Shown here in pieces: positions 1 through 59,388 of a stretch of 59,388 nt of DNA; position 1 is the first letter of the stretch; every line of letters starts with the position of its first letter. A program made the position numbers and the translations under genes. The stretch is taken from NCBI RefSeq assembly GCF_000331535.1, contig NZ_AMZN01000052.1, forward strand, positions 1-59,388, given 5' to 3'. The DNA is from Fulvivirga imtechensis AK7. GTDB taxonomy: Bacteria > Bacteroidota > Bacteroidia > Cytophagales > Cyclobacteriaceae. The notes under the pieces were generated by a model, which saw only the letters and a program-made list of their open reading frames with translations, had not been told where the DNA came from and did no database searches.

Positions 1-1575
1 TCGGGCAGCGGCTCAGGCTGGTGGATAGATGTTTCCGAGAACAGCAGTTTCCCTGCCGATACAAGAACATTTCACAAACCGATAGATAATGTGACAGGTA
101 CCAGCAGCAGTGGCCTTTGCATATGGTATTACAATTGCGCTCAAACATTGGCTCTTCAGCCCGGTAAGACCTACTATTGGAGAATATGGAATGGGTCAAC
201 ACACACCAACGGTCAGTCCTTTACAGTACCTGGATGTAGCGGAGGAGGTGGCCAAACCATTTATGGTATTCACTTTTGGGCCTCAGGGGCTGGAAATTTA
301 ATGAATAATAAGAAGGGCTGGACATTGGAAGTGATCAACGCTGAGAACAATAATCCTCATGCCATAGATGGTTTGATCAATGCCATTAACAATGAAGGAG
401 CATATACTCCAATAGTTAGAATAAACTGGAACTACGGAAATACAATACCGAACCCCAGTTTACATCAAGAGTTCGCTAACAGATGTAGAAGTATTGTTAG
501 CAACCTGTATAATAACTATGGTGTGAAATACTTTCACATAGGCAATGAAATGAACCAGGACTACGAGTATGCGCCTGATGGTGACGGTAAAGGAGTACCT
601 GCCGATGAATATGCCAGTTGTTTTAAAACAGTTTATAGTACCGTAAAGGCTGCAGTGCCTGGCGCCCAGATACTTGTAGGTCCGGTGGCTAACTGGAATG
701 CTGTTGGTCAATATACCTGGACAGGACCAAGAGTTTATTACGACCAATATTTTGACCGTATAGTAAATCAAATTGGTGGACAGTGCGATGGGTATGCCAT
801 CCATACTTATGGCATGCATGGCAATGACAACCGCGATTGGTACACCACTCCTGACAGGCCTTTTGCTTTGCAAACCGCCCACCGGGCTCAGAATTCGTGG
901 GGTTTTGGATCCTATAAAGTGATGATGAAAGTACTTGCCAAATATTCATACGCACGGACAAAGCCGGTATTTATTACCGAGACCAATACTTATCACGGCC
1001 TCACAGGCCCGGAAGTAGTCAATGGAGATGCACCGGCATTTAGCTATCCATCAGGCTGGATGCAGCAATCTTTTAGTGAGATCAATAGCTGGAATACCAA
1101 CGCAGCAGGAGAAAATATCTACGGACAAAAAATCAATGCTCTCTGCTGGTTTGTATATGAGGATGACGGAATGTGGAGATATTTTGCCCTTGCTAATAAT
1201 TATGGTAATTTACCTACCGCCCGCAACGACTTTCAAAATGCAGTTAATTATAACTACGGTTCAAGCGTGTCCCGTATGAGTAATGAAGAACAGTTATCAA
1301 ACGGATTGATAGATGATGAGACTTTGTCGGAAGAGCTTCCCGGTGGGGTTTACATTTATCCTAACCCAGCAGAACATATACTGCATATCAAGTTGAAAAA
1401 TCCATCTGAAAAGGCTCATATCATGATTTACACCTTAACCGGAGAGGAGGTATACTCCATAACTTATCAGGGTGAGTTAATCAGTATACCTACATCAGCA
1501 TTGGAGTCAGGTGCCTACCTTGTAAAAGTGGTGACCACTGATGAGGTTAAAGTGAGTAAAGTACAGATAAAGTAG
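1..1575 (+). CDS. Secreted glycoside hydrolase-like protein with T9SS sorting domain (5' partial)
   Basis: The reading frame is open from base 1, so the N-terminus lies outside the window; a GTG at 91 is internal. The first ~80 residues look like an Ig/Fn3-type beta domain (PGKTYYWRIWNG) followed by a Ser/Gly-rich linker. From about base 265 comes a catalytic-like region with the marks of a clan GH-A TIM barrel: GNEMN with a candidate acid/base Glu at 547-549, and FITETN with a candidate nucleophile Glu at 979-981. The last ~75 residues (YIYPNPAEHILHIKL ... GAYLVKV) match a type A C-terminal signal for the type IX secretion system, so the protein is probably exported to the surface. The exact GH family and substrate cannot be read from the sequence. 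A hairpin follows the stop. Confidence 0.75.
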   Translation, partial: SGSGSGWWIDVSENSSFPADTRTFHKPIDNVTGTSSSGLCIWYYNCAQTLALQPGKTYYWRIWNGSTHTNGQSFTVPGCSGGGGQTIYGIHFWASGAGNLMNNKKGWTLEVINAENNNPHAIDGLINAINNEGAYTPIVRINWNYGNTIPNPSLHQEFANRCRSIVSNLYNNYGVKYFHIGNEMNQDYEYAPDGDGKGVPADEYASCFKTVYSTVKAAVPGAQILVGPVANWNAVGQYTWTGPRVYYDQYFDRIVNQIGGQCDGYAIHTYGMHGNDNRDWYTTPDRPFALQTAHRAQNSWGFGSYKVMMKVLAKYSYARTKPVFITETNTYHGLTGPEVVNGDAPAFSYPSGWMQQSFSEINSWNTNAAGENIYGQKINALCWFVYEDDGMWRYFALANNYGNLPTARNDFQNAVNYNYGSSVSRMSNEEQLSNGLIDDETLSEELPGGVYIYPNPAEHILHIKLKNPSEKAHIMIYTLTGEEVYSITYQGELISIPTSALESGAYLVKVVTTDEVKVSKVQIK

Positions 1576-1612
1576 AAACGTTATTTTTGAAATTGATATG
1601 AAGCATTTTCAT

Positions 1613-1637
1613 GGAGCCGTCTCATGTGGATGGCTCC
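1613..1637 (+). terminator. Likely terminator after the glycoside hydrolase gene
   Basis: A nine-pair stem with one G-U pair: GGAGCC at 1613-1618 pairs with GGCTCC at 1632-1637, with a 7-nt loop. It lies 38 bp after the stop codon. The T tract after it is short (TTTG), so termination may be weak. Confidence 0.45.
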
Positions 1638-1900
1638 TTTGAAAGTTCAATATCGAAATTCCTCCCAGAGAACTCTGATGCTTTCGAAGACGTGGCTTCC
1701 AATGGTTTTCAGGTTCAAATTAGCTTTACCTATTCCAAATCAATTAAATTTTAAGGTTAATATCTAACTTATGCCGATACATTTAAAACAGGTATCCATA
1801 TTAGCGTTGCACTAACCCACTATAAAGAGCTTTAATAATTCATATTCTCAGCGTCATCTGCCGGGTGACTCTGAGAGTGTGAAAGCTGCCAGCTCAACCT

Positions 1901-1991
1901 AACACCAAACATCAAACACCTAACACCAAACACCAAACATCAAAACATCAAACACCAAACATCAAACAGAAAACAAGAACAAAAAACAAAC
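1901..1991. repeat. 7-bp microsatellite-like repeat (CAAACAY)n
   Basis: About eleven imperfect units of CAAACAC or CAAACAT, with some slippage, in the 494-bp gap 1576-2069. It is low-complexity, A/C only on this strand, and open to no convincing ORF. It lies ~80 bp before the MscS start. The rest of the gap shows nothing recognisable apart from the hairpin at 1613-1637. Confidence 0.85.
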
Positions 1992-2069
1992 GCCACAGCC
2001 TGCCTGTTATTTTTTCGAATCTTCAGCCCCTATCGAATGTGACAGTATTTTTTAAATGGTCTCCCGGAT

Positions 2070-2990
2070 ATGCAGATGGATATAGTTGAATGGATCAATG
2101 AACATTGGGGAATTGCTCCTGAAATTCAACTGAAGGTATTCTATTCAGTGCTGGTATTATTTATTCTGACGGTATTGCGCCAGTTTCTGCAAAAAGCGGT
2201 GTTTTGGAGGGTAACGGATTTCAGGCAGAGGTACAACTGGAAGAGCAGCATCCGGTATACCTTTATTATTCTCGGAATAATAGTAATAAGCATTATCTGG
2301 GTGGAGGAAGTGGATTCTTTCGCTACTTTTTTCGGTTTGATCTCTGCTGGTTTGGCTGTGGCGCTGAAAGATCCGATCCTAAATCTGGCCGGTTGGCTTT
2401 TCATCCTTTTCAGGCGGCCTTTCGAGGTGGGTGACAGGATTCAGGTAGGCGATCAGGCCGGGGATGTAATAGATATCAGAGCTTTTCAGTTTACGCTCAA
2501 CGAAATTGGCAACTGGGTTGATTCTGACCAGAGTACCGGGCGGATAATTCATGTGCCGAACGGAAAGGTTTTTACCGAAGCGCAGTTTAACTACCATCAG
2601 GGATTTAGCCATATCTGGAATGAGATCCGGGTGATGATAACTTTTGAAAGTGACTGGGAAAAGGCGAAGGAAATCCTGGACCGGATAGTAGCCGCTCACG
2701 CTGAGACCTTTACTCAATCCGCCAAAAAGCACCTGCTTGAGGCATCTAAGAAGTTTATGATCTTTTACAATACTCTCTCACCAGTGGTGTATACTACAGT
2801 GAAGGATAATGGTGTAATGCTCACCATGCGCTATTTATGCCTCCCCAAAAAGCGCAGAGGCACGGAACATGCGATATGGGAAGATGTGCTTAAAGAGTTT
2901 CGCAAGCATGCCGATATAGACTTTGCTTACCCTACTCAAAGAATATACTTTAATCCGCAGGAAGGTAAGCAGAAGCAGGCTGATCAATAG
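2070..2990 (+). CDS. MscS-family mechanosensitive ion channel
   Basis: The 306-residue product is a small-conductance mechanosensitive channel protein that should sit in the inner membrane and release solutes on hypo-osmotic shock. Two N-terminal membrane segments (about residues 22-42 and 62-80) precede the pore helix region at ~88-115, which contains GLISAGLAVALKDPILNLAG, the Gly/Ala-rich TM3 signature of MscS. The cytoplasmic beta domain follows, with the typical FEVGDRIQVGDQAGDVIDI and HVPNG motifs. An in-frame ATG 6 bp downstream is an alternative start. The stop codon abuts that of the convergent DoxX gene without any spacer. Confidence 0.9.
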   Translation: MQMDIVEWINEHWGIAPEIQLKVFYSVLVLFILTVLRQFLQKAVFWRVTDFRQRYNWKSSIRYTFIILGIIVISIIWVEEVDSFATFFGLISAGLAVALKDPILNLAGWLFILFRRPFEVGDRIQVGDQAGDVIDIRAFQFTLNEIGNWVDSDQSTGRIIHVPNGKVFTEAQFNYHQGFSHIWNEIRVMITFESDWEKAKEILDRIVAAHAETFTQSAKKHLLEASKKFMIFYNTLSPVVYTTVKDNGVMLTMRYLCLPKKRRGTEHAIWEDVLKEFRKHADIDFAYPTQRIYFNPQEGKQKQADQ

Positions 2991-3383
2991 CTACTTCCCC
3001 GGAGTAACAGCTAACTTGCCGGGTCCGTAGGTAAGCAAAAATAAGCTTACCACCAGCAGGTGAAGGGCGGGAGCCAGGTTGAGGTAAGCGTCACCCCAGT
3101 GTACAAATATCAGTGCTACCATAAAATTGCCGACCATGATCAGTGCGGCTATCCTGGTATAAAACCCCAATATGTACATAATGCCGCAGGCAAACTGTGC
3201 CACCACGGACACCACAGCGCTCACCAGTGGAAAAGGAAAGTGATGCCCCTCAAGGAAGGTGGAGAATTCAAGCATTCTGTCCCAACTGAATATGTTGTCT
3301 TGAGTGCCATAGATCAGCCTGGCGCCAAAAGCCAACCGAATAATTAAGAGGGCATGGTCGCTAAATTTATTTAATTTATGCAT
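2991..3383 (-). CDS. DoxX family membrane protein
   Basis: A 130-residue, four-helix membrane protein of the DoxX/DoxD-like family. The family signature region LLIIRLAFGARLIYG opens the protein, and three more hydrophobic helices follow, including QFACGIMYILGFYTRIAALI. The function of most DoxX proteins is not established; some take part in redox homeostasis. The frame is open 67 codons further upstream (to 3584), but the extra sequence is polar, unlike the family, and overlaps the likely promoter region, so I place the start at the ATG at 3383; the ATG at 3413 is the next best choice. Confidence 0.75.
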   Translation of the reverse strand: MHKLNKFSDHALLIIRLAFGARLIYGTQDNIFSWDRMLEFSTFLEGHHFPFPLVSAVVSVVAQFACGIMYILGFYTRIAALIMVGNFMVALIFVHWGDAYLNLAPALHLLVVSLFLLTYGPGKLAVTPGK

Positions 3384-3624
3384 AGTGGTGGAATTGAATA
3401 CATCAATTTGCATATTAGTACCGATATCAGCAATAAAAATGTTACGGAAGGTTGGTGTATATCTTACCCGGATCTGAAATTCCTTCCACAGGTATACATC
3501 CTCTAATGAGGATTTTGCAACTATTAGTACATTTATAGCTAAAGGAACATTTATTGCCTTGATGAAAGATAAATAGACATACAACCATGATTGGCAATAT
3601 TGCTGACCGGTGAAAAAAATAAAT

Positions 3625-4056
3625 ATGGCAATTAATCAGAACATTCTTGTTACCGCAGATGCCGTTGTTTTCGGCAAGGAAAATTCAAAATGCGGGTATT
3701 TGCTTCTTATAGAACGAAAGAATGAACCTTTTCAGCAGTGTTGGGCATTTCCCGGTGGTTTTGTAGAGGATGATGAAGACCTCCGGCTGGCAGCCGCCAG
3801 GGAGCTGGAGGAGGAAACGGGACTCAAAATTTCTGAAGATAAGTTCAGGCAGGTGGGAGCCTGGGGCACCCCCGGGCGCGATCCCAGAGGTAGAACGGTG
3901 ACCATAGTATTTACCGCGGAAGTTGATATTAACGATCATCAGCTACAGGCAGCCGATGATGCCTCCGATGTTAAGTGGTGGCCGCTGGATAAACTCCCCA
4001 AACTGGCCTTTGATCACCAGGAAATACTTGATGCGGTGCTTAAAACGTGTTATTAA
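3625..4056 (+). CDS. NUDIX hydrolase
   Basis: A 143-residue Nudix enzyme, which hydrolyses a nucleoside diphosphate linked to another moiety. The Nudix box is complete: GGFVEDDEDLRLAAARELEE followed by ETGL. The sequence around it (FPGG, WGTPGRDPRGRTVTIVF) resembles ADP-ribose pyrophosphatases and the ligand domain of NrtR regulators, but no winged-helix domain follows, so it is an enzyme only. The frame also has a GTG at 3610; the ATG at 3625 gives the expected N-terminus. The substrate cannot be fixed from sequence. Confidence 0.88.
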   Translation: MAINQNILVTADAVVFGKENSKCGYLLLIERKNEPFQQCWAFPGGFVEDDEDLRLAAARELEEETGLKISEDKFRQVGAWGTPGRDPRGRTVTIVFTAEVDINDHQLQAADDASDVKWWPLDKLPKLAFDHQEILDAVLKTCY

Positions 4057-4078
4057 CTCCGCGTTAATGTAGTACGGC

Positions 4079-4305
4079 TTAGTCCACATTTTTTATAATT
4101 TCATGAATATTATCGTAAGCAACCCAAATAGTGTTTCTACTGTGCTTATACTTCAGCCTGTTCAGGGGTGAGGTGATAAACTCAAAGGGAATACTATAAG
4201 TTAACGGCTATGGGCCTCGAGAAATCTCCTCAGTAATTGCCTTTTCTGTTGTTTGACAGAATTATGTGCCATAAGAGTAATAATTCCGGGTACATAAACT
4301 GTTTC
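4079..4305 (-). pseudogene. Frameshifted remnant of an unrecognised gene
   Basis: Reading the minus strand from 4305, a frame of 34 codons (ETVYVPGIITLMAHN ... LLRRFLEAHSR) ends in a stop. A second frame, open from 4207 to a stop at 4079, continues with SIPFEFITSPLNRLKYKHSR ... IIKNVD. Both stretches have protein-like composition and join with a single frame change near 4205, so they look like the decayed 3' end of one gene. I do not recognise the family. The remnant lies next to a REP-like inverted pair. Confidence is low because both pieces are short. Confidence 0.3.
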
Positions 4306-4414
4306 TTAAGAGACAAAAAAGTAAGACAACGCCTATGGAAAAGCCAAAATCGATACAAAATGCAATCTGAACATCAGAATCCAGCAGTCTCATTATCAAT
4401 TTGTTATGTAAACT

Positions 4415-4497
4415 TGTCATTGGTGCCCCAGGGAGGGATCTATGCACAAATAACTGCTTCAAAGGTGTATAGATCTCTCCCCGGGGTCGAGATGACA
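4415..4497. repeat. REP-like inverted repeat pair
   Basis: Two ~33-bp units face each other: 4415-4448 (TGTCAT ... CCCCAGGGAGGGATCTAT) and the complement of 4466-4497 (TGTCATCTCGACCCCGGGGA ...). They agree at about 26 of 34 positions and are 17 bp apart. The pattern TGTCAT..CGAC...GGGAGNGATCTATACA resembles dispersed intergenic palindromes I recall from other Bacteroidota genomes. The 596-bp gap 4057-4652 otherwise holds only the gene remnant to the left and the thioredoxin terminator to the right. Confidence 0.6.
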
Positions 4498-4599
4498 TTA
4501 ACTAAAGAGGGCGCATAGTTAGTACAGACCTTTACGGAGAGATGTTAATGTAGGATATCCTGCCCTAAAAACAGTTGATCCTACAGCCACTACAAAAAA

Positions 4600-4630
4600 A
4601 TAAGGGTAACTGAAGATCAGCTACCCTTAT
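4600..4630 (-). terminator. Rho-independent terminator of trxA
   Basis: ATAAGGGTAACT (4600-4611) and AGCTACCCTTAT (4619-4630) form a 12-bp stem with one mismatch and a 7-nt loop. On the minus strand the stem is followed by a run of T. It lies 23 bp after the thioredoxin stop codon. Confidence 0.8.
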
Positions 4631-4652
4631 CAATGATTTTTATATTTTCTGG

Positions 4653-4976
4653 TTATGCCAGTTGAGCATCTAGCTTTTGTGATAGTACGCCTTTAGGCAC
4701 TGCACCCACCTGCTTGTCTACCACTTCGCCACCTTTGAATACCAAAAGTGTAGGAATACTTCTAATTCCAAATTTAGCCGATACATTAGGGTTTTCGTCT
4801 ACGTTTACTTTTCCTATTACAGCCTTGCCATCATAGTCACCTGCTAATTCCTCAACAACCGGTCCTATCATTTTACAAGGGCCACACCATTCAGCCCAAA
4901 AATCTACAAGAACAGGCTTGTCACTGTTGATGATTTCTTCAAAGTTCGCATCGGTGATTTCTATTGCTTTGCTCAT
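4653..4976 (-). CDS. trxA: Thioredoxin
   Basis: A 107-residue cytoplasmic thioredoxin that reduces protein disulfides. The active site is AEWCGPCK with Cys31 and Cys34, preceded by the conserved VLVDFWA strand; the cis-proline loop RSIPTLLVF and the GGE/V-G-A-x-PK C-terminal pattern are all present. Length and layout are those of a stand-alone thioredoxin. The gene is monocistronic: a TATATTTG box lies upstream and a strong terminator follows. Confidence 0.96.
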
Positions 4977-5030
4977 TATATTTTTAATTTATAGGTATAA
5001 AATTTTTGTAACCTGTACAATGTTCCAACG

Positions 5031-5038
5031 CAAATATA
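5031..5038 (-). promoter_or_regulatory. Bacteroidota-type -7 box for trxA
   Basis: Minus-strand TATATTTG is an exact match to TAnnTTTG, about 55 bp before the trxA ATG. I do not see a clear -33 TTTG element at the usual spacing. Confidence 0.45.
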
Positions 5039-5254
5039 ACGCTTTTTGTTTCCCCTGGTAGTTGCTGCTTCCATAATTATTATCAATGGTCCGATAGTTG
5101 ACAGTTATCATCTTCAGAAACGATTTACAATGCCATAGCTGAAGGATAATTATAATTTTTTAAGATGGAATAACAAATCGTGTGAATCCGTTATACCTTT
5201 AGTAAACATTTAAGCCTTAGAAGCTTTTGTAGTGTAGTAGAAAATGTAAAGACA

Positions 5255-6355
5255 GTGAAACAGCTTCCAAAATCAATACAAGTTACCAATATACTCTTCA
5301 TGATCTGCCTGTTGCTGGCGCTGCTGATCATAGGCCGTGAATTTTTGTATCCGATATTTCTGGCAATACTATTTGCTTACCTGCTTTTTCCGCTGGCTGC
5401 CCTCCTGGAAAAATGGCGTTTTCCACGAGTGCTAGCCATACTTTCTTCCATAATTTTAGGTATGGCTGTTATAGGAGGTGCTATGTACTTTTTTTATCAG
5501 CAGCTTAAGGTTTTTCTGAATGACTTTCCTGAACTCAAGGAACAGGCTTACAGCAATCTGGACGCTTTGCAGCGCAAAATTGATCTGGTTACCGAAAATA
5601 ATAATGAGCAGCGGTGGTGGCTTCGCGAGCGAATTGGTGAACTTATCAATAACAGTGGCAACTTATTTAATACTATTTTCAGCGCTACTACCGGTACGGC
5701 TGTTAAGATGGGCCTGCAGCCGGTGTTTGTATTCTTCATGCTCTACTATCGCGAACGCTTTAAAAAGTTCATATACATTGTGTTCGGAGAGCACAGCTAC
5801 GGTAAGGTACGACAAATTCTGGGTGAGGTGTCAGAGGTTACCAAAAACTATATCAGTGGCGTTTTTATCGTGGTTTTTATTCTTTGTTTCCTCAATTCTT
5901 TTGGCCTGATGATCGTAGGAGTGGAGTATGCTGTTATGTTCGGAATATTATCTGCTGTAATGAATTTCATCCCATATTTCGGTACGCTGATTGGCGCAAT
6001 ATTTCCTTTGGCCTATACACTGGTTTCGGACGAACCTGCAAATGCTGTCGGGGTGGTGATATTGTTTATGATTATTCAGTTTACGGAAAATAACATTCTT
6101 ACGCCAAATATCACTGGCGGCCGGGTTGCCATCAATCCATTCTTTACCATACTGGTGATCATAGCAGGAGGGATGGTATGGGGGATCCCGGGTATGTTTA
6201 TGAGTGTTCCCTATGCGGGGATGGCAAAGGTGGTGTGCAGCCATATTCCCGGACTTCGTCCTATTGCCTTTCTTATTTCCAGAAATAAAGGGTCGCAGTT
6301 GCGGAACGGCTGGAAAATAATTAAGGGCTGGTTTGCCGGAAGGAGAAAAGCCTGA
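5255..6355 (+). CDS. AI-2E family transporter (PerM/YdiK-like permease)
   Basis: A 366-residue integral membrane protein of the AI-2 exporter family. It starts at GTG; no ATG lies nearby in frame. Hydrophobic helices occupy roughly residues 11-30, 33-50 and 58-82, then a polar, partly coiled region to ~150, then five more helices, with the family-typical FIPYFGTLIGAIFP and ENNILTPNITGGRVAINPF. Family members export autoinducer-2 in E. coli or act as Na/H antiporters elsewhere, so the substrate is open. The stop codon abuts that of the convergent receiver-kinase gene. Confidence 0.85.
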   Translation: MKQLPKSIQVTNILFMICLLLALLIIGREFLYPIFLAILFAYLLFPLAALLEKWRFPRVLAILSSIILGMAVIGGAMYFFYQQLKVFLNDFPELKEQAYSNLDALQRKIDLVTENNNEQRWWLRERIGELINNSGNLFNTIFSATTGTAVKMGLQPVFVFFMLYYRERFKKFIYIVFGEHSYGKVRQILGEVSEVTKNYISGVFIVVFILCFLNSFGLMIVGVEYAVMFGILSAVMNFIPYFGTLIGAIFPLAYTLVSDEPANAVGVVILFMIIQFTENNILTPNITGGRVAINPFFTILVIIAGGMVWGIPGMFMSVPYAGMAKVVCSHIPGLRPIAFLISRNKGSQLRNGWKIIKGWFAGRRKA

Positions 6356-7555
6356 CTATGGCTGGTTTAGGGTAACAGTAAATGTAGTACCCATGCCTTT
6401 GAGGCTCGCCACTTCAATAGAGCCACTGTTCTTCTCCACGAACTCTTTGCAAAGGATTAATCCCAATCCGGTACCTTTTTCACCTGCTGTGCCTTTGGTG
6501 CTTTGATTGTCCCCGATATTGAATAGGGTGGTAAGCTTTTCTATGCTCATGCCTACTCCGGTATCGGCTACTACAATTTCGGCCTTCGACTTATCAATAG
6601 CTTTTGTCGTGACAGATACTTTGCCTCCCGGTTCTGTAAATTTAATGGCATTGCTTATGAGATTGCGCAGAACAAGTTTCAGATGATCTTCATCCGCATA
6701 TACTTTCAGTCCATCGGCCAAATCCATCTCCAGGTTGATGTTTTTATTGCCAGCAACGGCAGCTAGTTGTGTGAGTATTTTTTCTATTACCGCATTGACG
6801 TCTACCTCTGTTGGGTTGAGGTTGGCCTTGTTCATCTGGGAATAAGCCCAGGTAAGCAGGTTCTCTATGAGCGATAAAACATTTTTGACCGACTTGTTTA
6901 GTTCTTTGGAGTATTCGGCCACTTTCTCAGGAGGTAATTGTTTCCCGTTGCCGGCCAGTATTTCGGAAAAGCCGGCAAGCGCACTGATCGGGCTGCGGAG
7001 ATCATGCGCGACAATGGAAAAAAACTTGTCTTTTGTGGCATTGAGTTCCTCCAATTCGTTGTTTTGTACATTTATTTCTTCTAAAGCCTGCTCCAGCTCG
7101 GCTGTTCTTTCTACCACCTTCTGTTCCAACTGTTCATTGATATCTTTTAATTCCTGTACCAGCGCCTGGTTGTTCTTCCTCAGGGTCAGGGCTTCCAGTG
7201 CATTATCAATGGTCATTTTTAGCTCATCTTTGTCCCATGGTTTAGTAATGTACCGATACACTTTTCCTGAATTGATGGCCTCGATAATAGCCGATACATC
7301 GCTAAACCCGGTAAGGATCATTCTGATCGCAAGCAGGTCTTCGGGGAGCTGTTTCAAAAATTCAATGCCTGTCATGCCGGGCATTCGCTGGTCAGTGATG
7401 ATGACCGATATATCATTCTCCTGGATTATTTTTAGGCCATCAGCAGCAGATGAAGCTGTGTATATCTCATAAAATCTGCGAAACGATGACTTAAAAACGA
7501 TCAGGTTGTTTTCCTCATCATCTACATATAATATCTTCGGCTTATTTTCTACCAT
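6356..7555 (-). CDS. Receiver-histidine kinase hybrid
   Basis: A 399-residue cytoplasmic signalling protein. Residues ~7-120 are a receiver domain with the acidic pocket (YVDDEE), the phospho-acceptor Asp55 in VIITDQRMPG and Lys105 in ITKPW. A coiled coil at ~125-170 leads to a HisKA domain with His184 in FFSIVAHDLRSP, and an HATPase with N box (NLISNAIKFT), G1 DTGVGM (331-336) and G2 GTGLGL (361-366). It has no membrane segment, so its input is probably phosphotransfer to the N-terminal receiver. It starts 4 bp after the stop of the propeller kinase, its likely partner. Confidence 0.9.
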   Translation of the reverse strand: MVENKPKILYVDDEENNLIVFKSSFRRFYEIYTASSAADGLKIIQENDISVIITDQRMPGMTGIEFLKQLPEDLLAIRMILTGFSDVSAIIEAINSGKVYRYITKPWDKDELKMTIDNALEALTLRKNNQALVQELKDINEQLEQKVVERTAELEQALEEINVQNNELEELNATKDKFFSIVAHDLRSPISALAGFSEILAGNGKQLPPEKVAEYSKELNKSVKNVLSLIENLLTWAYSQMNKANLNPTEVDVNAVIEKILTQLAAVAGNKNINLEMDLADGLKVYADEDHLKLVLRNLISNAIKFTEPGGKVSVTTKAIDKSKAEIVVADTGVGMSIEKLTTLFNIGDNQSTKGTAGEKGTGLGLILCKEFVEKNSGSIEVASLKGMGTTFTVTLNQP

Positions 7556-7559
7556 ATTC

Positions 7560-10500
7560 TTAATTCAAATTTAAAGGCAACTGAATGATAAATTCGGTTC
7601 CCTTACCAGGGGCGCTTTCGACCTCGATCTTGCCGCGATGCTTTTCTATGATGCCATAGCTAATGGACAAACCCAGCCCGGTACCTTCTCCTACATCTTT
7701 AGTAGTGAAAAATGGCTCAAAGATCTTTTGCTTGAGCTCATCACTCATGCCTTTTCCGGTATCCTTTATCCTGATCATAATACTGCCATTTTGTTGCATG
7801 GTTTTGATCATGATCTTTCCGGGGCCATCAACGGCTTGTATGGCATTATTCAATATGTTCATAAATACCTGGTTCAGTTGCCCGGGATAACAATTGACAG
7901 GAGGCAGGTCCTCGTACTCTTTAACTACTTCTATCCGGTCTGACATCTGATTCCGTAAGATCACCAGTGTAGAATCAAGACCCTCATTAATATTGGCCTT
8001 CTTTAATGAATCTTCATCTAGCCTTGTAAAGTTCCTCAGGCTCTTGATTATTTCCGTTGTTCGGTTTGCCCCGGCTTTTATACTCTCTAACAATTGAGGA
8101 ATTTCGACCAATAAATAATCAAGATCAAGCTCTTTTTTTAACTGATCGATCTCCAGGAGTAGATCGCTATTATTGTTACCGGCCTCCAGTAGGGCGTATT
8201 TTTGAAGTATCTCGCTGAGGTCCTGATAGTTAGTGCTTAAAGAATCGATGCCGGCCGACACGAAATTAATAGGATTGTTGATCTCATGCGCTACACCAGC
8301 GGTAAGCTGCCCAAGGGAGGCCATCTTCTCTGACTGTACTAATTGCGTCTGAGTGTGTTTCAGGTCTTCAAGTGTGGTGGTCAGTTCCTCATTGATCTCA
8401 TTGAGTCGCAGGTAGGCATATGAATTATCCAGGGCAATGGCCGTATATGCCGCCAATGTCCTCAAAATGTCCAGATGAAATGGTTCGTATGCCTGTCTTT
8501 TAAAGCTCTGCACAGTTATGACTCCTATGATCTTATCCTTCAGTTTTATAGGCAGGTATATGAGCGATTCCGAATGTCTGGCTCCTGCTGTGGGTTCTAT
8601 GTCAAGAGTCGAGATATACCGGGTATATTCCTCTTGCAGATCATTGATAAATACTTCCGTGGAGTTATTAAAACACCATACCGCCATTTTGTTGGTAGCA
8701 TTCAGGGGCTGAGTAAAAGCCGGTAGCTCAATGCCGCTTTCATAGGAGTATTTGAAATCAATAGTGTTGTTCTCCTCATTGACCAGGCCTACTCCAAAAG
8801 AGTCCGATTCCATCAGCGTATTGATGCTTGTATATAGCGTTGATATGATACTCTTCAGATCCAAAGTGGAGGTAATGCTTTGTCCGATTTGGCTCAGGGT
8901 GGTTAGATTTTTGTAAGATTTTTCTACAGCATTTTTCTGCTTTTCAATCTTCTCCTTTTGCTGACTTATCTCTGCAGTTCTGTTTTGCACGATAGTTTCC
9001 AGTCGCAAATTGTCTTTTTTAAGTTTGTTGGAATATCCATTAACCACCAGATAAAGGAAGCCAACAGTAGCAAACAGGTAAGCTATGTAGGCATAAGGGG
9101 TTCGATACCAGGGGGGAAGCACGGCAAAAGAGTAGGAAGCTTCTTTTCCAACTATATCATATATGTTTTTGGCTTTTACCTTAAACGTATAGTTGCCCTC
9201 GGGCAAGTTAGTGTATTCTTTTTTTGTTTCCCTGTTCCAGGCTGACCAGGATTCATCATAGCCATCTAACTTATAGGAATATAAATTTCCATATTCATGC
9301 TCGAAAGCGGTTGCAGCAAATTGAAACGACATCGAATTGTTTACATATGCGAGTGTCGGTGTCATAGAAACTGGTTGTGAAGTAGATACGCGATGTTTTA
9401 CAATGGAAGGACCATGATAATTGGAAAGATAGGCCCCCTTGAATATGATAGAATCGTTGGCTGTCTCAACTTTCCTGATCAATACATCAAAGAGGTGTTC
9501 ATTGTTATAGTTATACTTGCTATCATAACGGAAAAGCCCATCGGGGGTGCCAAACCATAGTATACCGTCTCTATCGGTATAACCGGTAACCTGATTTTCA
9601 GGTGACACCACTATGCTTTTAAATTGACTTTCCTCAAGAGAGTAGCCATCACGGGTTTTAATGAACATACCTTTGCCTTTGTCGGAGTCAAACCACAAGT
9701 TACCCTTGTTATCTTTGTTGAGGTAGTAGATCCATCGTTCTTCATGCCGAAGGGCGTTGTCAAAAAGGGGATGTTTTTCAAATATATCTTTATCGGAATT
9801 ATATCTGTAAATACCCTTTCTGGTAGTAACCAGGACCTCATTGTCAATATTGAAAAAATAATTCCAGTTAAGTGTAGGAATGCCTTCGGCAAGGCCATAT
9901 CTCCGGATGGAGCCGGTCATGTCATTTCTTCCCGCCAAATGCGCCTCCCAGTCGTGAATATTCATTTTAAAAACGCCCCCGTATAGAGTGCCTATCCATA
10001 TATTGCCATAGTTATCGGGTTTTATACTTCGGATCTCTTCCTGAGGCATATTTATTTTTCCTTCTTTTTGCCACTTGCCATCTGCATACCTGAGGGAAAC
10101 AACCTCACCGATGAGCCCAACAAACAGCCTGTCGGGAAATAAGGGGGAATTGCAGATGGCCCCGATTCTTCCGCTGAAGACCTTTGTAGCCCGGGTGCCA
10201 CTTATTTCGTACAGGCCATCACTACCAGTCAGGAGGAGTTTTTGTTTGCCAGGTTCATCCGGAATATTAAATTTTGTCAATTCCCAGCACTGTGTATTGA
10301 CATTGGTTATTTGCTCAAACCGGCTGTTATCATTTAATACGAATACACTTTGGTGAGTGCTTACATACAGCCTGTCTTCATGTCTGTTTATGGCTAATAT
10401 TCCTCCATTCAATCCCGAGATCTGGTCAAAAACAGTAATTGGTGAAATGACATCTACTTTTGAAATACCGTTGGCAAGGGCTATCCAAAGAGCGCCATTG

Positions 10501-11456
10501 CTGTCAGAGTATAAGTTATAAATGATTTGATACTGAAGACCTTTCGTTTCATCAAGGTGTAGCAGCAGGTTTCCATTTCTGTCGATTACAATCAGCCCTT
10601 CCTTTAGCGTAGCCAATGCTATGTTGCCATTGGCTAATACTGTTCCATGATATATTCTGCTGCCTGAAAGCAACTCGTTGACCGGACTGTCAAATTGCTT
10701 GATAGTATGCTGTTGTGTATCATAAAGAAACAGACCTCGATTTCTGCTGCCGATTAATATTTTTTCATCAAATGGCACCATGGCTGAGATCTCCTCTTTC
10801 TGAAATAGCTTACCATTTTTTACTGGAATTAATGAATCATTTTCCATAACCATTAGGCCTGTGCTATCCTGTCTGAGGTAAATTTTGTTATGCACCAGGA
10901 AGCTCCTGTGATAGGCATTATTGAGGGGCCAGCTTTTTATTTTTCCATTTTTGTATTGAAACATGATGTTAAAAGACTGGAAAAAAACTTCGTCACCTTT
11001 TACAAGGGTGGTCCATATATCGGAAAATGCGTGCTCCTCTTTTGACAGCAGGTGCGTTAATGAGTGATAGGCTAAATCCCCTTCCTGGTTAGGCTCCAGG
11101 TAACCAAATTCGCCCACAGCGCCTACGAAGATCACTCCCTCATCATTAATGGCTAGTGAACGTACAATCGATTTGTTGTTTATCGGTATCAACTTCCATG
11201 ATACACCGTCATATTCCAGTACACCTTTGTTATTGCCAAAATACATTACTCCCCGCTCGTCCTGAATTATTGCCCAGTTTTGTGTATTGGCATTGTATTC
11301 TTTCGGGGTGAAGTTTTTAATAAAAGGTAAGCCCACCTCTCGCAACTGCGCATCCGCCTCTTGCACGACCAGGGCATATAAGAGAAATGATATAGACAAT
11401 GAGAATATCGTGCGGGTAGTTAATCCAGGTGCCAACATATAACTATTTCGCAACAA
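7560..11456 (-). CDS. Two-component propeller / Y_Y_Y / GAF sensor histidine kinase
   Basis: A 1298-residue sensor. An N-terminal signal or anchor (about residues 16-36) is followed by a periplasmic region of beta-propeller repeats (GNIWIGTLYGGVF, GILWFGTPDGLF, GALWIALANGISK), a Y_Y_Y-type Ig domain (TNLPEGNYTFKVKAKN, ~755) and a membrane helix near 790-812. Inside the cell come a coiled coil, a GAF domain (~870-1015), a HisKA region with His1057 (GVAHEINNP) and an HATPase with DTGKGM at 1232 and GTGLGL at 1258. The layout resembles the hybrid two-component systems that sense polysaccharides, but the receiver and AraC output domains are missing. The receiver-kinase 4 bp downstream may supply the receiver. 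Confidence 0.9.
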   Translation of the reverse strand: MLRNSYMLAPGLTTRTIFSLSISFLLYALVVQEADAQLREVGLPFIKNFTPKEYNANTQNWAIIQDERGVMYFGNNKGVLEYDGVSWKLIPINNKSIVRSLAINDEGVIFVGAVGEFGYLEPNQEGDLAYHSLTHLLSKEEHAFSDIWTTLVKGDEVFFQSFNIMFQYKNGKIKSWPLNNAYHRSFLVHNKIYLRQDSTGLMVMENDSLIPVKNGKLFQKEEISAMVPFDEKILIGSRNRGLFLYDTQQHTIKQFDSPVNELLSGSRIYHGTVLANGNIALATLKEGLIVIDRNGNLLLHLDETKGLQYQIIYNLYSDSNGALWIALANGISKVDVISPITVFDQISGLNGGILAINRHEDRLYVSTHQSVFVLNDNSRFEQITNVNTQCWELTKFNIPDEPGKQKLLLTGSDGLYEISGTRATKVFSGRIGAICNSPLFPDRLFVGLIGEVVSLRYADGKWQKEGKINMPQEEIRSIKPDNYGNIWIGTLYGGVFKMNIHDWEAHLAGRNDMTGSIRRYGLAEGIPTLNWNYFFNIDNEVLVTTRKGIYRYNSDKDIFEKHPLFDNALRHEERWIYYLNKDNKGNLWFDSDKGKGMFIKTRDGYSLEESQFKSIVVSPENQVTGYTDRDGILWFGTPDGLFRYDSKYNYNNEHLFDVLIRKVETANDSIIFKGAYLSNYHGPSIVKHRVSTSQPVSMTPTLAYVNNSMSFQFAATAFEHEYGNLYSYKLDGYDESWSAWNRETKKEYTNLPEGNYTFKVKAKNIYDIVGKEASYSFAVLPPWYRTPYAYIAYLFATVGFLYLVVNGYSNKLKKDNLRLETIVQNRTAEISQQKEKIEKQKNAVEKSYKNLTTLSQIGQSITSTLDLKSIISTLYTSINTLMESDSFGVGLVNEENNTIDFKYSYESGIELPAFTQPLNATNKMAVWCFNNSTEVFINDLQEEYTRYISTLDIEPTAGARHSESLIYLPIKLKDKIIGVITVQSFKRQAYEPFHLDILRTLAAYTAIALDNSYAYLRLNEINEELTTTLEDLKHTQTQLVQSEKMASLGQLTAGVAHEINNPINFVSAGIDSLSTNYQDLSEILQKYALLEAGNNNSDLLLEIDQLKKELDLDYLLVEIPQLLESIKAGANRTTEIIKSLRNFTRLDEDSLKKANINEGLDSTLVILRNQMSDRIEVVKEYEDLPPVNCYPGQLNQVFMNILNNAIQAVDGPGKIMIKTMQQNGSIMIRIKDTGKGMSDELKQKIFEPFFTTKDVGEGTGLGLSISYGIIEKHRGKIEVESAPGKGTEFIIQLPLNLN

Positions 11457-11858
11457 ACACTGTTCCTTAACTTTCAGTTCGTTACAGCACTCAATACAAC
11501 AGAGTTTTTAGCTGTATTGGGGCATAGATCGGGTTTGTTTTTATTACTATTCTAATAGTGTTTGTGCTTGAACCGGAATATGGAGGAAGAAGTAGCGGTT
11601 GCATTACTAATGTAATGTAAACATGTAATTTAATGTGAAAACTGTACAGTCTGCAATATAATCGGGAAATTATGTACAATATAGATAAAATTTAAGATGT
11701 AACTTATTTCTTGAAATGACAAAGTCGTAGCTGAATTTTACATATATAAGGGCGATTTCTGTTGCTCCTCCATGAGCGCCTCCGTACCCGAAATTTATGG
11801 TTCTTCTTTTGGGATGTCCTATTTCATATTGGGATTAACCGGTGATGAAAGAAGTGGG
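11457..11858. other. 402-bp intergenic region, no recognised feature
   Basis: AT-rich spacer between the propeller kinase (leftward) and the end of the DJ-1/PfpI gene. Short open frames here have no protein-like composition. I see no clear hairpin terminator and no TAnnTTTG box, though the kinase promoter must lie here. Confidence 0.5.
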
Positions 11859-12437
11859 TTAAGGCATAAGATCATATTCCATTCGCTTGGCTGTATGCTG
11901 GGATATATCGGCACCGTACAGCCTTTCAATCAGGTGAAAAGACATATTTATTCCGGCAGAGATGCCACCAGATGTTATTATTTTGCCTTCATCCACAAAC
12001 TTTACACCAGTATGAACCTTGACATCAGGGAATTCTGTTTGCAGTCGTTCGGTATCCATCCAATGGGTGGTAGCCTTCCTTCCTGAGAGTAGCCCCGCTT
12101 TTGCCAGCAGCAGCGCTCCTGTACATATTGAAGCCATGATTTGAACCTGATCATATCGTGTTTTGATCCATTCTATGGTGGTAGCATTATTAATCTCAAT
12201 TTCTTCCGCACCATAACCTCCGGGTATAATCACAATGTCAAACTGAGGCCGGTCATCAAAAGAAAAGTCAGGAATAATGGTAAGGCCATTTCTTGCTTGA
12301 ATGGGATCTTTGGTTTGGGCAATGGTTTTTACTTTGAAGAGCTTTTTCTTGTCCTTCTCAGCGAGCGAAAGCACTTCGAAAGGCCCTGCAAAATCCAGTA
12401 CTTCGACTTCATTGAAAAGGAGAATACCTATATTCAT
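11859..12437 (-). CDS. DJ-1/PfpI family protein
   Basis: A 192-residue protein of the class I glutamine amidotransferase-like fold. The nucleophile elbow is present as ASICTGALLLAKAGLL with Cys105, together with the conserved Glu21 (AGPFEVL) and the THW motif (GRKATTHW). This pattern is closest to the GlxA N-terminal/isonitrile hydratase branch; there is no C-terminal AraC domain. The reaction is not known. It sits last in a minus-strand run after the serine hydrolase, with an 80-bp gap. Confidence 0.85.
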   Translation of the reverse strand: MNIGILLFNEVEVLDFAGPFEVLSLAEKDKKKLFKVKTIAQTKDPIQARNGLTIIPDFSFDDRPQFDIVIIPGGYGAEEIEINNATTIEWIKTRYDQVQIMASICTGALLLAKAGLLSGRKATTHWMDTERLQTEFPDVKVHTGVKFVDEGKIITSGGISAGINMSFHLIERLYGADISQHTAKRMEYDLMP

Positions 12438-12517
12438 CAGATAAAATTATTTTCTATACTGGTTTAAATGATATCTTTCGTGTCAACTTCAACTGTCGCA
12501 AACCCAGGAACTCCTGT

Positions 12518-13618
12518 TTACTTCAATCCAGCCTTTGACAACTTCCTGAGTACTTTGAGCATAAAAACAAAGCTCTGGCGTACATAGTTAAGCAGATTAA
12601 AGTTGCCAATAATATAGACATCCATAGCGGCATTATAGAACATGAAGGAACCGATGGCCCCGGCATTGCCCCAAATATTGTATTTTCTGGACATCAGGAA
12701 CGGGAATGCATGTGTACGCACATTCATAAGCCCGTAACCATAGTCCATCCCCAGGTTAAATTTACTCCAGTCTTTCATCTTGTCGAAGCTCTCAAAACTT
12801 ATTAGTTCATGGTTAACCAACGCTTTCATAAATTTCAACAGGTCTTCTGAAGTGGAGGTGATGCCTCCTCCGGCATAATCGATAGAGAGGCTTGGGTAGT
12901 CGATAACATTGACCCGATTTACATAAAGGCCTGCCCGGGGATGCTGACTGGCAACGGCGGGTTGTGAATAGCCGGTCAGGTAAGATTGCTTCATATCCAG
13001 CGGCTTAAAGATAAGATCATGAAGTACCTGATCGAATTTTTTTAGTGTTACCTTTTCAATAAGCAATCCCAACAAGTGATACCCGGTATCTGAATAGTGA
13101 AAGCCACTTCCGGGAGGAAAGCGTGCCGGTAAATTCTTTTTTGTCCAGCCGATTGTCTCCTGAGGTGTCCATACACGTGAAGGCTCCTCAAGTATCCGGT
13201 CCAGTATTGGCCTGCCTCTTTTAGGTTTATCGGTGAAATAATCGGCAATACCGGATGAATGATTGAGCAGATGCCTGATCTGTATGTCATAAGTGTAGTC
13301 ACGCCCCTTATACAAATGAAGCCCTGTCAACAGCTCCTCCGGCAGATAGTCAACAACACGGCTGTGATAGCTGATCATTTCTTTTTCTTCCAAAATGGCA
13401 AGTATTACAGCCGTGAAAAGCTTGCCAATACTGGCGATGTGGTATGGTTGATCTTTGTGTGCCGGGGTGCCATCTGTATGACCTGCCGCCATATTGAAAT
13501 GGATGTCATGCCTGTCTGAATGTACTAATAAGTAGGCGTTGTGCAGCTTTTTATTATTTTTCACCTTTTCCCGGAGGTACAGGTCTATGGATGCATGTAT
13601 GTTTTCAATATTCACCAT
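12518..13618 (-). CDS. Serine hydrolase (class C beta-lactamase-like)
   Basis: A 366-residue enzyme of the beta-lactamase/penicillin-binding-protein-like family. The catalytic SxxK motif is SIGK (Ser63, Lys66) in the context HIASIGKLFTA, and FHYSDTGYHLLG supplies the Tyr of the second motif. No signal peptide is evident, so it may be cytoplasmic. Such proteins range from esterases to D-aminopeptidases and are rarely true beta-lactamases. It lies 27 bp after the LysE-type gene and is probably co-transcribed with it. Confidence 0.85.
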   Translation of the reverse strand: MVNIENIHASIDLYLREKVKNNKKLHNAYLLVHSDRHDIHFNMAAGHTDGTPAHKDQPYHIASIGKLFTAVILAILEEKEMISYHSRVVDYLPEELLTGLHLYKGRDYTYDIQIRHLLNHSSGIADYFTDKPKRGRPILDRILEEPSRVWTPQETIGWTKKNLPARFPPGSGFHYSDTGYHLLGLLIEKVTLKKFDQVLHDLIFKPLDMKQSYLTGYSQPAVASQHPRAGLYVNRVNVIDYPSLSIDYAGGGITSTSEDLLKFMKALVNHELISFESFDKMKDWSKFNLGMDYGYGLMNVRTHAFPFLMSRKYNIWGNAGAIGSFMFYNAAMDVYIIGNFNLLNYVRQSFVFMLKVLRKLSKAGLK

Positions 13619-13645
13619 TTAATAAAGGATCTCTGGGGTAACGTT

Positions 13646-14275
13646 CTACTTGCTTCTTTCCAATGCAACCTTCAACCCAAGCAGGATAAAAACTACACCT
13701 GCTGACCGGTTGATCCACTGCTCTACATGCTGATTATGCCTGATAAAAGAAGCAAACTTTGCAGATAGTAATACAATGATCATTGTCCACAGTGTAGCAG
13801 TTGCTACAAAACTCATACCCAAAATAAGATACGGACCAGGGTTCTGTGAATGTTGTAGTTGGATAAACTGTGGTAAAAATGCAAGGAAGAACAGTGCTAC
13901 CTTTGGATTAAGCACATTGGTGAGCATGCCGGAAAGGAAGATCTTTTTTCCGGAAAGCTCATGTTGTATACGGATCAACTGGTTTTTTTTGGAAGAAGTC
14001 AGAGATTTGATACCTAAGAATATAAGATAGCCAGCTCCAAGATACTTGATGATATTAAAAGCCAGCGCAGACTGTGCAATAATAAGTGACAGTCCGAAGG
14101 CTGCAGCAAATGTATGCAGGATTATACCTGAACTTATACCCAATACAGAGTAAATTCCTGCCTTTTTGCCCTGAGAGATGCTTCTGGCCAGGATATACAT
14201 AGTGTCAGCTCCGGGGGTGAGATTTAAAATAATCCCGGCCAGTAGAAACGCTCCAAAATTTTCAATTCCGATCAT
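13646..14275 (-). CDS. LysE/RhtB family amino-acid exporter
   Basis: A 209-residue membrane protein with about six helices. The family signature at the N-terminus is GIILNLTPGADTMYILARSI, and SGMLTNVLNPKVALFFLAFLPQF follows in the middle. Members export amino acids such as lysine, threonine or homoserine lactone; the substrate here is unknown. The frame stays open 20 codons upstream, but the ATG at 14275 gives the usual length and a hydrophobic start. It heads a likely operon with the serine hydrolase. Confidence 0.88.
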   Translation of the reverse strand: MIGIENFGAFLLAGIILNLTPGADTMYILARSISQGKKAGIYSVLGISSGIILHTFAAAFGLSLIIAQSALAFNIIKYLGAGYLIFLGIKSLTSSKKNQLIRIQHELSGKKIFLSGMLTNVLNPKVALFFLAFLPQFIQLQHSQNPGPYLILGMSFVATATLWTMIIVLLSAKFASFIRHNQHVEQWINRSAGVVFILLGLKVALERSK

Positions 14276-14518
14276 ATCCGGTGGAGTTAAAATTAAGAGT
14301 TCAAGATAAAGTATTTTTCCTGAATTTTTATCCAAAAAAGAATGTGGACTATTGAATTTTTAGATAAGATGCAAGGCGTTATTAAACGAATAGATTGCCA
14401 GCATGAAGACCAGAGTAGATGTAAAGGCACAAGTGAGGGCTATTGCCTAACACTTGCACCAAGTAGCCCGCAGAGTCATCCTGTCAACAGGGAGGATCTT
14501 GTTAATATTCTTTTACTA

Positions 14519-14932
14519 TTAACCTGCCTTTTGACCAAGGGAAAACCAATTGCCCGAATCATCTTTGAACAAAGCCTCTATACCATAAAATTCCTGTTTA
14601 GGAGGTTTGCTAAATTCCACTCCTTTGGCCTTTAGCTCTTCATAAGTAGCGTAAATATCTTTACACTCAAATACTCCAAAGCCGAATGTTCCATTTTTTA
14701 CCAGTTTACGCATCTGTTCTGCCGTTTCTTTAGTAAACATCATTCCTTCTGTAATGGGCATTAATGTAATTTCGAGATCAGGCTGATCGGGAGGGCATAC
14801 CGTTAGCCAGCGCATTCCCTCACCCATTGGAGCATCGGTATGCACTTTGAAGCCGAGTTTGTTGACATAAAAATCATAAGCACTGTCCTGGTTCAAAACA
14901 TAGATGCTGACATGAGACAATTTTGAGATCAT
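14519..14932 (-). CDS. VOC family protein (glyoxalase/bleomycin-resistance fold)
   Basis: A 137-residue protein made of two beta-alpha-beta-beta-beta modules: LSHVSIYVLNQDSAYDFYVN starts the first and FGFGVFECKDIYATYEEL the second, ending in KDDSGNWFSL. The metal-ligand positions of the fold are partly recognisable (His7, a late Glu), so it may be a metal-dependent lyase or dioxygenase, or a binding protein. It lies 92 bp downstream of the AraC gene and may belong to the same transcript as AraC and DinB. Confidence 0.85.
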   Translation of the reverse strand: MISKLSHVSIYVLNQDSAYDFYVNKLGFKVHTDAPMGEGMRWLTVCPPDQPDLEITLMPITEGMMFTKETAEQMRKLVKNGTFGFGVFECKDIYATYEELKAKGVEFSKPPKQEFYGIEALFKDDSGNWFSLGQKAG

Positions 14933-15024
14933 AGGATTTTAATTTTAGTTCATTATCAGCACCAAAGGACGGCAGATAAGTTGGCAATGGTTTCTTCAAA
15001 ATTGCTCTTTTTTCAACCAACAAA

Positions 15025-15462
15025 TTAGTGATCGGTATACCAGCCTTTTTTCTTTGCGAAACAGCCGGGAATGAATTGCAGGGGTTGGCTTCTAATTTGA
15101 CTTTTTAACTTTTGTTGCTGTCTCATATATTCTGAGGGAGTGATACCTGTCAGGCGCTTAAAAAGTCCGCTAAATGAGCTTAAGCTTTCAAATCCTACCA
15201 AATAGCATGTTTCTGAAACGGGAATGCCAGAGGTTAGCAACAGTTGGGCTTTTTCTATTCTAACTCTTTTCAGATACTGATGGGGGGTTTCTCCATAGAT
15301 TTTTTTAAACTGCCTGATGAAGTGAAATTTTGATAGGTGAGCCTCACCTGATACGTTGTTTAAGTCAATATCAGCAGCATAATGGCTGTCTATGAACAGT
15401 TTGGCCTGAACGACACGTCTGTACAGATAAATTCGGGGATATGTTTTTAAATCCTCTGGCAT
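15025..15462 (-). CDS. AraC family transcriptional regulator, HTH-only
   Basis: A 145-residue protein that is almost entirely the AraC DNA-binding domain: two helix-turn-helix units around LNNVSGEAHLSKFHFIRQFK and VSETCYLVGFESLSSFSGLF, ending in the family signature KRLTGITPSEYM. There is no N-terminal cupin or ligand domain, so any sensing must come from elsewhere. It starts 9 bp after the DinB stop, which points to one operon, and DinB and VOC are the obvious candidate targets. Confidence 0.9.
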   Translation of the reverse strand: MPEDLKTYPRIYLYRRVVQAKLFIDSHYAADIDLNNVSGEAHLSKFHFIRQFKKIYGETPHQYLKRVRIEKAQLLLTSGIPVSETCYLVGFESLSSFSGLFKRLTGITPSEYMRQQQKLKSQIRSQPLQFIPGCFAKKKGWYTDH

Positions 15463-15471
15463 AAGCGGATT

Positions 15472-16035
15472 TTAAGCTTTACTCCGAATTATTGAATCGT
15501 GGTTGAGCAGTGTCAGTACCTCTTTAGCCTGGTTCAAATGTCTCTTTTCGTGATTAACGATAATGTCAAAGGCGGTGGATAATTTATAGACTATCACCTT
15601 ACTGGCTGGTGATGAAATGCTTGTTTTTAAAAATGGGCCGCTGCTAGTGATCAGTTTTTTCAGTTCATCCTGGTGCACTTCGAATTTTCTAAGAATATCG
15701 TCTGAGAGATTGCTTTTTTGAGGTTCCCAGATATTAAAGGTTTTCATCCTTTTGCTGCGGTCTGGTTGTACACCTTTTAGCACAAGGTTTCCGAAAAAGT
15801 CGGTGAGGAAACCGAGCTTGCCTATCCAGGGCGACTTATATTCATTGCTTTGTAGTTTTTTCAGGATCGGGAAGTACGACTCGTTGGTTATAATCAGGTG
15901 CTGAATATTTTGTGCTATGCTCCAGGTGTTGCCATCCGGCTTCCAGTTTAATTCATCACCGGAAAGATGCTCGAATTCAGAAATGAAGGCATTTGTGGTT
16001 TTGTCTATATCGGTTATCCAGGTATTCATAGTCAC
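15472..16035 (-). CDS. DinB-like (DinB_2) four-helix protein
   Basis: A 187-residue protein of the DinB/YfiT superfamily, a four-helix bundle that often binds a metal through three histidines. Visible candidates are the His in WSIAQNIQHLI (near residue 46) and the paired His in VNHEKRHLNQ near the C-terminus. Family members include thiol S-transferases such as BstA, but most are uncharacterised. It is the first gene of a likely DinB-AraC-VOC transcript. Confidence 0.82.
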   Translation of the reverse strand: MTMNTWITDIDKTTNAFISEFEHLSGDELNWKPDGNTWSIAQNIQHLIITNESYFPILKKLQSNEYKSPWIGKLGFLTDFFGNLVLKGVQPDRSKRMKTFNIWEPQKSNLSDDILRKFEVHQDELKKLITSSGPFLKTSISSPASKVIVYKLSTAFDIIVNHEKRHLNQAKEVLTLLNHDSIIRSKA

Positions 16036-16165
16036 TATAACAAATACATGTTCTAATTTACTTCTAACAATCGTAATCTACTGTTATAAACCTCAGTTTA
16101 ATAATGATTAAGTTGGATATCTAAAATTTTCTTACTAAAATCATAAAATTTTTAATTATACGATC

Positions 16166-16297
16166 ATGAAAAAAGACACATTTATTGCTCTAACAAAATT
16201 TCAAATGCAATGTCTAAAAGGAGGAAATGAAGAGCTGGCTAGAACTGGTGAAACAGGACAGAAGAAGACTTCGTTTACACCGAAGTTGGGCAACTAA
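16166..16297 (+). CDS. Small double-glycine-leader peptide (RiPP-like precursor)
   Basis: A 43-residue ORF, ATG to TAA. It begins MKKDTFIALTKFQMQCLKGG and continues with a 23-residue, Ser/Thr-containing, Lys-containing tail (N-EELARTGETG ... SFTPKLGN). A basic/hydrophobic leader with Leu/Met at regular positions ending in LKGG is the pattern of Bacteroidota GG-leader precursors, including those annotated as class I lanthipeptides. The tail has no Cys, so a lanthionine would need another partner, and it may instead be a plain secreted peptide. No C39 peptidase/ABC exporter, lanthionine synthetase or radical SAM gene lies in the window. The ORF stands alone between divergent DinB and the end of dnaE. 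Confidence 0.6.
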   Translation: MKKDTFIALTKFQMQCLKGGNEELARTGETGQKKTSFTPKLGN

Positions 16298-16300
16298 CAA

Positions 16301-16331
16301 TCAATGGGGCTGTTTTAAAATAGCCCATTGA
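16301..16331. terminator. Shared hairpin between the small peptide gene and dnaE
   Basis: TCAATGGGGCT (16301-16311) pairs with AGCCCATTGA (16322-16331) around a 10-nt AT-rich loop, with one bulge. It lies 4 bp after the peptide stop and 10 bp past the convergent dnaE stop, so it may serve both. Neither side has a strong T run. Confidence 0.45.
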
Positions 16332-16340
16332 GCCCTACAT

Positions 16341-19300
16341 TTATACCAGCACCTTACACTTCAATTCGGGCATTTTTTTTATTTCCTCCAGCATTTTATT
16401 GCTGGGGTTGACCTTATACTTCCGTGACATCAGCTCTACGGCAATATTTTCCTGTGTGTCAATCAGGTTCATATGGAGGGCACACTCACCTTTATGCTCC
16501 TGACAGATCTGCTCTATGTGATTGATCAGGGATTCAGTCATTTCTTCCAGGTTGACATTCACCATGATCCCCTTGGTTTTTTTATCCCTGAGGTCATTTA
16601 GCAGTTCAATACTGTGGATCTTGAATTCCAGCTCATTGTTGCCCCACTTTCGCTCAGCCACACGTCCCTGAAGGTAGAGGAACCATCCCTGCATCAGGTA
16701 TTCTTTGAACTTAAGGTAATCATCACCAAACAGGAAAAAGGTAAAGTTGCCGTTGTAGTCTTCCATAGTGAGGGTGCCGAATGGCTTTCCATTTTTTGTG
16801 GTGCGGTGTGCATAACCTGACACCACACCTGCTACACGCACTTCCTTACCCTGCAGCGGAGGAAGATCATTCAACTGGTTGAGTTCCGTATTGCAGAAGC
16901 TGTCAATTTCAAACCTGAAGTCATCCAGTGGGTGGCCCGAAATATACAGCCCGACCACATCGCGTTCAATATTCAGTTTTTCTATCTCTCCGAAAGGTTC
17001 CATATGAGGGATCTTCGGACGCGGAGTTTCGACACCTGTATCACCACCAAACAGACTGGCCTGAGAGCTTTCTGCCTCCATCTGCATTTTGTTGGCGTAT
17101 TTGATCACCTTCTCGATCAGTGTCTGGTCATTTTCCGGTGCATGGAGGTATTGCCTGCGGTGAAACTCTTCGAAACAATCGAAAGCTCCCGACATGGCCA
17201 GACATTCAAAGGTCTTTTTGTTAACAGTCCTTAAGTTCACCCGCTCGGCAAAATCAAAGACATCTTTGTAGTGGCCATGCTTTTCCCTTTCCTCAATAAT
17301 TGCTTCTACGGCAGCTTCACCACTACCTTTGATAGCCCCTAGTCCGAAGCGGATCTCTCCTTCTTTGTTTACAGCAAAGTTTACAGCGGATTCATTGATG
17401 TGAGGGCCAAGTACTTTAATACCCAGGCTACGACATTCTTCCATAAAGAAGGTCACTTTTTCAATGTTGCTCTGATTGTGGGTAAGCACTGCTGCCATAT
17501 ACTCGGCAGGATAATGGGCTTTTAGGTAGGCCGTTTGATAAGCTACCAGCGAATAGCAGGTAGAGTGCGACTTGTTGAAGGCATATGCGGCAAAGGCCTC
17601 CCAGTCCTTCCATACCTTGTTAAGCACGTCAGGATCATGACCCCGTTCTTTTCCTCCCTCAATGAATTTTGGCTTCAGTTTTTCCAGGAGGGCGAAGATC
17701 TTCTTACCCATGGCTTTACGCAAAACATCGGCATCACCTTTGGAAAACCCTGCCAGCTTCTGCGACAGCAACATCACTTGCTCCTGGTATACCGTAATAC
17801 CGTAGGTTTCCGCCAGGTATTCTTCCATATCCTGGATGTCATAGGTAATGGGCTCCTCGCCATGCTTACGGGCAATGAAGTTAGGGATGTATTCCATTGG
17901 CCCCGGTCGGTAGAGGGCGTTCATGGCTATCAGGTCTTCAAATTTATCCGGTTTCAGCGCTCTCAGGTGCTTCTGCATACCGGGCGACTCAAACTGGAAT
18001 GTTCCGTTGGTTTCCCCTCTCTGGTAAAGTTGGTAGGTTAGTTCATCGTCAAGTGGTATGGTATCTATATCTATTTCCACACCGTGCCGGGCCTTTACAT
18101 TGGCAATGGCAGATTTGATGATAGTGAGCGTCTTCAGGCCCAGGAAGTCCATCTTCAACATGCCGGCACTCTCCACCACGCTGTTATCAAATTGTGTGAT
18201 CAGCATCTCGGAATCCCTGGCAGTAGAAACCGGTATGAACTTGGTCAGGTCGTCAGGGGTAATGATCACCCCACAGGCATGTGTTCCGGTGTTTCGTACC
18301 GATCCTTCCAGAATTTTAGCCTGCTTGAGTACCCTGGCTTTGAGGTCTGATCCCCTTCTCAGGTCGTCAAGTTCTTTTACCTCTTTAAAGGCCTTATCCA
18401 ATGAGGTACCTGGTCGTTCAGGTACCAGCTTGGCCAGATCGTTAGCTTCCATCAGGGGGAGTTCCATCACCCTGGCGGCATCTCGTATAGAAGATTTGGC
18501 GGCCATGGTGCCATAGGTAATGATCTGCGCTACCTGTTGCTTGCCGTATTTGTTAATTACATATTGAATTACCTTATCCCGGCCTTCATCGTCAAAGTCA
18601 ATATCAATATCGGGCAGTGATACCCTGTCAGGGTTCAGGAAACGCTCAAACAGGAGATCGTACGCTATCGGGTCAACGTTTGTGATCCCGATGCAGTAGG
18701 CTACGGCCGAACCTGCAGCAGAACCCCGGCCTGGCCCTACAGATACACCCATCTCTCTGGCTTTCCCTGTAAAATCCTGCACGATAAGGAAGTAGCCCGG
18801 ATATCCGGTATTTTTTATGGTCTCCAGTTCAAAATCAAGCCTTTCCCTGATCTCATCGGTAATCTCAGGATATCGTTTTCTTGCGCCCTCATACGTCAGG
18901 TGTCTGAGATATGCATTTTCTCCTCTTTTGCCTCCATCTTTTTCATCCTCAGGGTCTTTAAACTCTTCGGGAATGTTAAATGCAGGAAGCAGAACATCGC
19001 GATCAAGCTTGTAAGTCTCGATCTTGTCGATCAGTTCGGTGAGGTTTTCAATGGCTTCCGGGATATCACTAAAGAGCGTTTTCATCTCTTCCTGCGACTT
19101 GAAATAATATTCATCGTTGGGGAAGCCAAAGCGAAATCCTCTGCCACGACCGATAGGAGTAGATTTCATTTCCCCCTCCTTCACGCATAGCAGTACATCG
19201 TGCGCTTCTGCATCCTCCCGGTCGATATAATACACATCGTTGGCAGCGATTACTTTTACGTGATACTTTTTGGCGAAATCAAGTAGTACCTCATTCACGC

Positions 19301-20570
19301 GGTTTTCTTCCTCCAAGTTATGACGAAGGAGTTCTACATAAAAATCTTCTTTGAAAATTTCCAGGTACCACTGAAAGGCCTCTTCGGCCTGGTGCTCACC
19401 CACATTGAGGATAAGAAAAGGTATCTCGCTGTACAACCCTCCTGTCAGGGCTATTACATCCTGCGAATATTGCTTGATAAGGTCCTTGTCAATACGCGGA
19501 TAGATGCCGTAGAGGCCCTCCATATAGGCCAGAGAGCTGAGTTTGGCCAGGTTGTGATATCCATTTTTGTTTTTGGCGATCAGTACCTGGTTATATCTTT
19601 TGTCAGGATTGTCTTTGGTGAACTTCAGTTTGAGTCTTTCCTCGGCTACATAAAATTCGCATCCAACAATAGGTTTTATCTCGTTGTTGAGCGCCTCCCT
19701 AACGAACTTAAAAGCCCCGAACATGTTTCCCAGGTCCGTGATGCCGATAGCAGGCATATTGTACTCTTTAGCCTTGGCAACCAATCCTTTGATATCCGGT
19801 ACGGCCTGTAGTACCGAGTACTGCGAATGCACATGTAGGTGAGCAAAAGGGAGGTCGATCTTTCTTGCGGCTTCCTTGTCACCACCGAAATCGGCAGGGC
19901 CTTTTTTAACAACCTTGGCGAAGTTGGCTTCTGCCAGTTTGGGAGCTTCGTAGGCGATTTCCTCAATGGCTGTTCCATCCAGTGGCGCAACCACTTTTTG
20001 AGTAAGCAAACCGAAGAAACATTTTGCAGTAGCGTTTACGTCATAAGCAGCATCGTGTGCATCGTCAAATTTTACACCAAACAACTTTTCATGTAACTCA
20101 ATAAGCTTCGGAGCCTTGAGTTTTCCACCCACACCACCTTGCAACTGGCAAAATTCTGTTGATGCCTCAGCAGTATCTATTTTTTGCATCTCCAGCAGCC
20201 CATGTCCCTGGTCGCTCTTGCCAATCCTAACATATTCGGTTCCTACTATGCGGTTATCAAAGTCAATATTGTGACCAATTACTGCCTGAGCGCCTTGCAG
20301 ATCTTTGCCGAATATCTCTAATACCTCCGCCAGGTCATGGCCTTCTTCCAAAGCACGTTTGGTAGAGATACCGTGTACTTTTTCAGAGTTATAAGGAATG
20401 GTAAAGCCATCAGGTTTAACAATAAAATTCTGAGCGGAAAGCAGCTTTCCATTGGCATCATGCAACTGCCAGGCAATTTGAACCAGCCTGGGCCAGTTTT
20501 CCAGATCGGTGATAGGTGCGCTATAATTATGAGGTAGACCGGTGGTTTCGGTATCAAAAATTAAATACAT
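16341..20570 (-). CDS. dnaE: DNA polymerase III alpha subunit with N-terminal proofreading exonuclease
   Basis: A 1409-residue replicative polymerase. Residues ~1-195 form a DnaQ-like DEDDh 3'-5' exonuclease: FDTETTG (Asp6, Glu8), GHNIDFDN (Asp103/105) and HDAAYD (His172, Asp177). The PHP domain starts near 242 with HLHVHSQYS. The polymerase palm contains GPGRGSAAGS and the catalytic acidic PDIDIDFDD. Near residue 1190 an OB-fold (VRVAGVVSGYAHRTTKNGK) follows. E. coli DnaE is about 1160 residues with a separate DnaQ; here proofreading is fused in cis. A TAGTTTTG box lies ~30 bp upstream of the ATG. Confidence 0.95.
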   Translation of the reverse strand: MYLIFDTETTGLPHNYSAPITDLENWPRLVQIAWQLHDANGKLLSAQNFIVKPDGFTIPYNSEKVHGISTKRALEEGHDLAEVLEIFGKDLQGAQAVIGHNIDFDNRIVGTEYVRIGKSDQGHGLLEMQKIDTAEASTEFCQLQGGVGGKLKAPKLIELHEKLFGVKFDDAHDAAYDVNATAKCFFGLLTQKVVAPLDGTAIEEIAYEAPKLAEANFAKVVKKGPADFGGDKEAARKIDLPFAHLHVHSQYSVLQAVPDIKGLVAKAKEYNMPAIGITDLGNMFGAFKFVREALNNEIKPIVGCEFYVAEERLKLKFTKDNPDKRYNQVLIAKNKNGYHNLAKLSSLAYMEGLYGIYPRIDKDLIKQYSQDVIALTGGLYSEIPFLILNVGEHQAEEAFQWYLEIFKEDFYVELLRHNLEEENRVNEVLLDFAKKYHVKVIAANDVYYIDREDAEAHDVLLCVKEGEMKSTPIGRGRGFRFGFPNDEYYFKSQEEMKTLFSDIPEAIENLTELIDKIETYKLDRDVLLPAFNIPEEFKDPEDEKDGGKRGENAYLRHLTYEGARKRYPEITDEIRERLDFELETIKNTGYPGYFLIVQDFTGKAREMGVSVGPGRGSAAGSAVAYCIGITNVDPIAYDLLFERFLNPDRVSLPDIDIDFDDEGRDKVIQYVINKYGKQQVAQIITYGTMAAKSSIRDAARVMELPLMEANDLAKLVPERPGTSLDKAFKEVKELDDLRRGSDLKARVLKQAKILEGSVRNTGTHACGVIITPDDLTKFIPVSTARDSEMLITQFDNSVVESAGMLKMDFLGLKTLTIIKSAIANVKARHGVEIDIDTIPLDDELTYQLYQRGETNGTFQFESPGMQKHLRALKPDKFEDLIAMNALYRPGPMEYIPNFIARKHGEEPITYDIQDMEEYLAETYGITVYQEQVMLLSQKLAGFSKGDADVLRKAMGKKIFALLEKLKPKFIEGGKERGHDPDVLNKVWKDWEAFAAYAFNKSHSTCYSLVAYQTAYLKAHYPAEYMAAVLTHNQSNIEKVTFFMEECRSLGIKVLGPHINESAVNFAVNKEGEIRFGLGAIKGSGEAAVEAIIEEREKHGHYKDVFDFAERVNLRTVNKKTFECLAMSGAFDCFEEFHRRQYLHAPENDQTLIEKVIKYANKMQMEAESSQASLFGGDTGVETPRPKIPHMEPFGEIEKLNIERDVVGLYISGHPLDDFRFEIDSFCNTELNQLNDLPPLQGKEVRVAGVVSGYAHRTTKNGKPFGTLTMEDYNGNFTFFLFGDDYLKFKEYLMQGWFLYLQGRVAERKWGNNELEFKIHSIELLNDLRDKKTKGIMVNVNLEEMTESLINHIEQICQEHKGECALHMNLIDTQENIAVELMSRKYKVNPSNKMLEEIKKMPELKCKVLV

Positions 20571-20601
20571 ACAGGTGTGCGTAGTGGTTGAAAAAGACTC
20601 A

Positions 20602-20609
20602 CAAAACTA
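20602..20609 (-). promoter_or_regulatory. Bacteroidota-type -7 box for dnaE
   Basis: Minus-strand TAGTTTTG matches TAnnTTTG and lies 32 bp before the dnaE ATG, which gives a leader of about 25 nt. Confidence 0.45.
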
Positions 20610-20698
20610 ATCTTTAAATATCGGAAAAGTAAAGCAGAACATGTGAAAATATGAGAGGGAATTTGAAGAACCGGATCAGTAGTCTTTACCATGCTTTT

Positions 20699-21092
20699 GC
20701 CAAGGAATGAAAACATTGATCTGGAGTGAGATTTAGTGCTTTCCTAAGCCTTCAAGGACTAGGAAAGCTTATTCCGGCACTTACCGGACCTTAAAGCTTT
20801 ACCAAACTTTGGAAGCTTAGTAAAGCACCCCTGAAGTTAATATTGGAGTTTGTTGGTGCAGCAAAACACCAACAAGCTGAGAGAATTGAAACATTGATCT
20901 GCCTATACTGCAACTCAACTGCCAGGAAGGCAACTGATCGGGTTGAAGTTTCAAACCGGATCTACTTACTGTACCTTGGTATCATTAAAGCCAACTATAG
21001 ACAACGAAAAGATCCTCCCAGGCCAGGTCCCGGGAGGATCTTTTGTTTTATACACCCAAAGGGTTGTTGGTGAAAACACCAACAAAAGGGTA
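20699..21092. repeat. Structured tandem repeat, copy 1 (~394 bp)
   Basis: First full unit of an array lying between dnaE and a TonB receptor. Ordered parts on the plus strand: a TGAAAACATTGATCTG motif (20708-20723); a long branched stem, GTGCTTTCCTAAGCCTTC (20736-20753) with GAAGCTTAGTAAAGCAC (20812-20828), enclosing an inner CCGG hairpin; a 12-bp stem at 20847-20858/20867-20878 ending in GTTGGTG/CACCAAC; TGAAACATTGATCTG again (20887-20901); a terminator-like stem (21011-21040); and a second GTTGGTG aaaa CACCAAC hairpin (21064-21085). Short ORFs inside differ between copies mostly by amino-acid-changing substitutions, so this looks like RNA, not protein. Confidence 0.8.
21011..21040 (+). terminator. 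Terminator-like hairpin in repeat copy 1
   Basis: GATCCTCCC pairs with GGGAGGATC across a 12-nt loop and is followed by TTTTGTTTT on the plus strand. AAAA precedes the stem, so it could also act in the other direction. Confidence 0.7.
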
Positions 21093-21485
21093 GCCAAAGA
21101 ATGAAACATTGATCTGGAGTGAGATTTGGTGCTTTCCTAAGCCTTCAAGGACTAGGAAGGCTTATTCCGGCACTTACCGGACCTTAAAGCTTTACCAAAC
21201 TTTGGAAGCTTAGTAAAGCACCCCTGAAGTTAACATTGGAGCTTGTTGGTGCAGCAAAACACCAACAAGCTGAGAGAATTGAAACATTGATCTGCATATA
21301 CTGCAACTCGCCTGCCTGGAAGGTGACTGGTCGTGTTGAGGTTTCAACCGAGGTTTGCCTGCCGTATCTTAGCTATCAATTAAAGCCAACTATAGACAAC
21401 GAAAGAATCCTCCCGGGCAAGGTCTCAGGAGGATTTTTTTGTTTTATGCCCTGCGGGTTTTGTTGGTGCAAAATACCAAAAGAGT
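21093..21485. repeat. Structured tandem repeat, copy 2 (~393 bp)
   Basis: Second unit, very similar to copy 1 over its whole length and most strictly over the branched stem, the GTTGGTG hairpin (21240-21251/21260-21271) and TTAAAGCCAACTATAGACAA before the terminator. Differences keep pairing: the hairpin has a perfect C-G where copy 1 has U-G, and the terminator's outer pair is A-T where copy 1 has G-C. TGAAACATTGATCTG occurs twice again (21102-21116, 21280-21294). The final GTTGGTG hairpin (around 21462-21478) is partly decayed. Confidence 0.8.
21406..21435 (+). terminator. Terminator-like hairpin in repeat copy 2
   Basis: AATCCTCC (21406-21413) pairs with GGAGGATT (21428-21435) and is followed by a run of six T and then GTTTT. 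Confidence 0.75.
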
Positions 21486-21650
21486 GTGGAGTTAAGTATA
21501 GTGCTTTCCTAAGCCTTTAAGGACTAGGAAAGCTTATTTTGGCGATTGCCGGGCTTTAATGCATTACCCACCTTTGGAAGGTCAGCAAAGCATCCGGAAG
21601 TTTTTTAATTTGGACTTTGTTAGTGCAAAATACCAACAAATTGGAGATCC
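21486..21650. repeat. Structured tandem repeat, partial decayed copy 3
   Basis: Contains GTGCTTTCCTAAGCC (from 21501), the branched-stem region with several substitutions, and a GTTAGTG/TACCAAC version of the hairpin (about 21618-21640). It then loses similarity. Downstream, 21690-21698/21711-21719 form a 9-bp TATTTTTTG/CAAAAAATA stem, and GAAAGCTTTAAAGCTTTC at 21730-21747 is an 18-bp perfect palindrome. Confidence 0.7.
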
Positions 21651-21855
21651 AGTGTTGAGTTAAGTGTACTGTGCCGTATAAGTTGCAGTTATTTTTTGTT
21701 CCAGGCAACGCAAAAAATATGAGCATCCCGAAAGCTTTAAAGCTTTCAGGACGTAAGTATTTTTTAAGGCGGTATGGGACAAAAAGAACAAAGCTTGGTA
21801 TGGCTAAAGTATGCTTAACTCAACACTACATTACTTCAACTCGCTCGCTATAGAA

Positions 21856-21885
21856 AAAAAGCTGCTCATTATTGAGCAGCTTTTT
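21856..21885 (-). terminator. Terminator after the second TonB receptor gene
   Basis: GCTGCTCA (21861-21868) and TGAGCAGC (21873-21880) form a perfect stem with a TTAT loop, flanked by A and T runs on both sides. It is 24 bp past the receptor stop and can work in both directions, so it separates the receptor operon from the repeat array. Confidence 0.85.
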
Positions 21886-21908
21886 AAAATTCATAGTAGA
21901 TATATTAT

Positions 21909-24779
21909 CTAGAACCTCACGTTCACCGCCAGGCTAAACATTCTCCCAAGTTGGCTAAAGTGATAGCCATCATAGGTCATTTGAGAGTAACGTTGATTAA
22001 ATGTTATAAGATTAGATGGAGTATTAACTACATCATAAGTGCCATTTAAAATATTACGCCCGGTTTCTGTCACTTCGACAAATTTCCATTCAGGTAGTAC
22101 ATCCAACACATTATTTACATTGAATGAAAATGTGATTTTATCTGTGGCGTTATACTGAACAGCAAAATCGGTTACAATCCTGGGCTCAAATTCAGTTCTT
22201 AAATCAGACTTCCCATCAACGATTAAGCCATTCGATATATTGTTAGGATCATTTTCGTCAAAACCGATGACGGTATACTCTAAGTCCTGTAAGCCTTGTT
22301 GAGCAAATTCAGTTTTTCCAAAGTAAGTGTTGTTAACGGAGAAGCCGAATTTTCCTATATCGTAATTCATGCCGACAATCCATTTGGTTTTTGGTCTTGA
22401 AGTGAAGAATAATGCTTCCTGTGTTTCGTTGACAACAGATTGTTCTGCATCAGCAACAATCTTCGGGTTATTAACTGCTCCGTCCCTTTGATTTTCTATT
22501 GTGTAATTTCCAGAAATATTGAAAGATAGAGAACCATTTCCTAGTTGTATGTTGCGATAACTGGCCACGACATCAACACCGGATGTACGGGTGTCTAAAG
22601 CATTGACAAAAAAGCTTACGTCTGAGAGATTATTTTCATTCAATACATCATCTAATGTTGTATTGCCGGCACTTGTTCGGCCAATTTCAGTACTCAGTAC
22701 AATACGATCTTCAACAGCGATATTATAATAATCAACTGTTATGTTAAAATTTGAAGATGGTTGGGCTCCAAGACCAACGGTGAAGTTAGTTGATTTTTCA
22801 GCATCAAGTTGCGGTATCCCGAGTAGTTTTGCTTGGGGGGAAACGTTATTAACCAGTCCTCCCACTTGAATACCCTCACCTGGCACGAAACTATATTGAG
22901 CCTTCTGAGTATATATTTGGTGTAATGTTGGAGCTCGAAAACCGGTTGACAATGAGCCTCTTATGGTCAATTTGTCATCCAAGAACTTATATCTGGAGCT
23001 CACTTTCCATACGAACGCATTTCCAAAATCACTGTAGTTTTCAAGACGCATAGTACCATTGATGAGGAAGTCAGGAGTTATGTCAAAGGCTAAATCTACA
23101 TAACCACCAAAGTTGTACCTGTTAAATTTGCCTGAATTTTCAGGACGATTACCAGCAAATGAGTCTGCTCCGCCACCATCATAAGATGCCAGTTCTCCTT
23201 CAATAACTTCAAAAGTTTCAGATCTAAATTCTGAACCAAATGCTATTCCGATTTGATCGGTAATTATCCTGGAAATATCAATATTTCCTACCGAATGTGA
23301 AAAACGTGTGCCTCCGGGATCAAAAGAGATGGGGCTATTTTCACGATACAAAGGAGCAAAGGTTATCTCTCCAGGGTCTACCTGATGGTTTCCATCTGCA
23401 TCATCCCATATAGGACCTGAGGATACATCATTTCCATTGTGCGAATTTCTAACTGTATAAGTCTGCTGATTTCCTCCAGTTGTAAAACTAATATCATAAG
23501 TCCAGTTGTTTTTGCTGGACTTGAAGCCAACTGTGGCGTTATAATCGTTGAGGTCTCCATCGAAGGTAGGTACATACCCTACATAAGTTCCGTTAGGACC
23601 ATTAGGAAAAAAATCGGCTAGGTATGGATAAGCAGCTTCTGTTCTCCAATAGGGCGTTCGGTAGTTAGCAAAGCTGTTGACCTTTTTATAAATGTAGGCA
23701 GCGTTAAAGTATAGATTAGTCGTTTCGCTAAGATCCAGACCACTGTTTATAGCAAATTTAGCAGCAGTAGTTTCTGGCGAGCCGTTGATGTTTCCTGCAT
23801 CTGGCTTGAGTGTAAGAAAGGTTTGTACATCTTCTATGTTAGCACCAAAATCGGCTGCCTCACCTGCTGCGTCCACAGTACCAGGTCTATTAGCAAGGTT
23901 TACTTTCGAAAGATCGATGGTGTAATTGATGAATCCTTTTCCCTGGCCAAGCGAACTGCCGTTGTTAAGAGAAACTCCTATCATCTCGCCATCTCCTTCA
24001 GAAGTAATACCGGACCTTAGTGTTACCGAGCCTTCTTCAGCATCATCTTTCAGTATAATATTCATTACACCGGCTATGGCATCGGAGCCGTACTGCGCTG
24101 ATGCTCCGTCTCTAAGGATTTCTACCCTTTTTATAGCGTCTGTTGGTATACTCGAAATATCAGCTCCTGTTTCACCACGCCCGGGTGAAGTTTGGGTGTA
24201 AAGCAGTGAACTGAGGTTTTTACGCTTGCCATTGATCAGTATTAAGGTTCTGCTGGGCCCCATGTTCCTAATCTCGTAAGGGTCTAGCAATGAAGTCGCA
24301 TCATTCACAGGAGTTTGTACCGTGTTGAATGATGGTACCCGGTATTGCAGGGCCTTGTCAAACGAGTTCTGTCCGGTAGAGGTCAGTTCGTCAGCCTGAA
24401 GCATATCTACAGGAAGGGGAGTATCCGTTGATGATCGCGGGGCGCCACGCGAACCAACGATAACGATATCCTGTAGTGTCAGGTGATCTTCCTCAAGCTT
24501 TACGTTCCAGGTTTTGCTTTCACCGGCAGCAAGCGTCATTTCCTGGGTTTGCGTAGCGTAGCCTATATAGCTGACAGAGATATTATAGGTGCCTGGTGAA
24601 AGGTTCAGTGAGTATTTTCCTTCTACATCAGTAGTAGTTCCCACTCCGGAACCGGCAACAATCGATGCGCCTATTACCGGTCCGTCAGCACTGGTAATAG
24701 TGCCCGTGATCATTTGCGCACTCACCCACCCAGGCAGGGCGAAGAGCAACATTAATAAAATAGTAAGTTGTTTTTTCAT
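21909..24779 (-). CDS. TonB-dependent receptor with carboxypeptidase-like N-terminal domain
   Basis: A 956-residue outer-membrane receptor. A signal peptide (MKKQLTILLMLLFALPGWVSAQ) is followed by a CarboxypepD_reg-like beta domain (~23-100), then the plug domain with NGKRKNLSS and IKRVEILRDGASAQYGSDAI, and a C-terminal beta barrel ending in an aromatic residue (LAVNVRF). There is no STN domain, so it transports but does not signal by itself. Its plug and barrel resemble those of the receptor just upstream, so the two look like diverged paralogues. No SusD partner is present. The substrate is unknown. Confidence 0.92.
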   Translation of the reverse strand: MKKQLTILLMLLFALPGWVSAQMITGTITSADGPVIGASIVAGSGVGTTTDVEGKYSLNLSPGTYNISVSYIGYATQTQEMTLAAGESKTWNVKLEEDHLTLQDIVIVGSRGAPRSSTDTPLPVDMLQADELTSTGQNSFDKALQYRVPSFNTVQTPVNDATSLLDPYEIRNMGPSRTLILINGKRKNLSSLLYTQTSPGRGETGADISSIPTDAIKRVEILRDGASAQYGSDAIAGVMNIILKDDAEEGSVTLRSGITSEGDGEMIGVSLNNGSSLGQGKGFINYTIDLSKVNLANRPGTVDAAGEAADFGANIEDVQTFLTLKPDAGNINGSPETTAAKFAINSGLDLSETTNLYFNAAYIYKKVNSFANYRTPYWRTEAAYPYLADFFPNGPNGTYVGYVPTFDGDLNDYNATVGFKSSKNNWTYDISFTTGGNQQTYTVRNSHNGNDVSSGPIWDDADGNHQVDPGEITFAPLYRENSPISFDPGGTRFSHSVGNIDISRIITDQIGIAFGSEFRSETFEVIEGELASYDGGGADSFAGNRPENSGKFNRYNFGGYVDLAFDITPDFLINGTMRLENYSDFGNAFVWKVSSRYKFLDDKLTIRGSLSTGFRAPTLHQIYTQKAQYSFVPGEGIQVGGLVNNVSPQAKLLGIPQLDAEKSTNFTVGLGAQPSSNFNITVDYYNIAVEDRIVLSTEIGRTSAGNTTLDDVLNENNLSDVSFFVNALDTRTSGVDVVASYRNIQLGNGSLSFNISGNYTIENQRDGAVNNPKIVADAEQSVVNETQEALFFTSRPKTKWIVGMNYDIGKFGFSVNNTYFGKTEFAQQGLQDLEYTVIGFDENDPNNISNGLIVDGKSDLRTEFEPRIVTDFAVQYNATDKITFSFNVNNVLDVLPEWKFVEVTETGRNILNGTYDVVNTPSNLITFNQRYSQMTYDGYHFSQLGRMFSLAVNVRF

Positions 24780-24839
24780 AAGTGTGTGTGTTAGGGTTTA
24801 ATAAAAGTTGTGCTTTAGTTAGTCATATTTAAAAATGGT

Positions 24840-27800
24840 TTAGTTAAAGGTGAAATTGAATCTGGCGAAGTAGAAGCCACCATTGAATCCGAACTGGGTA
24901 ACCCTCCGCGAGTAAACGAAGCGTTCATTGCTCCTGAACTCTTTTCTGTTTTCATCAGGGTAGATGTCAAACAGGTTATTTGCACCCACAGTCAGATTCA
25001 AATGCGAGGTGAAGTCATAGCCCAGGCTGAGGTCTGTCACTACCTTGGCCTCAAATTTTTGGTCTATATAGTTACCATCAGCATCTTTATTGTCAGTACG
25101 GGCCCAGACTTCTCCAAAACGAACATTGGTCAGGTTTACATGGACTTTCTTAAATCTGTAGCTTAATGATAAGTTGATCTTTGATTGAGGCAGGGCATCT
25201 TCAAACCGGTTTCTTTCCTCACGGTTAAAAAACTGATCGGGGGCTCCCATTAGAGTCTGTGGTATGTGAATATCTACTACCTCGGTGCTGGTGAAGTTAC
25301 CTGCCAGAGAGGATTTCAACGTGCCGGCCCCGATTGATTTTTTGTGAGTAAGGATAAAATCAATACCCTTGGTTTCGGTGTCAATGGCATTAACAAAAAA
25401 TGTAGCTGATCCCGCGTTGGCCTGAGCAAGAATTGCTGCTATTTCATCGCTGCTACTGGAGCTGAAAGAGCCCGTGAGCACTACCCGGTCATAAACTTTT
25501 ACGAGGTACCCATCGAGGGTGAAATCCAGGTTTTCCATCAGGCTCCATGTGGTACCCGCACTAATATTCAGTGAGCTTTCATTTGTGAGGTTGGGGATAC
25601 CGAATAGCTTAGCTATGCGTGAATCATTTCTAAATGTGCCTATTTCATTAGGCACGTTTACCCCTTCTGCATTCAGAAAGAACAGGGTGGATGTGCTGTT
25701 GTAATAACGCTGGGGCAGGGAAGGTGCCCTGAAGCCGGTACTTACAGCCGCCCGTAGTGCCAGCGCCTCTGTTACTGCCAAGCGGGCTGCTGCTTTCCAG
25801 TTAAAGGTGTTTCCAAAATCGCTGTAGTTTTCATACCTGACGGCAGCGTCAACGAAGAAGTTCTCACTGAAGTTGAACTCGATATCTGTATAAAGGGCAA
25901 TATTGGAACGTGTTTCTGTCAACTCATTGCCCGGCTGCAAACCAGGGAAAACCTGTGCGCCTCCGGGTCTGTTATAGAAGATATTTTCCTGGTTGAAGCC
26001 GTTGCTAAAAGGAGTGCCATCATTAAGCGTGTCAATAACATCTACGTTGCCATAGTTTCGGTAAGAGCCTTCTTCCCCGGCAAAAATTTCATATGTATCC
26101 ACACGGTATTCGGAACCAAAGGCTAGGTTTATACCTGAAAGGGCGTATTCAAAATACCTGCTGAAGTCCAGGTTGGTAGTGTTTTGCGAGAACCTGAAGC
26201 CCCCGGCATTAAAAGAGGTGGGCGTGCTGTTGCCTCGTGAGGCATTGAGGCTGTTCGTAACCAGGTATGTGAAATGATTGGTGCCATAGGTATTGCTCAG
26301 GTCTATATTCCATTGTCCGATATCTCCTCTTAAACCACCGGTAATTGCACCGTCAAAAATAACAGTATTGATCTCGGGTAAAAAGCCGTTAGGATAAACG
26401 GTAGTGAGGGTACGATCCTGATTAGGTAACCTGTAAAAACCCGTTGCCAGACCGTTACGCGAGTTAAGACTTCCAAAGATGTAAAGTTCTTTATTGTTAT
26501 CAATTTCAAAAGAGGAATTCAGCATCAAAGCTGTATTAATGGCTTCAGATTGGCCGACTTTCATAGTGAAGGCCCTTCTTCCTCCATTTTGGTTGATCAG
26601 GGCTTCTTCCTCTTGTGCTGTCAGGTTGTTGGTAATGGCATTGGCAGCATTTATGGCATCGGCCTCCTCTTGTGTCAGCCGCTGGCCCAGGTCAAATGGA
26701 CTGAAATCGCCCGCTTCATAAAGTTCGGAATAAAGACCTTTAACAGGATTGCCATCAGCATCAGTAGGGTGCGTAGTCTTAAAAACAGTGTCGTCCCATT
26801 TGCCTGCTCTGTCAGTTCTGCCTCTGTGTTGGTATTGTCCGGTGAGGTTGATGAACCCCTTTTCGCCTATATTAAAACCGTAATTAACGTTAAACTGTGC
26901 AGTCTTACCATCTTCCTCGTAAGTCTGGCCGGCAGTCCCCGAAAAATAGAGCTGGTTGACATTGTCTTTCAATACTATATTAATAACACCTGCAATGGCA
27001 TCAGAGCCATATTGTGCAGCCGCACCGTCCCGCAATACTTCTATCCGTTTGATAGCGGCTGCAGGGATAGTGTTGAGATCAGTGCCAACGGAACCACGAC
27101 CAACAGAACCATTTACATTGACCAGGGCTGAGGTATGTCTCCGTTTTCCATTGATCAACACCAGCACGTGATCTACACTCAATCCTCGCACGGAAGCAGG
27201 ATCTACATGGTCGGTGCCATCTGCTATAGTCTGGCGATTAGAAGAAAAGGACGGGGCCACATAATTTAATATTTGAGCTACTTCCACCTGTGGGGCTTCT
27301 TTTACAATTTCATCCACTGAGATCACATCCACAGGAACGGGTGTCTCAAGTACGGTTCTGTTCATATTTCTGCTTCCTACCACCACTACTTCCTGAAGGC
27401 GGGCTTCATCCAGTTGTAGGTAGACATAAACTGCACTTCTGTCTCCCACCGCGATTTCCTGCATCTTGTAACCGATATGGCTAACCACAAGTATCGCTTC
27501 ATCGGGAATGGCTAACGTCAACTGGCCTGAGAGGTCGGTAGTACCCCCTGTGGTGGTACCCCTTATCAAGACACTTGCACCGGGAAGGGGATGATTTTTT
27601 TCATCGAAAACGGTTACGGTGACAAGTTTGTTAAGCATATCCACTTCAACAGGGTCATCATGTCGGTCCCTGTATCTTAACTTATTTACACTGATATCCT
27701 GATTGATTTGTCTGAATTTTAACCGGGCAGCCCTGGAAATATCACCCAGGATCTCTGCTATGGATGTATGTGAATAGCTTTTAGTGAGGTAAATGTCCGT

Positions 27801-28007
27801 ACGAAGGTCATCATCACAATAATGGAACCTGAACTCTGTTTTATTTTCTATTTTTTTGAATGTTTCCTTCAGGCTTGAATTTTTCAAGTGCAGGTCGATA
27901 TAAACATCTTTTACACTCTTTGCCTGAAATGGCTTATCGTTGGCAAGTACATTGGTTACCATTATCATTAAAGCCACTAGAAGAACTACCGTGTAAGACC
28001 TGTTCAT
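24840..28007 (-). CDS. FecA-like TonB-dependent receptor with STN signalling domain
   Basis: A 1055-residue outer-membrane receptor. After a signal peptide (~1-22) comes an STN domain (~40-105, NSSLKETFKKIENKTEFRFHY with DISRAARLKF), then a CarboxypepD_reg-like domain (~128-205), a plug with INGKRRHTSALVN and IKRIEVLRDGAAAQYGSDAI, and a barrel ending FARFNFTFN. The STN domain is the part that contacts a FecR protein in transducing receptors, and a FecR gene ends 9 bp upstream, so this is likely the signalling receptor of the locus. The ligand cannot be inferred. Confidence 0.93.
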   Translation of the reverse strand: MNRSYTVVLLVALMIMVTNVLANDKPFQAKSVKDVYIDLHLKNSSLKETFKKIENKTEFRFHYCDDDLRTDIYLTKSYSHTSIAEILGDISRAARLKFRQINQDISVNKLRYRDRHDDPVEVDMLNKLVTVTVFDEKNHPLPGASVLIRGTTTGGTTDLSGQLTLAIPDEAILVVSHIGYKMQEIAVGDRSAVYVYLQLDEARLQEVVVVGSRNMNRTVLETPVPVDVISVDEIVKEAPQVEVAQILNYVAPSFSSNRQTIADGTDHVDPASVRGLSVDHVLVLINGKRRHTSALVNVNGSVGRGSVGTDLNTIPAAAIKRIEVLRDGAAAQYGSDAIAGVINIVLKDNVNQLYFSGTAGQTYEEDGKTAQFNVNYGFNIGEKGFINLTGQYQHRGRTDRAGKWDDTVFKTTHPTDADGNPVKGLYSELYEAGDFSPFDLGQRLTQEEADAINAANAITNNLTAQEEEALINQNGGRRAFTMKVGQSEAINTALMLNSSFEIDNNKELYIFGSLNSRNGLATGFYRLPNQDRTLTTVYPNGFLPEINTVIFDGAITGGLRGDIGQWNIDLSNTYGTNHFTYLVTNSLNASRGNSTPTSFNAGGFRFSQNTTNLDFSRYFEYALSGINLAFGSEYRVDTYEIFAGEEGSYRNYGNVDVIDTLNDGTPFSNGFNQENIFYNRPGGAQVFPGLQPGNELTETRSNIALYTDIEFNFSENFFVDAAVRYENYSDFGNTFNWKAAARLAVTEALALRAAVSTGFRAPSLPQRYYNSTSTLFFLNAEGVNVPNEIGTFRNDSRIAKLFGIPNLTNESSLNISAGTTWSLMENLDFTLDGYLVKVYDRVVLTGSFSSSSSDEIAAILAQANAGSATFFVNAIDTETKGIDFILTHKKSIGAGTLKSSLAGNFTSTEVVDIHIPQTLMGAPDQFFNREERNRFEDALPQSKINLSLSYRFKKVHVNLTNVRFGEVWARTDNKDADGNYIDQKFEAKVVTDLSLGYDFTSHLNLTVGANNLFDIYPDENRKEFRSNERFVYSRRVTQFGFNGGFYFARFNFTFN

Positions 28008-28016
28008 AGGTGATAT

Positions 28017-29018
28017 TTAATTATCCTGACGTATGATCATCACTTTTTTACCCTGAATGAGATATTCAAAGTCTAATGCATAGCTCATATTGTCCAGTAC
28101 ATGGGTAAGACTGGCATTTTCAAAGCGACCTGTATATTTTCTGTTGAGATCAAACTTTCCTGTAATCTCGAATTCTACATCATACCATAGTTCAAGAGTG
28201 TTGATGATCTGTTTTATAGAAGTTTGTTTGAAATAAAGTACCCCTTCTTTCCATAGGAGGTCTTTGTTCTGATCAAAAACAGTTTTCATTGCTGTACGTG
28301 TAACAGTGTTCACCTCCAGCGCTTCTCCGGGGCTGAGCACAAATGTTTTCTCTACACCGGTATCATCCTTTTGAGGAATAACTATAACCTTACCGCTCGC
28401 CAGTGATACTTTGCATACCTGATCCCGGGCGTTGATATTAAATGAAGTGCCCAGGGCTGTAGTGGTGGTGCCATTGGCGATCACAGAAAAAGGGCGTGTT
28501 TTGTCTTTTGCCACCTCAAAAAAAGCTTCTCCCTCCAGCGTAATGACCCTGCTGGAATCGGTGAAGGTCTTTAAATAGGATATCTTACTTCCTGAGTTAA
28601 GAGTTACCTTAGAGCCATCGCTAAGCTGAATAGTCGATTTCATGCCGGCAGGTGTGCTTTTTACCACCATCTCAGGAACGACCGGGCCAGGAATATTGGC
28701 TGATTGCCTTTGTATGAAATAAAAAGTAAACATTAACACCAAAGAGATGCAAGCAGCATACAACCACGGCTTTATGGAATAATGTTTGGCATCAGCGGCA
28801 GGCAGATACACCTCCTTTTTGATGTTCTTATACAGTTGGTCAGAATTAATGCCGGGAGCCGGGTCCGCAGCCGAAGCTTCCAGCCAGGCTTCATCAGCCA
28901 ATTCATCCAGCCATTGGTCAGCGTCATCAGCGGCTAATAATTTTAAAGCTTCTTTTTGTTCTTCTTCAGAACAAGATCCTTCCAGGTACCTTTTGAGCAG
29001 GTCTTTGTTCGATTTCAT
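28017..29018 (-). CDS. FecR family anti-sigma/sigma regulator
   Basis: A 333-residue inner-membrane regulator. The N-terminal cytoplasmic part (LLKRYLEGSCSEEEQKEAL ... WLDELADEAW) fits the anti-sigma domain, a single membrane helix lies near residues 86-104 (LYAACISLVLMFTFYF), and the periplasmic FecR domain follows (IQLSDGSKVTLNSGSKISY, GEAFFEVAKD, ALGTSFNI). The C-terminal ~75 residues (FKQTSIKQIINTLELWYDV) match the STN-like DUF4974 typical of Bacteroidota FecR. It lies between the sigma factor and the STN receptor. Confidence 0.93.
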   Translation of the reverse strand: MKSNKDLLKRYLEGSCSEEEQKEALKLLAADDADQWLDELADEAWLEASAADPAPGINSDQLYKNIKKEVYLPAADAKHYSIKPWLYAACISLVLMFTFYFIQRQSANIPGPVVPEMVVKSTPAGMKSTIQLSDGSKVTLNSGSKISYLKTFTDSSRVITLEGEAFFEVAKDKTRPFSVIANGTTTTALGTSFNINARDQVCKVSLASGKVIVIPQKDDTGVEKTFVLSPGEALEVNTVTRTAMKTVFDQNKDLLWKEGVLYFKQTSIKQIINTLELWYDVEFEITGKFDLNRKYTGRFENASLTHVLDNMSYALDFEYLIQGKKVMIIRQDN

Positions 29019-29031
29019 TCAATAATGTTTT

Positions 29032-29061
29032 GCGCCTTTTATATATATTACCTTGAGGCGC
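29032..29061. other. Inverted repeat between sigma factor and fecR
   Basis: GCGCCT (29032-29037) and AGGCGC (29056-29061) can form a 6-bp stem with an 18-nt AT-rich loop in the 73-bp gap between the two genes. It might attenuate transcription or mark a binding site; evidence is slight. Confidence 0.25.
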
Positions 29062-29091
29062 GTTATTTACTCACACTATTGAATAAAAAAA

Positions 29092-29643
29092 TTATTTTTC
29101 TTTAAAATCGGGTCCCATAAAGTCTCGCAGTTCTTTTGTAGCCCTGTAGAGTTGATTTTCTACCGTTCGCTTAGAAATATTTAGTTTTTCCGCAATTTCT
29201 TCATTGCTTAAGCCCTGCTGTTTGCTGAGCATAAATATTTGTTTACGGCCAGGGGAGAGCTGGTCCAGCCCTTTATTGGCCTGATCCAGCAGATTGGTGA
29301 AAATGATATAATCCTCGGTTTGTTGATGGAAGTGGGATTGTGAATTTTGCTGATTGGCGAGGTACTCATCCTCAAGGATCTTTCTTTTTACTTTTTTGAG
29401 TACTACCCGTTTTGTAATGGTAAATAAATAGGCAGGGAGAGAGAGTTCTTCGTTAAGGGTAGCCTTGTTTTTCCACACTATGATGAATACTTCCTGTATA
29501 ATACCCTCTGCATCTTCATGGCTTTGACCCATTTTTCTACTGAAATGGTAGAGCTTTCGGTGGTATTTGTCAAATAACATACGAAAGGCGGATTCATTAC
29601 CTTTTTTCAATGACCTGACTATTTTTTCATCGGGTAAGAACAT
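29092..29643 (-). CDS. ECF RNA polymerase sigma factor (FecI-like)
   Basis: A 183-residue sigma-70 family protein with only regions 2 and 4. Region 2 reads AFRMLFDKYHRKLYHFSRKM ... DAEGIIQEVFIIVWKN, and region 4 has the HTH QGLSNEEIAEKLNISKRTVENQL. It heads the sigma-FecR-receptor-receptor block on the minus strand and should direct transcription of the receptors when the FecR partner is signalled by the STN receptor. Confidence 0.94.
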   Translation of the reverse strand: MFLPDEKIVRSLKKGNESAFRMLFDKYHRKLYHFSRKMGQSHEDAEGIIQEVFIIVWKNKATLNEELSLPAYLFTITKRVVLKKVKRKILEDEYLANQQNSQSHFHQQTEDYIIFTNLLDQANKGLDQLSPGRKQIFMLSKQQGLSNEEIAEKLNISKRTVENQLYRATKELRDFMGPDFKEK

Positions 29644-30005
29644 ATGTTGCTGTTTCTGACATCTTTAACTTTACAATTTAGAATATTCATAGCACATTAG
29701 TACGGCTATTTTCTGATTTTTAATTTCAGATCTAAAACTTTGAAATTTTCCTAACAGATCATGCTTCATTGAGAAATACTTTTTAAACTTTGCTATGATT
29801 TGTTACAGCATTTCGTGTAAGTATTTTTAATGAATTGGCAAAAAATAACTGATCATGTATTGCAATTAACTTGTTCTTTCATTTTTATTTCAGTGGGTGA
29901 GTGATAGCTTCACGTACTTTTACTGGTGAAATAGTATTTGTTAATCATGATCATTTTGATTTTTTTTATAATTCGTTCCTATGTTAAATTTTTTGTTTGT
30001 GGTTT
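29644..30005. other. 362-bp divergent intergenic region
   Basis: Very AT-rich DNA between the ECF sigma gene (leftward) and the STAS-like gene (rightward). It must carry both promoters, but I see no exact TAnnTTTG box and no hairpin or ORF that I would call. Confidence 0.5.
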
Positions 30006-30392
30006 ATGGCTTCTTGTATCGTAATCAAGTACAATGAATTAAATATTGTCTATACAGACATATCCGGGGCTTCACCCGAAGAATCCATTGAGGTGTTTGA
30101 TCGCAATCAACAAATTATCTCACAAATGCCGTTGAAATCGGTGTACTCACTTGTGAATGCCGCTGATGCCCGCTTTAATTCCAATCTGATTCAAAAGATC
30201 AAGGAAACTGTAAAAAGGAACAATCCACATTCAAAAGCTACGGCAGTTTGTGGGTTGAATGCGCTGTCGCGGCTGATGGTGAACTCTATCATTGCCTTTA
30301 CCGGCCGTCAGATGAAACTGGTAGATACTGCTGAGGAAGGGAAGGAGTGGCTGTATAAAAAATACAAGGAATCTTTGCTGGTGCCGTCTTGA
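30006..30392 (+). CDS. STAS/SpoIIAA-like small protein
   Basis: A 128-residue cytoplasmic protein with no signal or membrane helix. The order of hydrophobic strands and helices (CIVIKYNELNIVYTDISGAS, LKSVYSLVNAADARFNSNLI, KATAVCGLNALSRLMVNSII, GRQMKLVDTAEEGKEWL) suggests an alpha/beta STAS-like fold of the kind seen in SpoIIAA-related proteins. Its partner is unknown. The frame has a TTG at 29997; the ATG at 30006 is a better start. Confidence 0.55.
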   Translation: MASCIVIKYNELNIVYTDISGASPEESIEVFDRNQQIISQMPLKSVYSLVNAADARFNSNLIQKIKETVKRNNPHSKATAVCGLNALSRLMVNSIIAFTGRQMKLVDTAEEGKEWLYKKYKESLLVPS

Positions 30393-30479
30393 AGCTAGTC
30401 TGCTATGACAGGGCGCATGTGTTTGAAACAATAGATGATTATAGCTACTGTTTGAAAGTAGCAGGTATTTGAGTCGAAA

Positions 30480-30608
30480 TTAATAAAGGTCATTCAACTC
30501 TTCTCTTGAGGTTTGATTATTAGAATAGGCTATAACATCTCTCTTGGCAGAAATAAGTTTTTTTGCTGCTTCAATAATTTGTTGCTTATTTAGGTGCTTT
30601 CTAGCCAT
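30480..30608 (-). CDS. Small helical ORF, 42 residues
   Basis: An ATG-to-TAA frame on the minus strand that encodes a charged, helix-prone peptide (MARKHLNKQQIIEAAKKLIS ... TSREELNDLY). Composition is typical of translated protein, and the Ala/Lys/Glu pattern resembles small DNA-binding or antitoxin-like peptides, but I do not recognise a family. It lies in the 368-bp gap between the STAS-like gene and the EEP-family enzyme, and no toxin gene is beside it. Confidence 0.45.
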   Translation of the reverse strand: MARKHLNKQQIIEAAKKLISAKRDVIAYSNNQTSREELNDLY

Positions 30609-30760
30609 CTGGTATACTATTGCTACAGATATACAAAACATTTTTTAAAATAGGTTGTTCGGCAGCAAGTGCTTATAGCTTCACAGGGTTGTTATCGTAA
30701 AATTTATTTTCAATATATAAAAAACTGTTGTTAATTGTGGTGCCACTAGCCCTATTAGAT

Positions 30761-31606
30761 ATGACCAAGCTTGTAGTATTTGTATTAGGATTAATGATTG
30801 CTTCAACATTTACCAATGCACAAACCCCGATAAAGGTGATGACTTTCAATATTCGTTATGATAGCCAGACCGACTATGAGCAGGGAAACGGATGGAAGCA
30901 GCGAAGGGACAATATAGTGCGGTTGATCAGGCATTACGATCCGGATCTTCTGGGGCTTCAGGAAGCGGAGAAGCACCAACTGGATTTTTTATTGGAGCAG
31001 CTTCAGGTTTATGACTACATAGGTATTTCCAGGGATAACAAAGTGGATCAGGGGGAGTATTCCGCTATTTTATATAGAAAGGATCGCTTTAAGTTGGGAG
31101 AAAACAGTACTTTTTGGCTTTCGGAAACACCTGAAACACCCTCAAAGGGCTGGGATGCCAATCTACCGAGAATTGTTACCTGGGGGGAATTTGATGATAA
31201 GAAGAACAACAAGGTTTTCTACTTCTTTAACACGCATTTTGACCACATTGGAGTGAAGGCACGAGAAAATAGTGCTCAACTAGTGGTGAAAAAAATAGGG
31301 GAAATTGCCGGACCGGCTCCCGTTATTCTTTCAGGTGATTTCAATGCCACCCCTGAAGCGCCACCATATGCAATATTAACTGAGAAACTTAAGGATGCAA
31401 AGGTGGCTTCTGCCCATCCGGTTTATGGGCCTGATGGAACATTCAGCGGCTTTGAGTTATCGTCTCCCGAAAAATTTCCTCGTATTGACTACATGTTTGT
31501 TCGCAAACTAAAAGTGCAGGATTATGAAACAATAGCCGATTTCTTCAATGATAAATTCGCATCGGATCACCTGCCCATAGTTATGGTTGTGGATTTACAG
31601 GAATAA
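30761..31606 (+). CDS. Secreted endonuclease/exonuclease/phosphatase family protein
   Basis: A 281-residue EEP-fold enzyme with an N-terminal signal peptide (MTKLVVFVLGLMIASTFTNA), so it acts in the periplasm or outside the cell. Conserved motifs in order: MTFNIRYD, PDLLGLQEAE (metal-binding Glu), FFNTHFDHIG, ILSGDFNATP and the terminal SDHLPIV. Members cleave phosphodiester bonds in nucleic acids, phosphoinositides or sphingolipids; the substrate is open. The frame extends to a TTG at 30728, but the signal peptide begins at the ATG at 30761. Confidence 0.88.
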   Translation: MTKLVVFVLGLMIASTFTNAQTPIKVMTFNIRYDSQTDYEQGNGWKQRRDNIVRLIRHYDPDLLGLQEAEKHQLDFLLEQLQVYDYIGISRDNKVDQGEYSAILYRKDRFKLGENSTFWLSETPETPSKGWDANLPRIVTWGEFDDKKNNKVFYFFNTHFDHIGVKARENSAQLVVKKIGEIAGPAPVILSGDFNATPEAPPYAILTEKLKDAKVASAHPVYGPDGTFSGFELSSPEKFPRIDYMFVRKLKVQDYETIADFFNDKFASDHLPIVMVVDLQE

Positions 31607-31635
31607 CGCGGGATATTTATTTACAGAGGGGCTTA

Positions 31636-32289
31636 CTACAGAGTTTCATTACTTTCTATTTCTGCCTGAATGGCTTCCACTTCTTCCGGAGATATGTATA
31701 ACCGGTCGATTTTCTCTTTATAGGCATCTGTTAGGTCTTCCTGGTAAAGAATAAACTTCTTTGTTTCTATGATCTCATCAGCGAGCCCGTGCCGTATGGC
31801 ATAGACATCGGCTTTGCGCTCGGCTTTTCTAAGAAAGGGTTTTGAGGTAACATACCTGAAGCCAAAGCCGATCATCTGAAAAGCACTTCTGTCGAGATAA
31901 TCCATGATATGTCCCAGTTCATGGGCTATCCAGCCTACAATGATCTCTGTCGGCACATTCTCAATGGCCTTTATAGTATCATTGAGCACCAAATTCCGGC
32001 TTATTTTTATTTTATAGGTTCTTTTAAGCCTGTTCTTGAACAATGTACGTACGCGGGGCTGAGCCTGCATTACATTGTTTTTGATATTGTTTTTCACCAC
32101 GAAGTCTATAGCCGTATATTTTAACTCCGGAAAATAAGATAACGCCTTTTTTATTTCTTTCTCAAGTATCCTGGGGATGTGCTTATTGTTGAACTCAACC
32201 GCCTCAGAGATTTTTCCCTGGGAAAAAGTTATGGATGGCAGGATAAACAGGAATAAAAAGAAAACGTATTTCTTGAGAAGTTGTAGCAA
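31636..32289 (-). CDS. Secreted HExxH zinc-metallopeptidase-like protein
   Basis: A 217-residue protein with a signal peptide (KKYVFFLFLFILPSITFSQ) and a zinc-peptidase helix, IAHELGHIMDYL, with His123, Glu124 and His127. A later Glu in KAERKADVYAIRHG is a candidate third ligand, as in gluzincins. The rest does not match a named peptidase family that I know. It is transcribed away from the Na/Ca exchanger gene. Confidence 0.65.
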   Translation of the reverse strand: MLQLLKKYVFFLFLFILPSITFSQGKISEAVEFNNKHIPRILEKEIKKALSYFPELKYTAIDFVVKNNIKNNVMQAQPRVRTLFKNRLKRTYKIKISRNLVLNDTIKAIENVPTEIIVGWIAHELGHIMDYLDRSAFQMIGFGFRYVTSKPFLRKAERKADVYAIRHGLADEIIETKKFILYQEDLTDAYKEKIDRLYISPEEVEAIQAEIESNETL

Positions 32290-32372
32290 AATTTATTGAT
32301 TATTTATAAATGAATGAGATCAATACTTAAAAAGTAACCTGATGATCCAGGCTTAACTACTAAAATAAGGAA

Positions 32373-32397
32373 TTTGAGGTTTTATGTCAACCTCAAA
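32373..32397. promoter_or_regulatory. 9-bp perfect inverted repeat, possible operator
   Basis: TTTGAGGTT (32373-32381) and AACCTCAAA (32389-32397) flank a 7-bp centre in the divergent gap between the metallopeptidase-like gene and the exchanger. It lies 40 bp before the exchanger start. It could be an operator or a weak hairpin. Confidence 0.4.
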
Positions 32398-32436
32398 CAA
32401 TTTTATCGATGAGCAAGTTAGGACTGTAAAAGCTTT

Positions 32437-33453
32437 ATGAGTCTTATTTTGAGTATTGTAGTTTTTGCAGCTTCAGCCATTGTTATAGCTTTTGCAGGAA
32501 CCAGGCTGGCCCGGGCTGCCGATGAGTTGGCAGACCTTACCGGTTGGGGTGAAGCAGTGTTTGGTGCAGTTTTTTTGGGAGGTACTACTTCTTTGCCGGG
32601 CATCATTACTTCTGTAGTGGCAGCTTACCAGGATCATCCCCAATTGGCGATCAGCAATGCCATAGGAGGGATTGCCGCGCAAACGGTGTTTTTGGTTGTT
32701 GCGGATATATCATACCCAAAAATAAACCTTGAGCATGCTGCAGCCTCCTTAGCCAACCTGATGCAGGGGCTTTTGCTGATCGGGTTGCTCGCTATAGTCC
32801 TGGTAGGTATTTCCGGTCCCGAGATTTCTGTATTTAATGTCAATCCGCTTTCTATTCTGTTAGTGGTACTCTATATAGCTGGAACAAGGATGATTGCCAA
32901 AGCAAGAAATAGGCCCATGTGGAGGCCGAGAGAGACAAAGGCTACTGTTAAAGATGAGCAAGATCAGGAAAGCATAAAAAGGTTAAATAAGAAAAAGGTG
33001 ATAGTGAAGTTTGCGATCCTGGCTATAGCAGTTGCAGTGTGTGGCTACACTATCGCTAAATCGGGTATTGTCATAGCTGGTAAAACAGGCTTGTCTGAAA
33101 GTTTTGTCGGAGCATTTTTTACAGCAGTAGCCACATCATTGCCTGAGTTAATTGTATCTATTGCTGCAGTTCGTCAAAAGGCGCTTACTCTGGCGGTGGG
33201 AAACATAATAGGAGGTAACACTTTTGATGTACTGTTTGTGGCCTTTGCAGATGTAGCTTATACCAAAGGCAGTATATTACATGCCATTGCAAATGAGCAG
33301 GTTTACATCATAGGGCTCACTATACTTATGACCAGCACTCTAATTCTGGGGCTATTGCACCGGGAAGAAAAAGGAATTGGCAAAATCGGATGGGAAAGTT
33401 TTATGATCATTTTGCTGTATCTGGCCGGCAATGCATTCCTGTTCTTTTTATGA
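32437..33453 (+). CDS. Sodium/calcium exchanger family (CaCA) membrane protein
   Basis: A 338-residue antiporter-like protein with about ten helices arranged as two inverted halves. Each half has the alpha-repeat: GEAVFGAVFLGGTTSLPGII in the first and ESFVGAFFTAVATSLPELIV in the second, the latter followed by GNIIGGNTFDVLFV. The first repeat has GTTSLPG where many exchangers have GTSLPE, so its Glu is missing, which may change ion selectivity. A charged cytoplasmic loop (~165-190) separates the halves. Confidence 0.85.
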   Translation: MSLILSIVVFAASAIVIAFAGTRLARAADELADLTGWGEAVFGAVFLGGTTSLPGIITSVVAAYQDHPQLAISNAIGGIAAQTVFLVVADISYPKINLEHAAASLANLMQGLLLIGLLAIVLVGISGPEISVFNVNPLSILLVVLYIAGTRMIAKARNRPMWRPRETKATVKDEQDQESIKRLNKKKVIVKFAILAIAVAVCGYTIAKSGIVIAGKTGLSESFVGAFFTAVATSLPELIVSIAAVRQKALTLAVGNIIGGNTFDVLFVAFADVAYTKGSILHAIANEQVYIIGLTILMTSTLILGLLHREEKGIGKIGWESFMIILLYLAGNAFLFFL

Positions 33454-33475
33454 AACTCAACGGCAGGAATTATCA

Positions 33476-34069
33476 CTAACAAAATTGTTCCTTGATTTTT
33501 TGCAGGGGTATGACAAACAGTGTATTTAGTTTCTTTGAAAAATTGAAGCCCATGTTAGTCGTTGTGCCATTTATTTGATGATAGAAGCTGGCTCTTTCAG
33601 TTAATGGAATTATACCGTTACACCAAACCGAAGGGTGAAGGTACACTCCCATTCCGCCAGTTATATAAAATGCCGTAAAGTCTTCGGGGTAAACATTGTC
33701 TCCTTTGGCCAGGGGTAGAACGTAATCTTCCCCTCTGAGAGGATAAAAGAGCTGATGAGCATTTCCGGGGCTAAAAGCTTCCCACATGTATATCTTGTCT
33801 CTGCTTAATGGCGACCCATCAGCCTCAAACAATGATGCTCCGGTCTGAAGTACCTTACCTGTTGTTTCATTTTCGCTATAAAACAGATTTCCCTTCCACC
33901 AATAATTGAAAACACTACTGTCTTTGTCGTCACCACCAGGCTCTGGCAAATCCTCAAAATGATCTATCAATACACCATATTCCCTAAGGGTATCAACTGT
34001 AGCCGCAACTACCGGGCATTCGTATAGTTTAAGCTTTTTTGTAGAGGCAGTCCGTTGAAAATCAATCAT
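33476..34069 (-). CDS. Ureidoglycolate lyase (AllA)-like protein
   Basis: A 197-residue cytoplasmic protein with a beta-rich, cupin-like pattern. The central part (FYPLRGEDYVLPLAKGDN and the later GGMGVYLHPSVWCNGIIPL) matches the arrangement of AllA, where the His before the VW and the Glu/Asp-rich barrel form the active site. No other allantoin or purine breakdown genes are nearby, so the physiological substrate may differ. The gene ends 22 bp from the convergent exchanger gene. Confidence 0.5.
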   Translation of the reverse strand: MIDFQRTASTKKLKLYECPVVAATVDTLREYGVLIDHFEDLPEPGGDDKDSSVFNYWWKGNLFYSENETTGKVLQTGASLFEADGSPLSRDKIYMWEAFSPGNAHQLFYPLRGEDYVLPLAKGDNVYPEDFTAFYITGGMGVYLHPSVWCNGIIPLTERASFYHQINGTTTNMGFNFSKKLNTLFVIPLQKIKEQFC

Positions 34070-34213
34070 ATGCTGAATTTAAAGGGACATGTAATTAGGA
34101 AAAAAACCGGGCTAATTCAAATAAAATGGTGTTACGGTTTTGTGAAGTTTATTTTACGGAATTCTTAATTGATTTGATGTGATGAAGGCAAGCTCTATGG
34201 TATGCGAGAAACG

Positions 34214-34768
34214 TTAAGCACCTAATAAAGATCTTACATTGACCTTATGATCAAAGCATGAGATGTCGTCATCCGGTTGAAATATCTCAATCTTCTTATA
34301 CACATTTTTGGAGGGCGAACGGTGTATTTCAATTTCCTGCTTTTCAAGATTAACAAGCCAGAATTCGGGGACCCCGGCTGACGCGTAAAGAGGAAGCTTG
34401 ATTTGACGGTCATAAGGGAGGGAAGAATCAGCTACCTCAACTAATATAAAAATGTCGTCTGGTCCAGGGTGTGATTCTGAATAATAATTGTCTGATGGCT
34501 TTAATATGGTAACGTCCGGTTCAGGCTGATTAAGATCATTGAGCAAAACAGGACTTTGTACCCGGATTATCGCTCTATCTTTAATGAGTGATTTTAGAAC
34601 ATTGTTTATCCGATCTACAACGGCTGCATGTTTACTTCCTACAGGCGACATCTCAATTATTTCTCCATGAATTAATTCGACCTTATCATTTTCGGTAAGG
34701 ATACCTACCTCCGCCATACGATAATATTCCTCCACAGTAATTGGTCTTCTCGCTAAATGTACTGACAT
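34214..34768 (-). CDS. Uma2 family endonuclease-like protein (DUF820)
   Basis: A 184-residue protein with the PD-(D/E)xK-type core of the Uma2/DUF820 family: YYRMAEVGILTENDKVELIH, the acidic QPEPDVTIL and ILVEVADSS, and the family end PEFWLVNLEKQEIEIHR. Such genes are abundant in cyanobacteria and some Bacteroidota. A restriction-like nuclease role is proposed but not shown. It stands alone, 80 bp after rsmG. Confidence 0.85.
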   Translation of the reverse strand: MSVHLARRPITVEEYYRMAEVGILTENDKVELIHGEIIEMSPVGSKHAAVVDRINNVLKSLIKDRAIIRVQSPVLLNDLNQPEPDVTILKPSDNYYSESHPGPDDIFILVEVADSSLPYDRQIKLPLYASAGVPEFWLVNLEKQEIEIHRSPSKNVYKKIEIFQPDDDISCFDHKVNVRSLLGA

Positions 34769-34847
34769 GGGTAAATAATTTAGTTATCTAAGGTACTGAA
34801 TATACTGCTAAAAAGAAAACGATGGGGCACCACTAATGGTTTGTTAT

Positions 34848-35480
34848 TTAAGGAATAACAGGCACATAAACCACCTTTTTTGTCTCAAAAAAATCTTCTT
34901 CAAAATAGGCTGCAAGGTCGTACAATTGATATTTCTTTTTAGCTTCTTTCAGTTCGTCTTGAAGGTCTCCGCCTTTTAAATAAAGAATGCCGTTAGGCAG
35001 GTCGTTGAATGACTCTCTTCTGAATTTATTTTTTACCCACTGGTAGAATGGTTTCAAGCGCGTAACAGCCCGGCTGACAACAAAGTCATACTGGTCCTCA
35101 ACCTGCTCGGCACGGGTTTGTTCTGCTGTCAGGTTCTTCAGTGCGAGGGCCTCACTTACATTTTGCACTACCTTTATTTTCTTGCCGATAGAGTCGACCA
35201 GGTGAAAATTTACCTCGGGAAACATAATGGCCAGGGGAATACCGGGAAAGCCGCCACCTGTTCCAACATCCAGTACCTTTGTTTCGGACTTGAACTGCAT
35301 AACCTTGGCTATACCTAATGAATGCAATATATGCCGGACATAAAGTTCATCAATATCTTTCCTGGATATGACATTGATCTGATTATTCCAATTGCGATAT
35401 AGGTCGAATAAGGCAGTGTACTGAGATTTTTGCTCTGCGGACAGGTCGGGAAAATATCTAAAAATAATATCAGAATTCAT
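34848..35480 (-). CDS. rsmG: 16S rRNA (guanine527-N7)-methyltransferase RsmG
   Basis: A 210-residue SAM-dependent methyltransferase that modifies G527 of 16S rRNA. The N-terminal helices NQINVISRKDIDELYVRHIL and the SAM-binding loop VLDVGTGGGFPGIPLAI are family hallmarks, followed by VVSRAVTRLKPF and LYLKGGDL. It overlaps the GNAT gene by 4 bp, so translation is likely coupled. Unlike in many bacteria it is not next to mnmG. Confidence 0.95.
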   Translation of the reverse strand: MNSDIIFRYFPDLSAEQKSQYTALFDLYRNWNNQINVISRKDIDELYVRHILHSLGIAKVMQFKSETKVLDVGTGGGFPGIPLAIMFPEVNFHLVDSIGKKIKVVQNVSEALALKNLTAEQTRAEQVEDQYDFVVSRAVTRLKPFYQWVKNKFRRESFNDLPNGILYLKGGDLQDELKEAKKKYQLYDLAAYFEEDFFETKKVVYVPVIP

Positions 35481-35932
35481 TGAATGCTTTTTTCCAGAAG
35501 AATGCGATGTTCCCGAATATCTTCTCTTTCTTCTATTTTAAGAATGTTAAAACCATTTTTAAGCGCAAATATGAGCATAGGTTTAAACATATTCCTTGTC
35601 TTCAGGTGTATAAATTTGTAACCTTTTGATTTTGCCCATTTTTCCTGTGCTGTAGCCAGTGCATGGGCTATGCCGGCTTGCCTGTATTCCGGCAAAATGC
35701 CTCCGAACCAGCTATAGAAATAATCTTTGTTCATTTCATATCCCAGCTTGAAGCCTGCATCTTTGCCTTTGCAAACTGCTTTTAGAGCCAGAAAAGGGAC
35801 CTCTTTTAATCGCTTTTCATATTCCTGGCGACCATAAGGGTCGTGAAACTCAGGTATCTGATGTGATATGCTAATGATATCGTCAATAGTAGCTTCTGAA
35901 ATCTCGAATTCCATAGGAGTATGATTCTCCAT
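35477..35932 (-). CDS. GNAT family N-acetyltransferase
   Basis: A 151-residue acetyl-CoA-dependent acyltransferase. The GNAT core is seen as FSWFGGILPEYRQAGIAHAL (motif A with the pyrophosphate-binding Q/R-x-x-G-x-A) followed by AQEKWAKSKGYKFIHLKTRN. The substrate is unknown; the position just before rsmG and 19 bp after a sigma factor gene gives no clear hint. Confidence 0.85.
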   Translation of the reverse strand: MENHTPMEFEISEATIDDIISISHQIPEFHDPYGRQEYEKRLKEVPFLALKAVCKGKDAGFKLGYEMNKDYFYSWFGGILPEYRQAGIAHALATAQEKWAKSKGYKFIHLKTRNMFKPMLIFALKNGFNILKIEEREDIREHRILLEKSIQ

Positions 35933-35951
35933 GGTTATTTCATGGATGGGT

Positions 35952-36560
35952 CTACAGGTGGTCTTTTTTGTTTTTTACAAGATCATACATCAACTCCCTG
36001 GCTCTGTGAAGCTGAGCTTTTACAGTGCCTAATGGTGCATCAAGTTCTTCGGCAATTTCTTCATAAGAATATTCTTTGAAGTACCTGAGTCTGACAAGCT
36101 TTTGGTATTTTGCCGGAAGTTTGGTGACAAACATCTGAATGAGCTCCACTTTTTGGCTTTTAATAGCCACCTCCTGAGGGTTCAGGTTTCTATCCTCTAC
36201 ATCTATCTGCACAGCTTCGCCATTATCATCGGTGAAGGATGTATCCAGGCTCATCGTTTCCAGCCTCTTTTTACGGATAAAGTCAATAGCATTGTTGGTG
36301 GCTATGCGGAATAGCCATGTACTGAAAGTATAGTCTTTTTTGAAGCGATGGAGATTTTTGAAAGCTTTGGCAAATGCCTCAATAGTAAGGTCTTCTGCAT
36401 CATCAACGTTTCTTACCATCTTTAAAATCATATGGTAGACTGGCCTTTTATACCTGTCCATCAGCAAAGCGAAAGCCTGTTCCTCACCTTCTTTCACTGC
36501 CTGGTCTATAAGTCGAAAATCTTCTAACGCTTTGTCAGAGAACTGCTTTTTTAACTCCAT
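35952..36560 (-). CDS. Sigma-70 family (ECF) RNA polymerase sigma factor
   Basis: A 202-residue sigma factor with region 2 (YKRPVYHMILKMVRNVDDAE ... FAKAFKNLHRF) and region 4 (LRYFKEYSYEEIAEELDAPL ... VKAQLHRARE). No anti-sigma gene follows. Its first codons overlap the end of the glycosyltransferase gene by 10 bp, so the two are translated from one message. It is of the type common as a general or stress sigma factor in Bacteroidota. Confidence 0.92.
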   Translation of the reverse strand: MELKKQFSDKALEDFRLIDQAVKEGEEQAFALLMDRYKRPVYHMILKMVRNVDDAEDLTIEAFAKAFKNLHRFKKDYTFSTWLFRIATNNAIDFIRKKRLETMSLDTSFTDDNGEAVQIDVEDRNLNPQEVAIKSQKVELIQMFVTKLPAKYQKLVRLRYFKEYSYEEIAEELDAPLGTVKAQLHRARELMYDLVKNKKDHL

Positions 36561-37654
36561 CTAACCCTTTTTGTAAATAGTGCTGTCGCGCCCGTAATAA
36601 AATAATAAATGACAAAAATTATGTCCAGAAATAGTAAGCCTGCAAGATTAAACCTGACGCCTAGCTTTTTCCTGGCTATGTTAAACGTCAGGTAAATCAT
36701 CAAAGTTCTGATTAAAAAACAACCCGCCACTATATATAATTCAATACGTAAGCTGAACAGGATGGTTAAAATTAACCAAAATAATATTTGTGTTAATGGA
36801 ATTATACCTAAAATGATCTTATCTGCTGCTTTATAGTACTTCCCTACAGACAAATGTCGCACTTTTTGCCTAAAAAACGATTTCCAGTCGGTTTTTGGTT
36901 GAGAATACACCAAAGCATTTTCTCCAATAGTCACCCGGGTATTCCTTTTTCCTGCATGTTGGTTTACAAACAAGTCGTCATCACCTCCTGTAACGCCAAG
37001 GTGAGGGTTAAATCCTTTCTTGCTAATAAAAAGGGATTTTCGATATGCCAGGTTTCTGCCTACACCCATGTAGGGTTTGCCCGCAAGCGCCAACCCGATG
37101 TACTGGATGGCTGTCCAAAGTGTTTCAAACCTGATGAAGTAATTGAGAAAGCCTTTGGTCCGGGTGTAGTAGGAAAAACCGAGGTTGAATTGGGTGCTTT
37201 CGCTAAAAGCAGCAGCCATAGTAGCCACCCAGTGTTCATTGTTAGGTTCGCAATCTGCGTCAGTAAGCAGTATCTGATCGTATTTCGCAGCTTTGATACC
37301 CAGAGTCAGGGCGTATTTTTTGCCGTTGAAATTTTCGGGAGTGTGATTCACTTTGACCATTCTTAGTCGGGGTTCTTTTTTTGTTTCCGCCAGAAGGAGG
37401 TCGTAGGTGTTGTCATTGCTCCGGTCCTCCACTACAATTACTTCCAATTCCGGATATTGCTGCGCGTATAATTTGGGGAGCAGTTTCTTCAAATTCTCCT
37501 CCTCATCATGAGCTGCTATCACAATGGAGACAGGAGGCTGATTAGCAGTTTTTTGGTGTTTATAACGGTAAAAACCAATAAGGAAAATCAGAAAATATAT
37601 TATTTGAATACCTGCGCAGACAAGAAAAATGATCAGGAGGAGGTTAGAGACCAT
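36551..37654 (-). CDS. Membrane-anchored glycosyltransferase family 2
   Basis: A 367-residue GT-A-fold enzyme. An N-terminal helix (~4-28), a catalytic domain starting VSIVIAAHDEEENL with the DxD-like TDADCEPN, the second acidic site GGDDDLFVN and a basic RQKVRHLSV in place of QxxRW are all visible, followed by about three C-terminal membrane helices. It should transfer a sugar to a lipid or polysaccharide acceptor at the cytoplasmic membrane. It is first in the GT2-sigma-GNAT-rsmG operon. Confidence 0.88.
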   Translation of the reverse strand: MVSNLLLIIFLVCAGIQIIYFLIFLIGFYRYKHQKTANQPPVSIVIAAHDEEENLKKLLPKLYAQQYPELEVIVVEDRSNDNTYDLLLAETKKEPRLRMVKVNHTPENFNGKKYALTLGIKAAKYDQILLTDADCEPNNEHWVATMAAAFSESTQFNLGFSYYTRTKGFLNYFIRFETLWTAIQYIGLALAGKPYMGVGRNLAYRKSLFISKKGFNPHLGVTGGDDDLFVNQHAGKRNTRVTIGENALVYSQPKTDWKSFFRQKVRHLSVGKYYKAADKIILGIIPLTQILFWLILTILFSLRIELYIVAGCFLIRTLMIYLTFNIARKKLGVRFNLAGLLFLDIIFVIYYFITGATALFTKRVRWS

Positions 37655-37679
37655 AAAGTAAAAAATAAATTAAAAGGGG

Positions 37680-37687
37680 CAAATATA
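37680..37687 (-). promoter_or_regulatory. Bacteroidota-type -7 box for the GT2 operon
   Basis: Minus-strand TATATTTG lies 26 bp before the ATG of the glycosyltransferase, which suggests a leader of about 20 nt for the four-gene operon. Confidence 0.45.
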
Positions 37688-37865
37688 GAGGTAAATTCTG
37701 TTTTGTAAAGCCTGAACCAAGACAGCTTCAGGAAAGTTTCAAAGTTTAGTGACCTTTGTAATCTTCATGTAAATTTGTACTCGGTGTTACCGCTAGATAT
37801 GTCCGGCTTCGAAACTGAAAGTTAAATAAAAATGTTATCTTCACATTATCCAAAAATGCATTCTT

Positions 37866-38087
37866 ATGGATATCCAAACCAGAAAACTTAGACTAATTGA
37901 GGCTTTCTTAAAGATTAAAGACAATTCTATTTTAGATAAAATGGAGGAATTACTTCGGTCTAAACCTATGACTAATCCAAAACCAGAAGTAGATAAATTT
38001 GTGGGGATATGGTCGAAGGACGAAGCCGAAGAAATTAAAAAAGTTATTGCCGAAGGATGCGAACAAATAAATGAAGAGGACTGGTAG
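37866..38087 (+). CDS. Antitoxin-like protein of a VapBC-type pair
   Basis: A 73-residue acidic, helical protein (ILDKMEELLRSKPMTNPKPE, DEAEEIKKVIAEGC) directly before a PIN-domain gene and overlapping it by 17 bp. The layout and size are those of an antitoxin. It has no obvious ribbon-helix-helix or AbrB domain, so its DNA-binding mode is not clear. A TAAATTTG box lies at 37770-37777, ~90 bp upstream. Confidence 0.75.
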   Translation: MDIQTRKLRLIEAFLKIKDNSILDKMEELLRSKPMTNPKPEVDKFVGIWSKDEAEEIKKVIAEGCEQINEEDW

Positions 38088-38466
38088 TATTTATTTGATA
38101 GACACGAATATCATCGTAGACCTTTTTGCAAATGATGAGAGCCTGAGACATCAGTTATCTGTTAAAAAAGTAGTTATTCCATCAGTGGTTGTGGGCGAAT
38201 TGTATTTTGGAGCTTATGCATCTGCTCGTCAGAAATTACGGCTTAGGGAACTTAGCGAATTTATTGCAAACTATGGAGTCGTCTATGTAGATGAAGAAAC
38301 TGCATTGTTCTACGGTCAAATTAAGGCACAGTTGAAAGCATCAGGAACACCAATTCCTGAAAATGATGTGTGGATTTCTGCCTTAGCTCTTCAACACAAC
38401 TTCATTATTGCCACCAGAGATCATCATTTTGATAAACCCAAGAAAGTAAAAGTAGTATATTGGTAG
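38071..38466 (+). CDS. vapC: VapC-like PIN-domain ribonuclease toxin
   Basis: A 131-residue PIN-domain protein. Acidic residues of the active site are at the expected places: IYLIDTNIIVDLF near the start, VVVGELYFGAY in the middle and PENDVWISALALQHNFIIAT late, with the final D in RDHHFD. Toxins of this family cleave tRNA or rRNA and are held inactive by the antitoxin encoded upstream. The gene overlaps the antitoxin gene by 17 bp. Confidence 0.9.
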   Translation: MKRTGSIYLIDTNIIVDLFANDESLRHQLSVKKVVIPSVVVGELYFGAYASARQKLRLRELSEFIANYGVVYVDEETALFYGQIKAQLKASGTPIPENDVWISALALQHNFIIATRDHHFDKPKKVKVVYW

Positions 38467-38568
38467 TACTTCATCCGCTTCAGGTGAGTTATCGATCAGG
38501 CCTGTCGTGCTTTTATGCCCATTAAATAGGAAAGTGCTAATCATTAACAACCTTTCTAATATTAACCC

Positions 38569-38576
38569 TATTTTTG
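38569..38576 (+). promoter_or_regulatory. Bacteroidota-type -7 box for tgt
   Basis: TATTTTTG matches TAnnTTTG, 22 bp before the tgt ATG. Confidence 0.45.
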
Positions 38577-38598
38577 TGCCTGTTTTGAAAATCAAGGA

Positions 38599-39729
38599 AT
38601 GGAATTTAAGCTAGAGGCAACAGACAAAGGTAGTAAAGCCAGAACGGGTATAATTACTACAGATCATGGGGAGATCAAGACCCCGATATTTATGCCTGTA
38701 GGTACAGCAGGGTCGGTTAAAGCTGTACATCAACGAGAGCTGAAAGAAGATATAAAGGCACAGATCATTTTAGGAAATACCTATCACCTGTATCTTCGGC
38801 CCGGACTGGAGATCATTGAAAAGGCGGGAGGCTTGCACAAGTTCAACGGTTGGGACAGGCCAATTCTAACGGACAGCGGAGGTTATCAGGTTTATTCTCT
38901 TTCGGAAACCAGGAAGATAAAGGAAGAGGGCGTAACTTTCAAATCACACATTGACGGTTCGAAGCATATTTTTACTCCTGAGGCTGTAATGGATATTCAG
39001 AGAACAATCGGGGCTGACATTATTATGGCTTTTGATGAATGTACGCCCTATCCCTGTGAGTATGACTATGCCGAACAGTCTATGCACATGACCCACCGGT
39101 GGCTAAAAAGATGCTGTGAGTATTTCGACAAAACGGAAGGAAAGTACGGCTACAGCCAAACGTTATTCCCCATCGTTCAGGGTAGTGTGTATAAAGATCT
39201 TAGAAAGCAATCTGCCGAAGTAATTGCATCATATCAAAGAGAGGGTAATGCTATTGGCGGATTATCAGTAGGTGAGCCTGCAGAGATGATGTATGAGATG
39301 ACAGAGCTTGTTTGTGATATTTTGCCTTACGATAAACCCAGGTACCTGATGGGTGTGGGTACCCCGGCTAACATATTGGAATGCATAACGCTTGGCATTG
39401 ATATGTTCGACTGTGTAATGCCTACCCGGAATGCCCGGAATGGTATGCTTTTTACCTCAGAAGGGATCATTAATATTAAAAACAAAAAGTGGGAAAGCGA
39501 TTTTAGTCCGGTTGATCCTGAATTATCCGGATATGTCGATACTTTCTATTCAAAGGCGTATCTTAGGCATTTGATCATAAGCAAGGAAATTTTGGGGGCT
39601 CAAATAGCGAGTATTCACAACCTGACTTTTTACCTATGGTTGGTGGGGGAAGCCAGGGCTCAGATTGAAGCCGGCACTTTTGCAGAATGGAAATCAGGGA
39701 TGGTAAAAAAGGTTTCTCAGAGGCTATAA
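38599..39729 (+). CDS. tgt: tRNA-guanine transglycosylase (queuine tRNA-ribosyltransferase)
   Basis: A 376-residue enzyme that exchanges guanine-34 of some tRNAs for preQ1 on the way to queuosine. The general-base Asp92 is in LTDSGGYQVYS, GGLSVGEP follows, and the nucleophile Asp is in FDCVMPTRNARNG. In the C-terminal zinc region, however, the usual three Cys (CDCYTC pattern) are absent: here it reads PELSGYVDTFYSKAYLRHL, with only the His kept. I recall the same loss in other Bacteroidota Tgt sequences. The next gene starts right after the stop codon. Confidence 0.94.
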   Translation: MEFKLEATDKGSKARTGIITTDHGEIKTPIFMPVGTAGSVKAVHQRELKEDIKAQIILGNTYHLYLRPGLEIIEKAGGLHKFNGWDRPILTDSGGYQVYSLSETRKIKEEGVTFKSHIDGSKHIFTPEAVMDIQRTIGADIIMAFDECTPYPCEYDYAEQSMHMTHRWLKRCCEYFDKTEGKYGYSQTLFPIVQGSVYKDLRKQSAEVIASYQREGNAIGGLSVGEPAEMMYEMTELVCDILPYDKPRYLMGVGTPANILECITLGIDMFDCVMPTRNARNGMLFTSEGIINIKNKKWESDFSPVDPELSGYVDTFYSKAYLRHLIISKEILGAQIASIHNLTFYLWLVGEARAQIEAGTFAEWKSGMVKKVSQRL

Positions 39730-40806
39730 ATGAAGATAATAGACAAATACATACTGAAGAAGTTTCTTGGATCATTCATATTCACGGTGTTGATCATCGT
39801 GTCTATTATACTTGTTATCGACATCACCGAGAAAACTGAGAAATTCGCCAAAGCTGAACTTTCTACTGCGGAGGTAATAGGCTATTATATGGATTTTGTT
39901 CCCTGGATTGCCAATTTTATCACTCCCCTGACAGTTTTTATTGCCACCGTATTCGTTACAGCACGAATGGCCGGGCATACCGAGATCATTGCCATATTGA
40001 GCAGCGGTGTTTCTTTCAGACGTATGCTGCTTCCGTATTTTATTGGCTCAATGCTGATAGCCATTACGAGCTTCTACCTCACAGGCTGGGTTATTCCTGA
40101 TTCAAACAAATCCAGAGTGGCTTTTGAAATAGAGTATTTGAAGAGTAAATACTACTTTGATAAGACCAATTATCATATACAGGTGGCGCCCAACACCTAT
40201 CTGTATATGCGCAGCTATAACAACCAGTCGGATATGGGTTATGATTTTACCCTGGAGCGTGTTGAGGGTACAAGGTTATTGGAAAAGCTATCCGCCTCCC
40301 GGATAAAATGGGATGAGGAAAAGCAGAAATGGTCACTGACCAACTGGAAGTGGCATAGCATCGCAGGGGATGTGGAAAGGATAGATGAGGGGAAGGAAAT
40401 GGATACCACCTTAGCTATCCATCCCAGTGAATTTGATAACGACTATCGTAGCTATGATGCCATGACTATTAATGAACTGGATGAGCAAATAGCCAAGCTG
40501 AGACTTCGTGGCGCCAGCAATGTGGAGGTGTTTGAAGTGGAAAAATATGTGCGCTTTACATCGCCATTTGCGGTGCTGATCCTCACCTTTATGGGAGTGA
40601 TCGTGTCTGCCAGGAAGACCAGGGGAGGTGCTGGTTTTCAGATAGCGCTGGGTTTTCTCTTGTCATTCATATACATTCTTTTGTTTATCATGACCAAAAC
40701 AATTGCTGAGGCCGGGGGAGGTATTGACCCTGCCATTTCCGTATGGTTTCCAAATATCCTGTTTGGAGGGATATCGCTGATCATGTATAAATACGTACCA
40801 CGGTAA
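39730..40806 (+). CDS. LptF/LptG (YjgP/YjgQ) family permease, copy 1
   Basis: A 358-residue inner-membrane protein of the permease family that moves lipopolysaccharide out of the membrane together with LptB and LptC. Two N-terminal helices, a conserved TEIIAILSSGVSFRRMLLPY segment, a large periplasmic beta domain (~130-250) and three C-terminal helices beginning YVRFTSPFAVLILTFMG are seen. The ATG follows the tgt stop directly. A second, very similar copy lies at 41920. Confidence 0.9.
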   Translation: MKIIDKYILKKFLGSFIFTVLIIVSIILVIDITEKTEKFAKAELSTAEVIGYYMDFVPWIANFITPLTVFIATVFVTARMAGHTEIIAILSSGVSFRRMLLPYFIGSMLIAITSFYLTGWVIPDSNKSRVAFEIEYLKSKYYFDKTNYHIQVAPNTYLYMRSYNNQSDMGYDFTLERVEGTRLLEKLSASRIKWDEEKQKWSLTNWKWHSIAGDVERIDEGKEMDTTLAIHPSEFDNDYRSYDAMTINELDEQIAKLRLRGASNVEVFEVEKYVRFTSPFAVLILTFMGVIVSARKTRGGAGFQIALGFLLSFIYILLFIMTKTIAEAGGGIDPAISVWFPNILFGGISLIMYKYVPR

Positions 40807-41717
40807 TGTCCACAACAAAGGATTATCTGAAGCTTCATTTTATAGTGTGGATATGGGGTTTTACCGCTATCCTTGGCCTGTTGATCACTATCCCTTCTGT
40901 TGAGATAGTATGGTACAGAACCATGCTGGCTTTTATGGCTCTGGGCGTTGTACTACACTTTCGAAAGCATAATTTTTTGCTGGGATATAAAGAGGTGCTG
41001 AAAATCCTGGGCACGGGATTTATTATTGCTGCACATTGGATTTTATTCTTTGCAGCCGCCAGGGTGTCAACCGCCTCAGTTTGCCTGGCGGGAATGGCTA
41101 CCTGCTCGCTATGGACCAGCTTCGTAGAGCCATGGGTGAATAAAAGAAGTATTAAGCTGTTTGAAGTTATTCTCGGGCTGGTGGTAATTGGCGGACTTTA
41201 TATCATTTTCAGGTTTGAATTTAACCACGCTTTGGGGCTCGCGATGGCCGTGGTTTCAGCATTTTTAGCGGCATTGTTTTCCGTGATCAACGGGCAGCTT
41301 ACCAAAAAGCATAATCCTTACATGATCACCTTCTATGAAATGCTGGGAGCATTTTTGGGCACTTCTGTATTCTTCCCCATTTATATCACATTTTTTGCGG
41401 AAGATGGTATGTTACAACTGGTACCTACGGCTATGGACTGGCTTTACTTGTTGGTTTTGGCTGTGATATGTACGGTTTACGCCTTCTCAGTTTCGGTAGA
41501 GCTCATGAAGCGGATCTCAGCCTTCGTTGTGAACCTGACAGTGAACCTGGAGCCGGTCTATGGCATTGTTCTGGCAGTACTCGTTTTTGGTGAAAAGGAA
41601 CAGATGCAGCCAGGGTTTTATTTGGGAACATTCATTATTCTGCTATCCGTTCTGGCTTATCCAGTCATCAATAAAAGGCTAAAAAGAAAGGCCCTTGAGG
41701 TAGATAACCTGCGGTAG
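40806..41717 (+). CDS. EamA/DMT family transporter
   Basis: A 303-residue drug/metabolite transporter superfamily protein with about ten helices in two EamA repeats (helix pairs at ~10-140 and ~150-290), containing GFIIAAHWILFFAAARVSTA and the second-half signature ...VNLTVNLEPVYGIVLAVLVF, which includes the PVYG motif. It overlaps the previous stop by one base (TAATG), so it is translationally coupled to the upstream permease. The substrate is unknown. Confidence 0.88.
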   Translation: MSTTKDYLKLHFIVWIWGFTAILGLLITIPSVEIVWYRTMLAFMALGVVLHFRKHNFLLGYKEVLKILGTGFIIAAHWILFFAAARVSTASVCLAGMATCSLWTSFVEPWVNKRSIKLFEVILGLVVIGGLYIIFRFEFNHALGLAMAVVSAFLAALFSVINGQLTKKHNPYMITFYEMLGAFLGTSVFFPIYITFFAEDGMLQLVPTAMDWLYLLVLAVICTVYAFSVSVELMKRISAFVVNLTVNLEPVYGIVLAVLVFGEKEQMQPGFYLGTFIILLSVLAYPVINKRLKRKALEVDNLR

Positions 41718-41718
41718 T

Positions 41719-41840
41719 CATTCATTCCTTCATTCCTTCATTCCTTCATTCCTTCATTCCTTCATTCCTTTATTCCTTCATTCCTTCATTCCTTTATTCC
41801 CTCTTCCCTCATCCAATCATTCAATCATTCAATCATTCAA
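41719..41840. repeat. 8-bp microsatellite (TTCATTCC)n grading into (AATCATTC)n
   Basis: About ten TTCATTCC units with a few T/C changes start one base after the EamA stop, then three AATCATTC units. It fills most of the 202-bp gap before the second LptF/G gene and is likely to vary in length. Confidence 0.9.
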
Positions 41841-41919
41841 AATTCGTAAATCGTAAATTCAAAAAGTCGGTCCGTTATTTGCTTTTACTCCATTCATTAA
41901 CCCAAACTTACAGCGTTAG

Positions 41920-42993
41920 ATGAAATTATTGGACAGATACATTTTAAAGCAGTTTCTGGGAGCTTTTGTTTTTACTGTCTTTATAATTGTAGCAGTTATT
42001 GTTGTTATTCATTACTCCGACAACGCCGATGATTTTGCTGAGGCTAATTTATCGGCTAAGGAGGTGGCGGGCTATTATTTGGATTACATCCCCTGGATTG
42101 CCAATTATATCTCTCCGCTTACCATGTTTATTGCTACAGTATTTGTTACTTCCAAACTTGCCGGGAGGACGGAGATAATAGCGATCTTAAGTAGTGGGAT
42201 CTCCTTCAAACGTATGCTGGTGCCTTACATGACCGGAGCAGTTGTTATTGCCATTGGCAGCCTTGTTCTTACCGGGTGGGTGATCCCCCAATCAAATAAG
42301 GATAGAGTGGCATTTGAAGTGAAATACCTGAAAAGTCCGTACAAATTTGATAAGAGGAATTACCACTCTCAGCTTGCGCCTGATGTTTACTTTTATCTCA
42401 CTGAATATAACAACCAAGAGCATAAGGGACAGTATTTTACTTTAGAGAAAGTTCGTGGTACTGAATTGGTGGAAAAATTAACTGCTCAGCAGATTTTATG
42501 GGATGCCGAAAAGAAGAAGTGGAGCCTGAGCAATTGGAAATTGCACCACTTGGAGGGATATAGTGAGAAAATTGAGAAGGGAATCGCTATGGATACTGCT
42601 CTTGCCATTCATCCCAGCGAGTTTGAAAATGACTATAAGCGATATGATGCCATGACTATTCCCGAACTTGAAGCACACATAACCAAACTTCACATCAGAG
42701 GGGCCACCAATGTAGCAGAATATGAAATTGAAAAATATATTCGCTTTACTTCTCCGTTTGCGATGCTGATCCTTACTTTTTTGGGTGTAATTGTGTCATC
42801 TCGCAAGCACCGAGGAGGGGTGGGATTCCAATTGGCACTGGGTTTTTTCCTGGCCTTCTTTTACATTGTTGTGTTTACTTTTACCAAAACTATAGCTCAG
42901 GTGGATGGCTTCGATCCTGCTTTTATGGTGTGGATACCTAACCTGATATTTGCAGGTGTTTCTGTTTTGATGTACCGGGTGCTGTCACGATAG
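41920..42993 (+). CDS. LptF/LptG (YjgP/YjgQ) family permease, copy 2
   Basis: A 357-residue close paralogue of the 39730 gene with the same length and helix layout. Identical stretches include TEIIAILSSG, LTGWVIP, AIHPSEF and YDAMTI, and identity looks well over half along the whole length, so it is a tandem duplicate that was separated by the EamA gene. LptF and LptG form a heterodimer, and the two copies could do the same here, or one could serve another lipid. Confidence 0.9.
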   Translation: MKLLDRYILKQFLGAFVFTVFIIVAVIVVIHYSDNADDFAEANLSAKEVAGYYLDYIPWIANYISPLTMFIATVFVTSKLAGRTEIIAILSSGISFKRMLVPYMTGAVVIAIGSLVLTGWVIPQSNKDRVAFEVKYLKSPYKFDKRNYHSQLAPDVYFYLTEYNNQEHKGQYFTLEKVRGTELVEKLTAQQILWDAEKKKWSLSNWKLHHLEGYSEKIEKGIAMDTALAIHPSEFENDYKRYDAMTIPELEAHITKLHIRGATNVAEYEIEKYIRFTSPFAMLILTFLGVIVSSRKHRGGVGFQLALGFFLAFFYIVVFTFTKTIAQVDGFDPAFMVWIPNLIFAGVSVLMYRVLSR

Positions 42994-43023
42994 ATTGGTA
43001 CCACGTGTGAACAGTCAAAGCCC

Positions 43024-43830
43024 CTATGAAAGTTGGCCTTGCCAGCAAATATCGGCTAAAGGAAGTTTTCCAGGGTCAGCTTCAAAGAGACCATAAATGC
43101 TGGAACCAGACCCTGTCATGGATGCATATGCTGCTCCTAACCTATATAATTCATCCTTGATTTCTGCTAAATGAGGGTGTAGCTGAAATACAGAATCTTC
43201 AAAATCATTTTTCACCCTGTCTTTCCACTCAGCTATTGGCGTTGTTTCGATCGTTTCCTTTAAATTATATTGTGGCTTGCCAGTATTCACTCTGCTATAT
43301 GCTTCTACAGTGCTAACGTGGATATTCGGACAGATCAGCACCAGCCACTTTCCGGATAGATCTATTGCTATATCCGAAAACACATTGCCTGTGCCCTCGG
43401 CCAAGATAGGTTTATTTCTTATAAAAAAGGGGCAGTCGCTGCCCAGGTAACCCGCATACCCTTCCATTGTATCTGGCGTCAGGCCAAGTTCAAATAGTTC
43501 ATTCAATACCTTTATAGCGTAAGCTGCGTCAGCAGAACCACCACCTAACCCGGCACCCATAGGAATAACCTTGTGTAGATGAATATGTACCGGTGGTAAA
43601 TTGTACTTGGACTGAAGCAGGTGGTATGCTTTCAAAATAAGATTGCTCTCGGTATTGCCCGGAATTCCCAGGCCTGAGGTATCAAATTGTAGCTGTTTCG
43701 CTGGTAGCATCTCAAGAACGTCCTGCAAAGGTATCGGGTAGAAAGCCGATGAAATGTTATGGTAGCCGTCCTCTCTTTTGGAAAGAATGTTTAATCCTAA
43801 ATTGATCTTTGCATTGGGGAAAACAACCAT
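43024..43830 (-). CDS. ispE: 4-diphosphocytidyl-2-C-methyl-D-erythritol kinase
   Basis: A 268-residue GHMP-family kinase of the non-mevalonate isoprenoid pathway. It opens with FPNAKINLGLNILSKREDGY, the IspE signature, and has the ATP loop PMGAGLGGGSADAA and the C-terminal SMTGSGSSIYGLF. The frame remains open to 43914, but the extra 28 residues are translated microsatellite (HFQISHFPISDF), so the start is the ATG at 43830. It follows fabI on the same strand. Confidence 0.94.
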   Translation of the reverse strand: MVVFPNAKINLGLNILSKREDGYHNISSAFYPIPLQDVLEMLPAKQLQFDTSGLGIPGNTESNLILKAYHLLQSKYNLPPVHIHLHKVIPMGAGLGGGSADAAYAIKVLNELFELGLTPDTMEGYAGYLGSDCPFFIRNKPILAEGTGNVFSDIAIDLSGKWLVLICPNIHVSTVEAYSRVNTGKPQYNLKETIETTPIAEWKDRVKNDFEDSVFQLHPHLAEIKDELYRLGAAYASMTGSGSSIYGLFEADPGKLPLADICWQGQLS

Positions 43831-43958
43831 TTGGAAATCTGAAATAGGAAAATGGGAAATCTGAAAATGGGGTAAAAGTATGAATTGGAAGAGGGAATGA
43901 GATATGAGTATCATGAGCCGTTAAGTCTCACATCTCATATCTCACATCTCAAATCTAA
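43831..43958. repeat. Low-complexity 7-bp repeat tract between fabI and ispE
   Basis: Two repeat styles fill the whole gap: GGAAATCTGAAA/GGAAAATGG units next to ispE, and TCTCACA/TCTCATA units next to fabI. GAGATATGAG (43899-43908) and CTCATATCTC (43934-43943) form a perfect 10-bp inverted repeat, so the message can fold here. Confidence 0.8.
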
Positions 43959-43959
43959 A

Positions 43960-44772
43960 TTATTTCGTCAACTGAGCAATGATATCTTCAGTAATCCCGG
44001 AATTCGAGAATCCACCATCATGCATCAGATTTTGCATCGTTACCATTCGGGTGTAGTCTGAAAACATCATGATGATGTAATTGGCACAATCCTCAGCGCT
44101 GGCATTTCCAAGAGGAGACATCTTGTCTGCATAATCGAAGAAGGCGTCAAATCCTGATACACCACTTCCGGCGGTAGTCATTGTTGGCGACTGAGAGATG
44201 GTGTTTACCCGTATGTTTTTCAGTTTAGCAAACCTGTACCCATAGCTTCTTGCTATTGATTCCAATACCGATTTAGCCTGGGCCATATCGGAATAATCAG
44301 GGAATGTACGCTGTGCAGCTATATAAGTTAAAGCCAGCACAGAACCCCATTCATTCATGGCATCGGTTTTTTCGGCGGTTTGAAGTACTTTATGGAAGGA
44401 AACGCCTGAAATATCGAGTGTTTTTAAAAACCAGTCATAATTCAGGTCACCATATGATTTGCCTTTTCTTACGTTAGGGCTCATACCTATTGAGTGAAGA
44501 ACGAAGTCCAGCTTTCCTCCCAATACCTCCATAGACTTTTCAAAGAGGGTGGTAAGATCTTCAATGGAAGTAGCATCTGCTGGAATTATTTCGGCATTAC
44601 AATGTTCCGCAAGCTTATTGATCTCGCCCATGCGCAAGGCAATGGGAGCATTGGTCAAAACAAATTGAGCTCCTTCTTCATGCGCTTTAAGAGCTGTTTT
44701 CCATGCTATCGAATCCTCATTTAGGGCACCGAAAATAATACCTCTCTTCCCTTTAAGTATGTTATTACTCAT
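43960..44772 (-). CDS. fabI: Enoyl-[acyl-carrier-protein] reductase (NADH)
   Basis: A 270-residue short-chain dehydrogenase-like reductase for the last step of fatty-acid elongation. Visible motifs: GIIFGALNEDSIAWKTA (nucleotide loop), HSIGMSPN and the catalytic YSDMAQAKSVLES with the Tyr-x6-Lys pair. The frame is open 40 codons upstream to 44892, but the SNNILKGKRG start at 44772 fits the family; AATATTTG, one base off the -7 consensus, lies ~40 bp upstream. Confidence 0.94.
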   Translation of the reverse strand: MSNNILKGKRGIIFGALNEDSIAWKTALKAHEEGAQFVLTNAPIALRMGEINKLAEHCNAEIIPADATSIEDLTTLFEKSMEVLGGKLDFVLHSIGMSPNVRKGKSYGDLNYDWFLKTLDISGVSFHKVLQTAEKTDAMNEWGSVLALTYIAAQRTFPDYSDMAQAKSVLESIARSYGYRFAKLKNIRVNTISQSPTMTTAGSGVSGFDAFFDYADKMSPLGNASAEDCANYIIMMFSDYTRMVTMQNLMHDGGFSNSGITEDIIAQLTK

Positions 44773-44929
44773 AGTTTCTTGTTTTGGTCTTGTTGGAAAT
44801 GCAATAATACAAATATTTACTAAATCGTATGAGTTTAAAATATATGACTCACGTACATCAGATAAACGGGAGTGTGGGCACAGCCTTTTCAAAATGCCTG
44901 TATCCGGTTTAATATCGGATAGATTTCAA

Positions 44930-44937
44930 TAATTTTG
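44930..44937 (+). promoter_or_regulatory. Bacteroidota-type -7 box for murI
   Basis: TAATTTTG matches TAnnTTTG and lies 19 bp before the murI ATG. Confidence 0.45.
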
Positions 44938-44956
44938 AAGCCAGATAAACTACAAT

Positions 44957-45772
44957 ATGAAAATTGATGCAAACAGCCCTATCGGAATATTTGATAGTGG
45001 CATAGGGGGCCTGACTGTGGCATATGCTATTCGCAAAGCATTACCGCAGGAGTCGATGATATATTTTGGAGATACAGCCCATTTGCCGTATGGCGATAAA
45101 TCTGAGGCTGCTGTGCAGGCGTATTCTATAAAAATAGCGGATGTGCTGATGAAAAAGGGCTGCAAGGTGATCGTGATAGCCTGTAATTCTGCCAGCTCGG
45201 CTGCCTATGAACTGCTGAAAGAGTATACCGGTAAAAGAGCAAAGGTCATTAACGTGATTGATCCAATGATCGCTTATGTGAGTGAAAAATTTGAAGGCAA
45301 AAAAATAGGTCTGATCGGCACAAAACGCACAGTACAGTCGAATGTCTATGCTAGAAAGATCAGGCAGTTGAAAAAGGATATCAAGCTTACTTCCCTGGCT
45401 ACACCATTACTGGTACCTATGATCGAAGAAGGATTTTTTAATAACAGGATCAGCCACGAGATAATTGAAAAATACCTCAGCGACCCGGCCTTGCAGGGCA
45501 TTGAGGCGCTGATCCTGGGTTGTACACATTATCCCCTGGTCAAAAAGGAAATAGATGATTACTATAAAGGAAAGGTGACCATACTTGATTCTTCCGAGAT
45601 CACGGCCAAATACCTGAAAGCGTATTTGTCAGAGCACCATTTGCTCACAACCATGCCTGAGGAGGGAACAGACGCCTTCCTGGTATCAGACTACACCGAA
45701 TCATTTGAGGCTTCCACCAAAATATTTTTTAGAAAACTAGTGCACCTGGAAAGGTACCCTCTATGGGATTGA
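44957..45772 (+). CDS. murI: Glutamate racemase
   Basis: A 271-residue cytoplasmic racemase that makes D-glutamate for peptidoglycan. The N-terminal GIFDSGIGGLTV carries the catalytic Asp, and both catalytic cysteines are in their motifs, VIACNSASSAAYE and ILGCTHYPLV. Length is typical. It is transcribed divergently from fabI. Confidence 0.95.
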   Translation: MKIDANSPIGIFDSGIGGLTVAYAIRKALPQESMIYFGDTAHLPYGDKSEAAVQAYSIKIADVLMKKGCKVIVIACNSASSAAYELLKEYTGKRAKVINVIDPMIAYVSEKFEGKKIGLIGTKRTVQSNVYARKIRQLKKDIKLTSLATPLLVPMIEEGFFNNRISHEIIEKYLSDPALQGIEALILGCTHYPLVKKEIDDYYKGKVTILDSSEITAKYLKAYLSEHHLLTTMPEEGTDAFLVSDYTESFEASTKIFFRKLVHLERYPLWD

Positions 45773-45898
45773 GCGAACATTTTTACTTTTTGAACAAGCC
45801 TCATGTGATATATTAGAATAAATACTTTATATTATTCCTGTGGATTGATTTATTTTGTTGTGCAAGAGCCCGGCAATGCTATTAAGTTAAGTCCGTTT

Positions 45899-45940
45899 TG
45901 AAAGTCCTTTTCCTTTAGGAGAGGGATTTAGGGTGAAGCC
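45899..45940. repeat. Dispersed-type intergenic palindrome
   Basis: Within the 228-bp gap before nuoH, TCCTTTTCCT (45905-45914) and AGGAGAGGGA (45917-45926) form a 10-bp stem with two G-U pairs, followed by TTTAGGGTGAAGCC. I recall very similar CTCTCCTTTGGAGAGGGATTTAGGGTGAGG-type elements between genes in other Bacteroidota; only this one copy is seen here. Confidence 0.5.
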
Positions 45941-46000
45941 AAAAAAACAGTCAATCGTTTAACTTAAGAGTATTGAGGAGTCCAGACCTAAAATTTTTAC

Positions 46001-47083
46001 ATGTCAACAATATTATTCTTTCTTCCATTTTTACTCTTATTTACGGTGTTGGCTGTCTATGCAGAGCGGAAGGTATCTGCTTTCATACAAGATAGGTATG
46101 GACCAATGGAGGTGGGGTATTACGGTATCCTTCAGACAGTGGCTGACTTGCTCAAGCTCCTTCAAAAAGAAGACATAGTGCCTAGGGCGGCTGACAGAAA
46201 GCTTTTTTTAACGGCACCCGTACTGATCTTTGTTTTCCTGTTTGCAGGTTTTGCCGTATTGCCGGTTACCTCATCGTGGCAAGGAGCTCCTGTTCAGACC
46301 GGTGTCTTTTACCTGCTGGCTATTGTTTCTCTGGATGTAATAGGAATTATAATGGCAGGTTGGGGTTCCAACAACAAATATGCGCTACTCGGTGCCATGC
46401 GGTCCGCTGCGCAAATTATCTCTTATGAAGTACCACTCACACTAAGTGTACTTTCTGCTGTGGTTATATGCCAAACGCTCGATTTGCAGGAAATATCACT
46501 GCAACAGGGAATATGGAGCAATGAAATCAACTATCTTTTTGGAATAAAAGCTTTAGGAATAGATGTGACCAGCATAGGTGGCTTCTTAACCTGGAATGTA
46601 GTGCGGATGCCACTGCTATTTTTTGCATGGCTGATCTTTTTTATCTCCTCTCTTGCTGAAAGTAACCGCGCCCCCTTTGACCTGCCGGAAGCTGAATCAG
46701 AACTGGTGGCTGGGTTTCAAACTGAATATTCCGGTTTTCGCTGGTCGGTGATCATGCTGGCAGAGTACGGAATGATGCTATTGGTTTCTTTCCTTGGAGT
46801 GATTTTATTTTTTGGAAGCTGGAATACCCCGCTACCGAATATTGGCCCTGTGATGCTGGCCGAGTGGACAACAGGGGAGCCAGGCACCCTGTACGGTACA
46901 TTATGGAGCGCCTTTTGGCTAATTGGTAAAGCCATGACAGTTGTACTGATCCAAATGTGGGTGAGATGGACATACCCGAGGGTTCGTATTGATCAACTGA
47001 TGACACTTGGATGGAAGTATCTGACTCCCGCAGCATTGGTAATATTATTATTATCAGGGATTTGGAGATTGTTGATGATTTAA
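46001..47083 (+). CDS. nuoH: NADH-quinone oxidoreductase subunit H
   Basis: A 360-residue membrane subunit of complex I at the quinone site, with eight to nine helices. The family signature is complete: ISSLAESNRAPFDLPEAESE with LVAGF, and RMPLLFF, and the C-terminal MWVRWTYPRVRIDQLM. It is the first nuo gene in the window; nuoA-G are not upstream. Confidence 0.96.
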   Translation: MSTILFFLPFLLLFTVLAVYAERKVSAFIQDRYGPMEVGYYGILQTVADLLKLLQKEDIVPRAADRKLFLTAPVLIFVFLFAGFAVLPVTSSWQGAPVQTGVFYLLAIVSLDVIGIIMAGWGSNNKYALLGAMRSAAQIISYEVPLTLSVLSAVVICQTLDLQEISLQQGIWSNEINYLFGIKALGIDVTSIGGFLTWNVVRMPLLFFAWLIFFISSLAESNRAPFDLPEAESELVAGFQTEYSGFRWSVIMLAEYGMMLLVSFLGVILFFGSWNTPLPNIGPVMLAEWTTGEPGTLYGTLWSAFWLIGKAMTVVLIQMWVRWTYPRVRIDQLMTLGWKYLTPAALVILLLSGIWRLLMI

Positions 47084-47102
47084 TCGTATATTAAAAGCAA
47101 TT

Positions 47103-49136
47103 TTGAAAAAGTATCTTAACATATTTCTGCTCTGTTGGCTCGTTGGTGGCTATTGTCAGGGACAGGATGCAGCCAGGATCGACAGCCTGACAAATGAATA
47201 CAACAGGACCAACTCCGACTCTCTCAAGTTGGAACTCTTATTTTATATCATCAATGAATATCATTATGAGAATGTAGACACTTCCATTCTTTTGGCGGAA
47301 AGGGCGCGGGATTTCGCTGTTAAACTACAAGATACACTTTACCAGGCGTTTGCTGATGAAATGCTGGCCGGCTATCACAACGTTCAAAGTAATTATAAAG
47401 AGGCGCTGAAGTACGACCTTGAGGCTTTGAGGTTGTATAAGCAGATGAATATTGGCGCTGGAATAGCCATGACGCTGAATAGCATAGGAGAAGATTACTT
47501 TGATCTGGACCTTTTCAGTGATGCCTACGACTATTACCAGCAAAGCTTAAAAAAAGCACAGGAAGTTAATGATAAACTGTCCGTAGCTATTGCCACCTAC
47601 AATATCGGCAGGGTGTTGAAATCCATGGGGCAACTTGAAAAGGCAAGAGAGTACATAGAAAATTCGATGAAGATGAGCCGTGTTATAGATGACCTTGAGG
47701 GGTTGGCATATTCTGGTCACGATATTGGTGAGATCCTTATCCTGGAAGGGCACTACGACAAAGCTCTGGAGGAACTTAAGGAGGCGCTGGAGCTTGGTGA
47801 GAAATTGGAAGTAATCATATTGATACCTCAGATTATGGGAAAAATCGCACTTGCTCACGAGCACCTGAATAATTTTGAGGAGGCCATGGAATATTATGAG
47901 CGGGCATTAGAGAGGTTCCAGGAGCTTAACAGTAAGAGTGGTATCACGGAGACCTATTTGGGAATGGGTAAAACCAGGATGAAAATGGGTGAACACACTC
48001 AAGCCGCGGCACTGTTTGATCTGAGCCTGAAAATGGCAAAGGAGAGGGAGAATAATGAATTAATTATCCAGGCCTACCATGAAATTTCGAAGTTGCATGA
48101 GAAGTTGGGAGAATATGCGCAGTCGTTGAAATATTATAAGATGTACAAGGCGCTGGAAGACAGTGTGTTCAGTGAAAGGCAGAAAGAACAGTTTGCTCAG
48201 ATCCAGATCAAGTATGAGATGGCCAATAAGGATATGGAGATCGCACTCCTTAACCAAAAGGAAGAGCAAAGGAAAGTGCAACTTCAGAATGAGGAGTTTT
48301 TCAGAAATATTCTTGTAGTAATACTGGCTTTTACCGGAGTATTATTAATCACCCTGTACCGAAGCAGTGTCAGACGTAAAAAGATCAATAACCTGCTTGT
48401 GGCGCATCAAAAGGAAATGGAAGAGCAAAGTAGGGAGCTTGCAGGCCTGCTTGAGATGAAGGATAAATTTTTCTCAATCGTGTCACATGATCTCAGGTCG
48501 CCTATCAATGCATTGGGAGGAATTCTGGATATGCTCGATGAAGGTAGCCTTACCCAGGAAGAGCTGCGGCAACTGACGAGGTCACTGAAAACCCGCCTTG
48601 ATAATACGCGTAAGCTACTGGACAACTTGCTCGACTGGGCGCTTGTTCAGATGAATGAAATCACCATTCAGGAGGAAACAATGGACCTGAACCACCTGGT
48701 AGATGATAACCTGTCTTTCTTTAGAGAGGTGAATGATAAACACATACATTTTCTCAACGAAGTGGAGGAGAAAACCATGGTGCTGGCTGATAAGAACATG
48801 CTGGACCTTATCATTAGAAACCTGATTGCTAACTCTATCAAATTTACCGGTGAAGGGGGTTTCGTGGAAGTTTCCGTAGAAGAAAGGAATAACGACTGGC
48901 TTATTGTGGAGATCAGAGACAATGGTATGGGTATGTCTGAAGAGCAGAAGGCACAATTGTTTAATACAACCACACTTTATACTACGAAGGGTACGGCCAA
49001 TGAAAAAGGGACCGGGCTGGGGCTTAAACTTTGCAAAGAGTTTGTTGAACGGATGGGAGGCGAAATTTGGGTAGAGAGTACGGAAGGTGAAGGAAGCTCA
49101 TTTAAGTTCACAGTAAAAAAAGAGCCCGTTTTCTAA
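47103..49136 (+). CDS. TPR-containing sensor histidine kinase inside the nuo cluster
   Basis: A 677-residue membrane sensor. The start is a TTG at 47103: it gives a signal peptide (KYLNIFLLCWLVGGYCQGQ) and no ATG lies upstream in frame. A periplasmic array of about six TPR units (~25-370; e.g. AMTLNSIGEDYFDLDLFSDA) is followed by a coiled coil, one membrane helix (~400-418), a HisKA domain with His462 in FFSIVSHDLRSP and an HATPase with IRNLIANSIKFT, RDNGMGM and GTGLGL. The kinase core resembles that of the receiver-kinase at 6356. It starts 19 bp after nuoH and ends 81 bp before nuoI, so it is probably co-transcribed with complex I. Confidence 0.93.
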   Translation: MKKYLNIFLLCWLVGGYCQGQDAARIDSLTNEYNRTNSDSLKLELLFYIINEYHYENVDTSILLAERARDFAVKLQDTLYQAFADEMLAGYHNVQSNYKEALKYDLEALRLYKQMNIGAGIAMTLNSIGEDYFDLDLFSDAYDYYQQSLKKAQEVNDKLSVAIATYNIGRVLKSMGQLEKAREYIENSMKMSRVIDDLEGLAYSGHDIGEILILEGHYDKALEELKEALELGEKLEVIILIPQIMGKIALAHEHLNNFEEAMEYYERALERFQELNSKSGITETYLGMGKTRMKMGEHTQAAALFDLSLKMAKERENNELIIQAYHEISKLHEKLGEYAQSLKYYKMYKALEDSVFSERQKEQFAQIQIKYEMANKDMEIALLNQKEEQRKVQLQNEEFFRNILVVILAFTGVLLITLYRSSVRRKKINNLLVAHQKEMEEQSRELAGLLEMKDKFFSIVSHDLRSPINALGGILDMLDEGSLTQEELRQLTRSLKTRLDNTRKLLDNLLDWALVQMNEITIQEETMDLNHLVDDNLSFFREVNDKHIHFLNEVEEKTMVLADKNMLDLIIRNLIANSIKFTGEGGFVEVSVEERNNDWLIVEIRDNGMGMSEEQKAQLFNTTTLYTTKGTANEKGTGLGLKLCKEFVERMGGEIWVESTEGEGSSFKFTVKKEPVF

Positions 49137-49217
49137 AGATTTTTTAATATTTCTTGCTTTTTCTTAATAAGCTGACCAATATTTGTATCAAGTTTACAGG
49201 CGAATCAATGTTTACGC

Positions 49218-49976
49218 ATGAAGTCAGGCTACTGGAACAATATTGGGCAAGCAGTAAGCACCTTGTGGGGTGGCTTAATGCTCACTTTCAGGCATATAAT
49301 AGATGCCCGCTTTTCGAGAAAGCCTGTTCCTGTAAGTGACGACTCTTACTTTGAACAAGACAAAGGCCTGGTCACCGTTCAATACCCGCATGAAAGCTTT
49401 CCCATACCCGACAACGGAAGGTACAGGTTACACAATGAAATTGATGATTGTATTGTATGCGACAAGTGTGCTAAAATTTGTCCTGTAGATTGTATAGATA
49501 TTGAGCCTATTAGAGCTGTAGGCGAAATCGGCAAGACCTCGGATGGAACACCTAAAAGGATATACGCAGCTAAATTCGATATCAATATGGGATTGTGCTG
49601 CTTCTGCGGCTTGTGTACAACGGTATGTCCCACCGAATGTCTTACCATGACGAAAACATATGACTTCAGCGAATATGATGTAGATGATCATATCTATTCA
49701 TTCGCCACTATGACCCCATTGGAGATATTGGAAAAGAAGCAGGAGCTGGAGGCAATGGAGAAGCAGAAAATGGCTGAAAAAGGGGCTGGAGGAGAAGTGA
49801 CAAAAAGTAGTGCAGGCAAGTCCGAAGATAAAGCCGGGGAAAAGACAATAGCCAAACCAGCAGGCGTAAAGCCTAAGTTTAAGCCAAAGGTAAAACCTGT
49901 GGCCAAAAAGCCGGTAGTAAAGCCAAAGCCAATCATGAGAAAAAAAGACGAGGGAAAGGGTGATGACGATAAGTGA
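49218..49976 (+). CDS. nuoI: NADH-quinone oxidoreductase subunit I with Lys/Pro-rich tail
   Basis: A 252-residue ferredoxin-like subunit that carries clusters N6a/N6b. Both binding motifs are intact: CIVCDKCAKICP (Cys78-88, plus Cys92) and CCFCGLCTTVCP (Cys127-137, plus Cys141). The usual protein ends near residue 180; here ~70 more residues follow, first Glu/Lys-rich (EKKQELEAMEKQKMAEKGAG) and then a Lys/Pro repeat (KPKFKPKVKPVAKKPVVKPK). The end overlaps nuoJ. Confidence 0.95.
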   Translation: MKSGYWNNIGQAVSTLWGGLMLTFRHIIDARFSRKPVPVSDDSYFEQDKGLVTVQYPHESFPIPDNGRYRLHNEIDDCIVCDKCAKICPVDCIDIEPIRAVGEIGKTSDGTPKRIYAAKFDINMGLCCFCGLCTTVCPTECLTMTKTYDFSEYDVDDHIYSFATMTPLEILEKKQELEAMEKQKMAEKGAGGEVTKSSAGKSEDKAGEKTIAKPAGVKPKFKPKVKPVAKKPVVKPKPIMRKKDEGKGDDDK

Positions 49977-50478
49977 TATCCTTTTCTACCTTTTTGCCGG
50001 GTTAGCTGTGCTATCGGCTGCCGTGGTATTGTTTTCCAGGAATATACTCTATTCAGCCTTTGCACTGGTCGTTACTTTCCTGGCAGTGGCTGCTATTTAT
50101 GTGTTGGCAGGGGCCGAGTTTGTAGCTATAACACAAATCATGATATATGTAGGTGGGATTGTGGTGCTGTTGATCTTTGGTGTAATGCTTACCAATAAAA
50201 TTTCTGGTAAAGCGCTGGTTACAGAGGCGCATAATAAATTTTGGGCTGTAGTTGTTTGTGGAGGGCTGTTTACACTCCTTCTGTACGGCATATTTAGGAT
50301 CAATTTTGCGTTGTTGAGTGGAAGTGGAGGAACAACAGCAGGTACAAATAATGTGCAACAATTGGGCATAGGCCTCATGAGCGACTATATTTTGCCTTTT
50401 GAAGTGGCAGCAATATTATTGCTAATTGCATTGATCGGGGCAGCTACAATTGCAGGATATAAAAATGAAAATCAATGA
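49963..50478 (+). CDS. nuoJ: NADH-quinone oxidoreductase subunit J
   Basis: A 171-residue membrane subunit with five helices, including the conserved YVLAGAEFVAITQIMIYVGG. It starts inside the end of nuoI (overlap 14 bp; GTG at 49960 is an alternative) and ends in a 4-bp ATGA overlap with nuoK. It belongs to the proton-translocating membrane arm. Confidence 0.94.
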   Translation: MTISDILFYLFAGLAVLSAAVVLFSRNILYSAFALVVTFLAVAAIYVLAGAEFVAITQIMIYVGGIVVLLIFGVMLTNKISGKALVTEAHNKFWAVVVCGGLFTLLLYGIFRINFALLSGSGGTTAGTNNVQQLGIGLMSDYILPFEVAAILLLIALIGAATIAGYKNENQ

Positions 50479-50777
50479 CCATTGAAAACTACTTTATACT
50501 GAGTGCGATCTTATTTTGCATTGGAATGGCAGTAGTGATCACCAGGAAAAACGCCATTGTGGTGCTTATGGGAGTTGAGCTGATCTTAAATGCGGCTAAT
50601 GTTAACTTTGTAGCCATTAGTCGATTGGATAATGTACAGATTGAAGGACAATTTTTTTCTTTGTTTGTGATCGTGGTGGCAGCGGCAGAGGCAGCGGTGG
50701 CGCTGGCTATAATTTTGAAAGTATACAAGTATTATAATACTACTAACCTAAACGAAATTAATCAGCTAAAAGGATAA
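50475..50777 (+). CDS. nuoK: NADH-quinone oxidoreductase subunit K
   Basis: A 100-residue subunit with three helices and the conserved Glu residues in LMGVELILNAANVNFVA and AAEAAVALAIIL, which are part of the proton path. Coupled to nuoJ through an ATGA overlap; nuoL follows after 3 bp. Confidence 0.96.
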   Translation: MTIENYFILSAILFCIGMAVVITRKNAIVVLMGVELILNAANVNFVAISRLDNVQIEGQFFSLFVIVVAAAEAAVALAIILKVYKYYNTTNLNEINQLKG

Positions 50778-50780
50778 GTT

Positions 50781-52919
50781 TTGAATTACACAGAGTTACT
50801 ACGTCCGCTACCCTGGAGTACACCAACCCTGCTTTGCCTTTTGGTACTGGCTTTCCCCTTTATAAGCTTTTTACTGATGGCTATAAGCCCGGAAAGGTTT
50901 CGTAAAGCAGCTTCCCGGGCTTCCAGCGGCCTTATTTTGCTGGGGGCTCTGCTATCAGTTTATCTTTTACAGTTAAAGTGGTCGGGGCCTGATTTTCATA
51001 CCCGCCTCGAATGGTTCAGTATAGAGGGACTACCCAGGCTTACGGCAGGCATACTTTTGGATGACAGCGCTGCACTTATGCTGGTGGTGGTGAATATTAT
51101 TTCATTCCTGGTTCACACCTATTCAACAGCTTATATGCATGACGACCCGGGATACAGAAGGTATTTCTCCTTTTTAGGACTTTTTACCTTTTCGATGCTC
51201 GGCATTGTGCTTGCTGATAATCTGCTTGTTGTTTTTATTTTCTGGGAACTGGTCGGACTTTCTTCGTACCTGCTTATAAGTCACTGGTACGACAAGGAAA
51301 GCGCTGCCAAGGCAGCAAAGAAGGCTTTTGTTGTTAATAGAATAGGAGATGTGGGCTTTTTGACAGGTCTGGCAGTGCTCTGGATCCAGTTTAAAACCTT
51401 TGACCTGGAGGCCTTGGAGGCTTTAATGGCTAATTCTTCCATTCAAAATGGTCAATGGACATCCTTTTTAGGATATTCGCTGAATGCTGACTGGCTTACA
51501 ATAGCAGGCATAGGCTTGTTTTTAGGTGCTATGGGTAAATCAGCGCAGTTTCCATTGCAGGTATGGTTGCCCGATGCCATGGAAGGGCCTACCCCCGTTT
51601 CAGCGCTTATTCACGCTGCCACTATGGTAGCGGCAGGTGTATTTCTGATGGCCCGTGTTTTTGTATTATTGGATATCAACGCGCTGACATTCATGGCTGC
51701 TATTGGCGCTGTTACCGCGTTTATGGGAGCTGTAGCTGCGCTGGCGCAGCACGATATCAAGAAGGTGCTGGCTTATTCTACCATATCACAACTGGGCTAT
51801 ATGTTGATGGGAATTGGCGTTGGCGCCTACGATGCAGCGCTGTTTCACCTGTTTACCCATGCGTTTTTTAAAGCTTGTCTGTTTTTAGCAGCCGGAGCCG
51901 TTATTTATGCGCTTCATGAATATGCACACAAAACAAACGCTCATTTTGACGCTCAGGATATGCGGAATATGGGTGGCCTGCGGAAACGGATGCCTTTCAC
52001 ATTTTTTGCGTATCTGGTTTCCACCCTGGCGCTTATCGGTATACCATTTTTTTCAGGATTTTTATCTAAGGATGCAATTCTTTCAGGCGCATATGCCTGG
52101 GCTGATGTGATGTCGCAGGAGGCGCTCTCATGGCATTACATTATACCCGACCTGGGCTTCTTTACGGTAGTACTTACAGCTATTTACATGTTCAGACAAC
52201 TGTTTTTAGTCTTTTTTGGTAAGCTAAGAATAGCCTCACAGGACCAACAGGCCGGTTTGCAAGCAGTAAAGGAGGTTCCGCCAGTGATGCGCGGTGTGTT
52301 GGTGGTCCTTGGCGTGATGTCTTTTGGGATAATCTGGTCTGTAAACCCTTTTGACCAGAGCTACAGTTGGTTTTTGGGGACTATAGAAGTGCCAACAATT
52401 GTATCACCGGGTTTTGTTGTTGACTGGCAGCCCCGGCTTATTGAGCTTTCGCTGCGAAATCATCTGGAGGTAATGGCGATCTCCATGGCCATGATAGTCG
52501 CTGGTGGTGTGGTAGCATGGTATCTGTACAGGCCGGGCAGCAAATATGAACGTACATATTATAAAAGGCCGGCCACAATGAATAAACTTCAGGCCCTGTC
52601 ATATAATAACTGGTATTTGAATGATTTTTTTAATGTACTTGTCAAAAAACCTGTAACAGCAGTTGCACAGGGGCTTACACGAGTTGAAAAACAGGTGATA
52701 GACAGGGCTATTAATGCTTTTGCTGTAATAAATGTAATAATTGCACATGCTATTAGTTGGATAGACAGAGCAGTGGTTGATGGTTTTGTGAATTTTTCTG
52801 TTTTCTTTGCGGGCAGAGTTGGGGTAATGACAAAATCATTACAAGGCGGAAAGATTCAAAGTTATATTCTGATCGCTATTATGGGCATGGTGCTAATGAT
52901 ACTCTGGATAATCTGGTAA
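50781..52919 (+). CDS. nuoL: NADH-quinone oxidoreductase subunit L
   Basis: A 712-residue antiporter-like subunit of the membrane arm. The start is a TTG, 3 bp after nuoK. Conserved parts: FIFWELVGLSSYLLISHWY, KSAQFPLQVWLPDAMEGPTP, SALIHAATMVAAG and DIKKVLAYSTISQLGYM. The C-terminal helix that lies along the arm and anchors NuoM/N is represented by the last ~110 residues. About sixteen helices are expected. Confidence 0.96.
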   Translation: MNYTELLRPLPWSTPTLLCLLVLAFPFISFLLMAISPERFRKAASRASSGLILLGALLSVYLLQLKWSGPDFHTRLEWFSIEGLPRLTAGILLDDSAALMLVVVNIISFLVHTYSTAYMHDDPGYRRYFSFLGLFTFSMLGIVLADNLLVVFIFWELVGLSSYLLISHWYDKESAAKAAKKAFVVNRIGDVGFLTGLAVLWIQFKTFDLEALEALMANSSIQNGQWTSFLGYSLNADWLTIAGIGLFLGAMGKSAQFPLQVWLPDAMEGPTPVSALIHAATMVAAGVFLMARVFVLLDINALTFMAAIGAVTAFMGAVAALAQHDIKKVLAYSTISQLGYMLMGIGVGAYDAALFHLFTHAFFKACLFLAAGAVIYALHEYAHKTNAHFDAQDMRNMGGLRKRMPFTFFAYLVSTLALIGIPFFSGFLSKDAILSGAYAWADVMSQEALSWHYIIPDLGFFTVVLTAIYMFRQLFLVFFGKLRIASQDQQAGLQAVKEVPPVMRGVLVVLGVMSFGIIWSVNPFDQSYSWFLGTIEVPTIVSPGFVVDWQPRLIELSLRNHLEVMAISMAMIVAGGVVAWYLYRPGSKYERTYYKRPATMNKLQALSYNNWYLNDFFNVLVKKPVTAVAQGLTRVEKQVIDRAINAFAVINVIIAHAISWIDRAVVDGFVNFSVFFAGRVGVMTKSLQGGKIQSYILIAIMGMVLMILWIIW

Positions 52920-52922
52920 TCA

Positions 52923-54656
52923 ATGCTAAACGACTACTTACTCTCCACATTAATATTTCTGCCATTGACCGCTGCTGTTATAATAGCGTTGTTGCCGCAG
53001 CCTGCTAAGCAGTTTTACAAATATATAGCCTTATTTGTATGCTTTGTTCAACTGATTTTGGCGGGAGTTATATATTTCGGTTTTAATCACAACTTGCAGG
53101 GAGTCAGGGAAATTGAAAGTTTTCAATATACTGAGTTCACGCCCTGGATCAATTTTGAGCTGGCATCGCTTGGTAAGCTGTCCGCAAATTATTTTGTTGG
53201 GGTGGACGGATTGAGTGTTACAATGGTATTGCTTTCGGTTGTGGTGCTGCTTATCGGGGTGGTGTCGTCATGGAATATCACTGAAAAGGCAAAGGGATAT
53301 TTCAGTTTATACCTGGTGCTTAATGCCGCCATTATAGGCTGCTTTGTGGCGCTTGACTTCTTATTGTTCTACCTCTTCTTTGAGTTTATGCTGCTGCCCA
53401 TGTACTTTCTCATAGGCCTGTGGGGTGGCCCTAGGAGAGATTATGCTTCCATAAAGTTCTTTTTATACACCTTGCTCGGTTCCGTTCTGATCCTGATAGT
53501 GATGATCATGCTGTACCTGTCGGTAGTTGATCCTGCTGCTACGGCTGTCGAATTAAATCTTGCTTCAAATATTGAAAATGTTTCTCCCGACATTGTTCAG
53601 CAGGTGCAGGATATGTTATTGGCGCGTCAGGTGCCCGTGGAGAACTTAGTACATACTTTTAATATGGTGTACATGACAGATCCCGGCAATTACATCCCCA
53701 ATTCCGTTATGGATGTACAAGTAGTCAGGGAATTACTGGGACAACCGGCTCGTCTGCTGGCTTTCTTACTTCTCTTTATCGGTTTTGCAATAAAAATACC
53801 CGTTGTGCCGGTGCATACCTGGCTGCCAGATGCACACGTAGAGGCACCTACACCTATTTCTGTAGTGTTAGCAGGGGTTCTTCTAAAAGTAGGGGCTTAC
53901 GGTCTCATACGTACGGGCTACCTGATCATTCCTGATGGCGCTATCCATTACGCATGGTGGATAGGGTTGTTTGGTGTAATCTCTATTATTTATGGAGCCA
54001 TGTGCGCTCTGGCAAGCCGCGACCTGAAGAAGCTTATTGCCTACTCTTCCGTTTCCCATATGGGCTTTGTTCTGCTCGGACTGGCTTCGTTGACCTCAGA
54101 AGGGGTAAGTGGCGCCATATATCAGATGGTGAGCCACGGAATTATTTCTGCTGCATTATTCCTGATCGCAGGGGTGGTGTATGACCGGAGTCATAACCGT
54201 ATTATTGAAAACTATTCAGGTCTGGCCTCTAAAATGCCGAAGTATAGCATTTTTGTGATCATATTTTTCTTTGCCTCTATGGGCTTACCGGGATTTTCGG
54301 GGTTCATTGCTGAGGTGTTCGTGCTTTTGGGGTCTTTTAGTTCTTCAGTTGTTAATGGTCTTATCCCGCGATGGATGACTATATTGGCGGCTACAGGCCT
54401 TATCCTCAGCGCCTCATATTATTTATGGACCATCCAAAGGATGTTTTTTGGCCAATTCTTTACCAAAGGACCTGTCGAAGCAAACAGCTTGACAGATATT
54501 AATAGGCGCGAATACCTGATGTTTATTCCGCTGTTTGTACTGGCGCTATTGCTTGGAATTTTCCCGGGATTGATCCTGGATCTTATTAACCAGTCTGTAT
54601 CGCTATTTGTAGAGACCGTCAACAACCATGAATTCAAAATTCCGCATAACAACTAA
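52923..54656 (+). CDS. nuoM: NADH-quinone oxidoreductase subunit M
   Basis: A 577-residue antiporter-like subunit with ~14 helices. LFYLFFEFMLLPMYFLIGLW, PVHTWLPDAHVEAPTPIS and DLKKLIAYSSVSHMGFVLLG mark it as NuoM. An insert of ~75 residues around 195-270 is longer than in E. coli NuoM, which has about 510 residues. Its last base is the first base of nuoN. Confidence 0.96.
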   Translation: MLNDYLLSTLIFLPLTAAVIIALLPQPAKQFYKYIALFVCFVQLILAGVIYFGFNHNLQGVREIESFQYTEFTPWINFELASLGKLSANYFVGVDGLSVTMVLLSVVVLLIGVVSSWNITEKAKGYFSLYLVLNAAIIGCFVALDFLLFYLFFEFMLLPMYFLIGLWGGPRRDYASIKFFLYTLLGSVLILIVMIMLYLSVVDPAATAVELNLASNIENVSPDIVQQVQDMLLARQVPVENLVHTFNMVYMTDPGNYIPNSVMDVQVVRELLGQPARLLAFLLLFIGFAIKIPVVPVHTWLPDAHVEAPTPISVVLAGVLLKVGAYGLIRTGYLIIPDGAIHYAWWIGLFGVISIIYGAMCALASRDLKKLIAYSSVSHMGFVLLGLASLTSEGVSGAIYQMVSHGIISAALFLIAGVVYDRSHNRIIENYSGLASKMPKYSIFVIIFFFASMGLPGFSGFIAEVFVLLGSFSSSVVNGLIPRWMTILAATGLILSASYYLWTIQRMFFGQFFTKGPVEANSLTDINRREYLMFIPLFVLALLLGIFPGLILDLINQSVSLFVETVNNHEFKIPHNN

Positions 54657-56149
54657 TGGAAGAAGGTCTGCACCATAAACTAACGGGTATCAATTCAAGC
54701 CTGCCATATTTTTTGCCGGAGGTCATACTGGTAGGGGGGATCATACTGATCGTTTTTGTTGGGCTTTTTAATATTGGTAAAAAGGAGCTGCTCATGCGAG
54801 TTTTAGCTGCGGTTATGCTGGCGTTGGTACTTTATTTTGATATCAGACAGTGGCTTCATGAAGACAATGTACGGCAGTTGTTCCTGGATATGGTTACGTT
54901 GGACCGGGCAGCGATCCTGTGGAAGATCTTGTTTGGAACGGGAGGCTTATTTACGGTACTCATGGGCTTTAAATATAGAGGCTGGTATGATAAAAGCGGT
55001 GAGTATTATGCCCTGATGCTTTCTGTGGTCTTTGGCGCTCACCTGGTGGCCATGGCAAGTAACCTGCTTATGATCTTTATTGGTATTGAAGTCATCTCCA
55101 TTAGCTCTTATATTCTTACTACCTTTAGTTTTAATAAAAATAGCACGGAAGCGGGTTTAAAATACCTGTTGTTTGGTGCGGCAGCTTCCGGGGTCATGAT
55201 CTTCGGCATGTCATGGCTGTATGCTTTCACTGGGTCGCTGGCATTTACGGAGCAAAGTTTCTTAGAGATGCTTATGAAAGCAGATGCTCTTCCGCTGATC
55301 ATTGCAAGCCTTTTTGTTACGGCAGGGCTCTTATTTAAGATATCTGCAGCGCCAATGCACATTTGGGCGCCTGATGTATATACTTCAGCACCCACTCCGG
55401 TGGTTGCATTCTTCTCAATAGTTCCCAAGCTGGCAGGATTTGCCATACTGGTAAGGTGGATGTTAGTAATCAAGCTTTTTGGTTTTAGCCCGGTCGACTG
55501 GGCGGCTGTATTGGCCGTGGTAGCCATGCTTACTATTGCTATTGGTAATTTTTCCGCTTTGTGGCAGAACAATGCAAAACGTATGCTGGCATACTCCTCT
55601 ATTGCTCATTCCGGGTTTTTGCTGATCGGACTAGTGGCGTTTTCCGAACTGGCCATTCAAAGCCTTTTATTCTATGCTGCAATTTACATACTTATGAATG
55701 TTGCTGCGTTTATATATGTCAGCTACCTGGAAAGGGAGTACAATATTATTAATATTAAAGACTACAAGGGTTTTGTAAGGACATCACCTTTAATCGCTAC
55801 CGTGTTGGTAGTGATCATGATATCGCTGACAGGGTTGCCCCCCACTGCAGGATTTACTGCTAAACTGCTTATTTTTAGTGCCTTGTGGGATGGTTATGCC
55901 GCCACCGACCATACCATGATGTTGTATTTGCTGATCTTCGGGCTGCTCAACGCGGTGGTCTCACTTTTCTATTATCTGAAGATCCCATATTTCATGATCT
56001 TTAAAGAAGGCGCTCATGAGGGTAAAGCCAAAAAATTGTATACCATCGAGAATTTTTTGGGATTCTTTATGGTTTTAGCATTGTTGATCTTATTCTTTAA
56101 ACCGGATGGGTTGATGAGAATGATTAATAGTGTTAGCTTTGCATTTTAA
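54656..56149 (+). CDS. nuoN: NADH-quinone oxidoreductase subunit N
   Basis: A 497-residue third antiporter-like subunit. Family sequences include FIGIEVISISSYILTTFSFN, AAPMHIWAPDVYTSAPTPVV, NNAKRMLAYSSIAHSGFLLI and LTGLPPTAGFTAK. It overlaps the nuoM stop by one base and completes the membrane arm. Confidence 0.96.
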   Translation: MEEGLHHKLTGINSSLPYFLPEVILVGGIILIVFVGLFNIGKKELLMRVLAAVMLALVLYFDIRQWLHEDNVRQLFLDMVTLDRAAILWKILFGTGGLFTVLMGFKYRGWYDKSGEYYALMLSVVFGAHLVAMASNLLMIFIGIEVISISSYILTTFSFNKNSTEAGLKYLLFGAAASGVMIFGMSWLYAFTGSLAFTEQSFLEMLMKADALPLIIASLFVTAGLLFKISAAPMHIWAPDVYTSAPTPVVAFFSIVPKLAGFAILVRWMLVIKLFGFSPVDWAAVLAVVAMLTIAIGNFSALWQNNAKRMLAYSSIAHSGFLLIGLVAFSELAIQSLLFYAAIYILMNVAAFIYVSYLEREYNIINIKDYKGFVRTSPLIATVLVVIMISLTGLPPTAGFTAKLLIFSALWDGYAATDHTMMLYLLIFGLLNAVVSLFYYLKIPYFMIFKEGAHEGKAKKLYTIENFLGFFMVLALLILFFKPDGLMRMINSVSFAF

Positions 56150-56158
56150 TTTCTTAGC

Positions 56159-58045
56159 ATGAGTGATAGCATCAAACATGAATGTGGTATAGCCATGATC
56201 CGGCTTCGAAAACCACTTTCTTACTACATCGAAAAATATGGTTCTCCTACCTATGCCGTAAACAAGATGTACATTTTAATGGAAAAGCAGAGAAACAGGG
56301 GGCAGGATGGTGTTGGTATAGCTAACATTAAAATTGATCAAAAGCCAGGCCTGAGATACATTAGCCGCTATCGCTCAATAGATCAGGACCCGATAAAAAC
56401 GATCTTCGAAAAAATAGGTAAGAAGTACAGAAAGGCTCAGAAGGAAGGGAAAGACCAGTACTATGATGAAAGGTGGATGAAGGAGAATTGCGCCTTTACC
56501 GGTGAGGTGTGGTTAGGGCATCTCCGCTACGGCACCCATGGTAAAAACAGCATTGAAAACTGCCATCCCTTCCTGAGACAGAATAACTGGCGAAGCAGGA
56601 ACCTCGTGGTGGCTGGCAACTTTAATATGACCAATGTTGATGAACTGTTTGATATTTTGGTAAAGCTTGGTCAGCACCCTAAAGAGAAGGTAGACACTGT
56701 AACCGTAATGGAGAAAATCGGTCACTTTCTTGATGAAGAGAACAACGATATTTTTCGCAAATACAAAGAACAGTACACCAACCAGGAGATCACAGAAGTG
56801 ATTGAAAGTGAGCTGGACCTTCAGAAGGTGTTGAGCCGGGCATGTAAGGATTTTGATGGCGGATATGCCATGGCAGGTATGGTGGGGCATGGCGATGCCT
56901 TTGTTGCCCGCGACCCTGTAGGTATACGACCGGCTTATTATTATGCTGATGATGAAGTAATAGTTGTGGCTTCTGAAAAGCCCGCTATTAAAACAGCTTT
57001 TAATGTAGATTACGATCAGATTAAAGAAATAACTCCCGGTCATGCACTGATCATTAAGAAGAATGGTCAGTATGGGGAGTATCAATTCAGGAAGCCTGAA
57101 GAAAAGAAATCATGTAGTTTTGAGAGAATATATTTCTCCAGAGGTACTGATCCGGGTATTTATCATGAGCGAAAGGAGTTGGGTAGACTTCTTGTGCCGC
57201 AGATACTGAAGGCTATCAATTTTGATTTAAAGAATACGGTATTTTCATACATCCCCAATACTGCCGAAACAGCATTTTTGGGTATGATGGAGGGCATGGA
57301 GAACTACCTGAGTGCAAAAAGGAAAGAGGTGATCCTGGATGGTAAGCCTCATGTTGATTCCATTGAAGATTTCTTATCGTTTCGCCCGAGGGTAGAAAAG
57401 ATAGTGATCAAAGATGCGAAATTGCGTACTTTTATTACTGACGATGACCACCGCGATGAAATGGTGGCCCACGTATATGATACTACTTACGAGGTGATCC
57501 GAAAGGGTATAGATACGCTGGTGATCATCGATGACTCCATAGTGCGTGGCACTACACTCGAAAAAAGTATCTTGACGATGCTTAACAGGCTCGAGCCTAA
57601 GAAAATAGTTATTGTTTCCTCCGCTCCCCAAATCAGGTTCCCGGATTGTTATGGCATTGACATGTCTAAAATGAATGAATTCATCGCCTTCCGTGCTATG
57701 ATCCAGTTGGTGAAGGACAGTGATAAGGAGTACCTGATGGATGAGGTTTATGATCTTTGTCAGAAGGCTTTGGTGAATAAGGAACTCGTCAACTATGTCA
57801 ATAAGTTGTATAACGAGTTTTCTTATGAGCAGATATCTAAAAAAGTTGCTGAAATAGTGAAGCCAAAGGAGATGAAAGCAGAGCTCGAAGTGATCTACCA
57901 GACAGTGGAGAATCTGCACCATGCCTGTCCGAATCATCAGGGCGACTGGTATTTTACCGGCAACTTTCCAACCGCAGGTGGTATGCGGGTGGCCAATCGA
58001 TCGTATGTCAACTTCATGGAGGGTAAATTGGTGCGGGCGTATTGA
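56159..58045 (+). CDS. Long amidophosphoribosyltransferase-like class II amidotransferase
   Basis: A 628-residue cytoplasmic protein with an N-terminal Ntn glutaminase domain and a C-terminal phosphoribosyltransferase domain, as in PurF. The nucleophile would be Cys9 after removal of an 8-residue propeptide (SDSIKHECGI), with RNRGQDGVGI, WLGHLRYGTHG and ARDPVGIRPAYYY further on. The PRPP loop is canonical: VIIDDSIVRGTT. PurF is usually ~470-510 residues, and the extra length is spread through both domains. I recall Bacteroidota with this long form besides a standard PurF, so it may be a paralogue. It follows nuoN after 9 bp and may be co-transcribed. Confidence 0.85.
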   Translation: MSDSIKHECGIAMIRLRKPLSYYIEKYGSPTYAVNKMYILMEKQRNRGQDGVGIANIKIDQKPGLRYISRYRSIDQDPIKTIFEKIGKKYRKAQKEGKDQYYDERWMKENCAFTGEVWLGHLRYGTHGKNSIENCHPFLRQNNWRSRNLVVAGNFNMTNVDELFDILVKLGQHPKEKVDTVTVMEKIGHFLDEENNDIFRKYKEQYTNQEITEVIESELDLQKVLSRACKDFDGGYAMAGMVGHGDAFVARDPVGIRPAYYYADDEVIVVASEKPAIKTAFNVDYDQIKEITPGHALIIKKNGQYGEYQFRKPEEKKSCSFERIYFSRGTDPGIYHERKELGRLLVPQILKAINFDLKNTVFSYIPNTAETAFLGMMEGMENYLSAKRKEVILDGKPHVDSIEDFLSFRPRVEKIVIKDAKLRTFITDDDHRDEMVAHVYDTTYEVIRKGIDTLVIIDDSIVRGTTLEKSILTMLNRLEPKKIVIVSSAPQIRFPDCYGIDMSKMNEFIAFRAMIQLVKDSDKEYLMDEVYDLCQKALVNKELVNYVNKLYNEFSYEQISKKVAEIVKPKEMKAELEVIYQTVENLHHACPNHQGDWYFTGNFPTAGGMRVANRSYVNFMEGKLVRAY

Positions 58046-58091
58046 TTACTCTGTCCGTCATAGGTAATCAGTAGTATCCTAAAGGTTTGAC

Positions 58092-58105
58092 ATACCTATA
58101 GGTAT
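58092..58105. promoter_or_regulatory. 14-bp perfect palindrome, possible operator
   Basis: ATACCTATAGGTAT lies in the 280-bp gap between the PurF-like gene and the asparaginase gene, 220 bp before the latter. Its size and symmetry suit a dimeric regulator, but nothing else supports this. A 7-bp stem (TGATTAC 58043-58049 / GTAATCA 58064-58070) overlaps the upstream stop codon and may be a weak terminator. Confidence 0.3.
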
Positions 58106-58325
58106 AGAAATATTTGCAGGAATTCAGAAAAAGTGATATTATTGATCTATGCAAGAAATGATTGGCTTAAGCTATCCTTACTTTTTAGCTACTAAGCGGT
58201 GTAAATTCATCGGCTTACTGTCCAATCCTCTTAATCTGCTCAGCCTACAGCCCATCTTCGACTGTTAATCTGGCTCTGCATACCAGATTTAATTCAGTCA
58301 ATAATATAATAACTTATCAATCTTT

Positions 58326-59261
58326 ATGGACAACAACTTTGTATTAGCCATACATGGTGGTGCGGGCACTATTCTAAAATCTAAAATGACCGCTGAAAAG
58401 GAAACTGCATATAATGTGGCGCTTAAATCGGCATTAGCAGCAGGCTATGAAGTATTAAAAAACGGAGGGAACAGCCTGGATGCTGTTGAAAGAGCTGTGA
58501 TCGTTTTGGAAGACAGTGATTTGTTTAATGCAGGTAAGGGCTCTGTTTTTACCTCTGACGGTAGTCATGAAATGGAAGCCTCAATGATGTGTGGAGCTAC
58601 ACTAAACGCTGGCGCAGTTGCTGGGGTCAGGTGTATTAAAAATCCTGTTATTTTGAGTAGAAGGGTACTGGATAACGAAGACTATGTATATTTGTCAGGT
58701 GAGGGAGCACATCTTTTTGCAAAAGAAACGGGGCTTGAGTGTGTTGAGGAGGAGTATTTTTATTCCGATCTCAGATACCAGCAGTGGCAGTCCGTAAGGA
58801 ATTCCACTAAAGTGGCGCTCGACCATAGTGACGATCGCAAATTTGGTACAGTGGGCGCAGTGGCGCTGGATCAGCACGGAAACCTGGCAGCAGCGACATC
58901 AACCGGAGGCTTGACCAACAAGCGGTACGGCAGGATAGGGGACAGCTCGGTAATTGGAGCCGGCACCTACGCCAATAATCATACCTGCGCCATATCATGT
59001 ACCGGTTACGGGGAATATTTTTTGAGAGGAGTAGTGGCTTATGATATATCGTGTTTAATGGAATATGCCGGCATGACCTTGCAGGAGGCTGCGGAAAAAG
59101 TGATACTGGAGAAGCAAGTGGAGTTAGGAGGTGAGGGAGGTATAATAGGAGTGGATGCTCAGGGAAATAGTAGCCTGGTATTTAATTCGGAAGGTATGTA
59201 CAGGGGGGTGGTTAGCGCTGTAGATCATCAATTTCATTTGGGGATATATGGGGAGGGTTAA
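58326..59261 (+). CDS. Isoaspartyl peptidase / L-asparaginase (Ntn-hydrolase)
   Basis: A 311-residue member of the plant-type asparaginase family, made as a precursor that cuts itself to expose Thr175 (KFGTVGAVALD). Other motifs: AIHGGAGTI at the start, LDAVERAVIVLED, GKGSVFTSDGSHEMEASMM, and the substrate-binding SATSTGGLTNKRYGRIGD region. No signal peptide is present, so it acts in the cytoplasm on beta-aspartyl peptides or asparagine. Confidence 0.93.
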   Translation: MDNNFVLAIHGGAGTILKSKMTAEKETAYNVALKSALAAGYEVLKNGGNSLDAVERAVIVLEDSDLFNAGKGSVFTSDGSHEMEASMMCGATLNAGAVAGVRCIKNPVILSRRVLDNEDYVYLSGEGAHLFAKETGLECVEEEYFYSDLRYQQWQSVRNSTKVALDHSDDRKFGTVGAVALDQHGNLAAATSTGGLTNKRYGRIGDSSVIGAGTYANNHTCAISCTGYGEYFLRGVVAYDISCLMEYAGMTLQEAAEKVILEKQVELGGEGGIIGVDAQGNSSLVFNSEGMYRGVVSAVDHQFHLGIYGEG

Positions 59262-59388
59262 GTTTTTAAAATTGTTTCCCCCCACTGGCTCGGAGTGTGC
59301 TGTGAGTGAAGCAAAGGCTTCACGTAACTGCAAATAAGATGGTGGAACCGACCCACCAGAGTCTGCTTACAGGAGCCGGCTCTAAACA
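59262..59388. other. Window-end region with three close hairpins
   Basis: No ORF that I would call. Three perfect inverted repeats occur in 77 bp: GTGAAGC/GCTTCAC (59306-59323), TGGTGG/CCACCA (59340-59358) and the palindrome GAGCCGGCTC (59373-59382). They may belong to a structured RNA or mobile-element end that continues past the window. Confidence 0.4.

Follow-up and report, generated by a model that had tools for sequence, protein, structure and literature searches.

The FopS sRNAs of Bacteroides thetaiotaomicron are ~65-70 nt in length and combine a conserved single-stranded 5' stretch with an intrinsic terminator and a canonical promoter; they occur in 12-15 copies per genome, repress SusC translation, have the RRM protein RbpB as a partner, and were deposited in Rfam (PMC11697453). 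The same source names Qrr, the Cia-dependent sRNAs, and LhrC as multicopy sRNAs (PMC11697453). Here, we analyzed a window of 59,388 nucleotides from Fulvivirga imtechensis AK7 (the whole stretch, positions 1 to 59,388 of contig NZ_AMZN01000052.1), which holds a tandem repeat array between two genes. To our knowledge, few sRNA families have been described in Bacteroidota outside Bacteroides. Our best reading is that the array carries members of a new, multicopy sRNA family that belongs to Fulvivirga and related Cytophagales and is expanded in Fulvivirga.

The array consists of two full units, ~90% identical and spaced by 393-395 bp, and a decayed third copy. Such an arrangement had been proposed in a preliminary description of this DNA and was borne out: direct repeats link 20711-20977 with 21104-21370 (91% over 267 nt) and 20984-21049 with 21379-21444 (86% over 66 nt), and the third, partial copy spans 21487-21595 (82% over 109 nt). 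A search of the own genome with unit 1 retrieved the second unit over 21093-21447 (90%) and the third over 21487-21639 (79%). The hairpins, the terminators, and the motif TGAAACATTGATCTG of that description, including its extra-A form, were likewise present at the coordinates checked; this exact 15-mer is found at 20887, 21102, and 21280, the extra-A form near 20708, and among the loci compared the motif (with at most one mismatch) is confined to the window locus. The array and its neighbors, the latter assigned with Pfam, are as follows.

16341-20570, minus strand: DNA polymerase III alpha gene, left of the array
20711-21049, plus strand: full unit 1, with palindrome pair, hairpin, and sRNA gene
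20738-20826: the two palindromes of unit 1, at 20738-20768 and 20796-20826, mutually paired in the predicted fold
20847-20878: hairpin AGYTTGTTGGTG of unit 1
21104-21445, plus strand: full unit 2, ~90% identical to unit 1
21131-21219: the two palindromes of unit 2, at 21131-21161 and 21189-21219
21240-21271: hairpin AGYTTGTTGGTG of unit 2
21487-21639, plus strand: decayed third copy, with palindrome pair and hairpin, without the sRNA gene
21503-21591: the two palindromes of the third copy, at 21503-21533 and 21561-21591
21909-24779, minus strand: TonB-dependent receptor, right of the array
24840-28007, minus strand: TonB-dependent receptor, SusC-like, right of the array
28017-29018, minus strand: FecR
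29092-29643, minus strand: ECF sigma factor

The window copies of the sRNA gene thus adjoin a sigma/FecR/receptor cluster. Between the array and the first receptor lies a MITE-like element of ~177 bp (21651-21827) with an inner palindrome and 20-nt terminal inverted repeats (AGTGTTGAGTTAAGTGTACT, 90% complementary); an end similar to that of this element adjoins a palindrome at C10:27442 (L020).

Each full unit is a composite of REP/BIME-like palindrome DNA and an unrelated sRNA gene. The 61 matches of unit 1 in its own genome are mostly of two separate kinds, namely a part of ~105 nt (20732-20838) that contains a pair of ~31-nt imperfect palindromes and is dispersed elsewhere without the rest of the unit, and the last ~78 nt (20972-21049), which recur at seven other places where the palindromes are absent. 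The hairpin at 20847-20878 gave no match outside its contig in the own-genome search. We take the palindrome pair to resemble a REP/BIME element: its imperfect palindromes are short, paired, present in many copies, and dispersed between genes as well as arranged in tandem. REP/BIME palindromes go with RAYT (Y1) transposases, and the genome has seven Y1_Tnp matches; however, the pair is found beside only one of the seven Y1 loci, and the likeness is limited to the palindrome module and excludes the sRNA. The palindrome pair would be a REP/BIME-like repeat in its own right, duplicated along with the sRNA gene. In another genomic region (L151, C55:256463-257127), the palindrome pair forms a tandem array of its own, in which five copies are strong and a sixth is weaker, at ~116 bp spacing and without the sRNA.

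This composite nature bears on the extent of the RNA, which the preliminary description had put at ~350 nt, with a branched 17-bp stem as one of its parts. Unit 1 folds well compared with shuffled sequences (z of -7.4) and has a terminator at its end, as a single structured RNA of this length would suggest, but its minus strand folds equally well (z of -7.5), as palindromic DNA would, so that folding alone is no proof of an RNA. We reject one ~350-nt RNA per unit, which we consider extremely unlikely, because the palindrome and sRNA parts are found apart in the genome and because a promoter pattern lies between them; in addition, the third copy lacks the sRNA part. The branched stem is made by the two REP-like palindromes, which occur elsewhere without the RNA, and the predicted RNA corresponds only to the last ~62 nt of the unit, with its own promoter, a longer transcript being without comparative support. 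The core idea of a duplicated RNA gene stands, whereas the extent and structure first assigned to it do not.

The 3' end of each full unit looks like a small-RNA gene, with a predicted RNA of ~62 nt and the following elements.

20914-20940, plus strand: predicted two-site operator of copy 1, CTCAAC (20914-20919) and TGATCG (20935-20940), placed from the family logo
20949-20979, plus strand: predicted promoter of copy 1, TTT (20949-20951, -33 box) and TACCTTGG (20972-20979, -7 box)
20984-21049, plus strand: sRNA copy 1, predicted start ~20984 (+-2), terminator and T run to 21045-21049, 80.6 bits with covariance model R1
21328-21372, plus strand: predicted promoter of copy 2, half-site TGGTCG (21328-21333), TTT (21342-21344), and TATCTTAG (21365-21372)
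21380-21445, plus strand: sRNA copy 2, predicted start ~21380, 78.7 bits with R1

On the plus strand of the window, R1 matches only at 20984 and 21379, that is, outside the third copy. The predicted fold of the two window copies comprises an unpaired 5' stretch followed by the terminator (z of -4.5 and -3.6). For the alignment, we used 49 of 56 distinct copies, defined by at most three substitutions from the core, a T run, and sufficient flank; 7 close relatives of other copies were dropped by hand. Across the 49 copies the 5' stretch is near-invariant (AAAGCCAACUAUAGACA / AAAGCCAACUAUAGACAAC / AAAGCCAACTATAGACA) and unpaired in the prediction, the terminator loop reads about RCCAGGYC in most, and the terminator stem covaries, with both-sided changes in 8 of its 10 pairs. 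Two-sided changes filled 92 cells, compared with a mean of 24.8 in shuffles (0/500 reached 92) and with 6-31 when the partner was slid; of the five measures of covariation, the count of additional pair types was the one that did not exceed shuffles (178/500). Regarding the compensatory changes reported between the window copies, the outer terminator pair is indeed exchanged on both sides (G-C at 21011/21040, A-T at 21406/21435), whereas at 20849/21242 only one side changes (U-G to C-G). Variant copies with TATAAAC replacing TATAGAC and with a different loop were seen in four genomes (G002, G009, G012, and G013), always near ordinary copies.

Nine copies are present in the own genome, seven of them away from the window locus and without palindromes, and none of the nine overlaps an ORF of at least 110 aa. 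The marks of a multicopy sRNA, namely several intergenic copies per genome with a promoter pattern and a covarying terminator hairpin, are present here. Comparison among genomes supports the gene family together with its structure, promoter pattern, and distribution, and we infer from sequence that the copies are transcribed. It is very likely, in our assessment, that an undescribed, genus-expanded sRNA gene family exists.

The promoter pattern was derived from 380 placements, many of them repeated across overlapping loci, which were reduced to 170 non-redundant copies; 6 without a -7-like box were dropped. Anchored on the -7 box, the logo of the remaining 164 copies reads TACCTTTG at that box. 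Relative to it, a TTT box occupies -23 to -21, and two half-sites, 20 bp apart, occupy -58 to -53 (TT.ATC) and -37 to -32 (T.RTCG). Comparison thus gives a gene anatomy in which a pair of half-sites with 20-bp spacing precedes a TTT box at -33 and a TAnnTTtG box at -7. The -7 box (at least 5/6 matches) was at its expected place in 150/170 copies, against 8-18 when this place was shifted by 15-60 nt and 15 when the flanks were shuffled; a complete T.RTC half-site was found in 53/164 copies at -57 and in 63/164 at -37, the median elsewhere being 1. Anchoring favors the -7 box itself, but neither the half-sites nor the TTT box. The sRNA would be made from this Bacteroidota-type -33/-7 promoter and ended by the intrinsic terminator with its conserved loop, and a regulator bound at the two half-sites would switch the copies on together; in the window, the outer half-site of copy 2 (about 21307-21312) is poorly preserved. 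A protein that binds direct repeats might fit half-sites with a 20-bp period, and LytTR genes lie near sRNA copies in G010 and G011. At L150:7269-9154 (G010), a histidine kinase and a LytTR response regulator are convergent with an sRNA copy. Given this orientation of the G010 gene, a LytTR protein as the regulator is no more than a guess.

The distribution of the family was assessed with R1. All 15 Fulvivirga genomes (15/15) contain matches, with 2-13 copies each at E <= 1e-4, often in tandem; loci of two of them, G008 and G004, are identical over stretches to records of F. marina and F. aurantia. In the host family, 116/390 sampled genomes and 14/84 genera match, with 1-3 copies outside Fulvivirga. 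These family-wide counts are lower bounds because the filters were strict. In a class-wide sample, 5/395 genomes match at E <= 1e-4; four belong to the host family, the own genome among them, and one is doubtful. The outlier in this sample, G763 (E of 3.4e-5), was not accepted. Within the order, a single genome from a different family, G250, matches at E 3.9e-5; this 46-bit match (C65:122701-122769, L116) has AAAGCCAGCTAT before its terminator and is possibly a distant relative. Of the order-wide matches at E values from 1e-4 to 1e-2, most of those we inspected look like plain terminators. A pattern scan of public genomes yielded 109 stretches, and the 80 of these that were listed carry Cytophagales or less specific Bacteroidota names, one being labelled uncultured Bacteroides.

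A covariance-model search of the kind proposed in the preliminary description found homologues with covariation in Cytophagales, which upholds its duplicated non-coding RNA gene, and its lack of a match to any known family agrees with Rfam. At gathering thresholds, Rfam gave no matches in the window, and at E <= 10 it gave 18 weak matches for window positions 20580-21900 and 10 for a single locus from a different genus, none convincing. We found no description of this sRNA family among openly licensed papers.

Since the copies are dispersed and also arranged in tandem arrays, we considered whether the sRNA-like part has spread as a selfish, MITE-like element without a regulatory role; the adjoining palindromes are repeat DNA, and one of the 7 Y1-transposase loci has the pair beside it. 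Such a mobile repeat is very unlikely, given that the promoter pattern and its spacing, the covariation of the stem, and the near-invariant 5' stretch persist while the flanks differ, and that the operon neighborhood described below is conserved in other genera.

In several genera, the sRNA lies upstream of an operon encoding an ECF sigma factor, a weakly recognized outer-membrane-barrel protein, a lipoprotein, YceI, and DUF5777. Outside Fulvivirga, its 1-3 copies are mostly just upstream of a gene, often this operon, and the operon-linked sRNA is often a tandem pair with ~165-190 bp spacing, in some cases up to ~290. Of 108 pattern-scan loci (1/109 was dropped, having no recognized RNA), 54 have at least two operon genes in the same orientation in the downstream 5 kb, 12 have one, and 42 have none, some of the loci being cut by contig ends. 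Counting last copies that have a next element, a same-strand ORF follows within 300 nt after 71/87 in other genera, 9/31 at other Fulvivirga loci, and 0/8 in the own genome; the last copy faces an opposite-strand gene in 6/8 cases in the own genome and in 16/31 at other Fulvivirga loci. In these counts, the genus was assigned by record titles and partly guessed, and L232-L260, some of which are Fulvivirga, were placed among the other genera.

The loci with operon genes downstream and the same-strand ORFs of other genera would suit an RNA acting in cis, as a terminated 5' leader (attenuator) of the sigma/lipoprotein/YceI/DUF5777 operon, with the dispersed Fulvivirga copies as duplicates of the leader that have lost the operon. 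We consider this unlikely: same-strand ORFs are absent or infrequent after the last copies in the own genome and at other Fulvivirga loci, about half of the latter copies facing an opposite-strand gene, and yet the 5' stretch is near-invariant. Furthermore, the gaps between sRNA and operon (40-200 nt) are enriched in -7-like boxes (59/66 against 43.5 expected from shuffles), so that a separate promoter may serve the operon. In other genera, the RNA may nonetheless act as such a leader. We counted the own-genome last copies, which mostly face opposite-strand genes and have no near same-strand ORF, in favor of trans action.

Some Fulvivirga arrays have a glycan-utilization setting, found in 3 of the 12 regions examined (L137, L138, and L140). 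GH92 is present in L137 and L138, GH43 in L138 and L140, and GH76 with SusE in L140; L138 also holds SusC, SusD, a sigma factor, and FecR. As L138 and L140 share gene types, they may represent one event. The L139 array has a different gene context, and the copy at C14:154261 adjoins another TonB receptor. The L137 array (4857-8463, in G006) has nine sRNA copies, mostly at ~263 bp spacing, in two blocks split by a 435-aa ORF with an SH3_3 domain.

We favor the reading that each full unit ends in a ~62-nt sRNA gene of a multicopy family that probably acts in trans on outer-membrane or uptake mRNAs. The own genome (assembly 98.5% complete) has no Hfq match and one RRM_1 protein, and from these features together with the FopS-like architecture we infer action in trans on the start regions of surface-protein mRNAs. 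The free 5' stretch would pair, as in FopS, with the start regions of outer-membrane or uptake protein mRNAs, without Hfq and perhaps with the single RRM protein. For trans action as such we regard the balance as leaning in favor; that the targets lie among outer-membrane genes is somewhat doubtful.

Pairing predictions were compared with permuted queries, over which most had no advantage. On 30 TonB-receptor starts of the own genome, the 5' stretch was equalled by 21/100 permutations and the loop by 2/100, the latter uncorrected for several tests and not claimed here. Among the operon genes, permutations were as good in 5 of 60 cases for the lipoprotein, 33 for YceI, 14 for DUF5777, 27 for the second gene, and 46 for the sigma factor, and single strong pairings with these genes were lost in orthologues. 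The best of 924 start regions was equalled by 4/40 permuted queries, and 8 start regions reached -18 kcal/mol or below, compared with a permutation mean of 3.8 and maximum of 13. The best-pairing start region was that of a MASE1 histidine kinase (L151:4245-5978, minus strand), with -24.0 kcal/mol at -32 to -12 of the ATG. The 14 genes tested near arrays or in the window included one candidate site.

27966-27990, minus strand: candidate target site, at about codons 6-14 of the SusC-like receptor gene 24840-28007

Pairing here amounts to -16.4 kcal/mol, with 1/200 permuted queries as good among these 14 genes, and is suggestive only.

The sRNA may help to control the outer-membrane content of the cell. 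With its clear anatomy, 1-13 copies within one bacterial family, and shared operator, the family would make the gain of sRNA copies, their exit from an operon, and their regulation of surface-uptake genes without Hfq testable. We entertain only tentatively the further idea of an independent FopS-like regulator in Cytophagales, in which an sRNA freed from a sigma-factor operon would have multiplied, its dispersed and tandem arrays sharing one two-site operator, settled among GH92/GH43/GH76/SusC/D/E genes, and come to tune the translation of SusC-type transporters without Hfq.

Compared with Qrr, the Cia-dependent sRNAs, and LhrC, the family likewise has several paralogous sRNAs with apparently one common regulator site; those systems belong to other phyla, have other sequences, and are likened by description, without alignment. 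Like FopS, the family has a conserved 5' stretch, predicted to be single-stranded here, followed by an intrinsic terminator, at about the FopS length (~65-70 nt), with a canonical Bacteroidota promoter and many paralogues per genome, in a phylum without Hfq and with RRM-1 proteins, and some Fulvivirga arrays lie among SusC/SusD and glycan-degradation genes. Although FopS was deposited in Rfam, the window copies and one further locus gave no match recognizable as FopS, and no other convincing one, at E <= 10. The tandem arrays of Fulvivirga, the two-site operator, and the sigma/YceI/DUF5777 linkage set the family apart from FopS in the part of its description consulted (PMC11697453).
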